52,646 nucleotides of DNA from an uncultured Alistipes sp. Its GTDB lineage: Bacteria; Bacteroidota; Bacteroidia; Bacteroidales; Rikenellaceae. Location: positions 1 to 52,646 of the forward strand of contig CALUNE010000016.1 of NCBI GenBank assembly GCA_944321945.1, in the 5' to 3' direction. Under the pieces are notes generated by a model, which was given only the letters and a program-made list of their open reading frames with translations, had not been told where the DNA came from and made no database searches. A program made the translations under genes and the position numbers. Of this stretch, positions 1 through 52,646 are shown piece after piece (position 1 is the stretch's first letter; each line of letters begins with the position of its first letter).

Positions 1-31
1 TTCTTCAACAACCTAACACTTTATCTATCAA

Positions 32-59
32 AAACTTATAAAATAACGCTTATAAGTTT
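32..59. repeat. 10-bp perfect inverted repeat with 8-nt loop
   Basis: The arms AAACTTATAA (32-41) and TTATAAGTTT (50-59) are perfectly complementary around the loop AATAACGC. The element is AT-rich in a GC-rich genome and abuts the terminator-like hairpin at 61-97. It could be a second transcription stop or a regulator site for a gene left of the window; the sequence does not decide. Confidence 0.5.
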
Positions 60-60
60 C

Positions 61-97
61 AAAAAAGCCCCCTTCCTCTTCGGGCAGGAGCCTTTTT
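61..97 (-). terminator. Terminator-like hairpin after the GH31 gene
   Basis: On the minus strand an AAAAAGGCTCC arm pairs imperfectly (one mismatch, one wobble) with GGGGGCTTTTT, ending in a run of six T about 30 nt past the GH31 stop codon. The complementary A and T runs mean it could also work on the plus strand. Confidence 0.6.
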
Positions 98-126
98 CGT
101 GCGGTGTGATGGCCGCCACGGGGGCT

Positions 127-2751
127 TTATTCGGCGTTCGCGTCGCTGCCGAGCTGACGGTGGAGCCGCTCCTTGAAGCCGGCCCCGATGAGATCCATAC
201 CGTCCGTGGTCTCGAACATCTGCCGGAGCGTCCGGTCGAACGTCGAGATCAGTTCCAGAGCACTTTCCGGACGTTCGAGGATGAAGTTCGGACACTGCGA
301 CACGCGCAGATACTCCTTCGGCAGCAGCAGATAGGTCTCGCCGTGACGACCCTGTTCGAGTTTGAACTCGACGGTCAGATCCACGCAGCGCTTGAAGAGA
401 CCGCTTTTGCCGTAGAGCAGCTCCTGTTTGGCGACGGCCTCGTCGTCGAGTGTCAGCTCCACGACCACGGGACGGTCGCATGCCAGCGCTTCGGTGTGGA
501 CGACCGGAGCCAGCGTGTAGGCATCGTAGGTCCACTCGCCGGCCTTCGGGAAGCGCGAATAGGGGATCTCGCGGCCGTCGATGGTGATGCTCCGCGGCGG
601 GAAGGTGGCCGGGAAGCGCAGTTCATAGCTGCGCGCGGCGGGTGCACCGGCATAGCGGCCCTCGCGTGCAGCGATCTCGACCCGGATGACGGATCCCGAC
701 TGGCGTTTGGTGATCTGCGTGGTGGCGAATTCGTCGGTGTAACGCTGGCTGATGCCGTCGTCCTCGTAGTAGCGCAGGGCGCCGTCGTCACCCGGGATGA
801 AGGTCAGAACCAGTGTGTCGCACGGCTGCTGGAGGTTCTGCACCCCATCGGGATTCATCGGCAGGATGGCTCCGGCGCGTGCGAACCAGGGATTCTCACC
901 CACCGTATAGTGGAGTGTGCGGGTCGTGTGGCCGTCGTACATGGCACCCGTGGCGCAGTCGTACCAGCGGCCTTCGGGGAACCACATCGTGCGTTCGGCC
1001 AGCCCCGTGAGTGAATCCACGGGCTGAGTGACGGCCGTGGCGAGGATGTCCCGCCCGAAGAAGAACTCTTCGCCGTGGGTGTAGGCCTCGTCGGCTTCGG
1101 GCTCTTCGTAGTAGAGCGGGCGGCAGATGCCGACCCCCGTGTCGAAATTCTCGCGCGCGGCGTTGTAGATGTAGGGGGCCAGCGTGTAGCGCAGGCGGAG
1201 GGCGTCACGCATGTAGAACATGTGGTCGGGGAACGACCAGATGTAGCGTTCGATGCGCGGATCCTTCGTGGAGTGGGTCTTGAAGATCGGCGTGAAGACG
1301 CCGTACTGCAGCCAGCGCGTGTAGAGCTCCGGATCGGTCGTCTTCTGGTTGTTGTGGAACTGATGGCCGCCGATGTCGTGGCCCCAGTACCCGTAGTTGA
1401 CGTTCGAGGCCGTGGCGGTGAACCAGGGCAGATAGGCCAGCGTCTCCCACGTGGCGAAGGTGTCGCCCGAGAAGGCCAGCGGATAGCGGTGCGAACCCAG
1501 CCCTCCCCAGCGGTGATAGGTGAAGGGGCGGCAGTCGGGACGGCTCTGTGCGGCGTGCTGGAAGAAGGTGTGGTTCAGCCAGAAGGTGTTCGAGAGCCCC
1601 GGTGTGAAGCGCGATTCGTTCCACTGCTGCCAGTCGAGCCACCAGAAGTCGACCCCCTCCTTCTCCATCGGGCCGAGGACCGTGTCGAAGTAGGCGTCGG
1701 CCCAGCGCGGGTCGTCGATGTGGAACGGGACGCTCTTGCCCTTCTCTTTCCAGCCGTACTGGCGGACGAAATCCTCGTAGGGGGCCTCGTAGGGCTGGAT
1801 GCCCGATGCGGGGTGGAGGTTCAGCGCCACCTTGAGGTGTTCGAGTTCGGTCCACTTCAGGAAGTTGGCCGGCGAGGGGAAGAGCTCCTTCTGCCAGGTG
1901 TAGCCGGTCCAGCCGATGGTCTGTCCGTACTCGTCGAGCGGGGTGTTGTGGCGGCGCAGGCCCCAGGTTTCGTGCCAGTCCATGTCGACGATCAGCACGT
2001 CGATCGGCAGGTCCATCGAGCGGAATTTCGAGATCAGATCGCGGAATTCGTTGTCCGAGTACTGCCAGTAGCGGCTCCACCAGTAACCGAACGTATATTT
2101 CGGCGGCAGCGGGGCGCGTCCGGCGACCATCTGGTAGTCGGCCAGTGCCTGTTTGTAATTGTGCCCGTAGGCGAAGAGGTAGAGGTCCTGCCGTTCACCC
2201 TCGGGGCGCGGGGCGACCCACTCCTTCCAGTGCGAATCATGGGGGACGAAGAGGTGGCGGCGGCTGTCGTCCACCAGGGCCCATCCCGACCGCGAGAGCA
2301 GCCCCTGCTCCATGGGTTCACGGCCGAGGCGGTTGCCGTCGCAGCCGTCCAGCGTGCGGGTCGTGCCCATCAGATTGAGCGAATCCGTCAGCCCGGGGGT
2401 CCAGGTGACCTTTTCGCCGTTGAGGTGGAAGGTGACCTGCAGGTTGCGGTCCGTGAACCGGCCGGTTTTCAGATAGGTGAGCGTGAGCTCCGAGGTGGTG
2501 ATGGTCAGTTTCGAGCGGCTGTCGCGCACGCGGAATTCGGGAACCGGGAGTTCGCGGTTGACGAACGTGAGGGTGGCGCGGTTCTCGAACTTCCCGTCCT
2601 GGCTCCACTCCATGCGGATGAGCTGCGGGGTGAGGACCGTGAAGCGGGCATTCGGGGTCGTGACGACGGCCTTCGGATCCGCTTTCGGATTGACGGCGGA
2701 GGCCTGTAGTACGGCGGCCAGCGCGGTCAGCAAGGTGAAGAGGCGTTTCAT
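127..2751 (-). CDS. Secreted glycoside hydrolase family 31 alpha-glycosidase
   Basis: This 874-residue protein is a GH31 retaining enzyme that would release alpha-linked glucose or xylose from oligosaccharides in the periplasm or outside the cell. Residues 1-19 form a signal peptide ending in AVLQASA. A galactose-mutarotase-like N-terminal beta domain is followed by the barrel, with DMDWHETWG near residue 257, the nucleophile Asp near 373 in WWLDWQQW, a later SGDTFATW segment likely to carry the acid/base Asp, and GHDIGG. A beta-sandwich and a DUF5110-like region follow. The last 100 or so residues look like an extra helical appendage, ending in GSDANAE, that I do not recognise. It starts 24 bp after the rmuC stop, so it is probably co-transcribed with rmuC. 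Alpha-glucosidase, alpha-xylosidase and transglucosidase activities cannot be separated by eye. Confidence 0.88.
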   Translation of the reverse strand: MKRLFTLLTALAAVLQASAVNPKADPKAVVTTPNARFTVLTPQLIRMEWSQDGKFENRATLTFVNRELPVPEFRVRDSRSKLTITTSELTLTYLKTGRFTDRNLQVTFHLNGEKVTWTPGLTDSLNLMGTTRTLDGCDGNRLGREPMEQGLLSRSGWALVDDSRRHLFVPHDSHWKEWVAPRPEGERQDLYLFAYGHNYKQALADYQMVAGRAPLPPKYTFGYWWSRYWQYSDNEFRDLISKFRSMDLPIDVLIVDMDWHETWGLRRHNTPLDEYGQTIGWTGYTWQKELFPSPANFLKWTELEHLKVALNLHPASGIQPYEAPYEDFVRQYGWKEKGKSVPFHIDDPRWADAYFDTVLGPMEKEGVDFWWLDWQQWNESRFTPGLSNTFWLNHTFFQHAAQSRPDCRPFTYHRWGGLGSHRYPLAFSGDTFATWETLAYLPWFTATASNVNYGYWGHDIGGHQFHNNQKTTDPELYTRWLQYGVFTPIFKTHSTKDPRIERYIWSFPDHMFYMRDALRLRYTLAPYIYNAARENFDTGVGICRPLYYEEPEADEAYTHGEEFFFGRDILATAVTQPVDSLTGLAERTMWFPEGRWYDCATGAMYDGHTTRTLHYTVGENPWFARAGAILPMNPDGVQNLQQPCDTLVLTFIPGDDGALRYYEDDGISQRYTDEFATTQITKRQSGSVIRVEIAAREGRYAGAPAARSYELRFPATFPPRSITIDGREIPYSRFPKAGEWTYDAYTLAPVVHTEALACDRPVVVELTLDDEAVAKQELLYGKSGLFKRCVDLTVEFKLEQGRHGETYLLLPKEYLRVSQCPNFILERPESALELISTFDRTLRQMFETTDGMDLIGAGFKERLHRQLGSDANAE

Positions 2752-2775
2752 GTATTGGGTGTGTTTTTCAAAGGC

Positions 2776-4245
2776 TCATGCTTCCCCGGCCGGATCCGTC
2801 GGGTCGGGATGCTCCGTCGGGTCGGGATGCTCCGGAGCTCCGATGCGTTTCGGGGCATCCGGTTGCGGCGTGTCGGCCTCGGCCAGTTCGAGGGTTTGCG
2901 TCGAGTGCTGCTGTTTGGGCAGCAGGTGGGCCGTCTTGCGGAGCTGTTCGCCGATGCGGATGATGCTGTTCTGGCCTTTCGGGCTGCAGAGCCGTTTGTA
3001 GGCATCGGTATAGGCGGTGCTGGCCTTGTCGAGGGCGCTGCCGACGGTTTCGAGCGAGGCGGTGAACTTCACCAGCTGGTCGTAGAGCTTGAGTGCCAGA
3101 TCGGCAATCTCGCGCGTGTTCTTGTCCTGATCGTTGTATTTCCAGAGATCGGCGACGAGCTTCAGCAGTGCGAAGAGATTCGTGGGTGAGGAGATGATCA
3201 CCTTCAGCGCGTAGGCCTCCGACCAGATCTTCGGATCGCTTTGCAGGGCTACCAGAAAGGCCGGTTCGTTCGGAATGAACAGGATGACGAAATCGGGCGA
3301 CTTCAGCAGCCGCTGATACTCCTTGTTGCCCAGCTCCCGGACATGCTGGCGTACGGAGGCCACGTGGGCCTTGAGGCACGATTGTCGCTCTTCGTCGCTC
3401 GTGGCGGCGGTGTAGTTGACGAAGGCCGTGAGCGAGACCTTCGAGTCGATGATGATGTGCTTGTCATCGGGCAGGTTCAGCACCACGTCGGGACGCAGGT
3501 TGTGCCCTTCGGGGTCCTTGAGGTTGCACTGCGTCTGATAGTGGATGCCCTTCGAGAGCGACAGACTGTCGAGGATCGTCTCCAGCAGCATTTCGCCCCA
3601 GTCGCCCTGCACCTTCGAGTTGCCCTTCAGCGCATCGGTCAGGTTGCGCGCATCGGTCGAGATGCGCTGGTTGAGCTCCATGAGGCGTTTGAGTTCGTTT
3701 TTCAGCTCGCCATGCTGTTCGTTTTCGTGGGAGTAGATGCGCTCGACGCGTTCGCGGAAGTCGGTGATGTTGTCGCGGAAGGGCTTGAGCAGCAGATCGA
3801 TCGATTCGCGGTTGGTCTGCTTGAACGTGCGGGTCTGTTCGTTGAGGATCTCCGTGGCCAGATTCTTGAACTGCTGGCGGAACTGCTCTTCGAGTTTTTC
3901 GCGTTCCGAGCGTTCGGCCGCCCGATCTTCGGCATTTCGGCTTCGCAGCGTGGCGATTTCGGCCTGGCTCGAGGCGCGCAGGGCGGAGAGTTCGGTTTCG
4001 GTGCGCAGATGCGTGTCTCGCAGGGTGGTCAGTTCGTTTTGGGCCAGGTCGCGGGTGCGGCAGGCCTCGGCGTGGAGAGCTTCGGCGGTCGAGAGACGCT
4101 GGTGCAGGTCGACGAGGGTCTCTTCGGCCTCCTCCTTTTCCCGCCGCAGGCGGACGGTTTCTCGATGTTGACGGGTCAGCAGCAGTCCGAGTGCTGCGGC
4201 CGCCAGTCCGAACAGCACGGCAAGAAGTAGAAGAGTTGTATTCAT
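2776..4245 (-). CDS. rmuC: DNA recombination protein RmuC homologue
   Basis: RmuC proteins are membrane-anchored, nuclease-like proteins that limit recombination at inverted repeats. The 489-residue product has one N-terminal membrane segment (residues 3-23, LLLLAVLFGLAAAALGLLL), a long charged coiled coil to about residue 170, and then the RmuC core with QGDWGEMLLETIL, LRPDVVLNLPDDKHIIIDSKVSL and VILFIPNEPAF, in which the D...D-K arrangement resembles PD-(D/E)XK nucleases. The C-terminal tail is low complexity and contains a duplicated EHPDPT unit. A TATCTTTG promoter element lies just upstream and the GH31 gene follows closely. Family assignment is secure; the exact biochemical role is not established in this group. 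Confidence 0.92.
   Translation of the reverse strand: MNTTLLLLAVLFGLAAAALGLLLTRQHRETVRLRREKEEAEETLVDLHQRLSTAEALHAEACRTRDLAQNELTTLRDTHLRTETELSALRASSQAEIATLRSRNAEDRAAERSEREKLEEQFRQQFKNLATEILNEQTRTFKQTNRESIDLLLKPFRDNITDFRERVERIYSHENEQHGELKNELKRLMELNQRISTDARNLTDALKGNSKVQGDWGEMLLETILDSLSLSKGIHYQTQCNLKDPEGHNLRPDVVLNLPDDKHIIIDSKVSLTAFVNYTAATSDEERQSCLKAHVASVRQHVRELGNKEYQRLLKSPDFVILFIPNEPAFLVALQSDPKIWSEAYALKVIISSPTNLFALLKLVADLWKYNDQDKNTREIADLALKLYDQLVKFTASLETVGSALDKASTAYTDAYKRLCSPKGQNSIIRIGEQLRKTAHLLPKQQHSTQTLELAEADTPQPDAPKRIGAPEHPDPTEHPDPTDPAGEA
2796..2835 (-). repeat. 18-bp tandem duplication in the rmuC 3' end
   Basis: The unit GTCGGGTCGGGATGCTCC occurs twice head to tail and is an exact multiple of three. 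On the coding strand it yields the repeated peptide EHPDPT in the disordered tail of RmuC, so copy-number change would alter tail length without breaking the frame. Confidence 0.7.
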
Positions 4246-4250
4246 ATCTG

Positions 4251-4258
4251 CAAAGATA
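4251..4258 (-). promoter_or_regulatory. Predicted -7 element for rmuC
   Basis: TATCTTTG on the minus strand matches the Bacteroidota sigma-ABfr consensus TAnnTTTG and lies 5 nt upstream of the rmuC ATG, implying a very short leader. No clear -33 TTTG is seen at the usual spacing. Confidence 0.45.
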
Positions 4259-4281
4259 GGCTTTTTTGCGGAAAATTTCCC

Positions 4282-4289
4282 TATATTTG
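4282..4289 (+). promoter_or_regulatory. Predicted -7 element for rpe
   Basis: TATATTTG matches TAnnTTTG exactly and faces rpe about 90 bp downstream. It lies only about 25 bp from the opposing rmuC element, so the two promoters are divergent and closely packed. The -33 match is poor. Confidence 0.5.
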
Positions 4290-4377
4290 TAGAACGCTAC
4301 GGATGGATTTGCGGAAAAGATCCGTTTCCCGGAGATCACCTCCGAGCGTCTGATTCTCTCAAAAAAACGTGAAATTC

Positions 4378-5028
4378 ATGCAGCGTACGGTTGCTCCCTC
4401 GATGCTTTCGGCCGACTTCGGCCATCTGGACCGCGATACGCGGATGATTGACCGCAGTGCGGCCGAATGGGTTCATATCGACGTGATGGACGGGGTTTTC
4501 GTACCCAACATCTCGTTCGGCTTTCCCGTGCTGAAGGCCATCCGGCGGGCTACGGCGAAGTTTCTGGACGTGCATCTGATGATTGTCGAACCGGAGAAGT
4601 ATGTGGCTCGTTTCGTCGAGGCGGGGGCCGATCTGGTGACCTTCCACCTGGAGGCCGCCGCCGATCCCGCCGAGTGTATTGCCCGGATCCGCCGGGCGGG
4701 GGCGAAGGTCGGCCTCTCGATCAAACCGGCCACGCCGGTCGAGGCACTGCGCCGGTGGCTGCCCGAGGTGGATCTGGTGCTGGTCATGAGTGTCGAGCCG
4801 GGTTTCGGCGGGCAGTCGTTCATCGAGGGGTCGATTGCGAAGATCCGCGAACTGCGGGCAATGGCCCGTGAGATGGGGCTCGGAACGATTATCGAGGTCG
4901 ACGGCGGTATTTCGGCTGCCAATGCGCGAGCGGTCTACGACGCCGGAGCCGAAGTGCTGGTGGCCGGGAGTGCCGTCTTCAAGGCGGCGGATCCCGAGGC
5001 CGAGATCCGACGCATTCTCGGAGCCTGA
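4378..5028 (+). CDS. rpe: Ribulose-phosphate 3-epimerase
   Basis: Rpe interconverts D-ribulose-5-phosphate and D-xylulose-5-phosphate in the cytosolic pentose phosphate pathway. The 216-residue TIM barrel shows the full family pattern: APSMLSADFGHL at the start, HIDVMDGVFVPNISFG with the metal and catalytic Asp, VHLMI, VLVMSVEPGFGGQ and the phosphate-binding EVDGGI followed by VLVAGSAVF. I chose the ATG at 4378 because homologues begin a few residues before APS; a GTG at 4369 would add only MKF. Arabinose breakdown by the gene cluster near 48-52 kb yields xylulose-5-phosphate, the product side of this enzyme, but rpe is a stand-alone housekeeping gene. Confidence 0.95.
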   Translation: MQRTVAPSMLSADFGHLDRDTRMIDRSAAEWVHIDVMDGVFVPNISFGFPVLKAIRRATAKFLDVHLMIVEPEKYVARFVEAGADLVTFHLEAAADPAECIARIRRAGAKVGLSIKPATPVEALRRWLPEVDLVLVMSVEPGFGGQSFIEGSIAKIRELRAMAREMGLGTIIEVDGGISAANARAVYDAGAEVLVAGSAVFKAADPEAEIRRILGA

Positions 5029-5201
5029 CGCCCGAAGCCGGCCGGGCGGGGCGTGCCCCCCCCCTCGGGATGACGGAGCGTAAAGTCTCAGACTGCGAAT
5101 CCGACAGAATGTCTGCGGCTGAATCCCGGTGCCGTGGCGCAAATTTATCCGAAAAAACAGCCTCCCGAGGGCGCCGATGTCGGAATTTGCGGTAAAATCG
5201 C

Positions 5202-5209
5202 TACCTTTG
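5202..5209 (+). promoter_or_regulatory. Predicted -7 element for the ABC-F gene
   Basis: TACCTTTG matches TAnnTTTG and sits 52 bp before the ATG. The leader that follows contains a small hairpin at 5223-5240 (GGGCTG, loop CGGAGA, CAGCCC). The -33 motif is not obvious. Confidence 0.45.
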
Positions 5210-5260
5210 CGGTGATTTTCAGGGGCTGCGGAGACAGCCCGCGGATTTAGTGCGTTACGT

Positions 5261-7273
5261 ATGATTTCACTCGACAATCTGACAGTCAGTTACGGGGGCT
5301 GGACCCTCTTCGACAATATTTCGTTTCTGATCAACCCGAAGGACCGCATCGGTCTGGTCGGGAAAAACGGCGCCGGTAAAACCACGCTGCTGCGGATCAT
5401 CACCGGCGAACAACAACCCACTTCGGGGGCCGTCACGATCAACGGCGACTGCACGATCGGCTACCTGCCGCAGACGATGCGCGTGGCCGACACCACGACC
5501 CTCGTCCAGGAGACGGCCAAGGCCTTCGACGAGGTGCTGCGCCTCGAGGCCGAGATCGAAGAGCTTACGCGCCAGATCACCGAACGGACCGACTACGAAT
5601 CGCCGGACTACGAACAGCTGCTGCACCGGTTGAACGATGCCCAGGACCGCTATCACATCCTCGGCGGCGAGACCCGCGATGCCGATATCGAGAAGACGCT
5701 GCTCGGTCTGGGTTTCAAGCGTGAGGACTTCGGCCGTGCCACGAGTGAATTCTCGGGCGGCTGGCGCATGCGTATCGAGCTGGCCAAACTGCTCCTGCGG
5801 CGTCCGTCGATCTTCCTGCTCGACGAACCCACGAACCACCTCGACATCGAATCGATCCAGTGGCTGGAGGAGTATCTGAAGAGCTACAACGGAGCGGTGC
5901 TGCTGATTTCGCACGACCGCGCCTTCCTGGACAACGTCACCAACCGCACGATCGAACTCTCGCTGGGCAAGATCACGGACTACAAGGTTCCCTATTCGAA
6001 ATATGTTGTGCTGCGGGCCGAACGCCGCGCCCAGCAGCTGGCCGCCTACGAAAACCAGCAGCGGATGATCGAGAAGACCGAGGAGTTCATCGAGAAGTTC
6101 CGCTACAAGCCCACCAAGTCGAACCAGGTGCAGTCGCGCATCAAGCAACTGGAGCGCCTCGAACGTCTCGAAATCGACGAGGAGGATCTGGCGACGCTCA
6201 ACATCAAGTTCCCGCCCGCCCCGCGATCGGGTCAAATTGTCGCCGAGATCAACGACGTCGGCATGTCGTTCGGTGCGAAACACGTCTTCAGCGGTGCGAA
6301 CTTCATCATCGAGAAGGGCGACCGCATCGCCTTTGTGGGGCGCAACGGTGAGGGCAAGACGACGCTGGCCCGAATGCTTGTCGGACAGCTGACTCCTACC
6401 GAAGGCTCGATCCGCATCGGCGCCAATGTCAACATCGGCTACTATGCCCAGAACCAGGACGACCTGATGGACGGCGAATTCACGGTCTACGATACGCTGG
6501 ACCGGGTGGCCGTGGGCGACATCCGCACGCGGCTGCGCGACATTCTCGGGGCGTTTCTCTTCCGCGGCGAGGATATCGACAAGAAGGTCAAGGTCCTCTC
6601 GGGCGGAGAGCGGGCACGCCTGGCCATGGCCCGCATGATGCTTGAACCGCGCAACCTGCTGGTGCTGGACGAGCCCACAAACCACATGGACATGCGCTCG
6701 AAGGATATCTTGAAGAATGCCATCCTGAAGTACGACGGCACGGTGGTCGTGGTTTCGCACGACCGCGAATTCCTCGACGGCATGGTCCAGAAGGTCTACG
6801 AGTTCCGCGACGGCGGCGTCAAGGAGTACCTCGGCGGCATCTACTACTTCCTCGAAAAACGCAAGCTGGAGTCGCTGCAGGAGATCGAACGGCGGGATGC
6901 ACCGGCCAAGGCTCCCAAAACCGGCGCGGTCAAACCGGCCGCCGGAGCCGCCAAACCGACAGCCGGAACGGCCTCACCGACCGCCGCGGAGGAGCCGAAA
7001 CCCCTCTCGGGCAAGGCCTCCTACGAACAGAAAAAGGAGCAGGAGAAGCTGTTGCGCAAGCTGCGCAAGGCGGTCGAGACCATCGAGGCGGAGCTGGGCG
7101 ACCTGGAGAAGCAGATCGCGGCCTGGGACGCGAAATTCGCCTCGGCGACCGACTACAACGAGGCCGACTACAAGACCTACAACGATCTGAAGGCACGTTA
7201 CGACCACCAGATGCACGAGTGGGAGAAGGCCTCCTATGAATTGGAAATCACCGAAGAACAATACAATGGATAA
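5261..7273 (+). CDS. ABC-F family ATPase, Uup/EttA-like
   Basis: ABC-F proteins are soluble twin-ATPase factors that bind the ribosome and help resolve stalled or otherwise abnormal translation. The 670-residue protein has two nucleotide-binding domains: Walker A GKNGAGKTT (near residue 35), signature FSGGWRMR and Walker B FLLDEPTNHLD in the first; GRNGEGKTT (near 360), LSGGERAR and LVLDEPTNHMD in the second. A charged linker joins them. After about residue 545 there is an Ala/Pro/Lys-rich tether (repeated KPAAG-like units) and a C-terminal coiled coil of about 90 residues, as in Uup. There are no membrane segments, so it is not a transporter. Its stop overlaps the start of the downstream methyltransferase by 8 bp, indicating translational coupling. 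Confidence 0.93.
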   Translation: MISLDNLTVSYGGWTLFDNISFLINPKDRIGLVGKNGAGKTTLLRIITGEQQPTSGAVTINGDCTIGYLPQTMRVADTTTLVQETAKAFDEVLRLEAEIEELTRQITERTDYESPDYEQLLHRLNDAQDRYHILGGETRDADIEKTLLGLGFKREDFGRATSEFSGGWRMRIELAKLLLRRPSIFLLDEPTNHLDIESIQWLEEYLKSYNGAVLLISHDRAFLDNVTNRTIELSLGKITDYKVPYSKYVVLRAERRAQQLAAYENQQRMIEKTEEFIEKFRYKPTKSNQVQSRIKQLERLERLEIDEEDLATLNIKFPPAPRSGQIVAEINDVGMSFGAKHVFSGANFIIEKGDRIAFVGRNGEGKTTLARMLVGQLTPTEGSIRIGANVNIGYYAQNQDDLMDGEFTVYDTLDRVAVGDIRTRLRDILGAFLFRGEDIDKKVKVLSGGERARLAMARMMLEPRNLLVLDEPTNHMDMRSKDILKNAILKYDGTVVVVSHDREFLDGMVQKVYEFRDGGVKEYLGGIYYFLEKRKLESLQEIERRDAPAKAPKTGAVKPAAGAAKPTAGTASPTAAEEPKPLSGKASYEQKKEQEKLLRKLRKAVETIEAELGDLEKQIAAWDAKFASATDYNEADYKTYNDLKARYDHQMHEWEKASYELEITEEQYNG

Positions 7274-7997
7274 TCTGATTTTCGGGATCCGTCCCGTGGC
7301 CGAGGCGATCGAAGCCGGCCGGCAGATCGAAAAACTCTACATCCGCAAGGGGGCCGAAGGGCCGCTGATGCAGGAGTTCCGCGACCTGTGCATCCGTCAC
7401 CGCATCCGCTGGCAGGAGGTGCCCGTCGAGAAGTTGAACCGCCTTACGCGCGGCAACCATCAGGGCGTCGTGGCGCAGACCGCCGCCATCGAGTATGTCG
7501 AACTGTCGGATATCCTCGAGCGGGTGCCCGAGGATGAAACGCCGCTGGTGGTGCTCTTCGACGGGGTGACCGACGTGCGCAACTTCGGTGCCATCGCCCG
7601 TTCGGCCGAGTGTGCCGGGGCCCACGGTCTTGTTACGCCGCTGAAGAACTCGGCGCCGGTCAATGCCGAGGCGATCCGTTCATCGGCCGGGGCGCTGACA
7701 ACGATCCCGGTCTGCCGCGTGGGATCGATCCGCAATACGCTCAAACAGCTGCAGGCCGAGGGCTTCCAGGTGGTCGCCGCTACGGAGAAGAGCCGCAAAC
7801 TGCTCTACGATGCCGATTTCCGGCGTCCGACCGTGCTGGTCATGGGGGCCGAGGATACGGGCATTTCGCGGGAGGTGCTCAAACTCTGCGACGAGCAGCT
7901 GGCCATTCCGATGATCGGTCATATCGAGTCGCTGAACGTCTCGGCGGCCGCAGCCGTGATGCTTTTCGAGGTCGTGCGTCAGCGCATCGGCGAATAG
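7266..7997 (+). CDS. rlmB: SpoU-family 23S rRNA 2'-O-methyltransferase, RlmB type
   Basis: RlmB methylates the ribose of a guanosine in the 23S rRNA peptidyl-transferase region using S-adenosylmethionine. The 243-residue protein has the N-terminal substrate-binding domain (LIFGIRPVAEAIEAG) and the trefoil-knot SpoU motifs in order: motif 1 DGVTDVRNFGAIARSAEC, motif 2 VMGAEDTGIS, motif 3 IPMIGHIESLNVSAAAAVM. The ATG at 7266 gives the canonical MDNLIFG start; frame-compatible sequence upstream lies within the ABC-F gene. The 8-bp overlap with that gene links two ribosome-related functions in one operon. TrmH-type activity on tRNA cannot be excluded by sequence alone. Confidence 0.9.
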   Translation: MDNLIFGIRPVAEAIEAGRQIEKLYIRKGAEGPLMQEFRDLCIRHRIRWQEVPVEKLNRLTRGNHQGVVAQTAAIEYVELSDILERVPEDETPLVVLFDGVTDVRNFGAIARSAECAGAHGLVTPLKNSAPVNAEAIRSSAGALTTIPVCRVGSIRNTLKQLQAEGFQVVAATEKSRKLLYDADFRRPTVLVMGAEDTGISREVLKLCDEQLAIPMIGHIESLNVSAAAAVMLFEVVRQRIGE

Positions 7998-8129
7998 CCG
8001 GCTGCACTTCCGCCGGCCCCGATCGGCTACGTTCTCGGTCTCGACCGGCCCGCGTCTGGTCCCGACTGACGCCGCGTGACCAGTTCCGGTCCGGCTTGGG
8101 TGTGAATCAACCTTAAAAAACGCATAGCC

Positions 8130-9857
8130 ATGAAGTGGAATCTCCGCGAACGCATGCAGGACCTCCGTGAGGGGTTTGTGAACGTGGTGCGCCGCCACCC
8201 GCTCGAACTGCTGCTCCTGCTGGCACTGACCGTGACGCTGGTCGTCGATGTCGAACTCCGCCGTGAACCCGACGAGGCCCGTCTTCTGGTGCTGGGGTGG
8301 GGAGCCCTGTTGCTGCTCGTCGTCAACCTCCTCACCGGTCGGAGTGCATGGCACCGCATCTACTGGGTGGCATGGGCTCCGCTCGTGCCGCTGTTCCTCT
8401 GGAAGGGGCTCCCGGAGTGGATCGGGACGGCGCCGGCGGTGATCACGCTGGCCATTCTCACGCCGCTGGCGCTGCTGGCCTGCCGTCGGGCCGTGTCGAA
8501 CGACCGCTTCGTGGCCGATGCACTGGTCTATTTACGGGCGGCGGTGCTCTCCATGCTTTTTGCCTATGTCGCTTACGGCCTTTTTGAAGCGATCCTCTGG
8601 TCGGCGGCCTATATCTTCGGGTTCACCGAAGCCCGCTGGGTTCTGCACCTGACGACGGATCTCTTCCTCGTCACGCAGTTCCTGACGGCTCCGACACTCT
8701 TCCTGATGATGCTCGACCGCTGGGAAGAGGCCCGCATGGGCTCATCGCGCGTCCTGGAGGTGCTGGTGAACTGGATCATCACGCCGGCCGTTATCCTCTA
8801 TGCCGTCATTCTGTATGTCTACCTGCTGAAGATCCTCTTCACGTGGTCGCTGCCCGAGGGCGGCGTGGCCTATCTGGTCTTCGGCTTCACGATTACGACG
8901 CTCGTGGTCAAGGCCCTGCGTCTGCCGCTTGCCAAACGGATCTTCGACGGGTTCTACGACCGTTTCAGCCTCGTGTCGCTGCCCATCGTCGTGTTGTTCT
9001 GGGTCGGAGTGGCCCGCCGTGTCGGCGAGTACGGACTGACCGTGCCGCGCATCTACCTCCTCATCTGCGGCGGAGTGATGACGCTCTGCATCCTGCTGTT
9101 TCTTTCACGCCGCACGGGTCGCTACCTGTGGGTGGTGCTCTTTGCAATGATTGTCTTTGCCGCCGTGGCCTACATCCCGGCGCTGGAGCCCGAACGCGCC
9201 GCCATGCAGTCGCAGACCCGTCGTGTCGAACGCCTGGCCGCCTCGCTCGGACGCCTCGATGCGCAGGGGCATCTTTCGCTTGCGCCCGTCACGCTGGCCG
9301 ATACGGTCCGCCGCGAGGAGTTCCGCGAACTGTACGAGGCGCTGGAGTATGTCGAACGCGACAGCGCCGCCTTTGCGCGCTTCGGATTGCAGACCTCGGA
9401 CGATCTGGTGGACGTGCTCCCCGAGGCGATGCGCGACTACGTGCGCTGGGGCATGCCGGCGGCCGTCAAGGAGATGACGGCGTCGCTGCCCTCCATTGAG
9501 GTCTATTTGCCCCACAATGCCGAGTTCGAGGTCGATCGCGGTTACTCGCGCTGCTATGTCAATCTGACCGTATGGAATCCGGAGAGTTGCTCTTTCGAGA
9601 ACGATACGCTGCGCTTCCTCCTCGGAACGGGGCGCCCCGTGCTGGAGGTTTCGGTGCCGGAGCTTCTGGAAAAACAGCTGGCCGCAAGCGGTTTCGACCC
9701 TTCGACGGGTGCGGAACCCACGCGCGAGCAGGCACTGCGGCTGTTGGACTACCGCGATGAACGTTGCCGGATCCTCTTCGAACAACTGTCGGTCGAACGC
9801 CGCGATTCGGCCGATGTGATCACCTCGCTGTCGGTCCATTCCCTGTGGCTGCGATGA
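8130..9857 (+). CDS. DUF4153-type polytopic membrane protein
   Basis: The 575-residue protein has about ten hydrophobic segments between residues 25 and 350 (for example ELLLLLALTVTLVVDV and WVVLFAMIVFAAVAYIPAL) and a soluble C-terminal part of about 220 residues. The FWVGVARRVGEYGLTVPRIY stretch matches the DUF4153 family as I remember it; its biochemical function is unknown. The downstream metalloprotease gene starts on its ATGA overlap, so the two are translated together. No signal peptide precedes the first membrane segment. A 132-bp gap separates it from rlmB and shows no clear promoter. Confidence 0.75.
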   Translation: MKWNLRERMQDLREGFVNVVRRHPLELLLLLALTVTLVVDVELRREPDEARLLVLGWGALLLLVVNLLTGRSAWHRIYWVAWAPLVPLFLWKGLPEWIGTAPAVITLAILTPLALLACRRAVSNDRFVADALVYLRAAVLSMLFAYVAYGLFEAILWSAAYIFGFTEARWVLHLTTDLFLVTQFLTAPTLFLMMLDRWEEARMGSSRVLEVLVNWIITPAVILYAVILYVYLLKILFTWSLPEGGVAYLVFGFTITTLVVKALRLPLAKRIFDGFYDRFSLVSLPIVVLFWVGVARRVGEYGLTVPRIYLLICGGVMTLCILLFLSRRTGRYLWVVLFAMIVFAAVAYIPALEPERAAMQSQTRRVERLAASLGRLDAQGHLSLAPVTLADTVRREEFRELYEALEYVERDSAAFARFGLQTSDDLVDVLPEAMRDYVRWGMPAAVKEMTASLPSIEVYLPHNAEFEVDRGYSRCYVNLTVWNPESCSFENDTLRFLLGTGRPVLEVSVPELLEKQLAASGFDPSTGAEPTREQALRLLDYRDERCRILFEQLSVERRDSADVITSLSVHSLWLR

Positions 9858-10504
9858 TCGGACGACGTGTCAGAGGGGGCCGATCCTCGGGTGCAGGACG
9901 GCGGGGCACAGCGACCGTTCGCGCGACGCTGGTCGAGGTGCTGGAACATCCGCTGCTGGGCGAGGTGACGCTGGCGCAGTCGCCGCGGGCCCGGCGCATC
10001 TCGATCCGCGTGCGGGCGACGGGAGCCGTTCGGCTCTCGTACCCCTACGGGGTGTCGCGGCAGCGGGCCGTGGCCTTTCTTGAGGAGAAGAGTGCATGGA
10101 TCGTAGCGACGCGCGAACGGGTGGCCGGGCGTTGCGCGGCCCTGCCGCCGCAACTCCCGCCCGCGGAGCAGAAGGCCCGCATCGAGGAGCTGCGCCGGGC
10201 CGCCAAGGCCGATCTTCCGCCGCGTATCGCCGCCCTCTCGGCCGCCACCGGCCTGACGTACGCCGCGCTGACGATCCGCGCTTCGCGCACGCGCTGGGGC
10301 AGCTGTTCGGGACGCAACCGCATCTCGCTGAGTCTCTTTCTGATGTCGCTGCCCGAACACCTGCGCGATTTTGTCATCCTGCACGAACTCTGTCATACGG
10401 TCCATCACAACCATTCGCCGCGGTTCCATGCGTTGCTGGACCGTCTGACCGGCGGCCGCGAAAAGGAGCTCAATCGCGAGTTGCGCCGCTATGCCGTGCC
10501 TTGA
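9854..10504 (+). CDS. YgjP-like (DUF45) zinc metallopeptidase
   Basis: The 216-residue protein ends in the DUF45/YgjP pattern: SRTRWGSCSGRNRISLS followed by the zinc site VILHELCHTVHHNHSPRF, with the HExxH-type motif HELCH near residue 177 and a third His in HNHSPRFH. The family is related to SprT/WSS1 proteases. The physiological substrate is not known. The ATG at 9854 overlaps the stop of the membrane-protein gene (ATGA); the open frame runs further upstream but only inside that gene. There is no signal peptide, so it is probably cytosolic. Confidence 0.85.
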   Translation: MIGRRVRGGRSSGAGRRGTATVRATLVEVLEHPLLGEVTLAQSPRARRISIRVRATGAVRLSYPYGVSRQRAVAFLEEKSAWIVATRERVAGRCAALPPQLPPAEQKARIEELRRAAKADLPPRIAALSAATGLTYAALTIRASRTRWGSCSGRNRISLSLFLMSLPEHLRDFVILHELCHTVHHNHSPRFHALLDRLTGGREKELNRELRRYAVP

Positions 10505-10532
10505 GCCGGCTCTTCGCCGGTCGTCGGACCTC

Positions 10533-10569
10533 AAAAAAAGGGCGCCCGTCCTCAGAGACGGGCGCCCTT
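10533..10569 (-). terminator. Strong intrinsic terminator
   Basis: AAGGGCGCCCGTC and GACGGGCGCCCTT form a near-perfect 13-bp GC-rich stem around a 6-nt loop. On the minus strand it is followed by seven T, ending the lipoprotein operon; the plus-strand metalloprotease gene converges on it from the other side. Confidence 0.85.
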
Positions 10570-10593
10570 CGCGTGTTTGAGCCGTACGGCGGC

Positions 10594-12072
10594 CTATTCG
10601 TAGATCAGCGTATACGAAGTCTTGCTGCTGGCGTCGAAGTGTTGGAAGTTGGGGTCCTTGCCGTTGGCAACCTCCCAGTCGATCTTGGTGACGTAACCCT
10701 CCTCGTCGAACTGATAGGTGATGCCCGGCGTCGAGCCGTCCATCTCCGTGATGGTGGCGGGGAGTGCCGTCGAGGGGGTTCCGGCCAGGTTCAGCAGGAT
10801 GGCTGCCAGATGGTCGGCCTCGATGATGTTGATCGTCTGCACGCCGAAGATCAGCTTGGCGATGTCGATGCCGAAGATCGCGTTCTGCTGCGGCGCGGCA
10901 TCGTAGGTGAATATCGAGTTGCCCTCGCTGCCCGTGAATTTGCCGGCATCGTAGGCCAGCGTCATGTAGGCGCTGTTGTCGACGGCGAAGTTCACACCGC
11001 TCCACAGCCCCTGGGCGTCATAGGCCCAGACGTAGTTGACGTCGCGCTTCTCGTAGGAGACGGCCGACTGATCGACGCGGCCGTTGTTCAGCGTCCAGGC
11101 GAACGAACGCATGCCGTCGGTACCCTCTTCGAACTTCTGGTTGGTGGCCGAGATCCGGTCGCCGTCCACCGTGAAGGCGAACCAGTCGGATTCCGCCTCG
11201 TCGTACATGCCCTTCATCTTGGAGCCCGCAGGATTGCCCGAGGCATCATACGTGAAGGAGTAGGAGGCCGTGGTGACGGTGGGGTCGAATGCACCATACG
11301 ATATGTACATCTCGGCATACGCCTGTGCCGTAGCCTCGTCCATGGGCATACCCTGATTCTTCGAGTCTTCGATGAGGAACTGGGCGAGTTCTTCCACCGT
11401 AACCTCTTCGCACTCGATGGCGGAGGTGACCGAGACGCTCTTCAACCGTTTGTAGACGGCGGCCGGGACAGCCTCGGCCAGGGTCCATTCGTCGTTGCCC
11501 TGCGTGAGGATCACGTCGTACGAACCGGCGGCCGTACCGCTCGGGATGGTGCACTCCACGCCGTTGCTCGAGAGTGCGACGGTGAGTTCGGTGCGCTCCT
11601 GATCGGCCGTATTCCGCAGCACGATACCCATCTCCTGCGTGAAGCCCAGACCGGCGATTTCGAGCGTTTCATTGAGCCGGATGGCGCTCGGCACCACTAC
11701 GTTCAGCACGGGATTCTCCTTGACGGGAGCCACGGTGAGCGTCACCTGTCCGATCTCCCACGTGCCGTCCTGATGCAGCACGACCGTATAGGAGCCCTCC
11801 TTGAGCGTTGCGGGAACGGTTCCCGTAAATCCCGAGGCCGTAATTTCGGGATCTTCGAGCGGCGTCTCGACCCCCGCCGCATCGCGCAGTGCGACTTCGG
11901 CCGTGGCGGCGAAGCCCTGACCCGTGATGGTCATCGTGCCGCCGATCTCGGCCGTGGCCGGAACGCTGCACTCGACCGGAGCGGCCGGTCCTTGGTCATC
12001 ATCCTCGTTGGTGCATGCCGGAGTGAGCGTCATTGCGCACCCTGCCAGCAGTAAGAGCCATAATTTTTTCAT
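10594..12072 (-). CDS. Putative surface lipoprotein with TIG-like repeats
   Basis: The 492-residue protein has a lipoprotein signal peptide with Cys20 followed by TNEDDD, an acidic stretch resembling the Bacteroidota lipoprotein export signal, so it is probably exposed on the cell surface. Two immunoglobulin-like IPT/TIG-type units follow: SVPATAEIGGTMTITGQGF near residue 40 and VPSAIRLNETLEIAGLGF near 130. The rest, from about residue 220, is rich in aromatic beta strands (YSFTYDASGNP, YVWAYDAQGLW, ITYQFDEEGYVTKIDW) like the YD-type DUF4595 fold. It is the last gene of the sigma/FecR/SusCD unit, 56 bp after a TlpA gene and just before a terminator. A ligand-binding or adhesion role is inferred; no enzyme motif is visible. 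Confidence 0.7.
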   Translation of the reverse strand: MKKLWLLLLAGCAMTLTPACTNEDDDQGPAAPVECSVPATAEIGGTMTITGQGFAATAEVALRDAAGVETPLEDPEITASGFTGTVPATLKEGSYTVVLHQDGTWEIGQVTLTVAPVKENPVLNVVVPSAIRLNETLEIAGLGFTQEMGIVLRNTADQERTELTVALSSNGVECTIPSGTAAGSYDVILTQGNDEWTLAEAVPAAVYKRLKSVSVTSAIECEEVTVEELAQFLIEDSKNQGMPMDEATAQAYAEMYISYGAFDPTVTTASYSFTYDASGNPAGSKMKGMYDEAESDWFAFTVDGDRISATNQKFEEGTDGMRSFAWTLNNGRVDQSAVSYEKRDVNYVWAYDAQGLWSGVNFAVDNSAYMTLAYDAGKFTGSEGNSIFTYDAAPQQNAIFGIDIAKLIFGVQTINIIEADHLAAILLNLAGTPSTALPATITEMDGSTPGITYQFDEEGYVTKIDWEVANGKDPNFQHFDASSKTSYTLIYE

Positions 12073-12128
12073 GGTTTCAGATTTTAAGAGTTAAACAAGA
12101 GAATAAGAGAATGTTGAAATTGGGGTTT

Positions 12129-13487
12129 TCAGAGGTCTTTCAGTTTTTCGAGGTACTCGACCACGCCGTCGGACGAGGGGCGCAACATGTCGGCCTGGAC
12201 GATGTGCCCCTGCTTGTCCAGCAGGATGAAGTGCGGAATCCCCTCCACGCCGTAATCGGCGGCGAAACTGCTCGCGGGGTCGAGCCGCAGCTGCAGTCCC
12301 GGAAGCTGCTCCTCGTCGAGAGCCTTCTCCCAGGCCGTGCGATCCTCGTCGACCGAGAGCCCGACGAAGAGAATTCCGCGTCCGGCGAAGCGTTCGGCGA
12401 GACGTTTCAGATGCGGCGCCTCACGTTTGCAGGGTCCGCACCACGAGGCCCAGAGGTCGATATAGAGGTACTTCCCGCGCAGGTCGGCCAGCGTGTAGCT
12501 GCGGCCTTCGCGGTCCGTGGCCGTGAAGTCGGGCGAGGGGCGTCCGGTGGCCGTCAGGTCGTGACGGGCGATCTCGGCGCGGTAGTCGGCCGCCATCTGC
12601 GGATCGGTCAGGTAGGTGTTGGCCAGATTCTGCAGCTCGGCGGTGTTGCGGATCCCTTCGGTCTGGAGATACTCGAGGGCCAGCGACCGCAGCATGGTCT
12701 GCTGTACGCGGCCCTGCGGGAAGCGCTCGCCGAAGTAGCGCATCGTGGCCACCGTGCGGTCGTACGAACTGTCGAGCGCGGCTCCCTCGTCGCGCAGCAG
12801 CAGCGGAATGCCGAAACGCAGGAAATCGCGGTATTCGGCCGCATCGGCCAGCTCTTCGTGGTCGACGATCAGCGTGCGGACCGAATCCGTCAGGGCTTCA
12901 CCGACGCGGAAGGTCGTGTCGCCGGTCATCATCCGGTGGCCCATTTCGTAGACCAGCATCGGCTGGGCGTAGGCGTAGCGCAGCCGCAGCCGCTCGATGC
13001 GGGCGAAGTCGGGGCAGAGCGAATCCAGTCCGCGGGCTTCGAGCAGGCGGACGATGTCGGCCTCGCGCTGCCGCAGTCCACGGGCAAACTCCTCCCACGA
13101 GACCTCGTAGGAGGGCCCTTCGGGGAGGGTCGTCGTGCGCAGATAGTCGTTGGCGGCGCGGTTCGTCCCCTCGACCGTGAGGCTCTCGGCGAAGTGCAGC
13201 CCGTCGAAACGTGCCGTGGCACCGTCACCCCGCGAGAGGAAGACGGGACACATCTGCTCGCCGTAGACGAGTTGTCCGTAGAGGCATTCGACCCCGGGCA
13301 GCGTCAGCGTCGCACGTCCGTGCTTGTCGAGTTCGACGGTGTAGCCGGTCGTGCGGTCGACGAGCAGGCCGACGTTCGAGAGGGTCGGGTTGGTCACCTC
13401 GATGCGGAGCGTCGTTGCGTCGGGTTGCCGCGAGGTGCAGGCTCCGGCCACGAACGCCAGCAGTGCAATGATTGTCAATCTCTTCAT
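12129..13487 (-). CDS. TlpA-family thioredoxin-fold lipoprotein (CGPC)
   Basis: The 452-residue lipoprotein (lipobox ...VAGAC at Cys17) has a short N-terminal beta domain resembling DUF4369, a helical middle of about 200 residues and a C-terminal TlpA/ResA-like thioredoxin domain. The active site is WASWCGPC with Cys350 and Cys353, and a likely cis-Pro lies in EGIPHFILLD. Such proteins reduce or isomerise disulfides of periplasmic clients. The residues after the lipid Cys (TSRQPDATT) lack an acidic export signal, so it probably faces the periplasm. It begins 6 bp after a second TlpA gene, forming a tandem pair with a different active-site dipeptide. Confidence 0.88.
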   Translation of the reverse strand: MKRLTIIALLAFVAGACTSRQPDATTLRIEVTNPTLSNVGLLVDRTTGYTVELDKHGRATLTLPGVECLYGQLVYGEQMCPVFLSRGDGATARFDGLHFAESLTVEGTNRAANDYLRTTTLPEGPSYEVSWEEFARGLRQREADIVRLLEARGLDSLCPDFARIERLRLRYAYAQPMLVYEMGHRMMTGDTTFRVGEALTDSVRTLIVDHEELADAAEYRDFLRFGIPLLLRDEGAALDSSYDRTVATMRYFGERFPQGRVQQTMLRSLALEYLQTEGIRNTAELQNLANTYLTDPQMAADYRAEIARHDLTATGRPSPDFTATDREGRSYTLADLRGKYLYIDLWASWCGPCKREAPHLKRLAERFAGRGILFVGLSVDEDRTAWEKALDEEQLPGLQLRLDPASSFAADYGVEGIPHFILLDKQGHIVQADMLRPSSDGVVEYLEKLKDL

Positions 13488-13493
13488 GGTTTG

Positions 13494-14660
13494 TTATTTC
13501 GGTTGTTGTTCATACCTGGATTCGAGTTCGGCGCCCAGCCATCCGCCGCGGGCGTCGAGCCGCAGGATCCGGCCCCGGTCGTCGACCAGGATGGAGGTCG
13601 GCACGGAGCCCGTCTCGAAAGCCCGGAAGCTCTCGCGCGCCGCATCGTTGAACTGCCGCCAGGGCATCTTTTCCTGAGCGAGGGCCTGCATCCAGTCGTC
13701 GCGTTTCGTGTCGATCGAGATGCCGACGATATCGAAGCCCGCGTCGTGATAGCGGGCATAGGCCTCCCGCAGATAGGGGATGTCGTCGCGGCACGGCGAG
13801 CACCACGAGGCCCACACCTCCACGAGGGTCACGCACCCCGGACGCAACAACTCCGTGAGACGGTGCTGTGCCCCCTGCGAATCGGTCACCGGGAAGTCCG
13901 GGAGCGGTTCGCCGACGAGCATCCGTTTCGTGCGGATCCGCTCTTCGAGCCGGCGTCCCGGCGCCGACGTGCGCAGCGTTGGAACAAGCCCCTCGAACAG
14001 CGTCGAGAGCGTGTCGCGGGCCGGAGCGGCCGGATGGTCGAGCACCTCGCCCAGCAGGCTGAGGCTCACGCCCGATGCCGGATGGCTGGCGATGTAGTCG
14101 ATCTTGCGGCGGAGGATCTGCGTGTCGAGCTGCGTGAGGCGGCGGGCCAGTTCGATTCCCCCGCGGCGGTCCGACTGATGGTAGAACGTCGGGACGTACC
14201 GGTCGAAGAGGCGTCCATATTCATCGTTGAGCGGCGCCAGTTCGCGGCGGAACTCCTGCAGAGCCTCCTGCGAGGCGCCTCCCGTGAGGGTGAAATGCGG
14301 TTCCCGGCCCCGCGTGTCGCAGCGGACCGTGACCTGCGTGCTGTCGAGCAGCACGTCGAACGTCACCCGTGTGCGGCGCGACGTGCGGTCGTTCGGGTCG
14401 AGGTAGATGACGCCCCGACAGCGGCGCGGCGCGGCCAGTTCGCCTTCGAGGCGGAAGCGTCCGTCGGCGATCCGCGTACTGTCAATCGCCTCGTCGCGGC
14501 CGCCGTCCACGGCGTAGAGAACCACGCTCTTCCCCTCCCACACTTCGGGCACCTCGCCCTGAAGCGTGAATCCGCGCTGGCGACCGCAGGCCGTGACGAG
14601 CGTCGCGGCGGTCAGCAGCAGAAGGGCCTTTTGCAGAATCGGTTTTTTCATGGCAGTCAT
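13494..14660 (-). CDS. TlpA-family thioredoxin-fold lipoprotein (CSPC)
   Basis: The 388-residue protein has a signal peptide with lipobox LVTAC, a DUF4369-like beta domain (FTLQGEVPEVWEGKSVVLYA), a helical linker and a thioredoxin domain with WASWCSPC (Cys287 and Cys290) and the cis-Pro segment SVPTSILVDDRGRI. The mature N-terminus GRQRGF is basic, not acidic, suggesting a periplasm-facing lipoprotein. A second in-frame ATG at 14651 gives MKKPILQK and is an equally good start. It lies 11 bp after the PKD-like lipoprotein gene and 6 bp before its TlpA partner, so the pair is part of the SusCD operon. Confidence 0.88.
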   Translation of the reverse strand: MTAMKKPILQKALLLLTAATLVTACGRQRGFTLQGEVPEVWEGKSVVLYAVDGGRDEAIDSTRIADGRFRLEGELAAPRRCRGVIYLDPNDRTSRRTRVTFDVLLDSTQVTVRCDTRGREPHFTLTGGASQEALQEFRRELAPLNDEYGRLFDRYVPTFYHQSDRRGGIELARRLTQLDTQILRRKIDYIASHPASGVSLSLLGEVLDHPAAPARDTLSTLFEGLVPTLRTSAPGRRLEERIRTKRMLVGEPLPDFPVTDSQGAQHRLTELLRPGCVTLVEVWASWCSPCRDDIPYLREAYARYHDAGFDIVGISIDTKRDDWMQALAQEKMPWRQFNDAARESFRAFETGSVPTSILVDDRGRILRLDARGGWLGAELESRYEQQPK

Positions 14661-14671
14661 GGTTTGGGACC

Positions 14672-16237
14672 TTATTTCAACATTTCGCGGTAGGTGACGT
14701 CGACGATACGCCCCAGTCCCGTATGAACCTCGGGGGTCACGTTACGGAAGTCGCCGTCGGAGTCGAATCCTTCGTAGATGCGCAGCGTGCCGCTTTGCTG
14801 GCGGACGCTTCCGACCACCAGATCGTACGTCCGGTCGAGGTTTTCGTTCTGACGGTAGATGTTGAACTTCATGCAGGTGATCTCCTCGCCCGGGAGCGAG
14901 ATCTGACGGGTCGTCTGGACGGGGGTCTGCGAGAGGTCGACGCCGTAGACCGTCCCGCCGACGGCGTAGTACATCATGCTGCGCAGCGAACTGAAGGCAA
15001 ACTGCGTGGCCTGCGCAATCTCGGGACAGGACGAGAGATCGGCCCAGGCGGCGCGTCCCAGCGCAAAGGCCGGACCGCCCAGATTGACCGCACCCCACAT
15101 CTCGCCCAGCTGCGTGCCGTAGAGTTCGTAACGCGAACCGTCGCGCAGCACCGTGTAGGTGATTCCCGTGCCGGTGTTGTTGGGGTCGTATTTCGTGTTC
15201 TCCATCCAGACGAAATCCATCCCCTGGGGAAAGCGTTCGAAGGCCGTTCCGATGACCGTTCCGCCGTTGTCCATCTCGCCGAGCAGCGTCACCAGGTCGT
15301 TCATCTCGTTGAGTGCCTCGTATCCGCCCACGTCGTTGCTGCGCAGGTTGGGGGCGTAGGCCACGAAGCGTTTGGCGTCCAGATCGTAGAGCATCGAGGC
15401 CGGCACGACGATGTTCTGGGTCGAGATGTTGGTCCCGACGATCGGCGCGGCATGGAACGACGCCTCGGCAATCGGCCCGAAGAGCCCCACACCCACCAGG
15501 CATTCGGCATAGTAGACCTTGCCGTCGGCTACCATCATCTTGGCGGCCGTTACATCGTTGATGGCCTCCGGAGCCGGAATGTCCGAGTTACCCATCTCGT
15601 ACTGCAGGCGATACTCCTCTTTCCATTCGAAGCCGCTGCGGCCCAGACGCGTGGCGCCGTCGCCCGTGAGCAGGTAGTAGAGCGATTCGCCGTCGGCAAA
15701 CTGCGACCACTGGATGCGGTAGGGGTTGTGCAGTTCGGGCATTCCGTTGTCGGCCAGCACGTCGAGGTAGGTTTCGCCCGTCACCCGGGAGACCATGTCC
15801 AGCCGGGCGCGGTTCTCCGTCCCGTCGGCGCAGAGGACCATCCACCCCTCGGAGGTCGATTCGCTCACCTGCAGGTTGTACTCCGCCTGCCAGAAGATCT
15901 CCGTCGCGCGTTCGATCACGCGGAAGAGCAGCCGGTAGCTGCCCGGCAGCAGTTCGACCTCGTAATTCAGATTGCGGGTCTCGGCCAGCAGCGTCATCGT
16001 CGGGTTGTCGTTCTGCGAGAGGGCCCGCCACTGGAAGGCGTAGTCGCTTTCGGGAAAGTCGCCGCCCAGATCGGGGTGCAGCTCCAGCGTCGAGTGGGTC
16101 AACACCGAGAGGTCGGTTTCGATGCCCGTGATGACGGGTTCGTGCAGCTCATGGTAGTCGTAGTTGCCCAGGTCGCCGGCACACGAGGCCAGCAATCCGC
16201 AGGCCCAAGAGGTTATGATCCAGTTTCTGATATTCAT
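14672..16237 (-). CDS. PKD-like family lipoprotein
   Basis: The 521-residue protein has a lipoprotein signal (LLASC, then AGDLGNYDY) and matches the Bacteroidota PKD-like lipoprotein family: an N-terminal Ig/PKD-like region (ITGIETDLSVLTHSTLELHP...YAFQWRAL), the characteristic SEGWMVLCADGTENRARLDMVS motif near residue 130, and a long C-terminal part that looks like a beta-propeller. No catalytic motif is visible. In this family the genes typically travel with SusC, SusD and DUF4843 proteins, as here, which suggests a substrate-binding accessory role at the outer membrane; that role is inferred. Confidence 0.8.
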   Translation of the reverse strand: MNIRNWIITSWACGLLASCAGDLGNYDYHELHEPVITGIETDLSVLTHSTLELHPDLGGDFPESDYAFQWRALSQNDNPTMTLLAETRNLNYEVELLPGSYRLLFRVIERATEIFWQAEYNLQVSESTSEGWMVLCADGTENRARLDMVSRVTGETYLDVLADNGMPELHNPYRIQWSQFADGESLYYLLTGDGATRLGRSGFEWKEEYRLQYEMGNSDIPAPEAINDVTAAKMMVADGKVYYAECLVGVGLFGPIAEASFHAAPIVGTNISTQNIVVPASMLYDLDAKRFVAYAPNLRSNDVGGYEALNEMNDLVTLLGEMDNGGTVIGTAFERFPQGMDFVWMENTKYDPNNTGTGITYTVLRDGSRYELYGTQLGEMWGAVNLGGPAFALGRAAWADLSSCPEIAQATQFAFSSLRSMMYYAVGGTVYGVDLSQTPVQTTRQISLPGEEITCMKFNIYRQNENLDRTYDLVVGSVRQQSGTLRIYEGFDSDGDFRNVTPEVHTGLGRIVDVTYREMLK

Positions 16238-16256
16238 CGTTTTCGCGTTTCGTGGG

Positions 16257-17003
16257 TTAAACGAAGGTCAGCGGGGCGCCCGATTCGTCGAAGGCCCGTT
16301 CGTCGTAGGGCTGGCCGGCATCGCGCAGCCGCTCCTGCGTGCTGACGTAGTTGATCATCGTGCTTTGGATGTACATCCACTTGGCCGAGGAGATCACGCC
16401 CTCTTCGTTGAAATCGGCGCGGGCGATCTCCATTACCTCGCAGATCAGTTCGAACTTCTGCTGCGAGAAGGCGCCGATGAAGATCGTCTGCCAGCCGGCG
16501 GGGGGTGCCGTGAACTGATCCGAGAAGTAGATCGTGTAGCGGACCGTCGAGACGGTGTCGCCCGACTGGATCTGCTCCGTGAAGGGGAGGATGAAACTGT
16601 CGTTCGGGGCGAGTTCGACGACGAGGCGTTTGGTTTCGCTCTTCAGCGCTTCGGTGCGGTGAAGCGTGATCAGGTAGTCGAAGCTGTTGGCGTTGGCCGG
16701 CAGAAGGGCCTCGCCCGAGAGGTCGTAGTCGACCCCCTCGACGGCGTCGGGCGACGTGACGCGCAGATTCACCGCCCGCGGTGTCTGCGACATGCGGCCC
16801 AGCTGCTGGATGCGGACCGGAACCTCCATGTGGTCCGCATCCTCGTAGATGAACGTATAGGAGGCCGTATCGATGAGCAGTCCGTTGTTCTGCTGGTTGT
16901 TGAAGTAGATGCCCTCGATCTCGCCGAAGTGTTCGGGGAGGCTTTCGCGGCATCCGGCGCCCAGCAGCGGCAGGAGCAGAAGAATGAGAATCGAACGTTT
17001 CAT
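16257..17003 (-). CDS. DUF4843 lipoprotein
   Basis: The 248-residue protein has lipobox LLGAGC at Cys18 followed by RESLPEHFGEIEGIYFN, typical of DUF4843 family openings, then Ig-like beta strands (VPVRIQQLGRMSQTPRAVNLRV, VEGVDYDL) and a C-terminal region ending in FDESGAPLTFV. DUF4843 has no assigned function but recurs beside SusCD pairs in Bacteroidota. It lies 12 bp after the SusD gene and 19 bp before the PKD-like gene, so the four genes form one transcription unit. Confidence 0.8.
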   Translation of the reverse strand: MKRSILILLLLPLLGAGCRESLPEHFGEIEGIYFNNQQNNGLLIDTASYTFIYEDADHMEVPVRIQQLGRMSQTPRAVNLRVTSPDAVEGVDYDLSGEALLPANANSFDYLITLHRTEALKSETKRLVVELAPNDSFILPFTEQIQSGDTVSTVRYTIYFSDQFTAPPAGWQTIFIGAFSQQKFELICEVMEIARADFNEEGVISSAKWMYIQSTMINYVSTQERLRDAGQPYDERAFDESGAPLTFV

Positions 17004-17015
17004 GATCGCGCAGGC

Positions 17016-18476
17016 TTATTGGATGTTGTCGGTTTCGGAGTCGGGCAGCGGCACCACGAAGACGTTGCTGCCCGGCAGGGTGTTTTCGCTGGCCGTGGCC
17101 GAGCGGATGATGGTGGTGTTGAGACGCTTGTAGAGGTAGAAGAGCTGCCCCTCGCCGTAGAGTTCGCGGATATATTCGTAGATGAGCAGCTCCTGGGTGA
17201 GGCTTGGCAGCGAGGTGCTGATACCCCGGTAGCGGCGCAGCATGTTGATGTACGAGGTGCCGTTGGCCAGGTTGTCCGACTGGGCTTCGGCCGCGATGAG
17301 GTACATCTCGCCCAGCCGCAGCATCGGGATCATCGTGTTTTCGATTGCGCCGGTGGTGGCCATGTCGGCATACTTGTAGAAGTAGCGGTTCGAGCCCGAG
17401 GTGCTCCACACGGCGCGGTTGCGGTAGTCGTCCTGATAGCCGCCGGTGGTCTGGCCGCCGCCGTAGATGGTCTGGTTGATGAGTGCCGCCTCCATCTTGA
17501 AGACGAAGGTCGTGCGCGTGGGGCTGAAGTAGTCGAGGAAGATCTGGTTGCGGCTGCTGTGCGAGAGGGCGAAGAGGACTTCGGTTGAGAAGATCCGGTC
17601 GGGGTCGTCGGTCCCGACGACGGCGGCCCGCTCGACGAAGGGGAAGATGCCCTTGTCGGCGGCGCGGATCACCTCCAGCGCCCGGGCGAAGGCTTCGCTG
17701 CGATGGCCGGCGTAGAGCTCCACGCGGGCTTCGAGCGCCGTGACGGCGTAGTAGTTCAGCCGCAGGGCCCGGTAGCGCAGGAACGACGAACCGCCGGTCG
17801 GATCGGCGCTCATGAGCGTCCCTTCGGTGATGACCGGATCGTTGGCCAGCTCCTCGCGGGCGCGGGTCAGATCCTCCAGCACGCGTTCGATCACCTCGCT
17901 GGCTGCCAGCCGGGGTTCGGGGTTCATCGTGCGCGAGGTGTAGTAGGGGATCGAGAGGGCCTCGGGGTGCTGCGAATAGATCGGGCCGAAGAGCCGCAGC
18001 ATGTCGAAGTGCAGCAGGGCGCGCAGCGCCAGCGCCTCGCCGCGGAGGATGGCGGCGTGGCCGGCCGTGAAGAGCGATTCCCGGCCGTCGAGCGCCTCGA
18101 GCAGCTTGTTGCAGTTCAGGATCAGGGCGTAGGCCTTGTTCCACGTTGCGTCGAGGCGGTCGCGCCAGTAGTCGCTGGCGTAGTCGTAGCGTTTCAGATC
18201 GGGGTAGTTGCCCCATTTCACGGCGTCGTCGCCGATCTCGTAGGCGCCGCCCATCACCTCGATCATCTCGGGTCCGAGCGAACCTCCGTAGAGTTCCGTC
18301 GAGCAGAGTTCGATGTAGATGCCGTTGAGCAGCTTCTGGAATCCCTCCTCCGAGCTGAAGAGCTGCTCTTCGGAGATCTGGTCGTAGGGTTGTACGTCGA
18401 GCCAGTTGCTGCAGGCGCTGCCGAGCGTCGTTGCGGCGGCGATCAGACAGGTCGTTATGAAGTGTTTCATGGTCAT
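17016..18476 (-). CDS. SusD/RagB-family outer membrane lipoprotein
   Basis: SusD-like lipoproteins form the lid over a SusC channel and help capture its cargo on the cell surface. The 486-residue protein has the signal LGSACSNWLDVQPYDQISEEQLF, the family opening in which the lipid Cys is followed by NWLD-type sequence, then TPR-like helices (RDRLDATWNKAYALILNCNKLLEAL, ILRGEALALRALLHFDMLRLFG) and the C-terminal MLRLGEMYLIAAEA segment. I chose the ATG at 18476 (MTMKHF); 18470 (MKHF) is equally possible. It follows the SusC stop by about 25 bp. The cargo is unknown, and no carbohydrate enzyme is encoded in this operon. Confidence 0.92.
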   Translation of the reverse strand: MTMKHFITTCLIAAATTLGSACSNWLDVQPYDQISEEQLFSSEEGFQKLLNGIYIELCSTELYGGSLGPEMIEVMGGAYEIGDDAVKWGNYPDLKRYDYASDYWRDRLDATWNKAYALILNCNKLLEALDGRESLFTAGHAAILRGEALALRALLHFDMLRLFGPIYSQHPEALSIPYYTSRTMNPEPRLAASEVIERVLEDLTRAREELANDPVITEGTLMSADPTGGSSFLRYRALRLNYYAVTALEARVELYAGHRSEAFARALEVIRAADKGIFPFVERAAVVGTDDPDRIFSTEVLFALSHSSRNQIFLDYFSPTRTTFVFKMEAALINQTIYGGGQTTGGYQDDYRNRAVWSTSGSNRYFYKYADMATTGAIENTMIPMLRLGEMYLIAAEAQSDNLANGTSYINMLRRYRGISTSLPSLTQELLIYEYIRELYGEGQLFYLYKRLNTTIIRSATASENTLPGSNVFVVPLPDSETDNIQ

Positions 18477-18501
18477 CGGAGTTTGACGTGAGGGGTTTTC
18501 A

Positions 18502-21500
18502 TCAGAAGGTGGCCGAGACGGAGAGCGACACCGTGCGGGCAAAGGGATAGTCGATGCCTCGTTCGTTCTTGACCGTCGAGAGACGGAACATGTCGTTCAT
18601 GTAGGCCTGGACGGTCAGGGCCGAGAGCCCCAGCCGCTTGACGAACCGCTGGGTGAATTCGTAACCGATCGAGAAGGATTCGCCCTCGATGTAGTTTTCG
18701 TCCATGACGAAGCGCGACGACTTGTCGGTCTTCTGCACCAGGGAGATGCCCTTGTAATAGGCTTCGCGGTTGTCGGGCGACCAGCGGTCGTAGAGGGCGC
18801 GCTTGTCCTGATTCTGGTAGACGTCGGCCGTGGAGATGTTCTCGACCTTCTCGAAGAGCGACGTGTTGAAGATCTGGCCGCCGACGGCGTAGCGGAAGTA
18901 GGCGCCCAGCGAGAAGCCCTTGTAGTAGAACGTCGTGCCGAGCACGCCCTCGATCGTGGGCTCCGTATCGCCGAGCACCACCTCGTCGGCCGTGTCGTAG
19001 GTGAACGAGTAGGAGCCGTCCTTCTTGATGAAGAGCTCCTTGCCGGTGGCCGGGTCGATGCCGGCCGAGCGCACGCCCCAGATGGCCGTAGGACTGCCGC
19101 CGTCGTAGTAGCGCGTCGTGCCCGAGAGCGAGTTGCGGCCCTCCTCGTTGAGCGAGGCGAAGGCGTTGCCGATCTTGGCGTAACGGGCTCTGGCGTGGGT
19201 TCCGTTGAGGCTGATGTTCCAGTTGATGCGCTCTTCGGGCCGGTAGACGGGCGAGACGCGCAGGGTCAGCTCCACGCCGTTGGTCTTCTGCTGTCCGGCG
19301 TTCATGGCCAGCGACGTGATGCCCATCGATCCCGGCGTGGTGATGATGGCCAGCAGCGGGTCGGTGATCTTCACGTAGTAGTCGAACGTCAGGTTGATGC
19401 GGTTGCCCCACATCGTGGCATCCACACCGGCGTTGTAGTTGATCGTCTGCTGCCAGGCCAGATCCTCGTTGCCGAGCTGGTTCAGCACCACGCCCGTCCC
19501 GAAGATGTTCGTCATCCAGCCGTTGAAGATGTAGGTCGAGAAGGCCTGGTAAGCGGCGAAGTTCTGGTTGCCGGGGTTTCCGGCCGAGGCGCGGAGCTTG
19601 AGCAGCTGGAAGAAGTCGGTGCCGCGCATGAATGCCTCGTTGTGGAGGTTCCAGCCGATACCGGCCGACCAGGTGGTGCGGAAGCGGTTGTTCGTGCCGA
19701 ACATCGAGGCGCCGTCGCTGCGGTAGTTCACGTCGACCAGATAGCGGTTGTCGTAGGCGTAGCCGCCGTTGAAGTAGAAGCTGGCCGCGCGGGTCTGGGT
19801 CTGGGTGTAGGTCGACTTGCCGCCCTCGGGGTATCCGTTGGCGAAGGAGGGGGCTCCGAACTGGTCGTCGGTGAAGCCGTTGGCCTTGTACCCGTTGACC
19901 ACCGACTTGTTCGAGCTGAAGTTGAAGCCCGCCACGGCATTGACCATGTGTTTGCCCCCGAACAGACGTCCGTAGGTGGCCGTGATGTCGCCCTCGTAGC
20001 TCGTGCTTTTGGTCAGCGAGTGGGAGTAGAGCCCCTTTTCGGTCTCCTCCAGGTCGTCGAAATCGGTATGCAGCGGCGAGAGGCGGTTTTCGCTCGTGGC
20101 GCTCGAACTGGTGATTCCGAACTTGCCCCGCATGCGGAAATCCTCCGTGACGAACCATTCGAGGATGAAGTTGTTCGTGAAGCCGAACTTGTCGCCCTTG
20201 TCGTAATTGTTCAGGTGGGCGTTCCAGAGCGGGTTGCCGATGGCTTCGGTTTCGCCCGTCTGTTCGTTGCGGTAGTAGTAGAGGTACTTTTCGATCTCAC
20301 CCTGGTCGTTGGTCTTCTTGTAGTAGGGGTTGGCGGCGGCATACTCGGCGAAGGAGACCGTCGGATCGTTGGTCTTCTGGTAGTCGATCGTGAGTTTGTT
20401 GCTGAACTGGAACTTGCCCGTGCGGTAGATCAGGTCGATGTTACCGCCGATGGTTTCGCGGTCGGAGCCCTTCATGACGCCCTGCACGCCGCCGTAGCTC
20501 AGACCGATGCCGTAGCGGATCTTCTCCTCGCCGCCTTCGGCGTAGATGTTGTGCTTGTGGGTGAAACCCGTGCGGAGGGGTTCACTCAGCCAGTAGGTGT
20601 CGATCCCCCGGGCGATGCCCTTGAGGCGTTCGTTGCGCAGGTTGTCCAGCCGCAGCTGGTTCGAGAGGTCGTTCTCGTCGGTGTAGACCCCGGCCAGGGT
20701 CTCGAACTGCAGCTTCTCGGAGGCGTTCATCAGGTTGTAGTCCGTCAGGTCGGCGGTCGTGACGCTGAAGTCGCCCTTGTAGGAGAGTTGCAGACGGCCG
20801 CGCTCGGGCATCTTGGTCTCGATGACCACCACGCCGTTCGAGGCCTTCGAACCGTAGATGGCCGTCGAGGCGGCATCCTTGAGCAGCGTCACCGACGCCA
20901 CGCGGTTCATGTTGAGGTTCATGACCGTTTCGAGCGTCGTCTCGAAGCCGTCGAGGATGAAGAGCGGCTGATTGGGGTCGGTACCGTACTCCTCCTTCAG
21001 GCCGACGACGCTGCTTTTGCCGCGGATTTCGAAGTCGGGCATGCGGTTGGGGTCCGAACCGAACTGCACGCTTTCGGTCATCTTGAACGACGGGTCGAGC
21101 GTGGCCAGACTTTGCAGCACGCTTTGTGTGCCGACGGCCATCAGCTCCTTGCTTTTGAACGTGGTGGCCGAGCCGGTGAAGCTCTCCTTCTTGCGCTGGT
21201 AGACGCCCGTGACGACCACGTCGCCCACCTCGACGGTCGACTGCATGAGGCGCACTTCGCTGAATTCCGCGGCGTTGCGGCCGTTGTAGTGGCGCACGTG
21301 GGGCTCGTAGCCCACGAACGAGAAGAGGACGTTGTAGATGCCCCGGGGAAGGGTCAGCAACCACTTGCCGTCGGCATCGGTGGCCGTTCCGACCGTCGAA
21401 CCCTCGACGACGACCGTCACCCCGACCATCGGCTCGCGCGAGGCCGCATCGCGGACCACGCCTTCGAGCGTAATGCGCTGATCCTCTTTGGAGTTATTCT

Positions 21501-21864
21501 TTGATGAACTCGTCTGCGGGCGGTTGTAGACGACGATCGTGCGTTCCTGAATCCGGGCCGCAAAGGGCGTTCCGGCGAAGATTTCGTCGAGAACCTTCTG
21601 CAGCGGGGTGTCGTTGTACGTGGCATCGATGCGTTTGTCGATGTCGAGCAGCTGGCCCGAATTGTAGAAGAATTCGTAGCCGACGGCATTGCTGACGCGG
21701 CGAAGTGCCTCGCTGAGCGTGACGCCCTCCAGCCGGAGTGTGACGCGCGGTGCGTCGGCCGCCGTTGCGGGCCTCCAGGCCGTGAGCAGCAGCACGAGCA
21801 GCAAAACGTTGCACAGACGGAAAATCCCTCTCCCGAAGCGGGTTGTAGTCCATGTTCTGATCAT
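18502..21864 (-). CDS. SusC/RagA TonB-dependent transporter with STN domain
   Basis: This 1120-residue outer-membrane channel is energised by TonB. After a signal peptide (residues 1-35) comes an STN domain, about residues 40-110 (RVTLRLEGVTLSEALRRVSNAV), which in FecA-type systems touches the FecR anti-sigma factor. A carboxypeptidase-D-like domain (about 130-215, ITLEGVVRDAASREPMVGV), the plug (DGFETTLETVMNLNMNRVASVTLLKDAASTAIYG) and a 22-strand barrel follow, ending in SLSVSATF with a terminal Phe. FecR and the sigma factor are directly upstream, so transport and transcription are probably coupled. Unlike the second SusC in this window it carries STN, marking different control. Confidence 0.93.
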   Translation of the reverse strand: MIRTWTTTRFGRGIFRLCNVLLLVLLLTAWRPATAADAPRVTLRLEGVTLSEALRRVSNAVGYEFFYNSGQLLDIDKRIDATYNDTPLQKVLDEIFAGTPFAARIQERTIVVYNRPQTSSSKNNSKEDQRITLEGVVRDAASREPMVGVTVVVEGSTVGTATDADGKWLLTLPRGIYNVLFSFVGYEPHVRHYNGRNAAEFSEVRLMQSTVEVGDVVVTGVYQRKKESFTGSATTFKSKELMAVGTQSVLQSLATLDPSFKMTESVQFGSDPNRMPDFEIRGKSSVVGLKEEYGTDPNQPLFILDGFETTLETVMNLNMNRVASVTLLKDAASTAIYGSKASNGVVVIETKMPERGRLQLSYKGDFSVTTADLTDYNLMNASEKLQFETLAGVYTDENDLSNQLRLDNLRNERLKGIARGIDTYWLSEPLRTGFTHKHNIYAEGGEEKIRYGIGLSYGGVQGVMKGSDRETIGGNIDLIYRTGKFQFSNKLTIDYQKTNDPTVSFAEYAAANPYYKKTNDQGEIEKYLYYYRNEQTGETEAIGNPLWNAHLNNYDKGDKFGFTNNFILEWFVTEDFRMRGKFGITSSSATSENRLSPLHTDFDDLEETEKGLYSHSLTKSTSYEGDITATYGRLFGGKHMVNAVAGFNFSSNKSVVNGYKANGFTDDQFGAPSFANGYPEGGKSTYTQTQTRAASFYFNGGYAYDNRYLVDVNYRSDGASMFGTNNRFRTTWSAGIGWNLHNEAFMRGTDFFQLLKLRASAGNPGNQNFAAYQAFSTYIFNGWMTNIFGTGVVLNQLGNEDLAWQQTINYNAGVDATMWGNRINLTFDYYVKITDPLLAIITTPGSMGITSLAMNAGQQKTNGVELTLRVSPVYRPEERINWNISLNGTHARARYAKIGNAFASLNEEGRNSLSGTTRYYDGGSPTAIWGVRSAGIDPATGKELFIKKDGSYSFTYDTADEVVLGDTEPTIEGVLGTTFYYKGFSLGAYFRYAVGGQIFNTSLFEKVENISTADVYQNQDKRALYDRWSPDNREAYYKGISLVQKTDKSSRFVMDENYIEGESFSIGYEFTQRFVKRLGLSALTVQAYMNDMFRLSTVKNERGIDYPFARTVSLSVSATF

Positions 21865-21952
21865 ATGGAGCGGTCTTTTGTGTTTCTTGACGATGAATGG
21901 TTCGGTCCGGGGCCTTTACGGTCTCTTGCGGGCAGCCTCCGGGCCCGGCGGC

Positions 21953-23029
21953 TCAACGGAGATACATCACGCCGTCCTCCACCTCGCAGCGGATTCCCGT
22001 CGTGCCGGCCAGCAGGTCGAGGATGTAGTCGATGCCCCGTTCGCGGCGGATTTTGCCCGTGAAGGTGTAGCCGCGCAACGGTTCGGCCACGACGATCCGG
22101 ATTCCGTAGGTGCGTTCGAAGCGTTCGGCCAGCTTTGCCAGCGGTTCGGCCTCGAACCAGAGCCACCCTTCGGTCCAGGCGGCGTAGGCCCTGGCGTCGA
22201 CCTGGCGGACCGAGGCCTCGGAGGTGTCGCAGTCGAGGCGGACCTGCTGATCGGGAGCCAGTTCGAGATAGTCGGCCGATTCGCCGGCGCGGTAGGCGAT
22301 GCGGCCCTCGACCAGCGTGGTGACGTGTTCGCGATCCGAAGCGTAGGCCTGGACGTTGAACCGCGTACCCAGTACGCGGATGCACTCGCCGTCGGGCATC
22401 TCGACCCGGAACGGGCGGCACGTGTCGCGGCGTACGTCGAAGAAGGCTTCGCCCGAGAGCGTGACGCGGCGTTCGGTCAGCCCTTCGAACGAGGCCGGGT
22501 ATTCGAACGTCGATCCGGCATTGAGCCACACTTCGGTGCCGTCGGCCAGCGTCAGTCGGAACTCCCGTCCGGCGGGTACTTCGATCTTCATGCGGCGTTC
22601 TTCGGCCACGGCGATGCGTTCGCTTTCGGTGTTGAGGGCCAGGGTTCCGGCCGAGTCGCGTTCGAGGCGGGCCTCGGCGTCGAGGTTCATGCGCCGGCCG
22701 TCGTCGGTGGTCATGACCACCTCGCGGCGATCGATCTCGACGCCCATGCGGGCCAGTTGTTCGAAGGCATCGGCCGGTGCGGGTGCGGGGCCTCCGACGA
22801 TCAGCACCGCCATGACGACGGCTGCGGCGGCCGCCATGCCCGAGCCGACCAGCGTGCGGATTCTCCGTGTGCGGATGCGACGTCGGATCCGGCCTTGCAG
22901 ATCGGCATAATCCGACGTATTGCTGTGCGAGGGTTCACTGGCGGCGGTTTGCTCCCAGAGCCGGTCGAGCAGCTCCTCCTCGTCGGAGCCGATTTCGCGG
23001 CGCGGAATGCGGGATTCGTCCATATTCAT
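21953..23029 (-). CDS. FecR-family anti-sigma factor
   Basis: FecR proteins cross the inner membrane and pass a signal from the STN domain of an outer-membrane transporter to an ECF sigma factor. The 358-residue protein has a cytosolic N-terminal region, one membrane segment at about residues 63-81, the FecR domain (about 145-250: VPAGREFRLTLADGTEVWLNAGSTFEYP, GEAFFDV, VLGTRFNVQAY, VEGRI) and a C-terminal DUF4974-like STN partner domain ending in VMYLR. It lies between the sigma gene (57 bp upstream) and susC (88 bp downstream), the standard order. Confidence 0.93.
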   Translation of the reverse strand: MNMDESRIPRREIGSDEEELLDRLWEQTAASEPSHSNTSDYADLQGRIRRRIRTRRIRTLVGSGMAAAAAVVMAVLIVGGPAPAPADAFEQLARMGVEIDRREVVMTTDDGRRMNLDAEARLERDSAGTLALNTESERIAVAEERRMKIEVPAGREFRLTLADGTEVWLNAGSTFEYPASFEGLTERRVTLSGEAFFDVRRDTCRPFRVEMPDGECIRVLGTRFNVQAYASDREHVTTLVEGRIAYRAGESADYLELAPDQQVRLDCDTSEASVRQVDARAYAAWTEGWLWFEAEPLAKLAERFERTYGIRIVVAEPLRGYTFTGKIRRERGIDYILDLLAGTTGIRCEVEDGVMYLR

Positions 23030-23086
23030 TCAGGTAAGTTCTTTACTGAATAAATACGGCGGGGCCCGAAACTACGTACTGGAATG

Positions 23087-23644
23087 TCAATTTTTTTTGA
23101 TTTCGCCCTTCAGGCGGCGCAGGGCCTTGTAGAGAATCGTCTCCACGGTGCGACGGGAGATCGAGAGTTCGGAGGCGATGGTGGCGTGTTTCTTGTTTTC
23201 GAGGTAGTTCATCTCCACGACGCGGCGGCTTTGGCGCGGAAGCCGTGCGATGGCCGGCAGCAGGATCTCTTCGGGCGAGGGGTGTTCCTCCTCTTCGGGG
23301 TTGGAGACGAGTTTGCCCAGCGGGTGCTCCGTCTTGAGCAGTTCCGCCTGGCGGAGACGGACTTCGCGGCGCTGGCATTCGCGCAGGGCGTTGTTGTGGA
23401 CGGCGCGCAGCAGGTAGTTGCGCAGGGATTTTGTCTCGTCCAGACGGCGGCGGTTCAGCCACAGCGAGACGAAGAGTTCCTGGACGATTTCGCGGGCATC
23501 GGTTTCGTTGTGCAGGATCGAGTCTGCGTAGCGGCGCAGTGGGGCGCACCAGGCCATGTAGACCGCCTTGAAGGCCTTTTCGTCACCGGCTTTCAGGGCA
23601 AGTACGGTCCGGCGATTGTCCGATATGTCGAAAGAATCACCCAT
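23087..23644 (-). CDS. ECF RNA polymerase sigma factor
   Basis: The 185-residue protein is a sigma-70 family ECF factor of the Bacteroidota type paired with FecR. Region 2 spans about residues 20-90 (FKAVYMAWCAPLRRYADSIL, DAREIVQELFVSLW) and region 4 about 125-180 (LPRQSRRVVEMNYLENKKHATIASELSISRRTVETILYKALRRLK), with the helix-turn-helix in the last part. It opens the minus-strand SusCD operon and has a good housekeeping promoter upstream; its own target promoter probably lies before the sigma or susC genes. Confidence 0.94.
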   Translation of the reverse strand: MGDSFDISDNRRTVLALKAGDEKAFKAVYMAWCAPLRRYADSILHNETDAREIVQELFVSLWLNRRRLDETKSLRNYLLRAVHNNALRECQRREVRLRQAELLKTEHPLGKLVSNPEEEEHPSPEEILLPAIARLPRQSRRVVEMNYLENKKHATIASELSISRRTVETILYKALRRLKGEIKKN

Positions 23645-23667
23645 TTTTTTAACCTAACCTGTTGCGC

Positions 23668-23698
23668 AAATATAACGATTCCCACTGAAAAGGCAATA
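23668..23698 (-). promoter_or_regulatory. Predicted sigma-ABfr promoter of the ECF operon
   Basis: On the minus strand TATATTTG (23668-23675) matches the -7 consensus TAnnTTTG, and ATTG (23695-23698) serves as the -33 element with 19 nt between them. The implied leader is about 20 nt. This is one of the best promoter matches in the window. Confidence 0.65.
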
Positions 23699-23776
23699 GT
23701 TTTCGGTGTTTTTATCGTTTTAGGCGCTTTCGATCTGCTGGATAAGACCCCTTGCGTGCCGATTGGAAATAGGCGT

Positions 23777-23813
23777 AAAAAAGCCCCTTGTGTGCATCCT
23801 GAGGGGCTTTTTT
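23777..23813 (-). terminator. Intrinsic terminator after glpT
   Basis: AAAAAAGCCCCT and AGGGGCTTTTTT form a perfect 12-bp stem with a 13-nt loop, about 40 nt past the glpT stop. The T run on each strand makes it bidirectional in principle; it insulates the sigma operon from the upstream pair. Confidence 0.85.
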
Positions 23814-23852
23814 GAGGGGTAAGAGAGGCCGGGTTGGCGTACAATGGGGAAT

Positions 23853-25226
23853 TCAACGTTTTTCTTTATGGCAGGTGAAGGCCATCAAGAGGATCGACAG
23901 CACGCAGGCTCCGATCAGCAGGACGAAGGTCCAGTCCCAGCCCGCGCGGTCGGCCACCGTCCCCAGTACGAGGTTGGCCAGCAGGGCCGTACCGAAGAAG
24001 TAGCCGAAGAATCCGGTCAGTCCGGCGGCCGTTCCGGCGGCATTCTTCGGGGCCAGATCGAGGGCCTGTACGCCGATGAGCATCACCGGGCCGTAGATGA
24101 AGAAACCGATGGCGATGAGCGAGGCCGTGACGACGGCGTAGTTTGACGAGAATTGCCAGTAGAGGAGAATGAACACCGCCACGACGGTCATGAAGAGGAT
24201 CGTGGGCAGGGCCCGGCGTCCGTGGAAGAGGCGGTCGCTCATCCATCCGCAGACGAGCGTTCCCGGAATGGCGGCGAATTCATAGGCGAAATAGGCCCAT
24301 CCAGTCTGTTCGATGTCGTAACCCTGCACTTCGCGCAGGTAGGTCGGGGCCCAGTCGAGACATCCGTAGCGGACCATGTAGACGAAGGCGTTGGCAATGG
24401 CGATGGACCACAGCAGGCGGTTGTTCAGCACGTGGCGGAAGAGGATCTCGCGCGTGGTGAGGACCTCCTCCTGCCGGGGGTCGTAGTCTTTCGGGAAGTC
24501 GTTGCGCCACCGTTCGACCGGAGGCAGACCGCACGACTGGGGCGTGTCGCGGATCAGCGCATAGGCGGCCACGGCGATGAGCATCGCCACGACGGCCGGA
24601 AAGAGGTAGGTGCCGATCAGGAAGTAGAGTTCCGAGTGGCTGCCGTAGAACCACGATCCGAACCACAGGGCGCCATAGACGGACATCGGTCCCACGAGGG
24701 CGCCGCCGACGTTGTGGGCGCAGTTCCAGATGGACATCTTCGTGCCGCGTTCGTTTTGCGAGAACCAGTGGGTCATCACCCGTCCGCACGGCGGCCATCC
24801 CATGCCGTTGAACCAACCGACCAGAAAGTTCAGTACGGCCATGAGGACGATCGAGAGGTTGCGGTGTTCGGGGCCCAGCCATGTCACGGGGACGATCATG
24901 AAGATCATCGCCAGGGCCGTCAGCACCAGTCCCAGCGGCAGAAAGAGGCGGGCATTGCTGCGGTCCGAGACGCTGCCCATGAGGAATTTCGACAGGGCGT
25001 AGGCCACGGCGTTCATCGAGAGGACGATGCCCAGCCGGCCGGTGTCGAACCCCAGGGCGGCCAGTTCGGGAATGGCCATCGAGAAGTTTTTGCGCACCAG
25101 ATAGAAGCCCGCATAGCCGATGAAGATGCCGATGAAGACCCTTGTGCGCATTCGGCGGTAGGTCGGGTCGATCGCTTCGGTCGGGATTTCAGCTCCGGGG
25201 GCGGGCGGTTGCAGCGGTTTCCACAT
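23853..25226 (-). CDS. glpT: Glycerol-3-phosphate:phosphate antiporter GlpT
   Basis: GlpT is an inner-membrane major-facilitator antiporter that takes up sn-glycerol-3-phosphate in exchange for inorganic phosphate. The 457-residue protein has twelve hydrophobic segments and diagnostic family stretches: IGYAGFYLVRKNFSMA with the N-domain substrate Arg, GWFNGMGWPPCGR, and VYMVRYGCLDWAPTYLREV with the C-domain substrate Arg, followed by IPGTLVCGWMSDRLF. It lies 72 bp after the gene for a secreted glycerophosphodiesterase, which would generate its substrate in the periplasm. It ends at a strong terminator. Confidence 0.93.
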   Translation of the reverse strand: MWKPLQPPAPGAEIPTEAIDPTYRRMRTRVFIGIFIGYAGFYLVRKNFSMAIPELAALGFDTGRLGIVLSMNAVAYALSKFLMGSVSDRSNARLFLPLGLVLTALAMIFMIVPVTWLGPEHRNLSIVLMAVLNFLVGWFNGMGWPPCGRVMTHWFSQNERGTKMSIWNCAHNVGGALVGPMSVYGALWFGSWFYGSHSELYFLIGTYLFPAVVAMLIAVAAYALIRDTPQSCGLPPVERWRNDFPKDYDPRQEEVLTTREILFRHVLNNRLLWSIAIANAFVYMVRYGCLDWAPTYLREVQGYDIEQTGWAYFAYEFAAIPGTLVCGWMSDRLFHGRRALPTILFMTVVAVFILLYWQFSSNYAVVTASLIAIGFFIYGPVMLIGVQALDLAPKNAAGTAAGLTGFFGYFFGTALLANLVLGTVADRAGWDWTFVLLIGACVLSILLMAFTCHKEKR

Positions 25227-25298
25227 GACGGGGTCTGATTTTCAGCGGGTCGGATGCGGTGCCGGTTCGGTGCACCCATCTCCTCTCCCGCGTCGGGA

Positions 25299-26063
25299 TT
25301 ACCTTTTCAGCAGCGCCTGCAGCCGTTCGGGGTAGTTCGTCGTGATGTAGTCGACGCCCCGTTCGATGAAGTAGTTCATCTCCTCCTCGCTGTCGACCGT
25401 CCAGACGTTGACCTCCAGACCGAGTTCATGGGCCTGTTCGATCCATTCGGGGTGCCGGCGCAGATCGCCCGACGAGTAGTCGATTCCGGAGAGTCCCAGT
25501 TCCCGGATGCTGCGGGGCGGCAGATCGCCGTTCAGGTAGTAGATTCTGGCCTCGGGCAGGAGTTTGCGGAAGGCCAGGCAGGCATTGATCGAGAAGGCGA
25601 TCAGATCGGTGCGCTCCACGAGCCGGTGGCGGCGCAGCGTCCGGACGATTTTCCGGGCCGCGAGGTCTTCGCGCCGCAGGTCGCTGAGCGACTTCATCTC
25701 GAGGATCAGCCGCGTATCGGGCTTCGAGGCCACCCGCTTGAGGTAGGCCTTCAGGGTGGGAATCCGTTCGCCGTTGGGCAGCACGATCTGCGTGATCAGA
25801 CGGACGCGGTCGCTCTCCATGTCGATCTGCGTCCCCTGGTAGATGCGGTCGTGGTTGACGATCAGCCGCTTGTCGGCCGTCAGCCACACGTCGATTTCCG
25901 AACCGTAGACACCGATCGAATCGGCCTTGTCGAATGCTGCGAGTGAATTCTGGGCCGATCCATCCGTGGTCCAGTATCCACGGTGGGCGATGACTTTGGG
26001 TTGGGCCGCGGCGATGCTTCCCGAGAGAAGCAGCAGGGCTGTCAGCATGAGATTTCGGGTCAT
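25299..26063 (-). CDS. Secreted glycerophosphodiester phosphodiesterase
   Basis: The 254-residue enzyme would cleave glycerophosphodiesters, derived from phospholipid head groups, to glycerol-3-phosphate and an alcohol. It has a signal peptide (SGSIAAAQ, cleaved near residue 20) and GDPD motifs: AHRGYW with the catalytic His near residue 27, GSEIDVWLTADKRLIVNHD with metal ligands and the second His, and LILEMKS. The usual ENT motif reads QNS here. The adjacent glpT would import the product, so the pair is a salvage unit. A good promoter lies just upstream. Confidence 0.9.
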   Translation of the reverse strand: MTRNLMLTALLLLSGSIAAAQPKVIAHRGYWTTDGSAQNSLAAFDKADSIGVYGSEIDVWLTADKRLIVNHDRIYQGTQIDMESDRVRLITQIVLPNGERIPTLKAYLKRVASKPDTRLILEMKSLSDLRREDLAARKIVRTLRRHRLVERTDLIAFSINACLAFRKLLPEARIYYLNGDLPPRSIRELGLSGIDYSSGDLRRHPEWIEQAHELGLEVNVWTVDSEEEMNYFIERGVDYITTNYPERLQALLKR

Positions 26064-26108
26064 GGGTTTTCAGTTTTGGTCGGGGTTCCGAACCGTTCGG
26101 AATCCAGA

Positions 26109-26139
26109 CAAAGGTATCGAATTATTTCGGTCTCCGCAA
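26109..26139 (-). promoter_or_regulatory. Predicted promoter of the GDPD-glpT operon
   Basis: TACCTTTG on the minus strand (26109-26116) matches TAnnTTTG, with a TTG at 26137-26139 after a 20-nt spacer. The leader would be about 40 nt. Confidence 0.6.
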
Positions 26140-26270
26140 GCCGTAGCAGCTCTTTGTCCTCTCTTTTCACGATTTTGTCACGAGGCGTTTCGCAGCGCGT
26201 TGCAGGCCGTTTTGATGCAATTCTGTCATGAATTGAAACGATATTAGGTGCAAAAATGCAGATTTTTATG

Positions 26271-26278
26271 TATCTTCG
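26271..26278 (+). promoter_or_regulatory. Possible -7 element for galK
   Basis: TATCTTCG resembles TAnnTTTG with one deviation and lies 34 bp before the galK ATG. No -33 TTG is found at normal spacing, so this is a weak or activator-dependent candidate. Confidence 0.35.
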
Positions 26279-26312
26279 TACGCTCTCATTACTTAAAACC
26301 ACCCAAAGAACC

Positions 26313-27443
26313 ATGAAAGAAAAAGTCATCAAGAAATTCCAGGAACTCTTCGGCGAAGGCGCCATTCTCTTCACTTCGCCCGGTCGCATCAACCTCATCG
26401 GCGAGCATACCGACTACAACGGAGGATTCGTCTTCCCGGGAGCCGTCGACAAGGGAATCGTGGCTGCCATCCGGCTCAACGGTACGGACCGCGTGCGGGC
26501 CTATGCCCTTGATCTGGGGGAAAACTCCGAATTCGGACTCCGCGAGGAGGACAAACCTGCCGAAAGCTGGGCTCACTACATTTTTGGCGTTTGCCGCGAG
26601 GTGCAGAAGCGCGGCGGCGTGATCGGCGGTTTCGACACGGTCTTTGCCGGGGATGTGCCCCTGGGAGCCGGCATGTCGTCGTCGGCAGCCCTCGAGTCGA
26701 CCTTCGCCTTTGCGCTGAACGACCTCTTCCAGTGCGGCATCGACAAGTTCGAACTGGCCAAGATCGGTCAGGCTACCGAACACAACTACTGCGGCGTGAA
26801 CTGCGGCATCATGGACCAGTTTGCTTCGGTCTTCGGCAGAAAGGGAAATCTGATCCGTCTGGACTGCCGTTCGCTCGAGTATGCCTACTTCCCGTTCGAT
26901 CCGAAGGATTACCGCCTCGTGCTGGTCGATTCGCGCGTGAAGCATGAACTGGTCGGTTCGCCCTACAACGACCGTCGGGCTTCGTGCGAGCGTGTGGCCA
27001 AGACGCTGGGTCAGGAGTTCCTGCGCGGCGCCACGATGGAGCAGCTGGATGCCATCCGGGAGAAGATCTCCGAGGAGGACTACAAGCGGGCGCGTTACGT
27101 GATTGGCGAGGAGCGTCGCGTGCTGGACGTCTGCGATGCGCTGGAGAAGGGCGACTACGAGACGGTCGGCAAGCGCATGTATGAGACCCACTGGGGCATG
27201 TCGAAGGATTACGAAGTGTCGTGCGAGGAGCTGGACTTCCTGGTCGAGGTAGCCGAGGAGTGCGGCGTGACGGGTTCGCGCATCATGGGCGGCGGATTCG
27301 GCGGCTGTACGATCAATCTGGTGAAGAATTCGCTCTACGATTCCTTCATCTCGACGGCCAAGGAGAAGTTCAACGCCAAGTACGGCCATGAACCGAAGAT
27401 CTACGACGTGGTGATCTCCGACGGTTCGCGTCGTCTGGAGTAG
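26313..27443 (+). CDS. galK: Galactokinase
   Basis: GalK phosphorylates alpha-D-galactose with ATP to galactose-1-phosphate, the first committed Leloir step. The 376-residue GHMP kinase shows the galactokinase signature GRINLIGEHTDYNGG (near residue 25), the ATP-binding PLGAGMSSSAALE (near 115), NCGIMDQFASVFG with the probable catalytic Asp, and GSRIMGGGFGGCTI near the C-terminus. The ATG at 26313 places the signature normally; the frame is open upstream but that stretch overlaps the candidate promoter. It would handle galactose released by the GH2 and GH97 enzymes farther along, although it stands alone here without galT or galE. Confidence 0.95.
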   Translation: MKEKVIKKFQELFGEGAILFTSPGRINLIGEHTDYNGGFVFPGAVDKGIVAAIRLNGTDRVRAYALDLGENSEFGLREEDKPAESWAHYIFGVCREVQKRGGVIGGFDTVFAGDVPLGAGMSSSAALESTFAFALNDLFQCGIDKFELAKIGQATEHNYCGVNCGIMDQFASVFGRKGNLIRLDCRSLEYAYFPFDPKDYRLVLVDSRVKHELVGSPYNDRRASCERVAKTLGQEFLRGATMEQLDAIREKISEEDYKRARYVIGEERRVLDVCDALEKGDYETVGKRMYETHWGMSKDYEVSCEELDFLVEVAEECGVTGSRIMGGGFGGCTINLVKNSLYDSFISTAKEKFNAKYGHEPKIYDVVISDGSRRLE

Positions 27444-27463
27444 TTCCGCTTCGTGCGGCAATG

Positions 27464-27497
27464 AAAATCCCGACCTCACAAGGGCCGGGATTTTTTT
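27464..27497 (+). terminator. Intrinsic terminator after galK
   Basis: AAAATCCCG pairs with CGGGATTTT, followed by a run of seven T starting about 47 nt past the galK stop. The A-rich left arm allows function on the minus strand as well, where the GNAT gene ends about 190 bp away. Confidence 0.8.
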
Positions 27498-27684
27498 GTT
27501 CGGATGCTTCCGACTGGTACGGCGGTCGGCGAGTGCGGAATCGGACCTGTCTGTCGCCTGATGGGTTGAGTGATTGCAGTCGATCCACTCCGTGTTCCCG
27601 ATCGAAACGGCTGCCGGTCAGCACTCCGGCTTGTTTCCGGCCGGCCTGTTGCCTGCCCTCCGGATTCGGACCGGAAGGGTCGGG

Positions 27685-28233
27685 TCAGTCGAGAATCTTT
27701 TGGAAGAGAATTTCGTCGCGGTACCCCTCGGGGCTCCACAGCCAGTCGCGTTTGGTTCCGACCTCCGCAAAACCCAGCGAGCGGAAGAGCCGCAGGCTGG
27801 CTTCGTTGTCGGCCCCGATGCAGCACCAGATCTGATGCATGCGCAGTTGTTCGCGGGCGTAGCGGCAGAGGGTCTCGATCGCATCGCGGGCATATCCCCG
27901 GCGGAGGTTCTCCTCGCCGTAGATCAGAATGCCCAATCCGGCGCGTCCGTGCAGCGGATCGTATTCGAACAGATCCACCGTTCCGACCGTGCGGGCGGGT
28001 TGAGGCTCGGCGCTGCTCTCCCGGGTCTCGATCATCAGCCGCAACTGCCCCGTGCGGAACAGATCACCGCCCTCGAGCTGCCGTTCGACAAACCGTCGGA
28101 TCTGCTCCCGCGAAAAGGGTTCCGTCGTGCCGCTTACGGTCCATACCGCCGGATCGTTTTCCCAGGCGTAGATCCGTTCGACGTCCTCCGGTTCCACGGC
28201 CCGCAGCGAGATCTGCCCTCCCCGGAGCGTCAT
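27685..28233 (-). CDS. GNAT-family N-acetyltransferase
   Basis: The 182-residue protein is a GNAT acetyl-CoA-dependent acetyltransferase of the RimJ/SpeG-like type. It opens with ISLRAVEPEDVERIYAWEND, has a central beta strand VGTVDLFEYDPLHGRAGLGILIYGEENLRRGYARDAI containing the acetyl-CoA pyrophosphate loop (about residues 90-110), and ends with NEASLRLFRSLGFAEVG. Protein N-terminal, polyamine or small-molecule amines are possible substrates. The ATG at 28233 overlaps the stop of the ROK gene as ATGA, so the two genes are co-translated. Confidence 0.88.
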   Translation of the reverse strand: MTLRGGQISLRAVEPEDVERIYAWENDPAVWTVSGTTEPFSREQIRRFVERQLEGGDLFRTGQLRLMIETRESSAEPQPARTVGTVDLFEYDPLHGRAGLGILIYGEENLRRGYARDAIETLCRYAREQLRMHQIWCCIGADNEASLRLFRSLGFAEVGTKRDWLWSPEGYRDEILFQKILD

Positions 28234-29462
28234 CGCAGTCCGATGACCTTGTTGCGGATGAGCATGGCCACGCCCCATGCGTTGGCATTCTCGCTCATCT
28301 TCGACAGCCGGAATTTCGTATCCTTATAGACCAGGTTGAGCGAGTATTTGTTCGTTGCCGACTTCAGCGGCAGCATGATGTAGTCACCGGCAGCGGCGAG
28401 GTTGCCTCCCACGATCACCGTCTCGGGGTTGAACGTGTTGATGAGGAACGCCACGGCCTTGCCGACCTTTTCGCCGGCCTCCTCGATCAGTTCGATCGAG
28501 AGGTTGTCGTCGTTCTTGGCCGCATTGATGATGTCGTCGATGTGGATGCTCTTCTGCTGGTCGTACTTCTCCTTGAGGATCGTGTTGACGCCTTTTTCGA
28601 TCAGGTGGCACATCTTGTCCTCGATGGCGATACCCGACACTTCGGTTTCCAGGCAGCCCTTTTTGCCGCACGAGCAGATGATTTCGTTGTCGAAGAAGGG
28701 AATGTGTCCGAATTCGCCGGCGAAACCGCTCTTTCCGTAGTAGAGTTGTCCGTCGACGACGATGCCGATGGCCACGCCGCGGCCCATGTGCAGGTAGAGG
28801 ACGTTGCTTTCGTCCTTCGATTTGCCGCAGGTGTATTCGGCGTAGCAGCGGGCGCGGGTGTCGTTTTCGAGCAGCACGCGGATGCCGACCCGCTGTTCGA
28901 TGATGTCGCGCAGCGACTGTTCGCTCGAGGTGAAGTATTTGTAGCTTCGGCCCGTGGCGGGGTTGACGCGGCCGGTCATGCAGACGCCCAGACCGAGGAT
29001 CTTCGCGCGGTCGATGCCGCAGTTGGCGATGAAGTTTTCGATGTTCGAGCAGATGCGGTCGATGCACTGCGGGCGGTCGATGAGTTCGAACGTGAAGTCG
29101 TTCTCCTCCTTGATGATGTTGTTCTGCAGGTCGGTGATCAGGAAGCGCATGTTGTCACGTCCGACGTTTACTCCGGCGAAGTAGATGGCCGAGTTGGCCA
29201 GGCCGAAGATATTGGGACGGCGACCTCCGGGGGTTTCGACCTTTCCCAGATCCGTGACGATATTTTCGTCGACGAGCTCCTGGACCAGTTTGGTGATGGT
29301 CGGGACACTGATGTGCAGTTCCTTGGTCAATTCCGAGAGCGTGCATTCGCCGTTTACGGCCATGTGCGCGATGATATTGCGCTTGATGATGCTGTTTTTG
29401 TGGGATATACCCTTCAGGGTTTCGTCTTCGTGCTTGTTGAAAAATTCGGTGAGTGATGTCAT
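28230..29462 (-). CDS. ROK-family transcriptional regulator
   Basis: The 410-residue protein has an N-terminal winged helix (NSIIKRNIIAHMAVNGECTLSELTKELHISVPTITKLVQEL, about residues 22-70) and a ROK sugar-binding/kinase-like domain with YFAGVNVGRDNMRF, LGLGVCMTGRVNP and the zinc-binding ROK signature CSCGKKGCLETE near residue 260. This layout is that of NagC/XylR/Mlc-like repressors. The ATG at 29462 is supported because the next upstream in-frame start (a TTG at 29495) lies inside the predicted -7 box. Its neighbours galK and the arabinose locus make a sugar effector likely; which one cannot be read from sequence. Confidence 0.9.
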   Translation of the reverse strand: MTSLTEFFNKHEDETLKGISHKNSIIKRNIIAHMAVNGECTLSELTKELHISVPTITKLVQELVDENIVTDLGKVETPGGRRPNIFGLANSAIYFAGVNVGRDNMRFLITDLQNNIIKEENDFTFELIDRPQCIDRICSNIENFIANCGIDRAKILGLGVCMTGRVNPATGRSYKYFTSSEQSLRDIIEQRVGIRVLLENDTRARCYAEYTCGKSKDESNVLYLHMGRGVAIGIVVDGQLYYGKSGFAGEFGHIPFFDNEIICSCGKKGCLETEVSGIAIEDKMCHLIEKGVNTILKEKYDQQKSIHIDDIINAAKNDDNLSIELIEEAGEKVGKAVAFLINTFNPETVIVGGNLAAAGDYIMLPLKSATNKYSLNLVYKDTKFRLSKMSENANAWGVAMLIRNKVIGLR

Positions 29463-29492
29463 CCTTCCAGGCGGTTTTTTAAGTAGTTCATG

Positions 29493-29523
29493 CAAATATA
29501 GATAGTTTATTTAAAAAACGCAA
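29493..29523 (-). promoter_or_regulatory. Predicted promoter of the ROK-GNAT operon
   Basis: TATATTTG (minus strand, 29493-29500) matches the -7 consensus and a TTG at 29521-29523 lies 20 nt upstream. The region is strongly AT-rich. The predicted start site leaves a leader of roughly 25 nt. Confidence 0.65.
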
Positions 29524-29819
29524 TATTTTTTAATAATTTAATAAATTTTCTGTCTTTATGAACAAAAAAACAGCGGATCGGGCTCCGGACTGTCTGCCCT
29601 GACCGGTGTGTTCCGGATCTCGGTTTGCAGGGAATTCCGGTTGCCTGAAGGCGTCCTGTTTCATCCTCACGGCCGGTTTCATGCCTCTGATGCGATTGTA
29701 TTTCAATGCCGGCCGGAATGCCTGAACAGCCCATGCGGAATAGCTCCGGGTACAGCTTCCGAGTGTCGAGAAATTCCTCGAATTCCTGCGTCATGAGTGG
29801 AAATAATCATATTTTTAGT

Positions 29820-29827
29820 TATATTTG
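29820..29827 (+). promoter_or_regulatory. -7-like element directly before the hybrid sensor ATG
   Basis: TATATTTG is a perfect TAnnTTTG match ending 5 nt before the ATG at 29832. If used, transcription would start at or next to the start codon and give a leaderless message. No TTTG/TTG is found 19-20 nt upstream, so it may be coincidental. Confidence 0.4.
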
Positions 29828-29831
29828 AGAT

Positions 29832-32800
29832 ATGAAACAAGGCTCTTCCTGGAAAAAATGGTTGCTTTGGTTGTGTTTGATTGTTGCAGCATCAACCGCG
29901 TCCGCTCTCGAAATTGAACGGACGGCTCCGCCGTTGCGCCTGGAAACGGGAAACGGTTTATCGAACAATTATGTTTCGGCATTGTGCAAGGACGAGCAGG
30001 GGACGATTTGGATCGCAACCGAGGAGGGGTTGACACGGATCGAGGGGTCGCGGATTACACCTTATTATAAGGATGCCGACGGGCTGACCGATAATGCTCT
30101 CAATGACGTGATGGCAGACTCCGTGCGGCATCGTGTCTGGATTGCCACGCAGCGGGCCGGGCTTTGCTGGCTTGACAGCCGGACGGGCGAGTTCGGTTCG
30201 TTCCGCCACGATCCGAACGATCCCAATTCGCTCATTACCGATGATGTGACGCATGTCGAACCGGCGGCGGATCAGGGTGTATGGTTGAGCACCTACCACC
30301 ACGGGATGGAGCTGCTCGATGTTGAAACCGGTCGTTTTACCCATTTCAATTCTTCGACGGTAGAGGGAATGCCGGCAAGGCCGATTCACGCTTTTGCCGT
30401 TCAGGACCAGACCGTTTACATCGGTCATTACCGCGATGGCTTTACGGTCATGGATGCCGGGCGGGGCCGGGCCGTCAATTATCGGCACGATCCGGCCGAC
30501 GACCGTTCGCTGCCTTCGGATGATGTCAACTGCATTGCGATCGACCGTTACGGCCGGATTTGGATCGGAACTTCGGAAGGTCTGGCGCTTTTTCTGCCCG
30601 AGAGCGGGGAATTCATCCATTGTACGCGGGGTGCGGGAGTGTTTGCCATTCTGTTGCGCGACAACGGCCGTCTGTTGCTGGGCACGGAGTTGGGCGGGGC
30701 GATGGAGATTGATCCCCAACGCTCCGTTCAGCAGCATGCCATCATCGATGTCGCTTCGACGGACGACGCGGAAGCAGGTCTTTTCAAGGCCCTTGAGGGT
30801 ACCGAGCGGCTTTCGATCCGGAGCGTGCTGGAGGATAATTTCGGCAATCTGTGGCTCGGAACCTATGGCTCGGGAATTCTCGTGCGGGGAAAGTCGCCCG
30901 TGGGAAGATTCGCCTCGTGGCACACCTCGCAACCGGTAGCCGAGGAGAAGATCCTCAGCCTGAGCTTCGATACCCGCGGACGATTGTGGGTCGGAACCGA
31001 CGGTGGCGGTGTGAGCATCTCCGACGACAGCCGTCTGGCCACCCGCTGCGATGAAGCGCTCGGTTGCGGAGTGGTGCTGGCCTCCCATTGCGACGCGGAG
31101 GGCAACATCTGGCTGGGAAGTTACACGCGGGGCGGTGTCATCTATGATCCTCAGCGGGATGTCTTCCGGAAAATGGATCTGGGCGGAGAGAGCGGAGACG
31201 TGCGCTGTTTTTGTGAAAACGGCGACCGGATGTGGGTCGGTACAAGTAACGGCATCTTTGTCCTCGATCGGCGTACGGGACGGCTCGAAGCCCATCATAC
31301 GGCCTCCGACCGGCTTTTCGACAACCTGGTCCGAACGCTGATGTTCGATATGCACGGGAGGTTGTGGGTCGGAACGTTCGGCAGCGGACTGGCCGTCTAT
31401 GACCGCCGGATGAGGACGGTGGCCCGCTATTCGGCTTCCGATTCGCTCCGCTCGAACGAAATCAATTACCTTCACCAGGACCGGCACGGTAACGTTTGGG
31501 TCGCAACGGGTGAGGGCCTCGTGCGCATCGACCCCTCGAACATGTCCATCGAAGCGTGTCTCGACCGCGAGAGCGGACTGGCAAACGATCATATCCGTGC
31601 CATAAGCGAGGATTCACAAGGCAATATCTGGTTCAGTACCAATGTCGGCATCGGGTGTGTCCGCTGCGACGGAACGATCTGCAACTTCGATCACCGGGAC
31701 GGTGTGACGGCGGGTAATTTTTCAAGTAATTCCGTGGCCCGGGCAACGGACGGACTGACCTGTTTCGGTTCGACCCAGGGCGTCGTCTATTTCTATCCGC
31801 AACAGATTCTCGTGGCGCGGGATGCCCCTCGGGTACGGGTTTCGGAGCTGCAAATCCTCGATTACGACATTGCCGGACAACCCGAAGCTCAGATCGAAGC
31901 CAGCATTCCGTGTGACCGTCCGGTAACGCTGGCCTATCATCAGAACAATTTCAGAATCTGGTTCGGCGTGACCGACTTTACGCTTGCCGACATGGTGGAA
32001 TATGCCTACAAACTCGATACCGACGAGTGGGTCACCACCGACAACAACCATCTGTCGTTCAATCGGCTGCCGCCCGGATCCTATCGCATTCTGTTCCGGG
32101 CGCGGATCCGCAATCAGGCGTGGAGCGAGCATGTGGAGGCCCTGCAGTTGACCATTCGGCCGCCGTGGTATCTGGCCTGGTATGCGCGGGTCTTCTACGG
32201 ACTGGCAGCAATCGGATTGGTCGTGTTCGTCGTGCGCCGTTATATCCATCATGCAGAGCGGGAGCGGGAGCTTCTTTATGAACATGAATCCATGAGCCTC
32301 TATCGGCAGGTGAACGACGAACGGTTGCGCTTCTTCATGAACATCACCCACGAACTGCGTACTCCGTTGACATTGATTCTCGGTCCGCTCGAGGATCTGA
32401 AGCAGGATCCGACGTTGTCCGATCCTCCGCATGAGAAGGTCTCGATAGCCTACCGAAGCGCACAGCAGCTGCTTTCGCTGGTCAACGAATTGCTCGAATT
32501 CCGCAAGACCGAGACCGGAAACCGTAAACTCGTGGTCTGCTTCGACGATCTTTCACAGTGTGTCGAGGAGACCGGCGTATTGTTCCGCGATTCGAATCTG
32601 AACCCCGAGACGGAGGTTCAGCTGCAGATCGAGGCGGGAGTTTCGGCCTATTTCGATTCGAAGGTGATCACCACGATTCTCAACAATTTGTTGTCCAATG
32701 CGATGAAATATACGCCCCGGGGATCGGTGACGCTCTTCCTGCGGACGCTTTCGGTCGACGGGGTCCGTTATGCGGAATTCGGCGTGAGTGATACGGGGTA

Positions 32801-33932
32801 TGGAATGCCCGAAGAGGATCTGAAACACATTTTCGATCGTTATTACCGGATCCGCAATACGCCTCATATCATGGGAACGGGGATCGGTCTGGCTCTGGTC
32901 AAGAGTCTGGTCGCCCTGCATCAGGCCACGATTGAGGTTGAGAGCAGGCTCCAGGTTGGCAGCACGTTCCGGGTCCGGCTCCGTCTGGACAACACCTATT
33001 CCGAGATATCGGCCGAAAGTCCGCTGCTGCCTGAGACCCCCCCCCTTGCAGCATCGGAAGAAGCTGGTATTCTATCTGGCAATGAGAACGTTGCAGACAG
33101 GGAGAAGGACGCGGACCGTGATGCCTCGGAAAAACCGGGCAGGCCTAAATCCGGGGAGGATACGCGTGAGACCGTGCTTGTAGTCGATGACAATGCCGCC
33201 ATCCGGCATTATATATCGCTTTCGTTGGGGCGCCGTTACCGTGTATTGCTGGCTTCGGACGGCGAAGAAGGTTTGCGGCAGGTGCGCGAACATACGCCCC
33301 ATATCGTCATCAGCGATATTGTCATGCCGCGGATCGACGGTATCGAATTGTGCCGGCGGATCAAACAGGAGATTGCCACCTGCCACATTCCGGTGATTCT
33401 GCTCACGGCGAAGGATCTGCTCATGGATCGTACCGAAGGCTATGCGGCCGGAGCCGATTCGTATATCACCAAACCATTCAGCAGCAGTCTTCTCGAGTCG
33501 CGAATCCGCAACCTGCTCGACATGCGACAGCGGTTGGTCGATCAGTTGACTTCGGCCAACCGGACCCGGCGTGCCGAGGCGATGGACACGCTCGGGGCGC
33601 TGGACAACGAATTCCTTCATCGGTTGAATGAAGTGATCGATCGGGAACTCGTCTCCGACAAGCTCAACGTGGGGTATCTTTCGAGTGAACTCTGCATGGA
33701 TGCCTCGACGCTTTACCGCAAGATCAAAGGCCTGACGGGCATCTCCACGAACGAATACATCCGCAAGCGGCGTCTGCATCGGGCGGCGGAGTTGCTGCGT
33801 TCGGGGCGCTATAAGGTTTTCGAAGTGGCCTGGATGGTGGGGATGAACAGCGAAAACTATTTCCGGCAGTGTTTCCGCGACGAGTACGGTATCTCGCCTT
33901 CGGAGTATCGCGGCAGCGAAACGGTCGAGTAG
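29832..33932 (+). CDS. Hybrid two-component sensor/regulator (HTCS)
   Basis: This 1366-residue protein fuses a whole two-component system in one chain and normally controls an adjacent polysaccharide locus. A signal peptide (1-26) is followed by a periplasmic sensor of about 750 residues made of repeated Reg_prop blades (such as GTIWIATEEGLTRI and GRIWIGTSEGLALF) and a Y_Y_Y domain. One membrane segment lies near 780-800. Then come HisKA with His840 in NITHELRTPLTL, the ATPase (NNLLSNAMKY, DTGYGMPEED, GTGIGLALV), a receiver with Asp1162 in ISDIVMPRIDG and TKPF, and an AraC-type DNA-binding domain to the end. A C9 run lies in the ATPase-receiver linker. Its 3' end overlaps the convergent GH97 gene by 76 bp. 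The likely inducer is an oligosaccharide of the neighbouring locus. Confidence 0.95.
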   Translation: MKQGSSWKKWLLWLCLIVAASTASALEIERTAPPLRLETGNGLSNNYVSALCKDEQGTIWIATEEGLTRIEGSRITPYYKDADGLTDNALNDVMADSVRHRVWIATQRAGLCWLDSRTGEFGSFRHDPNDPNSLITDDVTHVEPAADQGVWLSTYHHGMELLDVETGRFTHFNSSTVEGMPARPIHAFAVQDQTVYIGHYRDGFTVMDAGRGRAVNYRHDPADDRSLPSDDVNCIAIDRYGRIWIGTSEGLALFLPESGEFIHCTRGAGVFAILLRDNGRLLLGTELGGAMEIDPQRSVQQHAIIDVASTDDAEAGLFKALEGTERLSIRSVLEDNFGNLWLGTYGSGILVRGKSPVGRFASWHTSQPVAEEKILSLSFDTRGRLWVGTDGGGVSISDDSRLATRCDEALGCGVVLASHCDAEGNIWLGSYTRGGVIYDPQRDVFRKMDLGGESGDVRCFCENGDRMWVGTSNGIFVLDRRTGRLEAHHTASDRLFDNLVRTLMFDMHGRLWVGTFGSGLAVYDRRMRTVARYSASDSLRSNEINYLHQDRHGNVWVATGEGLVRIDPSNMSIEACLDRESGLANDHIRAISEDSQGNIWFSTNVGIGCVRCDGTICNFDHRDGVTAGNFSSNSVARATDGLTCFGSTQGVVYFYPQQILVARDAPRVRVSELQILDYDIAGQPEAQIEASIPCDRPVTLAYHQNNFRIWFGVTDFTLADMVEYAYKLDTDEWVTTDNNHLSFNRLPPGSYRILFRARIRNQAWSEHVEALQLTIRPPWYLAWYARVFYGLAAIGLVVFVVRRYIHHAERERELLYEHESMSLYRQVNDERLRFFMNITHELRTPLTLILGPLEDLKQDPTLSDPPHEKVSIAYRSAQQLLSLVNELLEFRKTETGNRKLVVCFDDLSQCVEETGVLFRDSNLNPETEVQLQIEAGVSAYFDSKVITTILNNLLSNAMKYTPRGSVTLFLRTLSVDGVRYAEFGVSDTGYGMPEEDLKHIFDRYYRIRNTPHIMGTGIGLALVKSLVALHQATIEVESRLQVGSTFRVRLRLDNTYSEISAESPLLPETPPLAASEEAGILSGNENVADREKDADRDASEKPGRPKSGEDTRETVLVVDDNAAIRHYISLSLGRRYRVLLASDGEEGLRQVREHTPHIVISDIVMPRIDGIELCRRIKQEIATCHIPVILLTAKDLLMDRTEGYAAGADSYITKPFSSSLLESRIRNLLDMRQRLVDQLTSANRTRRAEAMDTLGALDNEFLHRLNEVIDRELVSDKLNVGYLSSELCMDASTLYRKIKGLTGISTNEYIRKRRLHRAAELLRSGRYKVFEVAWMVGMNSENYFRQCFRDEYGISPSEYRGSETVE
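33037..33045 (+). repeat. C9 homopolymer inside the hybrid sensor gene
   Basis: Nine consecutive C fall in the linker between the ATPase and receiver domains (about residues 1069-1072, PETPPL). Loss or gain of one C would separate the kinase from the receiver and DNA-binding domains. The frame is intact in this sequence. Confidence 0.75.
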
Positions 33933-35884
33933 TCGGAGGCGATCAGGATCAGGCCGCCGCGGGGCTGGATCGTGACGCGCAATGTCTGCCGTCGCTCGAT
34001 CCGGACCGGCTTCACGATGAGTTGACGGTTGCTGTTGTCGGCGTAGCACGTGACCGTCTGCCCGGGTGCCAGCATCGGCAGTTCGAGGTCCAGAGTCAGC
34101 GCCTTGTCCCGGGCGTTGACCCCGGCGATGTACCAGCGGTCGCCGCTGCGGCGTGCCAGCACCGCATACTGTCCCGGATAGCCGGCCACATGGCGCGTTT
34201 CGTCCCACGTGGTGGGGATCTCCTTCATGAACTGGATGGCTTGTGCCGGAGCATCGGTCAGATTGGTGGGTGTCAGGGCGAAGAACTGCACGGGATTCTG
34301 GAAGAGAATACCCGTGGCCAGTTCGAAGGCATCGGTCGTACGGCGGATCGTGCCGCCGTCGTTGGTGCGGTTCAGCCGCCGGTTCAGCACGACGCCGCCA
34401 AACTCCATGCAGCCCACCGTATTGCGGATGAAGGGGTGCAGCGTGGCATTGAAGGCCTCACGGTCGTCGAAATGCTGCTGGAAGACCAGATTCTCGGAGG
34501 CCAGAACCGCCTCGCTGCCGATATAGTTGGGATACATGCGCTCCCAGCCGCGCGGCAGGGTGCAGCCGTGGAAGAGGACCATCAGCCCGCAATCGTCGGC
34601 ATCGCTCAGAATAGCCTCGTAGAGACGCATGGTCTCCTGTTTGTCGCCGCCGAAGAAGTCGACCTTGATTCCCTTCACGCCGCAGTCGCGCAGCCAGCGC
34701 ATCTCGCTTTTGCGTACGATCGGATCATCCATCCGTCCGGTCGGACTCTGGACGATGTCGTTCCAGTAGCCGCTCGAGCTGTACCACAGAAAGATCCCCA
34801 CGTGGCGTTGCGCGGCGTAACGAATCAGTTCGGCGATGCGTTCGCGTCCGATGAGGAGGTCCCATCCGCTGTCGATCAACACGTATTCATATCCCATTTC
34901 GGCGGCCAGGTCGATGTAGGCGATCTGGTCGTCGAAGTTGATGCTGTTGTCCTGCCAGATGATCCAGCTCCAGGTTCCGCGGCCGAAGCGATAGTCGTGC
35001 CGCGAGGAGTAGCGGGGCTCGACGAGGTCCCACATGACGGTGGTCTCGACGATCGGACGGAGCGAATTCCCGACGGTGATCGTGCGCCAGGGCGTGACGC
35101 CCGGCAGGGCGAATCCGGGCTCCGAGGTGCCGTTGCCGTTGTTCTCTTCGGCCATCGGGAATTCGATCCGGTAGAGCCCGTCGGGCGATCCTTCGCCCAG
35201 CCGCGACGCACAGTAGCGGCCGTCGACGCCCGTTTCGCACAGCAGCACCCATCCCTGATCGCCGACGCGGAAGAGGGCCGGAAAGGTGTATCCGTGGCCG
35301 TACGTCGAGGCTTTGCCGAGTGGGGCATCGGCCTCGTACTCCTCCTCGTAGCTGGGTTTGGTGCGTTTCCATCCGATCATGGCGTCGCTTTGCGGCGAGA
35401 GGAAGGTTGTTGCGTGGTCGGGCAGGTTGAATCCCGTAGCCTCGCGTTGGATCACCACGCTGCCGGTTTCGCCCCAGCGAGGGAGTTCGTAACGCAGGGC
35501 GACGTCGTTGTTTGCCACGTGGAAGCAGATGTCGAAACACCGGCCCGTCGAGTCGGCCAGCGAGACGATCAACCGGTTGGCCCGGCAGTCGATCTCCGAT
35601 CGCTTGATCCGGTTGAGGGTATAACGGTTGCCGAAGGGTTCGATGCGGCATCCGATCCACTGCAGGTGGTGGCTGAAATCCCCTTCGTTGGCGACGAACC
35701 CCAGGGGTGAGGGCTCCAGCAGGGTCTCTCCTCGGTAGGAGATCGAGTAGCGGGGGAGTCCCTCCTCGAGCATGACCTTTACGGAAAGGTTCCCGTCAGG
35801 GCCCGCGACCGTCGATTCTTGAGCCCGGATGGATGTTCCGGCAAGAATTGCCGCAATCGGAAGCAGAATGGAAAAGCGTTTCAT
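33857..35884 (-). CDS. Glycoside hydrolase family 97, probably retaining type
   Basis: The 675-residue secreted protein (signal peptide ending SIRAQ) matches GH97: N-terminal beta-sandwich (VAGPDGNLSVKVML), a TIM barrel (WSWIIWQDNSINFDDQIAYIDLAAEMGYEYVLIDSGWD) and a C-terminal beta domain. Asp409 in GIKVDFFGGDKQ occupies the position used as nucleophile by retaining GH97 enzymes, arguing for alpha-galactosidase-like rather than SusB-like inverting alpha-glucosidase activity. Some GH97 members also cleave beta-L-arabinopyranosides, which would fit the arabinose genes nearby. I chose the ATG at 35884 because a signal peptide follows. The last 23 or so residues after LILIASD run antisense into the end of the sensor gene and look like an unselected extension. 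Confidence 0.88.
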   Translation of the reverse strand: MKRFSILLPIAAILAGTSIRAQESTVAGPDGNLSVKVMLEEGLPRYSISYRGETLLEPSPLGFVANEGDFSHHLQWIGCRIEPFGNRYTLNRIKRSEIDCRANRLIVSLADSTGRCFDICFHVANNDVALRYELPRWGETGSVVIQREATGFNLPDHATTFLSPQSDAMIGWKRTKPSYEEEYEADAPLGKASTYGHGYTFPALFRVGDQGWVLLCETGVDGRYCASRLGEGSPDGLYRIEFPMAEENNGNGTSEPGFALPGVTPWRTITVGNSLRPIVETTVMWDLVEPRYSSRHDYRFGRGTWSWIIWQDNSINFDDQIAYIDLAAEMGYEYVLIDSGWDLLIGRERIAELIRYAAQRHVGIFLWYSSSGYWNDIVQSPTGRMDDPIVRKSEMRWLRDCGVKGIKVDFFGGDKQETMRLYEAILSDADDCGLMVLFHGCTLPRGWERMYPNYIGSEAVLASENLVFQQHFDDREAFNATLHPFIRNTVGCMEFGGVVLNRRLNRTNDGGTIRRTTDAFELATGILFQNPVQFFALTPTNLTDAPAQAIQFMKEIPTTWDETRHVAGYPGQYAVLARRSGDRWYIAGVNARDKALTLDLELPMLAPGQTVTCYADNSNRQLIVKPVRIERRQTLRVTIQPRGGLILIASDYSTVSLPRYSEGEIPYSSRKHCRK

Positions 35885-35962
35885 GGTTCGAACGAATAAG
35901 CAGGGATGAAGAAAGCGGGATGGAGGAAAAACGGCGCGGGGCAGATTGCTCGCAAGCCTTTG

Positions 35963-35979
35963 CAAAGATAGGATCTTTG
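35963..35979 (-). promoter_or_regulatory. GH97 promoter -7 element within a palindrome
   Basis: The sequence CAAAGATAGGATCTTTG is a 7-bp perfect inverted repeat with a 3-nt centre. Its left arm, read on the minus strand, is TATCTTTG, a -7 element 79 bp before the GH97 ATG. A protein bound to the palindrome would cover the promoter. Confidence 0.5.
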
Positions 35980-36020
35980 GGCGAACCAATCGTGAAATCC
36001 ACCCTCTCAAATCGTGCAAC

Positions 36021-36050
36021 GCAAGATTTGTGGGGCATTTCTGCAAGATT
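36021..36050 (+). promoter_or_regulatory. Direct repeat, candidate HTCS operator
   Basis: GCAAGATT occurs at 36021-36028 and 36043-36050, 22 bp apart start to start, about two helical turns on the same face. The pair lies just upstream of the -33 region of the SusCD promoter, where AraC-type activators commonly bind paired half-sites. Assignment to the adjacent hybrid regulator is inferred. Confidence 0.45.
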
Positions 36051-36078
36051 CGCGACCGTCTGTCTCTGGGAAGCTCGC

Positions 36079-36086
36079 TAATTTTG
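36079..36086 (+). promoter_or_regulatory. Predicted -7 element of the SusCD operon
   Basis: TAATTTTG matches TAnnTTTG and lies 65 bp before the lipoprotein ATG. No good -33 element is seen, consistent with dependence on an activator. Confidence 0.5.
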
Positions 36087-36151
36087 ATAACCGAAATCCG
36101 GAGACCTCGCTCCCGGATGACGAAAATTAACCAAAAACCTACTAACTAATT

Positions 36152-37681
36152 ATGAAAGGAAAACGACTTTTGGCCTTTTTGTGGTGCAGCCTGTTCGTGT
36201 TGTTCGGACACAGTGCATGCACCGAGGACGACGGTCCCGGTTATCCCGATGTCGATTCGGCGGCACCCGAACTTCAGGTGACGGAACGGATCCAGACCGA
36301 ACCGGGGCGTGACGTGCATGTGACCGGCAAGGTGTTGGATGCCGACGGAATCGCCCGAATATCACTCTCCTGCCCGGGTTTGTATGTCGAGAAGACGATC
36401 GATCTGCTCGCAATCAAGGAGGAACTCCTTCATGAATACGATCTGGATTATCTGGTCCGTATCGACGAGAACGAGATCGGCGAACTCTATGAACTGGAAG
36501 TTGCCGCCACCGATGTCGGCGGCCGTACAACCTCCAGGCAGGTGACGATCGATCTCAACGGAGACTTTTCGGATCCGGTCTTTGCTTCGGTACCGAGCGG
36601 TTCGCTGGCCGTGATCGTGAAGGAGGGCGAGACCTCGACGACGTTGCCGCTGTCGCTGCGCGTGACCGACAACCGCGGTGTCGACCGCATCGAAATCTCG
36701 ATCCCCGACATCGAACTGACGCGTACGGTCTCGGGCGGCGGCATGCAGGACTTCTCGACGACGGTCGATCTGGAAGATATCACCTTCAACCTCACTCCGG
36801 GCGGCAACGTCACCTACAAGGTGCTGCTCACGGCCTATGATTTGAGCGGCCGCACGGTCGAGGCGTCGTTCAATCTGACGATCTCCGGTCTGACCGACTT
36901 CGAGGAGATGTATCTGGCCGACGTGATGAACGAGCGCGACCTGACGAGTGACATCCTGGGTGTGCCGATGCTCTGCAAACATACGGGCGAATACACCTAC
37001 GTGGCCGAATACTACAACCGCACGGCCAATACGGCCATCTGCTTCATTCCGCAGACCACCTCCTTCTCGCCGATCATGTTCGGTGCCGATCCCGCCGACA
37101 AGTCCAAACTCACCTATGAATCGCCCGAGCGGATTCTGCTGCCCGAGGCCGGCGTCTACTACCGTATCGAGATCAACACGCAGAACGGCACCTACAGCCT
37201 CGAGACTTTCCCGGTTGACGAGGCCATCGATCCCGTTCCGCACGCCTACGGCTCGATCAGTCTGGATACGTGGGGCGACGGCGGTTCGTGGCTGCAGGAG
37301 TTCTATTTCGGACTGATGTTCGACAATCCGAAGGAGATCAACCGTTTCGTGCAGGACGAGGCCAATCCGCACCTCTACCGCCTCAAGGAGCCCATCTCCT
37401 TCACCGCCGGCGACGAGGTTCACTTCTACATCCACAACTGGCACAGCGACGGATGGTGGGACTACTGCTCGTGGAAGGTCAACAAGAACTACATGAGCAA
37501 GGATCCCTCGATCTTCGAGTACTGCGGTTCGCACGTCAACCAGGCCTGGCTCGATGCCGGCAACCACACGGTCGGCAACGATACGCACGACTGGGTGACC
37601 GTTCCCTGCCCGGCAACCGGCTCCTACACCTTCGAATTCGACGCATATACGGGCTGGGGCAAATTCATTCCGGCCAACTAA
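36152..37681 (+). CDS. Surface glycan-binding-type lipoprotein
   Basis: The 509-residue lipoprotein has lipobox GHSAC at Cys23 followed by TEDDG, an acidic export signal pointing to surface exposure. Ig-like modules follow (APELQVTERIQTEPGRDVHVTG; SVPSGSLAVIVKEGETSTTLPLSLRVTDN), then a C-terminal half rich in Trp and Tyr (SWLQEFYFGLMFDNP, YIHNWHSDGWWDYCSWKV) that could bind sugars by stacking. It has no catalytic motif and is the first gene of the SusCD operon, a position often held by SusE/F-like surface glycan-binding proteins. The binding role is inferred from layout and composition. I do not recognise a named family for the C-terminal half. Confidence 0.72.
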   Translation: MKGKRLLAFLWCSLFVLFGHSACTEDDGPGYPDVDSAAPELQVTERIQTEPGRDVHVTGKVLDADGIARISLSCPGLYVEKTIDLLAIKEELLHEYDLDYLVRIDENEIGELYELEVAATDVGGRTTSRQVTIDLNGDFSDPVFASVPSGSLAVIVKEGETSTTLPLSLRVTDNRGVDRIEISIPDIELTRTVSGGGMQDFSTTVDLEDITFNLTPGGNVTYKVLLTAYDLSGRTVEASFNLTISGLTDFEEMYLADVMNERDLTSDILGVPMLCKHTGEYTYVAEYYNRTANTAICFIPQTTSFSPIMFGADPADKSKLTYESPERILLPEAGVYYRIEINTQNGTYSLETFPVDEAIDPVPHAYGSISLDTWGDGGSWLQEFYFGLMFDNPKEINRFVQDEANPHLYRLKEPISFTAGDEVHFYIHNWHSDGWWDYCSWKVNKNYMSKDPSIFEYCGSHVNQAWLDAGNHTVGNDTHDWVTVPCPATGSYTFEFDAYTGWGKFIPAN

Positions 37682-37697
37682 CTAAAATCGCAACACC

Positions 37698-40600
37698 ATG
37701 AAACGGTATATCAAGCATATCATGATGACAGCGTGTCTGTCGCTGTCGAGTCTGTGGGTGCTCGCACAGACGGCCGTAACGGGTCGCGTGACCTCGACGA
37801 CGGACAACCAGCCTCTGGTCGGCGTGACGGTCCTGGTCCAGGGTACGAACAACGGAACCACAACCAATGTCGACGGTACGTATCAGCTTCAGCGCGTGGA
37901 CAAGAATGCGGTGCTGGTCTTCTCGATGATCGGTTACTCGACCGAGCGGCGTGCGGTGGCCAACCGTACGGTCATCGACATCCAGCTCAAGGAGGCATCG
38001 ACGACTTTGGACGACGTGGTGGTGGTCGGCTATGGCGTGGTGCGCAAGAGCGACCTGACTTCGTCGATTGCCACGGTCAAGGGCGACGAGATCACTGAAA
38101 TGACCACCGGTAATGCGATGGATGCCCTTCAGGGCAAGGTGCTCGGCGTGCAGGTGGCCAGCGGTGGCGGTCCCGGCACCACGCCGCGTGTGATCATCCG
38201 CGGCGTCACGACCTCGAACGGCAGCAACCCGCTCTACGTGGTCGACGGCATGCCCGTGGGTGACAACATCAACTTCCTGAACAACGACGACATCGCCTCG
38301 ATGGAGGTGCTCAAGGATGCCTCGGCGGCGGCCATCTACGGTACGCGCGGATCGAACGGCGTGATCCTGATCACCACCAAGAAGGGTCGTCTGAACCAGC
38401 CGACGCAGTTCACCTTCACCTCGTCGGTGGGTCTGCAGACCATTGCCGATCCGGGCATGGCCCACGCCTCCGAATTCGAGCAGGTCTTCAAGGCCCGCTA
38501 CCAGAACGACGGTGCGGTGGCACCGTGGAACGCCACCAACGCCACCGATACCGACTGGTGGAACGAAACGATCAAGAATTTCGCCATCGTGCAGAACTAT
38601 ACGCTCGGCTTCTCGGGCGGCAGCGACAAGTTCGTCTACAGCGGTTCGCTGGGCTACTTCCGCAACGGTTCGCACTACGACTACGGTTACTGGGACAAGA
38701 TCACGGCCCGCATCAATGCCGAGTGGCGTTTCAACCGGGTCGTACGCCTGGGTGTGGACTTTGCGCCGCGCACCGAGTCGTGGGACGACACGCCCAACGT
38801 CTTCGGCAATGTGATGTCGATGGACCCCACCACGCCGATCATGCGTCCCGAGGAGGAGTGGACCGACAACCCGTATGACAACTACGCCCGTTCGCACAAC
38901 AACGAGGCCTGGAACCCCGTGGCCCAGGTAGCCCGCATGAACGCCCATTCGCGCGAGTACGGCGTCCTGGCCAACCCCTATCTGGAGCTTCACCCCGTCG
39001 ACGGTCTGACGCTGCGCACGCAGTTCGGCATCAACGCCCGCTTCCGCCGCTCGGACGACTTCACCCCGGCCTTCAACATGCACGCCCAGGAGCAGCAGAT
39101 CAACAACTCCGTGTCGCGTGAAATCACCGAGTGGGTCGACTGGAACTGGACCAACACGGCCACCTACATGAAGACCTTCAACAAGAAGCACAACCTCAAC
39201 GCCATGATCGGTTTCACGGCCGAACGTTTCCAGACGGCCAACGTGAAGGGCGGACGCGAGAATGTGCCCTCGGATACCGTCGAATCGCTCTGGGAACTCG
39301 ACGCCGGAACGATGAACCAGACCAACAGCGGCACCTCGTCGGTCGAGACCCTCGTCTCGTATCTGGCCCGCGTGATGTACAACTACGACAACCGCTACTA
39401 CGTGACGGCTTCGGTGCGCGCCGACGGTTCGTCGAAGTTCCCCGAGAACAACCGTTACGGCATCTTCCCGTCGGCTTCGGTTGCCTGGCGGATCATCGGC
39501 GAGAAGTTCATGCAGGATCAGCGTGTCTTCACGAACCTCAAACTGCGTGCCGGATGGGGCCGCGTGGGTAACCAGGCGATTCCCGCTGGCCGCGACATCA
39601 CCCGTCTGGGTACGGGCAGCTACGTCATCGGCGGAGTCCGCTACCCCTTCACCACGCTCGGCGACATGGGTAACCCGGATCTCTTCTGGGAGACGGTCGA
39701 GGACTTCAACGTCGGTCTGGACATGGGCTTCCTGCGCGATCGCCTCAATGTGACCTTCGAACTCTTCCAGAAGAAGTCGCACGACATGCTCTATTCGCGC
39801 GAGAACCCTCTCTTCTCGGGTTACACGGACTACAACTGCAACCTCTGGGGCAACATCGGCAGCATGAAGGCCGCCGGTTGGGAACTCTCGGTCAACTGGG
39901 CCGACCGCTCGAAGGATTTCACCTATGACATCGGTCTGCAGCTCTCCTCGGTCAAGAATACGGCCGTGCGCTTCACGGGTCTCAACCCGATCGACGCCGC
40001 CTCGTGGCACTCGAGCTACATCACCCGCAATGAGGACGGTGGAGAGATCAGCCGCTTCTACGGTTACGTCTGCGACGGCATCTTCCAGAACTGGGCCGAG
40101 GTCTATGCCCACTCCGACGAGCACGGCAACCTGCTGCAGCCCTCGGCACAGCCCGGCGACCTGCGTTTCCGCGACCTGAACAACGACGGCAAACTCGATA
40201 CCGAGGACCGTACGTACATCGGCAACGCCTTCCCCGACCTGATGATCGGTCTGAATACCCACTTCACCTACCGCAACTTCGATCTGACGGCCAACTTCTA
40301 CGGCACGCTGGGCAACGACATCTTCAACACCACGCTGGAGCGTTACTCGGGCACGGGCGGTTCGAACGTCTATGCCGGCACGTGGAACAAGACGTGGCGT
40401 GAGGACAATACGGGCGCTTCGTTCCCGCGTCTGACGGCTGCCGACAACAACGGCAACTACACGACCATCTCGAGCTTCTACGTCGAGGACGGCTCCTATT
40501 TCCGCTGCAAACTGCTTCAGCTGGGATACTCCGTACCGCTGAAGAACAGCAAGTATTCGCTGCGATTCTCGGTTTCGGTGCAGAACGCCTTCACCATCAC

Positions 40601-40724
40601 CGGTTATTCGGGCATGGATCCCGAGCGGGCCATGCTGGCCGGCGACGTGTTGAGTACGGGTATCGACTGGTCGGAATATCCCAACCCGCGCACCTATCTG
40701 TTCGGAGTAGACTTCAAATTTTAA
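37698..40724 (+). CDS. SusC/RagA TonB-dependent transporter
   Basis: The 1008-residue outer-membrane channel would import oligosaccharides with TonB energy. A signal peptide ends near residue 24 (LWVLAQ), then a carboxypeptidase-D-like domain (TAVTGRVTSTTDNQPLVGVTVLV, to about 110), the SusC motif TLDDVVVVGYGVVRKSDLTSSI, the plug with NPLYVVDGMPVGDNINFLNNDDIASMEVLKDASAAAIYGTRGSNGVILITTKKG, and the barrel ending in FGVDFKF with terminal Phe. There is no STN domain, consistent with control by the hybrid two-component regulator and not by FecR. It lies 16 bp after the surface lipoprotein gene and 12 bp before susD. Confidence 0.95.
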   Translation: MKRYIKHIMMTACLSLSSLWVLAQTAVTGRVTSTTDNQPLVGVTVLVQGTNNGTTTNVDGTYQLQRVDKNAVLVFSMIGYSTERRAVANRTVIDIQLKEASTTLDDVVVVGYGVVRKSDLTSSIATVKGDEITEMTTGNAMDALQGKVLGVQVASGGGPGTTPRVIIRGVTTSNGSNPLYVVDGMPVGDNINFLNNDDIASMEVLKDASAAAIYGTRGSNGVILITTKKGRLNQPTQFTFTSSVGLQTIADPGMAHASEFEQVFKARYQNDGAVAPWNATNATDTDWWNETIKNFAIVQNYTLGFSGGSDKFVYSGSLGYFRNGSHYDYGYWDKITARINAEWRFNRVVRLGVDFAPRTESWDDTPNVFGNVMSMDPTTPIMRPEEEWTDNPYDNYARSHNNEAWNPVAQVARMNAHSREYGVLANPYLELHPVDGLTLRTQFGINARFRRSDDFTPAFNMHAQEQQINNSVSREITEWVDWNWTNTATYMKTFNKKHNLNAMIGFTAERFQTANVKGGRENVPSDTVESLWELDAGTMNQTNSGTSSVETLVSYLARVMYNYDNRYYVTASVRADGSSKFPENNRYGIFPSASVAWRIIGEKFMQDQRVFTNLKLRAGWGRVGNQAIPAGRDITRLGTGSYVIGGVRYPFTTLGDMGNPDLFWETVEDFNVGLDMGFLRDRLNVTFELFQKKSHDMLYSRENPLFSGYTDYNCNLWGNIGSMKAAGWELSVNWADRSKDFTYDIGLQLSSVKNTAVRFTGLNPIDAASWHSSYITRNEDGGEISRFYGYVCDGIFQNWAEVYAHSDEHGNLLQPSAQPGDLRFRDLNNDGKLDTEDRTYIGNAFPDLMIGLNTHFTYRNFDLTANFYGTLGNDIFNTTLERYSGTGGSNVYAGTWNKTWREDNTGASFPRLTAADNNGNYTTISSFYVEDGSYFRCKLLQLGYSVPLKNSKYSLRFSVSVQNAFTITGYSGMDPERAMLAGDVLSTGIDWSEYPNPRTYLFGVDFKF

Positions 40725-40736
40725 TGTGAACGCGTT

Positions 40737-42377
40737 ATGAAAAAGATAATTTCGATCTTGGCATCGGTGGCCGTCGTGCTGATGTCGGCCTCCTGCACCG
40801 ATTTTCTCGATCAGCCGCGCCGTGGCGTCGAGAACCTCGACACCTACTTCCAGAATCAGGAGCAGTGCGAAAGCTTCCTGATCGGTTGTTACGGTGCCCT
40901 CTTCTACGACGACTGGTGGTATATCGGCAAGCTCTACCAGGCACTTGACATGTGTACCGACGATGCATGGATGGGCAACACGGGCCAGGATGCCTCGTCG
41001 CACCGCCCGCTGGCCCACTTCCAGGCTTCGGCCCCGCAGTCGGACGATATCAACGACTTCTACCGCTACCGCTACAAGGGCATCACACGCTGCAACATCG
41101 CCATCGAACGGATCGGTGAGGCGCCGATCGACGGGACGATCAAGGCGCGGATGGTTGCCGAGGCCAAGTTCCTGCGTGCATTTTTCTACTTCGAGCTGAT
41201 CAAGAACTACGGCGGCGTGGTGAAGGTCACCGGATTCCTCTCGCCGACGGAGACCGAAGGCGCCGTGCGCAGTTCGATCGCGGAGAGCTATGCACTGGTC
41301 GAGCAGGATCTGCTGGAGGCGATTCCCGATCTGCCGCTGCGCAGCGAACTGGCCGCCTCGGAGGTGGGGCGTGCCACGAGCGGTGCCGCACAGGGTCTGC
41401 TCGGCAAGGTCTACCTCTACCAGGCCAAGTGGAACGAGGCCCGTCAGGTGCTGGGCGATCTGATCGAGACGACCGAGTATGACCTGATGCCCGATTTCGG
41501 CCAGGTCTGGGACTGCGACTACAACAACAATCAGGAGTCGCTCTTCGAGGCGCAGACGATGTACGACGAGACCTACAACTACGGTGCGGGCTTCATGTGC
41601 ATCATCAGCGGCATCCGCGAGGATCCGGCCACGCGTCCGAGTGACGGCGTGAAGTTCGACGGCTGGGGCTGGTGCACGCCTTCGTCGAACCTCGAGAAGG
41701 CCTATCTGGACGAGGGTGACCAGGTCCGCCTGGGCTACACGATCATCAAGCACGGGGCCACGAGCGTCCCGGGTATGGACGATGACGTGCTGCGCGCCTA
41801 TCTGCCCGACGGCAAGATGGTGATCAACCCCGCCAACAACAAGTCGGGACGCGCCTGGCGCAAGTTCTTCATCCCCTATGACAAGCGCCCGGCCACGTGG
41901 GACAAGGGCAAGATTCCGCAGAACTACCGCCTGCTGCGTTATGCCGACGTGCTGCTGATGTATGCCGAGGCGTGCGTGGAGAGCAACGCCGATCTGGACA
42001 AGGGTCAGAATGCCTTCGACCGGGTACGTCGGCGTGTGGGGCTGGGAACCAAGCCGCTGACGCGTGCCAACGTGCGTCTGGAGCGTCGTCTGGAGCTGGC
42101 CGGCGAGCAGCAGCGCCTCTACGACATCCGTCGTTGGGACAGCGAGCTGAAACCCGGTCACAAGGTCATGGCCGAGCTGTTCGGACCGGACGGTACCTTC
42201 GTGAAATACAACACCGAACAGAGTACCGACGAGTTTGAGACGACCAACCTGAAGGAGGATCAGAACAAGGGCATCACCTTCGACGAATCGCGAGATCTGC
42301 TCTTCCCGATCCCGCCCATGGAGATCGCGCTTTCGAACGGATCGATCCAGCAAAATCCCGGTTACAGCCAAATGTAA
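40737..42377 (+). CDS. SusD/RagB-family glycan-capture lipoprotein
   Basis: The 546-residue lipoprotein pairs with the preceding SusC as its surface lid. It has lipobox LMSASC with CTDFLDQPRRGVENLDTYFQN after it, the common SusD opening; TPR helices (YRYKGITRCNIAIERI, MVAEAKFLRAFFYFELIKNYGGVV); ATSGAAQGLLGKVYLYQAKWNEA; and the C-terminal PQNYRLLRYADVLLMYAEACVES and RLELAGEQQRLYDIRRWD blocks typical of the family. A strong hairpin follows the stop before the glycosidase genes begin. Confidence 0.95.
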   Translation: MKKIISILASVAVVLMSASCTDFLDQPRRGVENLDTYFQNQEQCESFLIGCYGALFYDDWWYIGKLYQALDMCTDDAWMGNTGQDASSHRPLAHFQASAPQSDDINDFYRYRYKGITRCNIAIERIGEAPIDGTIKARMVAEAKFLRAFFYFELIKNYGGVVKVTGFLSPTETEGAVRSSIAESYALVEQDLLEAIPDLPLRSELAASEVGRATSGAAQGLLGKVYLYQAKWNEARQVLGDLIETTEYDLMPDFGQVWDCDYNNNQESLFEAQTMYDETYNYGAGFMCIISGIREDPATRPSDGVKFDGWGWCTPSSNLEKAYLDEGDQVRLGYTIIKHGATSVPGMDDDVLRAYLPDGKMVINPANNKSGRAWRKFFIPYDKRPATWDKGKIPQNYRLLRYADVLLMYAEACVESNADLDKGQNAFDRVRRRVGLGTKPLTRANVRLERRLELAGEQQRLYDIRRWDSELKPGHKVMAELFGPDGTFVKYNTEQSTDEFETTNLKEDQNKGITFDESRDLLFPIPPMEIALSNGSIQQNPGYSQM

Positions 42378-42382
42378 AATCC

Positions 42383-42427
42383 ATCCGGACTCCGCCGTTG
42401 CCGGTACGGGCGGCGGGGTCCGGATTT
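42383..42427 (+). terminator. Strong intra-operon hairpin between susD and GH30
   Basis: ATCCGGACTCCGCCG and CGGCGGGGTCCGGAT form a 15-bp stem with a single G-T pair and a 13-nt loop, followed only by TTT. The poor T tract suggests partial termination or 3'-end protection of the susCD message more than a full stop. Confidence 0.65.
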
Positions 42428-42440
42428 ATCGAATCGAGAC

Positions 42441-44054
42441 ATGAAACGTACACTTACCGCCTGTGCGCTGCTTCTGCTGGCTGCGGCGTGCAGCAAGGGG
42501 GAGGCCGGCGACAACGGCAACGGCGGCACCGATCTTTCGCAGATTGCCGTCTCCAAACTGGTCACCATCAATGCCGCGGCGCAGTATCAGACGATCGCCG
42601 GCTTCGGAGCTTCCGACGCCTGGTCGCCCGAGACGGTCGGCACGCTCTGGACCGCGGGGCGCGACGGCATCAGCGAAGCGCTCTTTTCGCGTGAGATCGT
42701 CAACGGACAGCCCCGGGGTATCGGACTGTCGATGTGGCGGGTCAACCTGGGCGGCGGAACGGCCGAACAGGGCGATGAGAGCGGCATCAAGGATGCCACG
42801 CGCCGGGCTCAGTCCTACCTGAACGAGGAGGGAACCGGCTACGACTGGACGAAATGCGCCGGTCAGCGCTATTTCCTCGACCGTGCGAAGACGTTCGGCG
42901 TGGAGAAGGTCGTCCTCTTCAGCAACACTCCTCCCGTGCAGTATACGCTCAACGGCAAGGGCTACTCCGACAACGGCGCCCATGCCAACCTGCAGGCAGA
43001 TCGTTACGACGACTTTGCCGACTACATGGCCGACGTGGCGCAGCACTACCTTTCGCTGGGCTATCCCGTGACGCACATTTCGCCCGTCAACGAACCGCAG
43101 TACAACTGGGGGTACAGCAGTGACGGCGGTCAGGAGGGCAGCGGCTGGGCCAATGCCGAGGTGGCACGCCTGGCCCGCGAGTTGGACGCTTCGCTCACGG
43201 AGCGCAACCTGCCGGTGGACATTCTGCTGGGTGAGGCCGGCGACTTCACCTACCTCTATTCGCAGACGTCGGGCAATGCCGATCGCAGCGACGTGATCCG
43301 CAACTTCTTCAGTCCTTCGTCGCAGAACTACGTGGGCGATCTGGCGCACGTCAAGAAGCTGATCTGCGGCCACAGCTACTGGACCGACGGTACGTGGGAG
43401 GGCATGCGCTCCGTGCGTTCGAATCTGCGCCAGAGTGCCGAACAGTACGGGCTGGAGCTCTGGCAGAGCGAGTGGAGCATGCTGGGTGACGGTTACAGCA
43501 CGGATGAGTTCGTCGGTTACGAAGCGGCCAGCGAGATGGATATCGCCCTCTACATGGCCAAGGTGATCCACAACGATCTGACGGTGGCCGGCGTGACGTC
43601 GTGGAGCTTCTGGACTTCGATGGACGTACCGCGCTGGGGGCAGAAGTGCCGCTTCATGCTCATTGCGCTGGGCGACGGCACCAACGAATTCGACATCCGC
43701 AACGGCGAGGGTGCCTGGAAAGCGGCTCCGACCCTCTGGGTGCTGGGCAACTACAGCCTCTTCGTCCGTCCGGGCTACCACCGCATTGCGCTGACGCTGA
43801 ACGAGAGCCGCTCGTTCTTCGGGTCGGCCTACGCATCGCCCGACGGCAAACGGATCGTGGCCGTCTATACGAACCTCTCGAACAAACCGGTCAAACTGGT
43901 TGAAACGCGCGAGAATTTCGGAGCGGAGCCTCGATCGATTGTCAAGTACACGACCTCGGCCACCTCGAGTCTGCGTGAGACGGTCCTGAATGTCGACGAT
44001 GCGGTTCTGCTCGACGCCGAAAGCGTGACGACCGTCGTCTATGACCTTGAGTAG
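42441..44054 (+). CDS. Glycoside hydrolase family 30 lipoprotein
   Basis: The 537-residue lipoprotein (lipobox LLLAAAC, then [11 protein letters not shown]) carries a GH30 clan A barrel and beta-sandwich. It starts with the family [15 protein letters not shown]; the acid/base is Glu218 in [10 protein letters not shown] and the nucleophile Glu344 in [12 protein letters not shown] segment after the acid/base is also present in endo-beta-1,6-galactanases of this family as I recall them. With GH51, GH2 and GH97 enzymes around it, beta-1,6-galactan cleavage in arabinogalactan is a reasonable inference; xylanase or glucosidase activity is not ruled out. The acidic residues after the lipid Cys are compatible with a surface location. 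Confidence 0.82.
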
Positions 44055-44109
44055 CCCCATGCGGCTACGTGACACAGCAACAACAACCAAAATCGACAGG
44101 CAAACAATT

Positions 44110-45657
44110 ATGAAGGGAACCTTGAAATTTGCAGGTGCGGCCGTGCTGGCCTGCAGCGTGATGTTCTGCGGGGCGGCCGAGCCGGTCACCGTCCGCATAC
44201 ACGACGCCAACGACAACCATCCCGTCATCCCGCGGGAGATCTACGGACAGTTCGCCGAGCATCTGGGAACCTGCATCTACGGGGGATTGTGGGTCGGACC
44301 CGAGTCGCCGATCCCCAACGAGGAGGGCTATCGCACGGATGTCCTCGAGGCGCTCAAGGCGCTCGAGATTCCGGTGCTGCGCTGGCCGGGCGGCTGCTTC
44401 GCCGACGAATACCACTGGATGGACGGCATCGGTCCGCGCGAGCAGCGTCCGCGCATGGTCAACACCAATTGGGGCGGTACGGTCGAGGACAACTCGTTCG
44501 GTACGCACGAATTCCTGAATCTGTGCGAGAAGCTCGGCTGTGAGCCCTACATCAGCGGCAACGTCGGCTCGGGAACGCCCGAGGAGCTGGCCAAATGGGT
44601 CGAGTACATGACTGCTGAGGAGGGTCCGATGGCGAAGCTCCGCAAGGAGAACGGCCGCGCGAAGCCCTGGAAGGTCAAATACATCGGGGTCGGCAACGAA
44701 AGCTGGGGCTGCGGCGGCAACATGCGCGCCGAGTACTATTCGGATCTCTACCGCCGTTATGCCACCTATTGCCGCGACTACGGCCAGAACCGCCTCTACA
44801 AGATCGCCAGCGGCGCTTCGGACTACGACTTCAACTGGACCGAGACGCTGATGAAACAAGTCGGCAACCGCATGCGCGGACTTTCGCTTCACTATTATAC
44901 GATCGCCGACTGGAACAACAAGGGTTCGGCCACGGAGTTCAGCGACGAGACCTACTACTCGACGCTGGGCAAGGCCCTCGAGATCGAGCCGGTGATCCGC
45001 CGCCACAAGGCCATCATGGACAGCTATGATCCGGACCATCGTGTCGATCTGATGGTCGACGAGTGGGGAACGTGGTTCGACGAGGAGCCGGGCACGGTCC
45101 GGGGGCACCTCTTCCAGCAGAACACGCTGCGTGACGCCATGGTTGCCGCGTTGACGCTCAACGTCTTCCATCGCCATACGGATCGCGTCAAGATGGCCAA
45201 CATCGCGCAGGTGGTCAACGTGTTGCAGGCGATGATCCTGACGCGGGGCGAGCAGATGGTCCTCACGCCGACCTATCACCTCTTCTACATGTACCGCGTG
45301 CACCAGGGCTGCGAATACCTGCCCGCGGACTGTGATGCTGCGGTGCGCAAGGTCGACCACGGACGCACGGTTCCCGAGGTGAGCGTCACGGCGTCGCGTT
45401 CGGCCGAGGGTGAGATCCACCTTTCGCTGGTGAACCCCGATCTGACGCAGAACCGGACCTTGCGCATCGAGACCGACCGCCTGCAGCCCCGCGAGGTGTC
45501 GGGCGTGATCCTCACGGCCGACCGGATCTCCGACTACAACGATTTCGGACAGGAGAGCAAGGTGAAGAACCGCTTTTTCGACGATTTCAAGCTTCGGAAG
45601 GGGATCATCGAACTGGAACTGCCCGCCAAATCGATCGTTACGCTGACCATCCGATAG
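44110..45657 (+). CDS. GH51 alpha-L-arabinofuranosidase
   Basis: The 515-residue enzyme removes alpha-L-arabinofuranose from arabinan, arabinoxylan or arabinogalactan. After an export signal ([16 protein letters not shown]) the GH51 pattern is complete: [34 protein letters not shown], acid/base Glu197 in [11 protein letters not shown] and nucleophile Glu318 in VDEWGTWFD. The C-terminal beta domain ends in IVTLTIR. I chose the ATG at 44110 because the signal peptide follows it. The gene lies between GH30 and GH2 with short gaps, so it is part of the same operon. Many GH51 enzymes are cytosolic, so export marks this one as acting on oligosaccharides in the periplasm or at the surface. Confidence 0.92.
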
Positions 45658-45688
45658 GTCGGCCGTAATCCCAAAAACGTATCTCGAC

Positions 45689-48094
45689 ATGAAAAGACTC
45701 ACATGGATATTCGGACTGCTGATGACGTTGGTCGCCGGGACGTGCTGTGCGCAGGTCTCCTTCGGGCGGGCCGAGCGTTTCAACGACGACTGGCTCTTCC
45801 GTCTGGGCGATGACTCGACGGCTCAGGCGCCGGCGTTCGACGACAGTCGGTGGCGCCGCCTGCAGTTGCCTCACGACTGGTCGATCGAGGCTCAGCTGTC
45901 GCCGTCGCTGGCCAGCTGCACGGGCTATCTGCCGGGAGGCATCGCCTGGTACCGCAAACACTTCTCGATCGGAGACCCCGCCGATCGGCACTACATCTAT
46001 TTCGAGGGCATCTACAACCGCAGCGAGGTCTATCTGAACGGCCACCTGCTCGGTCGACGTCCGAACGGCTACATTTCGTTTCTCTACGACATGACCCCCT
46101 ATCTGAAGGAGGGTGACAACGTGCTGGCCGTGCGTGTGGACCACAGCCGGTATGCCGATTCGCGGTGGTACACCGGATCGGGCATCTACCGCGACGTGTG
46201 GTTGGTTTCGGCACCCGACGTGCACCTGGCCCAGTGGGGGGTGGCCTATCGGGTCGAGGAGCTGACCGACCGCCGTGCCACGGTGAACGTGGACATCGCC
46301 GTCGAGAAGCATGAGGCGACAAGCGACCGTCTCGAGGCGCAGGTCGAACTCTACGACACCGACGGCCGGCGTGTCGCGTCGAAACGCATCCGTATTGCGG
46401 ACGGCAGTCGCGGTGTGACGCAGCAGTCGCTGACGCTGCGGGTGGCCGACCCCCGGCGCTGGGATGTCGAAAGCCCGAACCTCTATACGCTGAAGACCGA
46501 ACTGCTGCGCAACGGCCGTATGGTGGATGAATGCACGATCCGGGCCGGATTCCGCACGCTGGAGTTCGATGCCAACAAGGGTTTTGCGCTCAACGGCCGC
46601 TGGATGAAGGTTAAGGGCGTCTGCCTGCATCACGATGCGGGCGTGTTGGGCGCCGTTGTGCCCGAGGAGGTTTGGCGGCGCCGGCTGGTCTACCTCAAAC
46701 AGATCGGTGTCAACGCCATCCGCATGAGCCACAACCCGCAGGCTCCGGTGGTCTATGACCTTTGCGACGAACTGGGTTTGCTGGTCATGGACGAGGCTTC
46801 GGACGAGTGGGAGTTCCCCAAACGCAAGTGGATCGAGGGGTGGAACATCGGCACCCCGGGTTTCGACGGTTCGTATGACTTCTTCGAGGAGTGGATCGAA
46901 CAGGACGTGACCGACATGGTACGCCGCGACCGCAACCATCCGTCGGTCTTCCTCTGGTCGATCGGCAACGAGGTCGACTACCCGAACGACCCCTATTCGC
47001 ACCCGATTCTTGACGGCTCGACGATTTCGCAGCCGATGTTCGGGGGCTATGACCCCAAGGCGCCGAATGCCGAGCGGATCGGCAAGATTGCCAAACGCCT
47101 GGCGGCCTGCGTGCGGGCGGTAGACCGTTCGCGCCCGGTGACGGGTGCACTGGCCGGCGTGGTGATGTCCAACGAGACGGAGTATCCCGAGGCGGTCGAC
47201 GTGGTGGGCTACAACTACACGGAGGATCGCTACGATCTGGACCATGCCACCTATCCCGACCGGATCATCTACGGCAGCGAAAACCGTCCCGACATCGACG
47301 CATGGTATGCCGTGCGCGACAAGGAGTTCATCTTCGGACAGTTCATCTGGACCGGTACGGACTACCTCGGCGAATCGGGCGCCTGGCCCGCACGCGGTTT
47401 CTATACGGGACTGCTCGATTTCGGCAGTTTCCGCAAGCCGCGGGGATGGTTCCGCGCCACGCTCTGGAGCAGCGATCCGGTGACCTACGTGGGTACCTAT
47501 CCCAAGGCCGACTATCTGTCGGTCGATGCCTGGGACATCTGGAACTATGACGCGGGCGATTCGATCCGTGTGGTCTGCTACACGAATGCACCGCAGGCGC
47601 GGCTGCTGCTCGACGGCAAGGAGGTCGGCGCGATGAAGCCCTACGACCCCAAGACGGGTATCATTCATTGGGACATTCCCTATGCGGCGGGCGAACTGCG
47701 TGCCGAGGGGTGCGATGCCGACGACAAGGTGTTGTCCTCGTATGCGATTCGCTCGTCGGGACGCCCCTATGCCCTGCGGGTGAGTGCCGACCGCACGCGG
47801 CTCGCTTCGGATCGTGCCACGGCTCATCTGACCGTCGAGGTGGTTGATGAGAACGGTACGGTGGTCAAGTTGGGTGACAACGACATCACCTGCACGGTCG
47901 AGGGCCCGATACGTCTGCTGGGTCTCGAAGGGTCGGACAATGCCGACATGGGCGACTATACGGACAATCGCCAGCGCGCCTACCACGGACGGTTGCTGGC
48001 CTACGTGCAGACGACCGGCCAGCCGGGTGTGGCCCGTGTGCGATTCACCTCGCCGCTGCTGCGTGGCACCGAAATCGAACTGACGGTCGAGTAG
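45689..48094 (+). CDS. GH2 beta-galactosidase-type enzyme
   Basis: The 801-residue secreted protein (signal ending GTCCAQ) has the GH2 order: sugar-binding domain (LPHDWSIEAQLSPSL, GIAWYRKHFSI, YNRSEVYLNGHLLGRRPNGY), Ig-like domain, TIM barrel and C-terminal Ig-like domains (VVCYTNAPQARLLLDGKEVG, DUF4982-like). The acid/base is Glu428 in WSIGNEVDYP and the nucleophile Glu531 in IYGSENRPD. Beta-galactosidase is the most likely activity given the surrounding arabinose and galactose functions, but other GH2 activities share this layout. It lies 31 bp after GH51 and is followed by a hairpin-rich gap before araD. Confidence 0.85.
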   Translation: MKRLTWIFGLLMTLVAGTCCAQVSFGRAERFNDDWLFRLGDDSTAQAPAFDDSRWRRLQLPHDWSIEAQLSPSLASCTGYLPGGIAWYRKHFSIGDPADRHYIYFEGIYNRSEVYLNGHLLGRRPNGYISFLYDMTPYLKEGDNVLAVRVDHSRYADSRWYTGSGIYRDVWLVSAPDVHLAQWGVAYRVEELTDRRATVNVDIAVEKHEATSDRLEAQVELYDTDGRRVASKRIRIADGSRGVTQQSLTLRVADPRRWDVESPNLYTLKTELLRNGRMVDECTIRAGFRTLEFDANKGFALNGRWMKVKGVCLHHDAGVLGAVVPEEVWRRRLVYLKQIGVNAIRMSHNPQAPVVYDLCDELGLLVMDEASDEWEFPKRKWIEGWNIGTPGFDGSYDFFEEWIEQDVTDMVRRDRNHPSVFLWSIGNEVDYPNDPYSHPILDGSTISQPMFGGYDPKAPNAERIGKIAKRLAACVRAVDRSRPVTGALAGVVMSNETEYPEAVDVVGYNYTEDRYDLDHATYPDRIIYGSENRPDIDAWYAVRDKEFIFGQFIWTGTDYLGESGAWPARGFYTGLLDFGSFRKPRGWFRATLWSSDPVTYVGTYPKADYLSVDAWDIWNYDAGDSIRVVCYTNAPQARLLLDGKEVGAMKPYDPKTGIIHWDIPYAAGELRAEGCDADDKVLSSYAIRSSGRPYALRVSADRTRLASDRATAHLTVEVVDENGTVVKLGDNDITCTVEGPIRLLGLEGSDNADMGDYTDNRQRAYHGRLLAYVQTTGQPGVARVRFTSPLLRGTEIELTVE

Positions 48095-48399
48095 TCGCCC
48101 GACAGTCCGCAAACTGACAGATTTCTCTCTCCCGCCCCCTCCCTCTGCTGGCCCGAGACGAACCGATTCCCTGAAGGGTTCGTCTCTGCCGGCCGGCGGA
48201 ACCACACTCTCGTCGTGACGCGGGACCGACCCATTCTCCGGTCCTTCGTCCGGGATCTTTCCCTGATTCTCTCCCCGTTGTTCGAAATCTGGAGTGCCCG
48301 TCCCCCGGTGGACGGCCTCCCGGTCTCGAACCGGGATTTGTCGTGCCCGTCCGGTCCCGGTCCGGAGCACGTGAAAGCCGTAAAAAATTCTCGAAACAC
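48095..48399 (+). other. 305-bp hairpin-rich spacer between GH2 and araD
   Basis: No gene or TAnnTTTG element is visible. The spacer holds at least four stem-loops: GAGACGAACC/GGTTCGTCTC (48155-48186, 10 bp), GGACCG/CGGTCC (48223-48244, with flanking GAC/GTC), CCGTCC/GGACGG (48298-48315) and CCCGGT/ACCGGG (48319-48335). GTGCCCGTCC is repeated at 48294 and 48343. It may be a processing or attenuation region that separates glycosidase from catabolic gene expression. Confidence 0.55.
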
Positions 48400-49104
48400 A
48401 TGTTGGAAGCATTGAAAGAGAAGGTCTTCCGGGCCAATCTCGAACTGGTCAGGCAGCAGCTGGTCCTCTTTACCTGGGGTAATGTCTCGGGCATCGACCG
48501 TGAGCGGGGGCTGGTCGTCATCAAACCCAGCGGAGTGGATTACGATGCGATGCAGCCCGCAGATATGGTGGTCGTCGATCTGCAGAGCGGCCGGGTTGTG
48601 GAGGGGGATCTCAACCCCTCGTCCGATACCCCGACGCATCTGGTTCTTTACCGTGCCTTTCCGCACATCGGAGGCGTTGTCCATACCCATTCGACCTACG
48701 CCACGGCGTGGGCCCAGGCCGGGCAGGACCTTCCGAACCTCGGCACCACCCATGCCGACTACTTCCACGAGGCGATCCCCTGTACCGCAGCCATGACGCG
48801 CGAGGAGGTCGAGGACGACTACGAACGGCAGACCGGACAGACCATCGTCCGGTGCTTCGAGCAAATCGACCCCAATCATACGCCCGCCGTGCTGGTCCGC
48901 AACCACGGTCCCTTCTGCTGGGGTGTCGATCCGGCCCGGGCGGTCTATCACGCCAAGGTGCTGGAGCAGTGCGCGCAGATGGCCTTCGTGACGTTGTGCA
49001 TCAACCCCGAGGCGACGATGAATCCGCTGCTCGTCGAGAAGCACTTCAACCGCAAACACGGTCCCGGAGCCTATTACGGACAGCGCGGACCCCGCAGGGA
49101 TTGA
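48400..49104 (+). CDS. araD: L-ribulose-5-phosphate 4-epimerase
   Basis: AraD converts L-ribulose-5-phosphate to D-xylulose-5-phosphate, the last step of L-arabinose catabolism. The 234-residue class II aldolase-fold protein shows [25 protein letters not shown], the zinc ligands in [46 protein letters not shown] and the third metal His in [15 protein letters not shown]. The ATG at 48400 gives the family start [17 protein letters not shown]; upstream in-frame sequence is GC-rich leader. It is the first of three consecutive arabinose genes on the same strand as the glycosidases. Confidence 0.95.
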
Positions 49105-49112
49105 TCGGCCCG

Positions 49113-49132
49113 GACCACCCGGCACGGTGGTC
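49113..49132 (+). other. Small hairpin between araD and araA
   Basis: GACCACC and GGTGGTC form a 7-bp stem with a 6-nt loop directly after araD, without a T run. It may protect or separate the two messages; no promoter follows it in the 44 bp before araA. Confidence 0.4.
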
Positions 49133-49176
49133 GAATCGATCCGAAAACGAATCGTAAACCTCAAACTCATCACCTT

Positions 49177-50703
49177 ATGAACGCATTCGAACAATACGAA
49201 GTCTGGTTTGTGACGGGCGCCCAGCTTCTCTACGGCGGCGATGCCGTCAAGACCGTCGATGAACATTCGACCCGCATGGTCGAGGGGCTCAACGCCTCGG
49301 GCCGACTGCCGGTCAAGGTGGCCTACAAGGGCACGGCCAACTCCTCGAAGGAGGTCGAGGCGGTCTTCAAGGCCGCCAACAACGACGATCGCTGCATCGG
49401 CGTGATCACCTGGATGCACACCTTCTCGCCGGCCAAGATGTGGATCCACGGCCTGCAACAGCTCCGCAAGCCGTTGCTTCATCTCCATACGCAGTTCAAC
49501 CGCGAGATTCCGTGGGAGACCATGGACATGGATTTCATGAATCTGAACCAGTCGGCCCATGGCGATCGCGAATTCGGCCACATCTGTTCGCGGATGCGTA
49601 TTCGCCGCAAGTTGGTCGTCGGCTACTGGCAGGACGAACCGACGCAGCGTCACATCGCTGTCTGGATGCGGGTCTGTGCCGCCTGGGCCGATGCGCAGGA
49701 GATGTTGATTCTGCGCTTCGGCGATCAGATGAACAACGTGGCCGTGACCGACGGTGACAAGGTCGAGGCCGAACAGCGTATGGGTTACCACGTCGACTAC
49801 TGTCCGGTGAGCGAGCTGATGGAGTACCATGCCCGGGTGACGGATGCCGATACGGAGGCGCTCGTGCAGACCTATTTCCGCGAGTATGACCACGATCCTT
49901 CGCTCGAGGATCGTTCGACGGAGGCCTTCCGCAAGGTGTGGAATTCGGCCCGGGCCGAGCTGGCTCTGCGGGCCATTCTCCGGGCGAAGGGGGCCAAGGG
50001 CTTCACCACGAACTTCGACGATCTGGGACAGACCGACGGCAGCCATTTCGACCAGATTCCGGGGCTCGCCTCGCAACGTCTGATGGCCGAGGGGTACGGC
50101 TTCGGTGCCGAGGGCGACTGGAAGTCGGCGGCACTCTTCCGCACGGTATGGGTCATGAATCAGGGACTGCCTTCGGGTTGCTCCTTTCTGGAGGATTACA
50201 CGCTTCATTTCGACGGTCCGCAGAGTGCGATTCTGCAGGCCCACATGCTGGAGGTATGCCCGCTCATTGCGGCCCGCAAACCGCGTCTGGAGGTCCATTT
50301 CCTCGGCATCGGCATTCGCAAGAGCCTGACGGCGCGTCTGGTCTTCACCTCGAAGACGGGACCGGGCTGCACGGCGACGGTGGTCGATCTGGGTAATCGT
50401 TTCCGGCTGATTGTCAATGATGTGGAGTGCGTCGAGCCCAAGCCGCTGCCCAAGCTGCCGGTGGCTTCGGCCCTGTGGAAGCCGATGCCTGACTTCGAGG
50501 TGGGTGCCGGCGCCTGGATTCTGGCCGGCGGAACCCACCATTCGTGCTTCTCCTACGACCTGACGGCTGAATACTGGGAGGATTATGCCGAGATTGCCGG
50601 CATCGAGATGCTGCACATCCATCGGGGCACGACGCTCGAGGAGTTCCGCAGGGAGCTCCGCATGAACGAGGTCTACTACCTGCTCAACAAGGCTCTTTGC
50701 TGA
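49177..50703 (+). CDS. araA: L-arabinose isomerase
   Basis: AraA is a manganese-dependent cytosolic enzyme that interconverts L-arabinose and L-ribulose, the first pathway step. The 508 residues match the usual length. Recognisable blocks are YEVWFVTGAQLLYGGDAVKTV at the start, LHLHTQFNREIPWETMDMDFMNLNQSAHGDREFG, the metal ligands in GFGAEGDWKSAAL, SFLEDYTLHFDG and QAHMLEVCP, and GGTHHSCFSYDLT near the C-terminus. It lies between araD and the FGGY kinase and is followed by a terminator-like hairpin. Confidence 0.97.
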   Translation: MNAFEQYEVWFVTGAQLLYGGDAVKTVDEHSTRMVEGLNASGRLPVKVAYKGTANSSKEVEAVFKAANNDDRCIGVITWMHTFSPAKMWIHGLQQLRKPLLHLHTQFNREIPWETMDMDFMNLNQSAHGDREFGHICSRMRIRRKLVVGYWQDEPTQRHIAVWMRVCAAWADAQEMLILRFGDQMNNVAVTDGDKVEAEQRMGYHVDYCPVSELMEYHARVTDADTEALVQTYFREYDHDPSLEDRSTEAFRKVWNSARAELALRAILRAKGAKGFTTNFDDLGQTDGSHFDQIPGLASQRLMAEGYGFGAEGDWKSAALFRTVWVMNQGLPSGCSFLEDYTLHFDGPQSAILQAHMLEVCPLIAARKPRLEVHFLGIGIRKSLTARLVFTSKTGPGCTATVVDLGNRFRLIVNDVECVEPKPLPKLPVASALWKPMPDFEVGAGAWILAGGTHHSCFSYDLTAEYWEDYAEIAGIEMLHIHRGTTLEEFRRELRMNEVYYLLNKALC

Positions 50704-50722
50704 TTCGGTGTCAATTCGTATC

Positions 50723-50779
50723 GGGTCCGGGCGGCTCTCCGGGGGCGTGACTCCGGAGGAGCCACCGGCCCCTCTTTTT
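50723..50779 (+). terminator. Terminator-like hairpin between araA and the kinase gene
   Basis: An imperfect long stem (GGGTCCGGGCGGCTC pairing with GAGCCACCGGCCCC around an inner TCCGG/CCGGA) ends in TCTTTTT at 50773-50779. It lies 25 bp before the kinase ATG and would reduce read-through into it unless antiterminated. Confidence 0.55.
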
Positions 50780-50804
50780 CAAAACCTTTCAACGATCGGA
50801 ACTT

Positions 50805-52403
50805 ATGAATACGGATGCAAAATCGACCCTCGAGGCCGGACGGGCCGTCCTGGGTATCGAACTGGGCTCGACACGGATCAAGGCCGTGCTGGTCGACGAG
50901 CGGAACCGACCGCTGGCGCAGGGGAGCCACACGTGGGAGAACCGGTTTGTCGGCGGACTCTGGACCTACGGCCTCGATGACATCTGGAACGGACTGCAGG
51001 CCTGCTATGCCGATTTGCGAGCCAACGTGCGGTCACAATACGATGTGGAGATCGAACGTCTGGCGGCTATTGGCATCAGCGCCATGATGCACGGCTACAT
51101 GGCCTTCGACCGGCGGGGCGAACTTCTCGTTCCGTTCCGCACGTGGCGCAACACCAACACCGGCCGTTCGGCCGCCGAACTCTCACGGCTCTTTGCCCAC
51201 AATATCCCGCTTCGGTGGAGCATTGCCCACCTCTACCAGGCGATTCTCGACCGGGAGGAGCACGTCGCCCGGATCGATTTCCTCACCACACTGGCCGGAT
51301 ACGTCCACTGGCAGCTCACCGGACACCGGGTTCTCGGCATCGGCGATGCCTCGGGCATGCTGCCCGTCGATTCGGCGACGAACGACTATGCGGTCTCGAT
51401 GGTCGAAAGCTTCGATCGGCTGGTGGCTCCGTACGGCTATCCGTGGAAATTGCGAGACCTCCTTCCCGAGGTGCTGTCGGCCGGCGAACGGGCCGGTGAA
51501 CTCACTTCCGAGGGGGCCCGACGCCTCGATCCGTCGGGGCATCTCGCGGCAGGCATTCCCTTCTGTCCGCCCGAGGGTGATGCCGGGACGGGCATGGTGG
51601 CGACCAATGCCGTGCGCCCGCGGACGGGCAATGTCTCGGCCGGAACCTCGTCGTTCTCGATGATTGTCCTCGAAAAGCCTCTCTCGAAGCCCTACGAGGC
51701 GATCGATCTGGTCACCACGCCCGACGGGAGCCCCGTGGCCATGGTTCACTGCAACAACTGCACTTCCGACCTCAATGCCTGGGTCGGCCTCTTTCGCGAG
51801 TATCACGAGTTGCTTGGGCTGCCTGTGGATATGGATGAGATTTACGGCAAGCTTTACCGGCATGCACTTTCGGGTGATGCCGACTGCGGGGGGCTGGTCT
51901 CCTACAACTATCTGTCGGGTGAGCCCGTGACGGGTTTTGCCGAGGGTCGTCCGCTCTTTGTGCGTTCGGCCGGCGACCGCTTCAATCTGGCCAACTTCAT
52001 GCGGGCGCAGTTGTGCGCTGCGGTCGGGGTGTTGAAGATCGGCAACGACATTCTCTTCCGCGACGAACAGGTCCGTGTCGACCGTATCACCGGTCATGGC
52101 GGGCTGTTCCGTACGCCGGGAGTGGGGCAGCGGATCCTTGCAGCGGCCCTTGCTTCGCCCATCTCCGTGATGGAGACTGCCGGTGAGGGCGGTGCCTGGG
52201 GCATTGCCCTGCTGGCCGGTTACCTCGTGCAGCGCAGCGACGGTCAACGTCTGGCCGATTATCTCGACGAACGGGTCTTTGCCGGGAACGCCGGTTCGGA
52301 GATCGTTCCGGCGCCCGAGGAGGTGGCCGGATTTGAGACCTTTTTGGCCAACTATCGTGTGGGGCTCCCGATCGAGCAGGAGGCCGTCCGCTGCAAGTGT
52401 TGA
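50805..52403 (+). CDS. araB: FGGY-family carbohydrate kinase, probable L-ribulokinase
   Basis: The 532-residue FGGY kinase would phosphorylate L-ribulose to L-ribulose-5-phosphate, joining the araA and araD reactions. It has the ATPase phosphate-1 motif [16 protein letters not shown] at residue 16, [27 protein letters not shown], the second-domain [13 protein letters not shown] and the C-terminal [20 protein letters not shown]. It is the Bacteroidota-type kinase that replaces the enterobacterial AraB; substrate assignment rests on position beside araA and araD. It ends 42 bp before a strong terminator shared with the converging fabD. Confidence 0.88.
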
Positions 52404-52444
52404 GGTGCTTGCGGCTTTTGGAGGCCGTGCCGGCGACCGCTGTG

Positions 52445-52479
52445 AAAAAAGGCTGTCACACTACTGTGACAGCCTTTTT
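52445..52479. terminator. Bidirectional intrinsic terminator
   Basis: AAAAAAGGCTGTCACA and TGTGACAGCCTTTTT form a perfect 15-bp stem around CTAC. It separates the convergent kinase and fabD genes and has T runs on both strands. Confidence 0.9.
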
Positions 52480-52499
52480 CAGAATTGCGGCGACGCGGA

Positions 52500-52646
52500 T
52501 CAGAGCGTCGATTTCGATTCGACCGTAGCGTTGGCGTCGACCTTGCGGATCAGGCCCTGGAGTACGGTGCCGGGGCCGAGTTCGGTGAATTCCGTCACGC
52601 CGTCGGCCAGCATGTTCTTGACGATGTAGGTCCAGCGCACGGGGGC
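52500..52646 (-). CDS. fabD: Malonyl-CoA:ACP transacylase, C-terminal fragment
   Basis: Only the last 48 codons lie in the window; the gene continues past the right edge. The peptide PVRWTYIVKNMLADGVTEF followed by TELGPGTVLQGLIRKVD is the conserved C-terminal block of FabD, which loads malonyl groups onto acyl carrier protein for fatty acid synthesis. The last residues (ANATVESKSTL) are variable in the family. It is unrelated to the arabinose genes and is transcribed toward them, stopping at the shared terminator. Confidence 0.85.
   Translation of the reverse strand, partial: APVRWTYIVKNMLADGVTEFTELGPGTVLQGLIRKVDANATVESKSTL

Follow-up and report, generated by a model that had tools for sequence, protein, structure and literature searches.

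Gene content of the locus

The window analyzed here is a stretch of 52,646 nucleotides from an uncultured Alistipes. It carries a minus-strand unit at positions 10594-23644, with genes in the order ECF sigma factor, FecR, SusC, SusD, DUF4843, PKD_2, TlpA1, TlpA2 and TIG lipoprotein (Table 1). Genes, order and strand all match the original prediction of a single nine-gene unit, and the Pfam assignments agree with it. According to the coordinates, the intergenic gaps from the sigma factor to the TIG gene are 57, 88, 25, 12, 19, 11, 6 and 56 bp, a range of 6-88 bp that is in line with the earlier description as mostly under 60 bp.

Table 1. Coordinates of the predicted features of the Alistipes unit
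Feature	Position	Strand	Evidence
ECF sigma factor, Bacteroidota Sig70_bacteroi1 type	23087..23644	-	Pfam sigma-70 regions 2/4; NCBIfam TIGR02985 127.7 bits, barely above the cut-off of 126.4
FecR-type anti-sigma factor	21953..23029	-	PF04773 (FecR) and PF16344 (FecR_C)
SusC/RagA TonB-linked transporter	18502..21864	-	Pfam STN, CarbopepD_reg_2, Plug and TonB barrel; TIGR04056 582.1 bits
SusD-family lid lipoprotein	17016..18476	-	PF14322 (SusD-like_3) and PF07980 (SusD_RagB) above cut-off; PDB SusD-like chains
DUF4843 lipoprotein	16257..17003	-	PF16132; predicted Calx-beta/Ig-like domain and C-terminal helices (model pLDDT 93.2; Foldseek)
PKD_2 lipoprotein	14672..16237	-	PF16407; model pLDDT 90.9; Foldseek
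TlpA1	13494..14660	-	Pfam DUF4369 and AhpC-TSA thioredoxin domain; WCSPC; lipobox without acidic export signal
TlpA2	12129..13487	-	Long N-terminal region and Redoxin/AhpC-TSA (TlpA-type) domain (Pfam); WCGPC; lipobox without acidic export signal
TIG lipoprotein	10594..12072	-	PF01833, two stretches; mature end CTNEDDDQ
Terminator-like hairpin with T run, 3' of TIG gene	10543..10560	-	Consensus match only

The SusC protein harbors an N-terminal STN signalling domain (residues 63-113). Its barrel is of the SusC/RagA type, as its TIGR04056 score lies far above the cut-off of 368.25 and PDB sequence searches match SusC/RagA chains. The SusD open reading frame was listed from a TTG at 18542; however, the lipoprotein signal begins at the ATG at 18476, followed by the lipobox and CSNWLDVQP. 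With this ATG as the start, the SusD lipoprotein gene adjoins susC at 25 bp, the arrangement that characterizes SusCD systems. The PKD_2 protein is predicted to fold into an Ig-like domain (about residues 42-125) followed by a beta-rich, propeller-like region (about 131-521). Both TlpA proteins contain a thioredoxin-like domain with a CxxC motif, as is typical of the TlpA/ResA type, and TlpA2 (about 450 aa) falls into the size class of most loci of the TIG clade. The export-like signal of the TIG lipoprotein was judged by eye, and the automated lipobox rule chose an earlier cysteine in the same protein. The hairpin behind the TIG gene is weak evidence for a terminator, since such matches are fewer in the window than in shuffled sequences. 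Scans of the window for sigma-70 promoters and terminators gave no more matches than shuffles, and the Bacteroides -33/-7 promoter pattern found no match.

As predicted, Pfam assigned no carbohydrate-enzyme family to any of the nine proteins; the unit also encodes no protease. The glycosidases of the window, the first of them at 42441, lie in another locus on the plus strand. The Alistipes unit does not have the appearance of a glycan locus.

Recurrence of the cassette among relatives

The conservation of gene order was analyzed in two sets of PKD genes. The first comprises the window and 50 neighbourhoods from 57 listed PF16407 matches, six not having been fetched. The second holds the best 80 of 164 relatives from a scan with an alignment of close PKD proteins; as these were ordered by likeness to the window, the TIG clade is over-represented among them. 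Removal of 12 of 134 PKD genes at ≥95% identity left 122. These include three loci below the Pfam cut-off that lack the cassette (L074, L075, L078), and the split PKD gene of one locus (L037) counts twice. Genes were called with a home-made program that misses some, e.g. TlpA1 in L084 and the window region 29832-33932.

DUF4843, SusD and SusC lie directly upstream of the PKD gene in 102 of the 122 non-redundant loci. The SusC-SusD-DUF4843-PKD arrangement exceeds chance. Among its cultivable carriers are Bacteroides finegoldii DSM 17565 (L111) and B. congonensis (L096). The TIG loci fall almost completely into one SusC branch (34/36), and SusC length tracks the presence of FecR: among 105 loci, 56 combine a long SusC with FecR and 39 a short SusC without it, with 10 being discordant.

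Association with TlpA-like proteins

A TlpA-like frame is located within 3.5 kb downstream of 90 of the 122 PKD genes (34/53 in the set with the window, 56/69 in the set of the best 80 of 164). The 32 PKD genes for which no TlpA was found include some at contig ends and some weak, non-cassette matches. The presence of two thioredoxins, predicted beforehand, holds for the Alistipes unit but is a minority form, as at least two TlpA-like frames within 4.5 kb occur at only 19 of the 122.

For comparison, 40 control SusD loci from 8 of 16 searched genomes were chosen manually among the best entries of a list sorted by score, and the control thus favours glycan-type SusDs. One of them (L165) was retained although one of its frames matches the PKD model. 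The same frame search found TlpA at 3 of these 40 loci, unchanged at 3.5, 6 or 7 kb (3/36 by chained genes, a count that covers the loci with a called SusD gene; the other 4 of the 40 entered the frame search as well), and the difference to the PKD genes is significant with the window left out (Fisher p = 2.4e-8). In three Odoribacter genomes, however, the enrichment is not significant (21/28 PKD versus 3/7 control SusCDs, p = 0.17), whereas in the other genomes TlpA accompanies 12 of 24 PKD and 0 of 33 control SusCDs (p = 4e-6). Since TlpA also accompanies other SusCDs in Odoribacter, its link to the cassette is not exclusive, and a simple contrast between PKD loci with TlpA and other SusCDs never having it is weakened.

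Proteases and glycan enzymes downstream

The downstream company of the cassette was also analyzed. A chained protease was found at 21 of the 122 PKD genes, in runs ending at gaps of >300 bp and with proteases labelled by likeness to representatives only. A set of 91 non-core proteins was collected from runs of up to four genes with gaps of ≤200 bp; 29 of the 122 PKD genes gave no such run. The 25 most frequent of the 94 families in this set include S41 (9), Met-zincin (7), Asp_protease_2 (4), S9 (3), DsbD_N (3) and alpha-fucosidase (1), and the further peptidases M90 and Trypsin_2 were detected among the 51 proteins scanned singly, the other 40 being covered by the family tally only. Many of the downstream enzymes are thus proteases or thiol-redox proteins. 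In contrast, glycan enzymes are frequent downstream of the control loci. There, 92 of 105 proteins (13 were omitted for size) yielded GH32, GH43, GH30 and a PL8-type lyase three times each and GH115 and GH3 twice each among the best 25 of 92 families, together with four AhpC-TSA/DUF4369 proteins.

Glycosidases at most homologous loci had been named beforehand as an observation that would speak against a non-glycan function. Within the same coverage (51 single scans and the 25 most frequent families), they were seen downstream of one PKD locus, L037, where a gap of 192 bp separates TlpA from an alpha-L-fucosidase and a GH2 enzyme further on. The linked glycan-degrading enzymes of a polysaccharide utilisation locus are absent from the Alistipes unit and, in its relatives, were seen downstream at L037 only; the upstream scan comprised three proteins. 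Characterised SusCD systems mostly import glycans, and the best-scoring solved SusC, chain 8aa4, is a dextran importer. The unit might be an ordinary glycan locus with its enzymes encoded elsewhere and incidental TlpA genes. This is improbable in view of TlpA at 36 of 36 TIG loci and of glycosidases at one PKD locus versus several glycan-enzyme families in the control. About equally improbable is the import of glycopeptides or mucin fragments, in which the sugars of a disulfide-bearing peptide would be trimmed by enzymes mostly encoded elsewhere. The enzymes of L037 fit this reading, as does the fact that many hosts of PKD loci are gut bacteria according to record titles, but these enzymes represent a single locus, and beyond the 192-bp gap they may belong to an operon of their own.

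Of the cargoes suggested in the original prediction, the protease neighbours speak most for peptides, whereas no haem or metal family appeared in the tally of the 25 commonest families (out of 94) or in the 51 singly scanned proteins. Foldseek matched the PKD model to several propellers, including BT1487 (4r5o, the top match) and the B12-binding BtuK1 (9s6c), as expected if a BtuG/BtuK-like surface propeller served an importer of corrinoid, haem or siderophore. The TM scores by query are only 0.35-0.42 for these two, however, and the propeller matches are generic, with many unrelated proteins listed. As the barrel is of the SusC/RagA type (TIGR04056) with a SusD and the neighbours are proteases and thiol-redox proteins, a cofactor or metal-complex importer is very improbable.

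Lipoprotein signals and conserved cysteines

An acidic export-like signal, defined as at least two acidic residues at positions +2 to +7 after the lipobox cysteine, was present in 46 of 102 SusD, 67 of 89 DUF4843, 61 of 106 PKD and 18 of 30 TIG proteins, compared to 7 of 57 TlpA proteins. A recognisable lipobox was lacking in 49 of 106 TlpA proteins, and 99 of 106 kept WCxxC. By their lack of an acidic export signal, the TlpA proteins are predicted to be periplasmic. The signals fit the location part of the predicted import-then-reduce pathway, with binding lipoproteins outside and TlpA inside, where it may act on the cargo.

In a peptide importer, TlpA could instead serve the system itself, by keeping its surface lipoproteins, or linked enzymes, in the proper cysteine state during export and assembly. 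Proteins of the TlpA/ResA kind often have other proteins as their partners and targets, and non-lipobox cysteines are conserved in the TIG clade in SusD (36/36), DUF4843 (33/33) and PKD (two at 36/36 and one at 33/36). Three further PKD columns at 28-30 of 36 are absent from the window PKD. In the 54 TlpA loci without TIG, by contrast, the lipobox is the sole cysteine column kept at ≥60% in SusC, SusD, DUF4843 and PKD, and the transporter is therefore not an obvious target of TlpA, although lower conservation is expected anyway in this more diverse set. The conserved cysteines of the TIG clade, together with their absence from the group without TlpA exactly as from the group with TlpA but without TIG, keep a maintenance role in play as a rival to reduction of the cargo. 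Mean cysteines per PKD protein differ modestly (8.6 with TIG, 6.9 with TlpA but no TIG, 5.7 without TlpA). Overall, such a maintenance role is rather unlikely.

Proposed function

The Alistipes unit may encode an outer-membrane importer of the SusCD type that takes up peptides or protein fragments and is coupled to periplasmic disulfide reduction. We favour this reading tentatively, at somewhat less than even chances. The analysis directly observed the genes and their order, the recurrence of the cassette, the domains and CxxC motifs, the location-type signals and neighbouring proteases in place of glycosidases; the peptide cargo is suggested by the gene company, and cargo reduction, electron source and regulation are inferred. 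The surface lipoproteins (propeller-like PKD, TIG and DUF4843) would catch or present the cargo, and the SusD lid and the TonB-energised SusC barrel would move it inward. The STN domain of SusC may signal to FecR and the ECF sigma factor, and we propose that the cargo thereby induces its own uptake. In the periplasm, the TlpA-type CxxC proteins would reduce disulfides of the incoming peptides, with electrons presumably supplied by a CcdA/DsbD-like membrane protein, and periplasmic proteases would complete the breakdown. One marginal candidate for the electron donor was found in the 78% complete genome (26.8 bits, or 27.3 with neighbours, versus a cut-off of 27.1).

The cassette might even represent a new importer class for disulfide-bonded peptides, built from SusC-SusD-DUF4843-PKD and dedicated periplasmic reductases. 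One clade (SusC-SusD-DUF4843-PKD-TlpA-TIG), kept across Alistipes, Odoribacter, Bacteroides and uncultured Bacteroidales, would be aimed at one cysteine-rich host or dietary peptide. This wider proposal is doubtful. A reading of the many cassette copies in Odoribacter as a peptide-eating habit was dropped, as the literature covered here does not state it.

A literature search with subscription papers mostly outside its coverage found nothing on a SusC-SusD-DUF4843-PKD-TlpA cassette, nor do passages of PMC4936053, PMC12632263, PMC11658791 and PMC11992087 contain anything on it. SusCD systems are usually interpreted as sugar importers. If the proposal is correct, a defined and recurrent group of SusCD systems in which proteases and disulfide reductases take the place of glycosidases would be one route of Bacteroidota to protein feeding. 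DUF4843 and PKD_2, which are families of no known function, could then be used as markers of peptide import.

Comparison with known systems

In PDB sequence searches the window SusC scored 205.5 bits with 8aa4, the glycan-type SusC of a dextran utilisome, 184.3 bits with RagA and 83 bits with BT2264; single-sequence searches with PKD, DUF4843 and TIG gave no match at E 1. The Alistipes unit shares SusC, SusD and surface-binding lipoproteins with glycan utilisation loci such as the levan and dextran utilisomes, some of which are also regulated by ECF sigma/FecR pairs. It differs from them by the lack of a glycoside hydrolase or lyase, with downstream glycosidases seen in one relative only.

The TlpA proteins share the AhpC-TSA/Redoxin domain and WCxPC with TlpA/ResA/DsbE oxidoreductases, their best NCBIfam matches being ResA, TlpA and DsbE, all below cut-off. 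They depart from the classic members by the long N-terminal regions to which they are fused and by their place within an importer unit.

The rag locus is not known to contain DUF4843, PKD_2, TlpA or TIG partners, and BT2261-2264 is a four-protein complex with two extra surface lipoproteins that is not known to include a TlpA. The similarity of the window SusC to BT2264 is low, and DUF4843 and PKD have no PDB sequence match. RagAB, the oligopeptide importer of Porphyromonas gingivalis, has the same SusC/SusD architecture and a peptide cargo as proposed for the Alistipes unit, but the sequence similarity is at family level only. According to passages of PMC7782687, peptide ligands are known for the SusCD complexes RagAB and Bt2261-64, the latter of Bacteroides thetaiotaomicron and likewise a SusCD with an oligopeptide ligand.

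Gene content of the unit

All nine minus-strand genes of the original prediction were found, and each was confirmed by Pfam (see table); the gaps between them measure 6-88 bp. Both TlpA proteins keep their active-site motifs, WCSPC and WCGPC. The SusC protein carries an N-terminal STN signalling domain, and genes for FecR and an ECF sigma factor adjoin. An STN-bearing SusC combined with FecR and an ECF sigma factor is the layout of a transport-triggered switch. The unit is indeed free of glycosidases. Those found in the window were assigned to a separate plus-strand locus. Judged by eye, the two ORFs upstream of sigma resemble GlpT and a glycerophosphodiester phosphodiesterase, and an ORF of about 460 residues was also called upstream of sigma in several other Alistipes loci.

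Positions of the SusCD unit and of other features in the window
Feature	Position	Strand	Content
YgjP-like metallopeptidase gene	9764-10504	+	Pfam assignment; convergent with the unit's end
SusCD unit	10594-23644	-	ECF sigma, FecR, SusC, SusD, DUF4843, PKD, TlpA1, TlpA2, TIG
ORFs upstream of sigma	23853-26063	-	457-residue membrane-transporter-like ORF, 254-residue ORF
Arabinan-type locus	29832-52403	+	hybrid two-component regulator, SusC-like, SusD-like, GH30, arabinofuranosidase, GH2, aldolase II, arabinose isomerase, FGGY kinase

Distribution and linkage to TlpA

PKD_2 (PF16407), the family of the PKD lipoprotein, was detected in 21 of 295 genomes sampled from the order (above the cut-off in 16 of the 21) and in 8 of 392 sampled from the phylum, a count that includes the genome of the window. 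That genome, a 78% complete assembly, contains three matches, one under the Pfam cut-off. Two genomes that share a genus have at least 12 each. A scan of named genomes yielded 164 relatives, of which the best 80 fall into 79 loci of Alistipes, Odoribacter, Bacteroides, Paraprevotella, Prevotella, uncultured Bacteroidales, several marine flavobacteria and Sphingobacterium; the closest among these 80 is a 97% identical PKD protein of an uncultured Alistipes (L084). Removal of 12 near-identical genes from 134 left 122 PKD genes. DUF4843, SusD and SusC lie immediately upstream in 102 of them. A Bacteroidota SusCD-PKD locus (L140) was also found under a record titled Paenibacillus, probably a mislabelled or contaminated assembly.

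A TlpA-like frame is present within 3.5 kb downstream of 34/53 PKD genes in the genome sample and 56/69 in the named records, and the same search found one at 3/40 control SusD loci, hand-picked from the top of a score-ordered list in 8 of the same genomes. All three positive controls are from Odoribacter. Outside this genus, with the window excluded, TlpA occurs at 12/24 PKD genes versus 0/33 controls (p = 4e-6), and inside it at 21/28 versus 3/7 (p = 0.17). Thus, TlpA goes with the SusC-SusD-DUF4843-PKD cassette, but in Odoribacter also with other SusCD systems. Three Odoribacter SusCD loci lacking PKD (L182, L183, L184) contain TlpA proteins, a pairing wider there than the cassette. After one control SusD (L165; genome G000, contig 5) a frame matches the PKD profile and is absent from that genome's Pfam PKD_2 matches; it is perhaps a distant propeller lipoprotein.

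The TIG lipoprotein gene accompanies 36 of the 122 PKD genes, and TlpA is present at all 36. On a FastTree phylogeny of 112 SusC rows, TIG presence requires two changes. The starred 35-row branch that includes the window holds all 34 TIG rows of the tree plus L095, whose contig ends less than 1.5 kb past its PKD gene. Among the TIG loci listed outside Alistipes, identity to the window is 64-71% for SusC, 31-41% for TlpA2 and 22-34% for TIG; in two Paraprevotella-type loci that lack TIG, SusC identity is 68-69%. SusC length follows FecR (n = 105): 56 long proteins (at least 1070 residues) with FecR, 39 short ones without, 10 discordant.

Neighbouring enzymes

Among 91 downstream non-core proteins, read from the 25 most frequent of 94 Pfam families, were S41 peptidases (9), Met-zincins (7), aspartyl proteases (4), S9 peptidases (3), DUF4988 proteins (9), DsbD_N-domain proteins (3) and an alpha-fucosidase (1). 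Glycosidases are not linked to most homologues: in the 51 of these 91 proteins scanned singly they occur at L037 only (alpha-L-fucosidase and GH2). Further finds of the single scans were peptidases of the M90 and trypsin-like types and, at L050, a third protein with a DsbD_N domain. Counted over chained genes, a protease accompanies 21 of the 122 PKD genes, and a protease or TlpA 89. The control tally (92 of 105 downstream proteins, 25 of 92 families) included GH32, GH43, GH30 and PL8-type lyase (3 each), GH115 and GH3 (2 each), SusE-like proteins (5) and AhpC-TSA/DUF4369 proteins (4). Omp28-like and BACON domains were found upstream of PKD cassettes (three proteins scanned).

In nine loci (L090, L091, L093, L094, L097, L099, L102, L103, L105) TIG is followed by an S41-type peptidase and a large protein, which in L090 bears DUF4988. 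An ABC transporter ATPase takes the place of TlpA after PKD in L033, L069, L070, L072 and L073 (about 420 bp on in L073). Next come DUF4857 proteins in L033 and L072 and an ABC-2 permease in L073; further downstream in L033 lies a gene resembling RND, read by eye.

Location signals and the probable target of the reductases

An acidic export signal right behind the lipid-bearing cysteine is described as a mark of Bacteroidota surface lipoproteins (PMC5080379). At least two acidic residues at +2 to +7 were found in 46/102 SusD, 67/89 DUF4843, 61/106 PKD, 18/30 TIG and 7/57 TlpA proteins (p = 3e-11), and 49/106 TlpA proteins lack a lipobox recognisable by our rough in-house rule. In the window's TIG protein this rule chose an earlier cysteine; by eye, the likely lipid cysteine precedes TNEDDDQ. 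Judged from these signals, binding parts would lie outside and reductases inside, which fits the arrangement required by import followed by reduction. The DUF4843 model (pLDDT 93) combines a Calx-beta/Ig-like domain with helices according to Foldseek. The PKD model (pLDDT 91) has an Ig-like domain and a propeller-like region, with BT1487 as top match before other propellers including B12-binding BtuK1; this predicted fold suits a surface binding protein, without pointing to a ligand.

The TlpA proteins may serve in maintenance rather than act on cargo. Conserved non-lipobox cysteines occur in SusD, DUF4843 and PKD of the TIG clade, and no such column reaches 60% in the 54 other TlpA loci or the 32 loci without TlpA. 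By this pattern, cargo is the simpler reductase target overall. Were cargo reduced, a DsbD/CcdA-like protein would donate electrons to TlpA; the window's genome contains one marginal candidate. DsbD_N proteins, a possible electron-relay partner, stand in the same gene runs at L050, L076 and L081; at L050 no TlpA was found.

Comparison with known SusCD systems

The import-and-reduce proposal agrees with the company of TlpA and with the location signals, and its two parts differ in strength: the putative cargo is somewhat more probably a peptide or protein fragment than not, and its reduction by TlpA is a tentative suggestion at slightly less than even chance. Structures of RagAB and BT2261-64 contain oligopeptides (PMC7782687). 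By analogy, the locus may work like these peptide-importing SusCD systems, relative to which a reduction step would be the addition.
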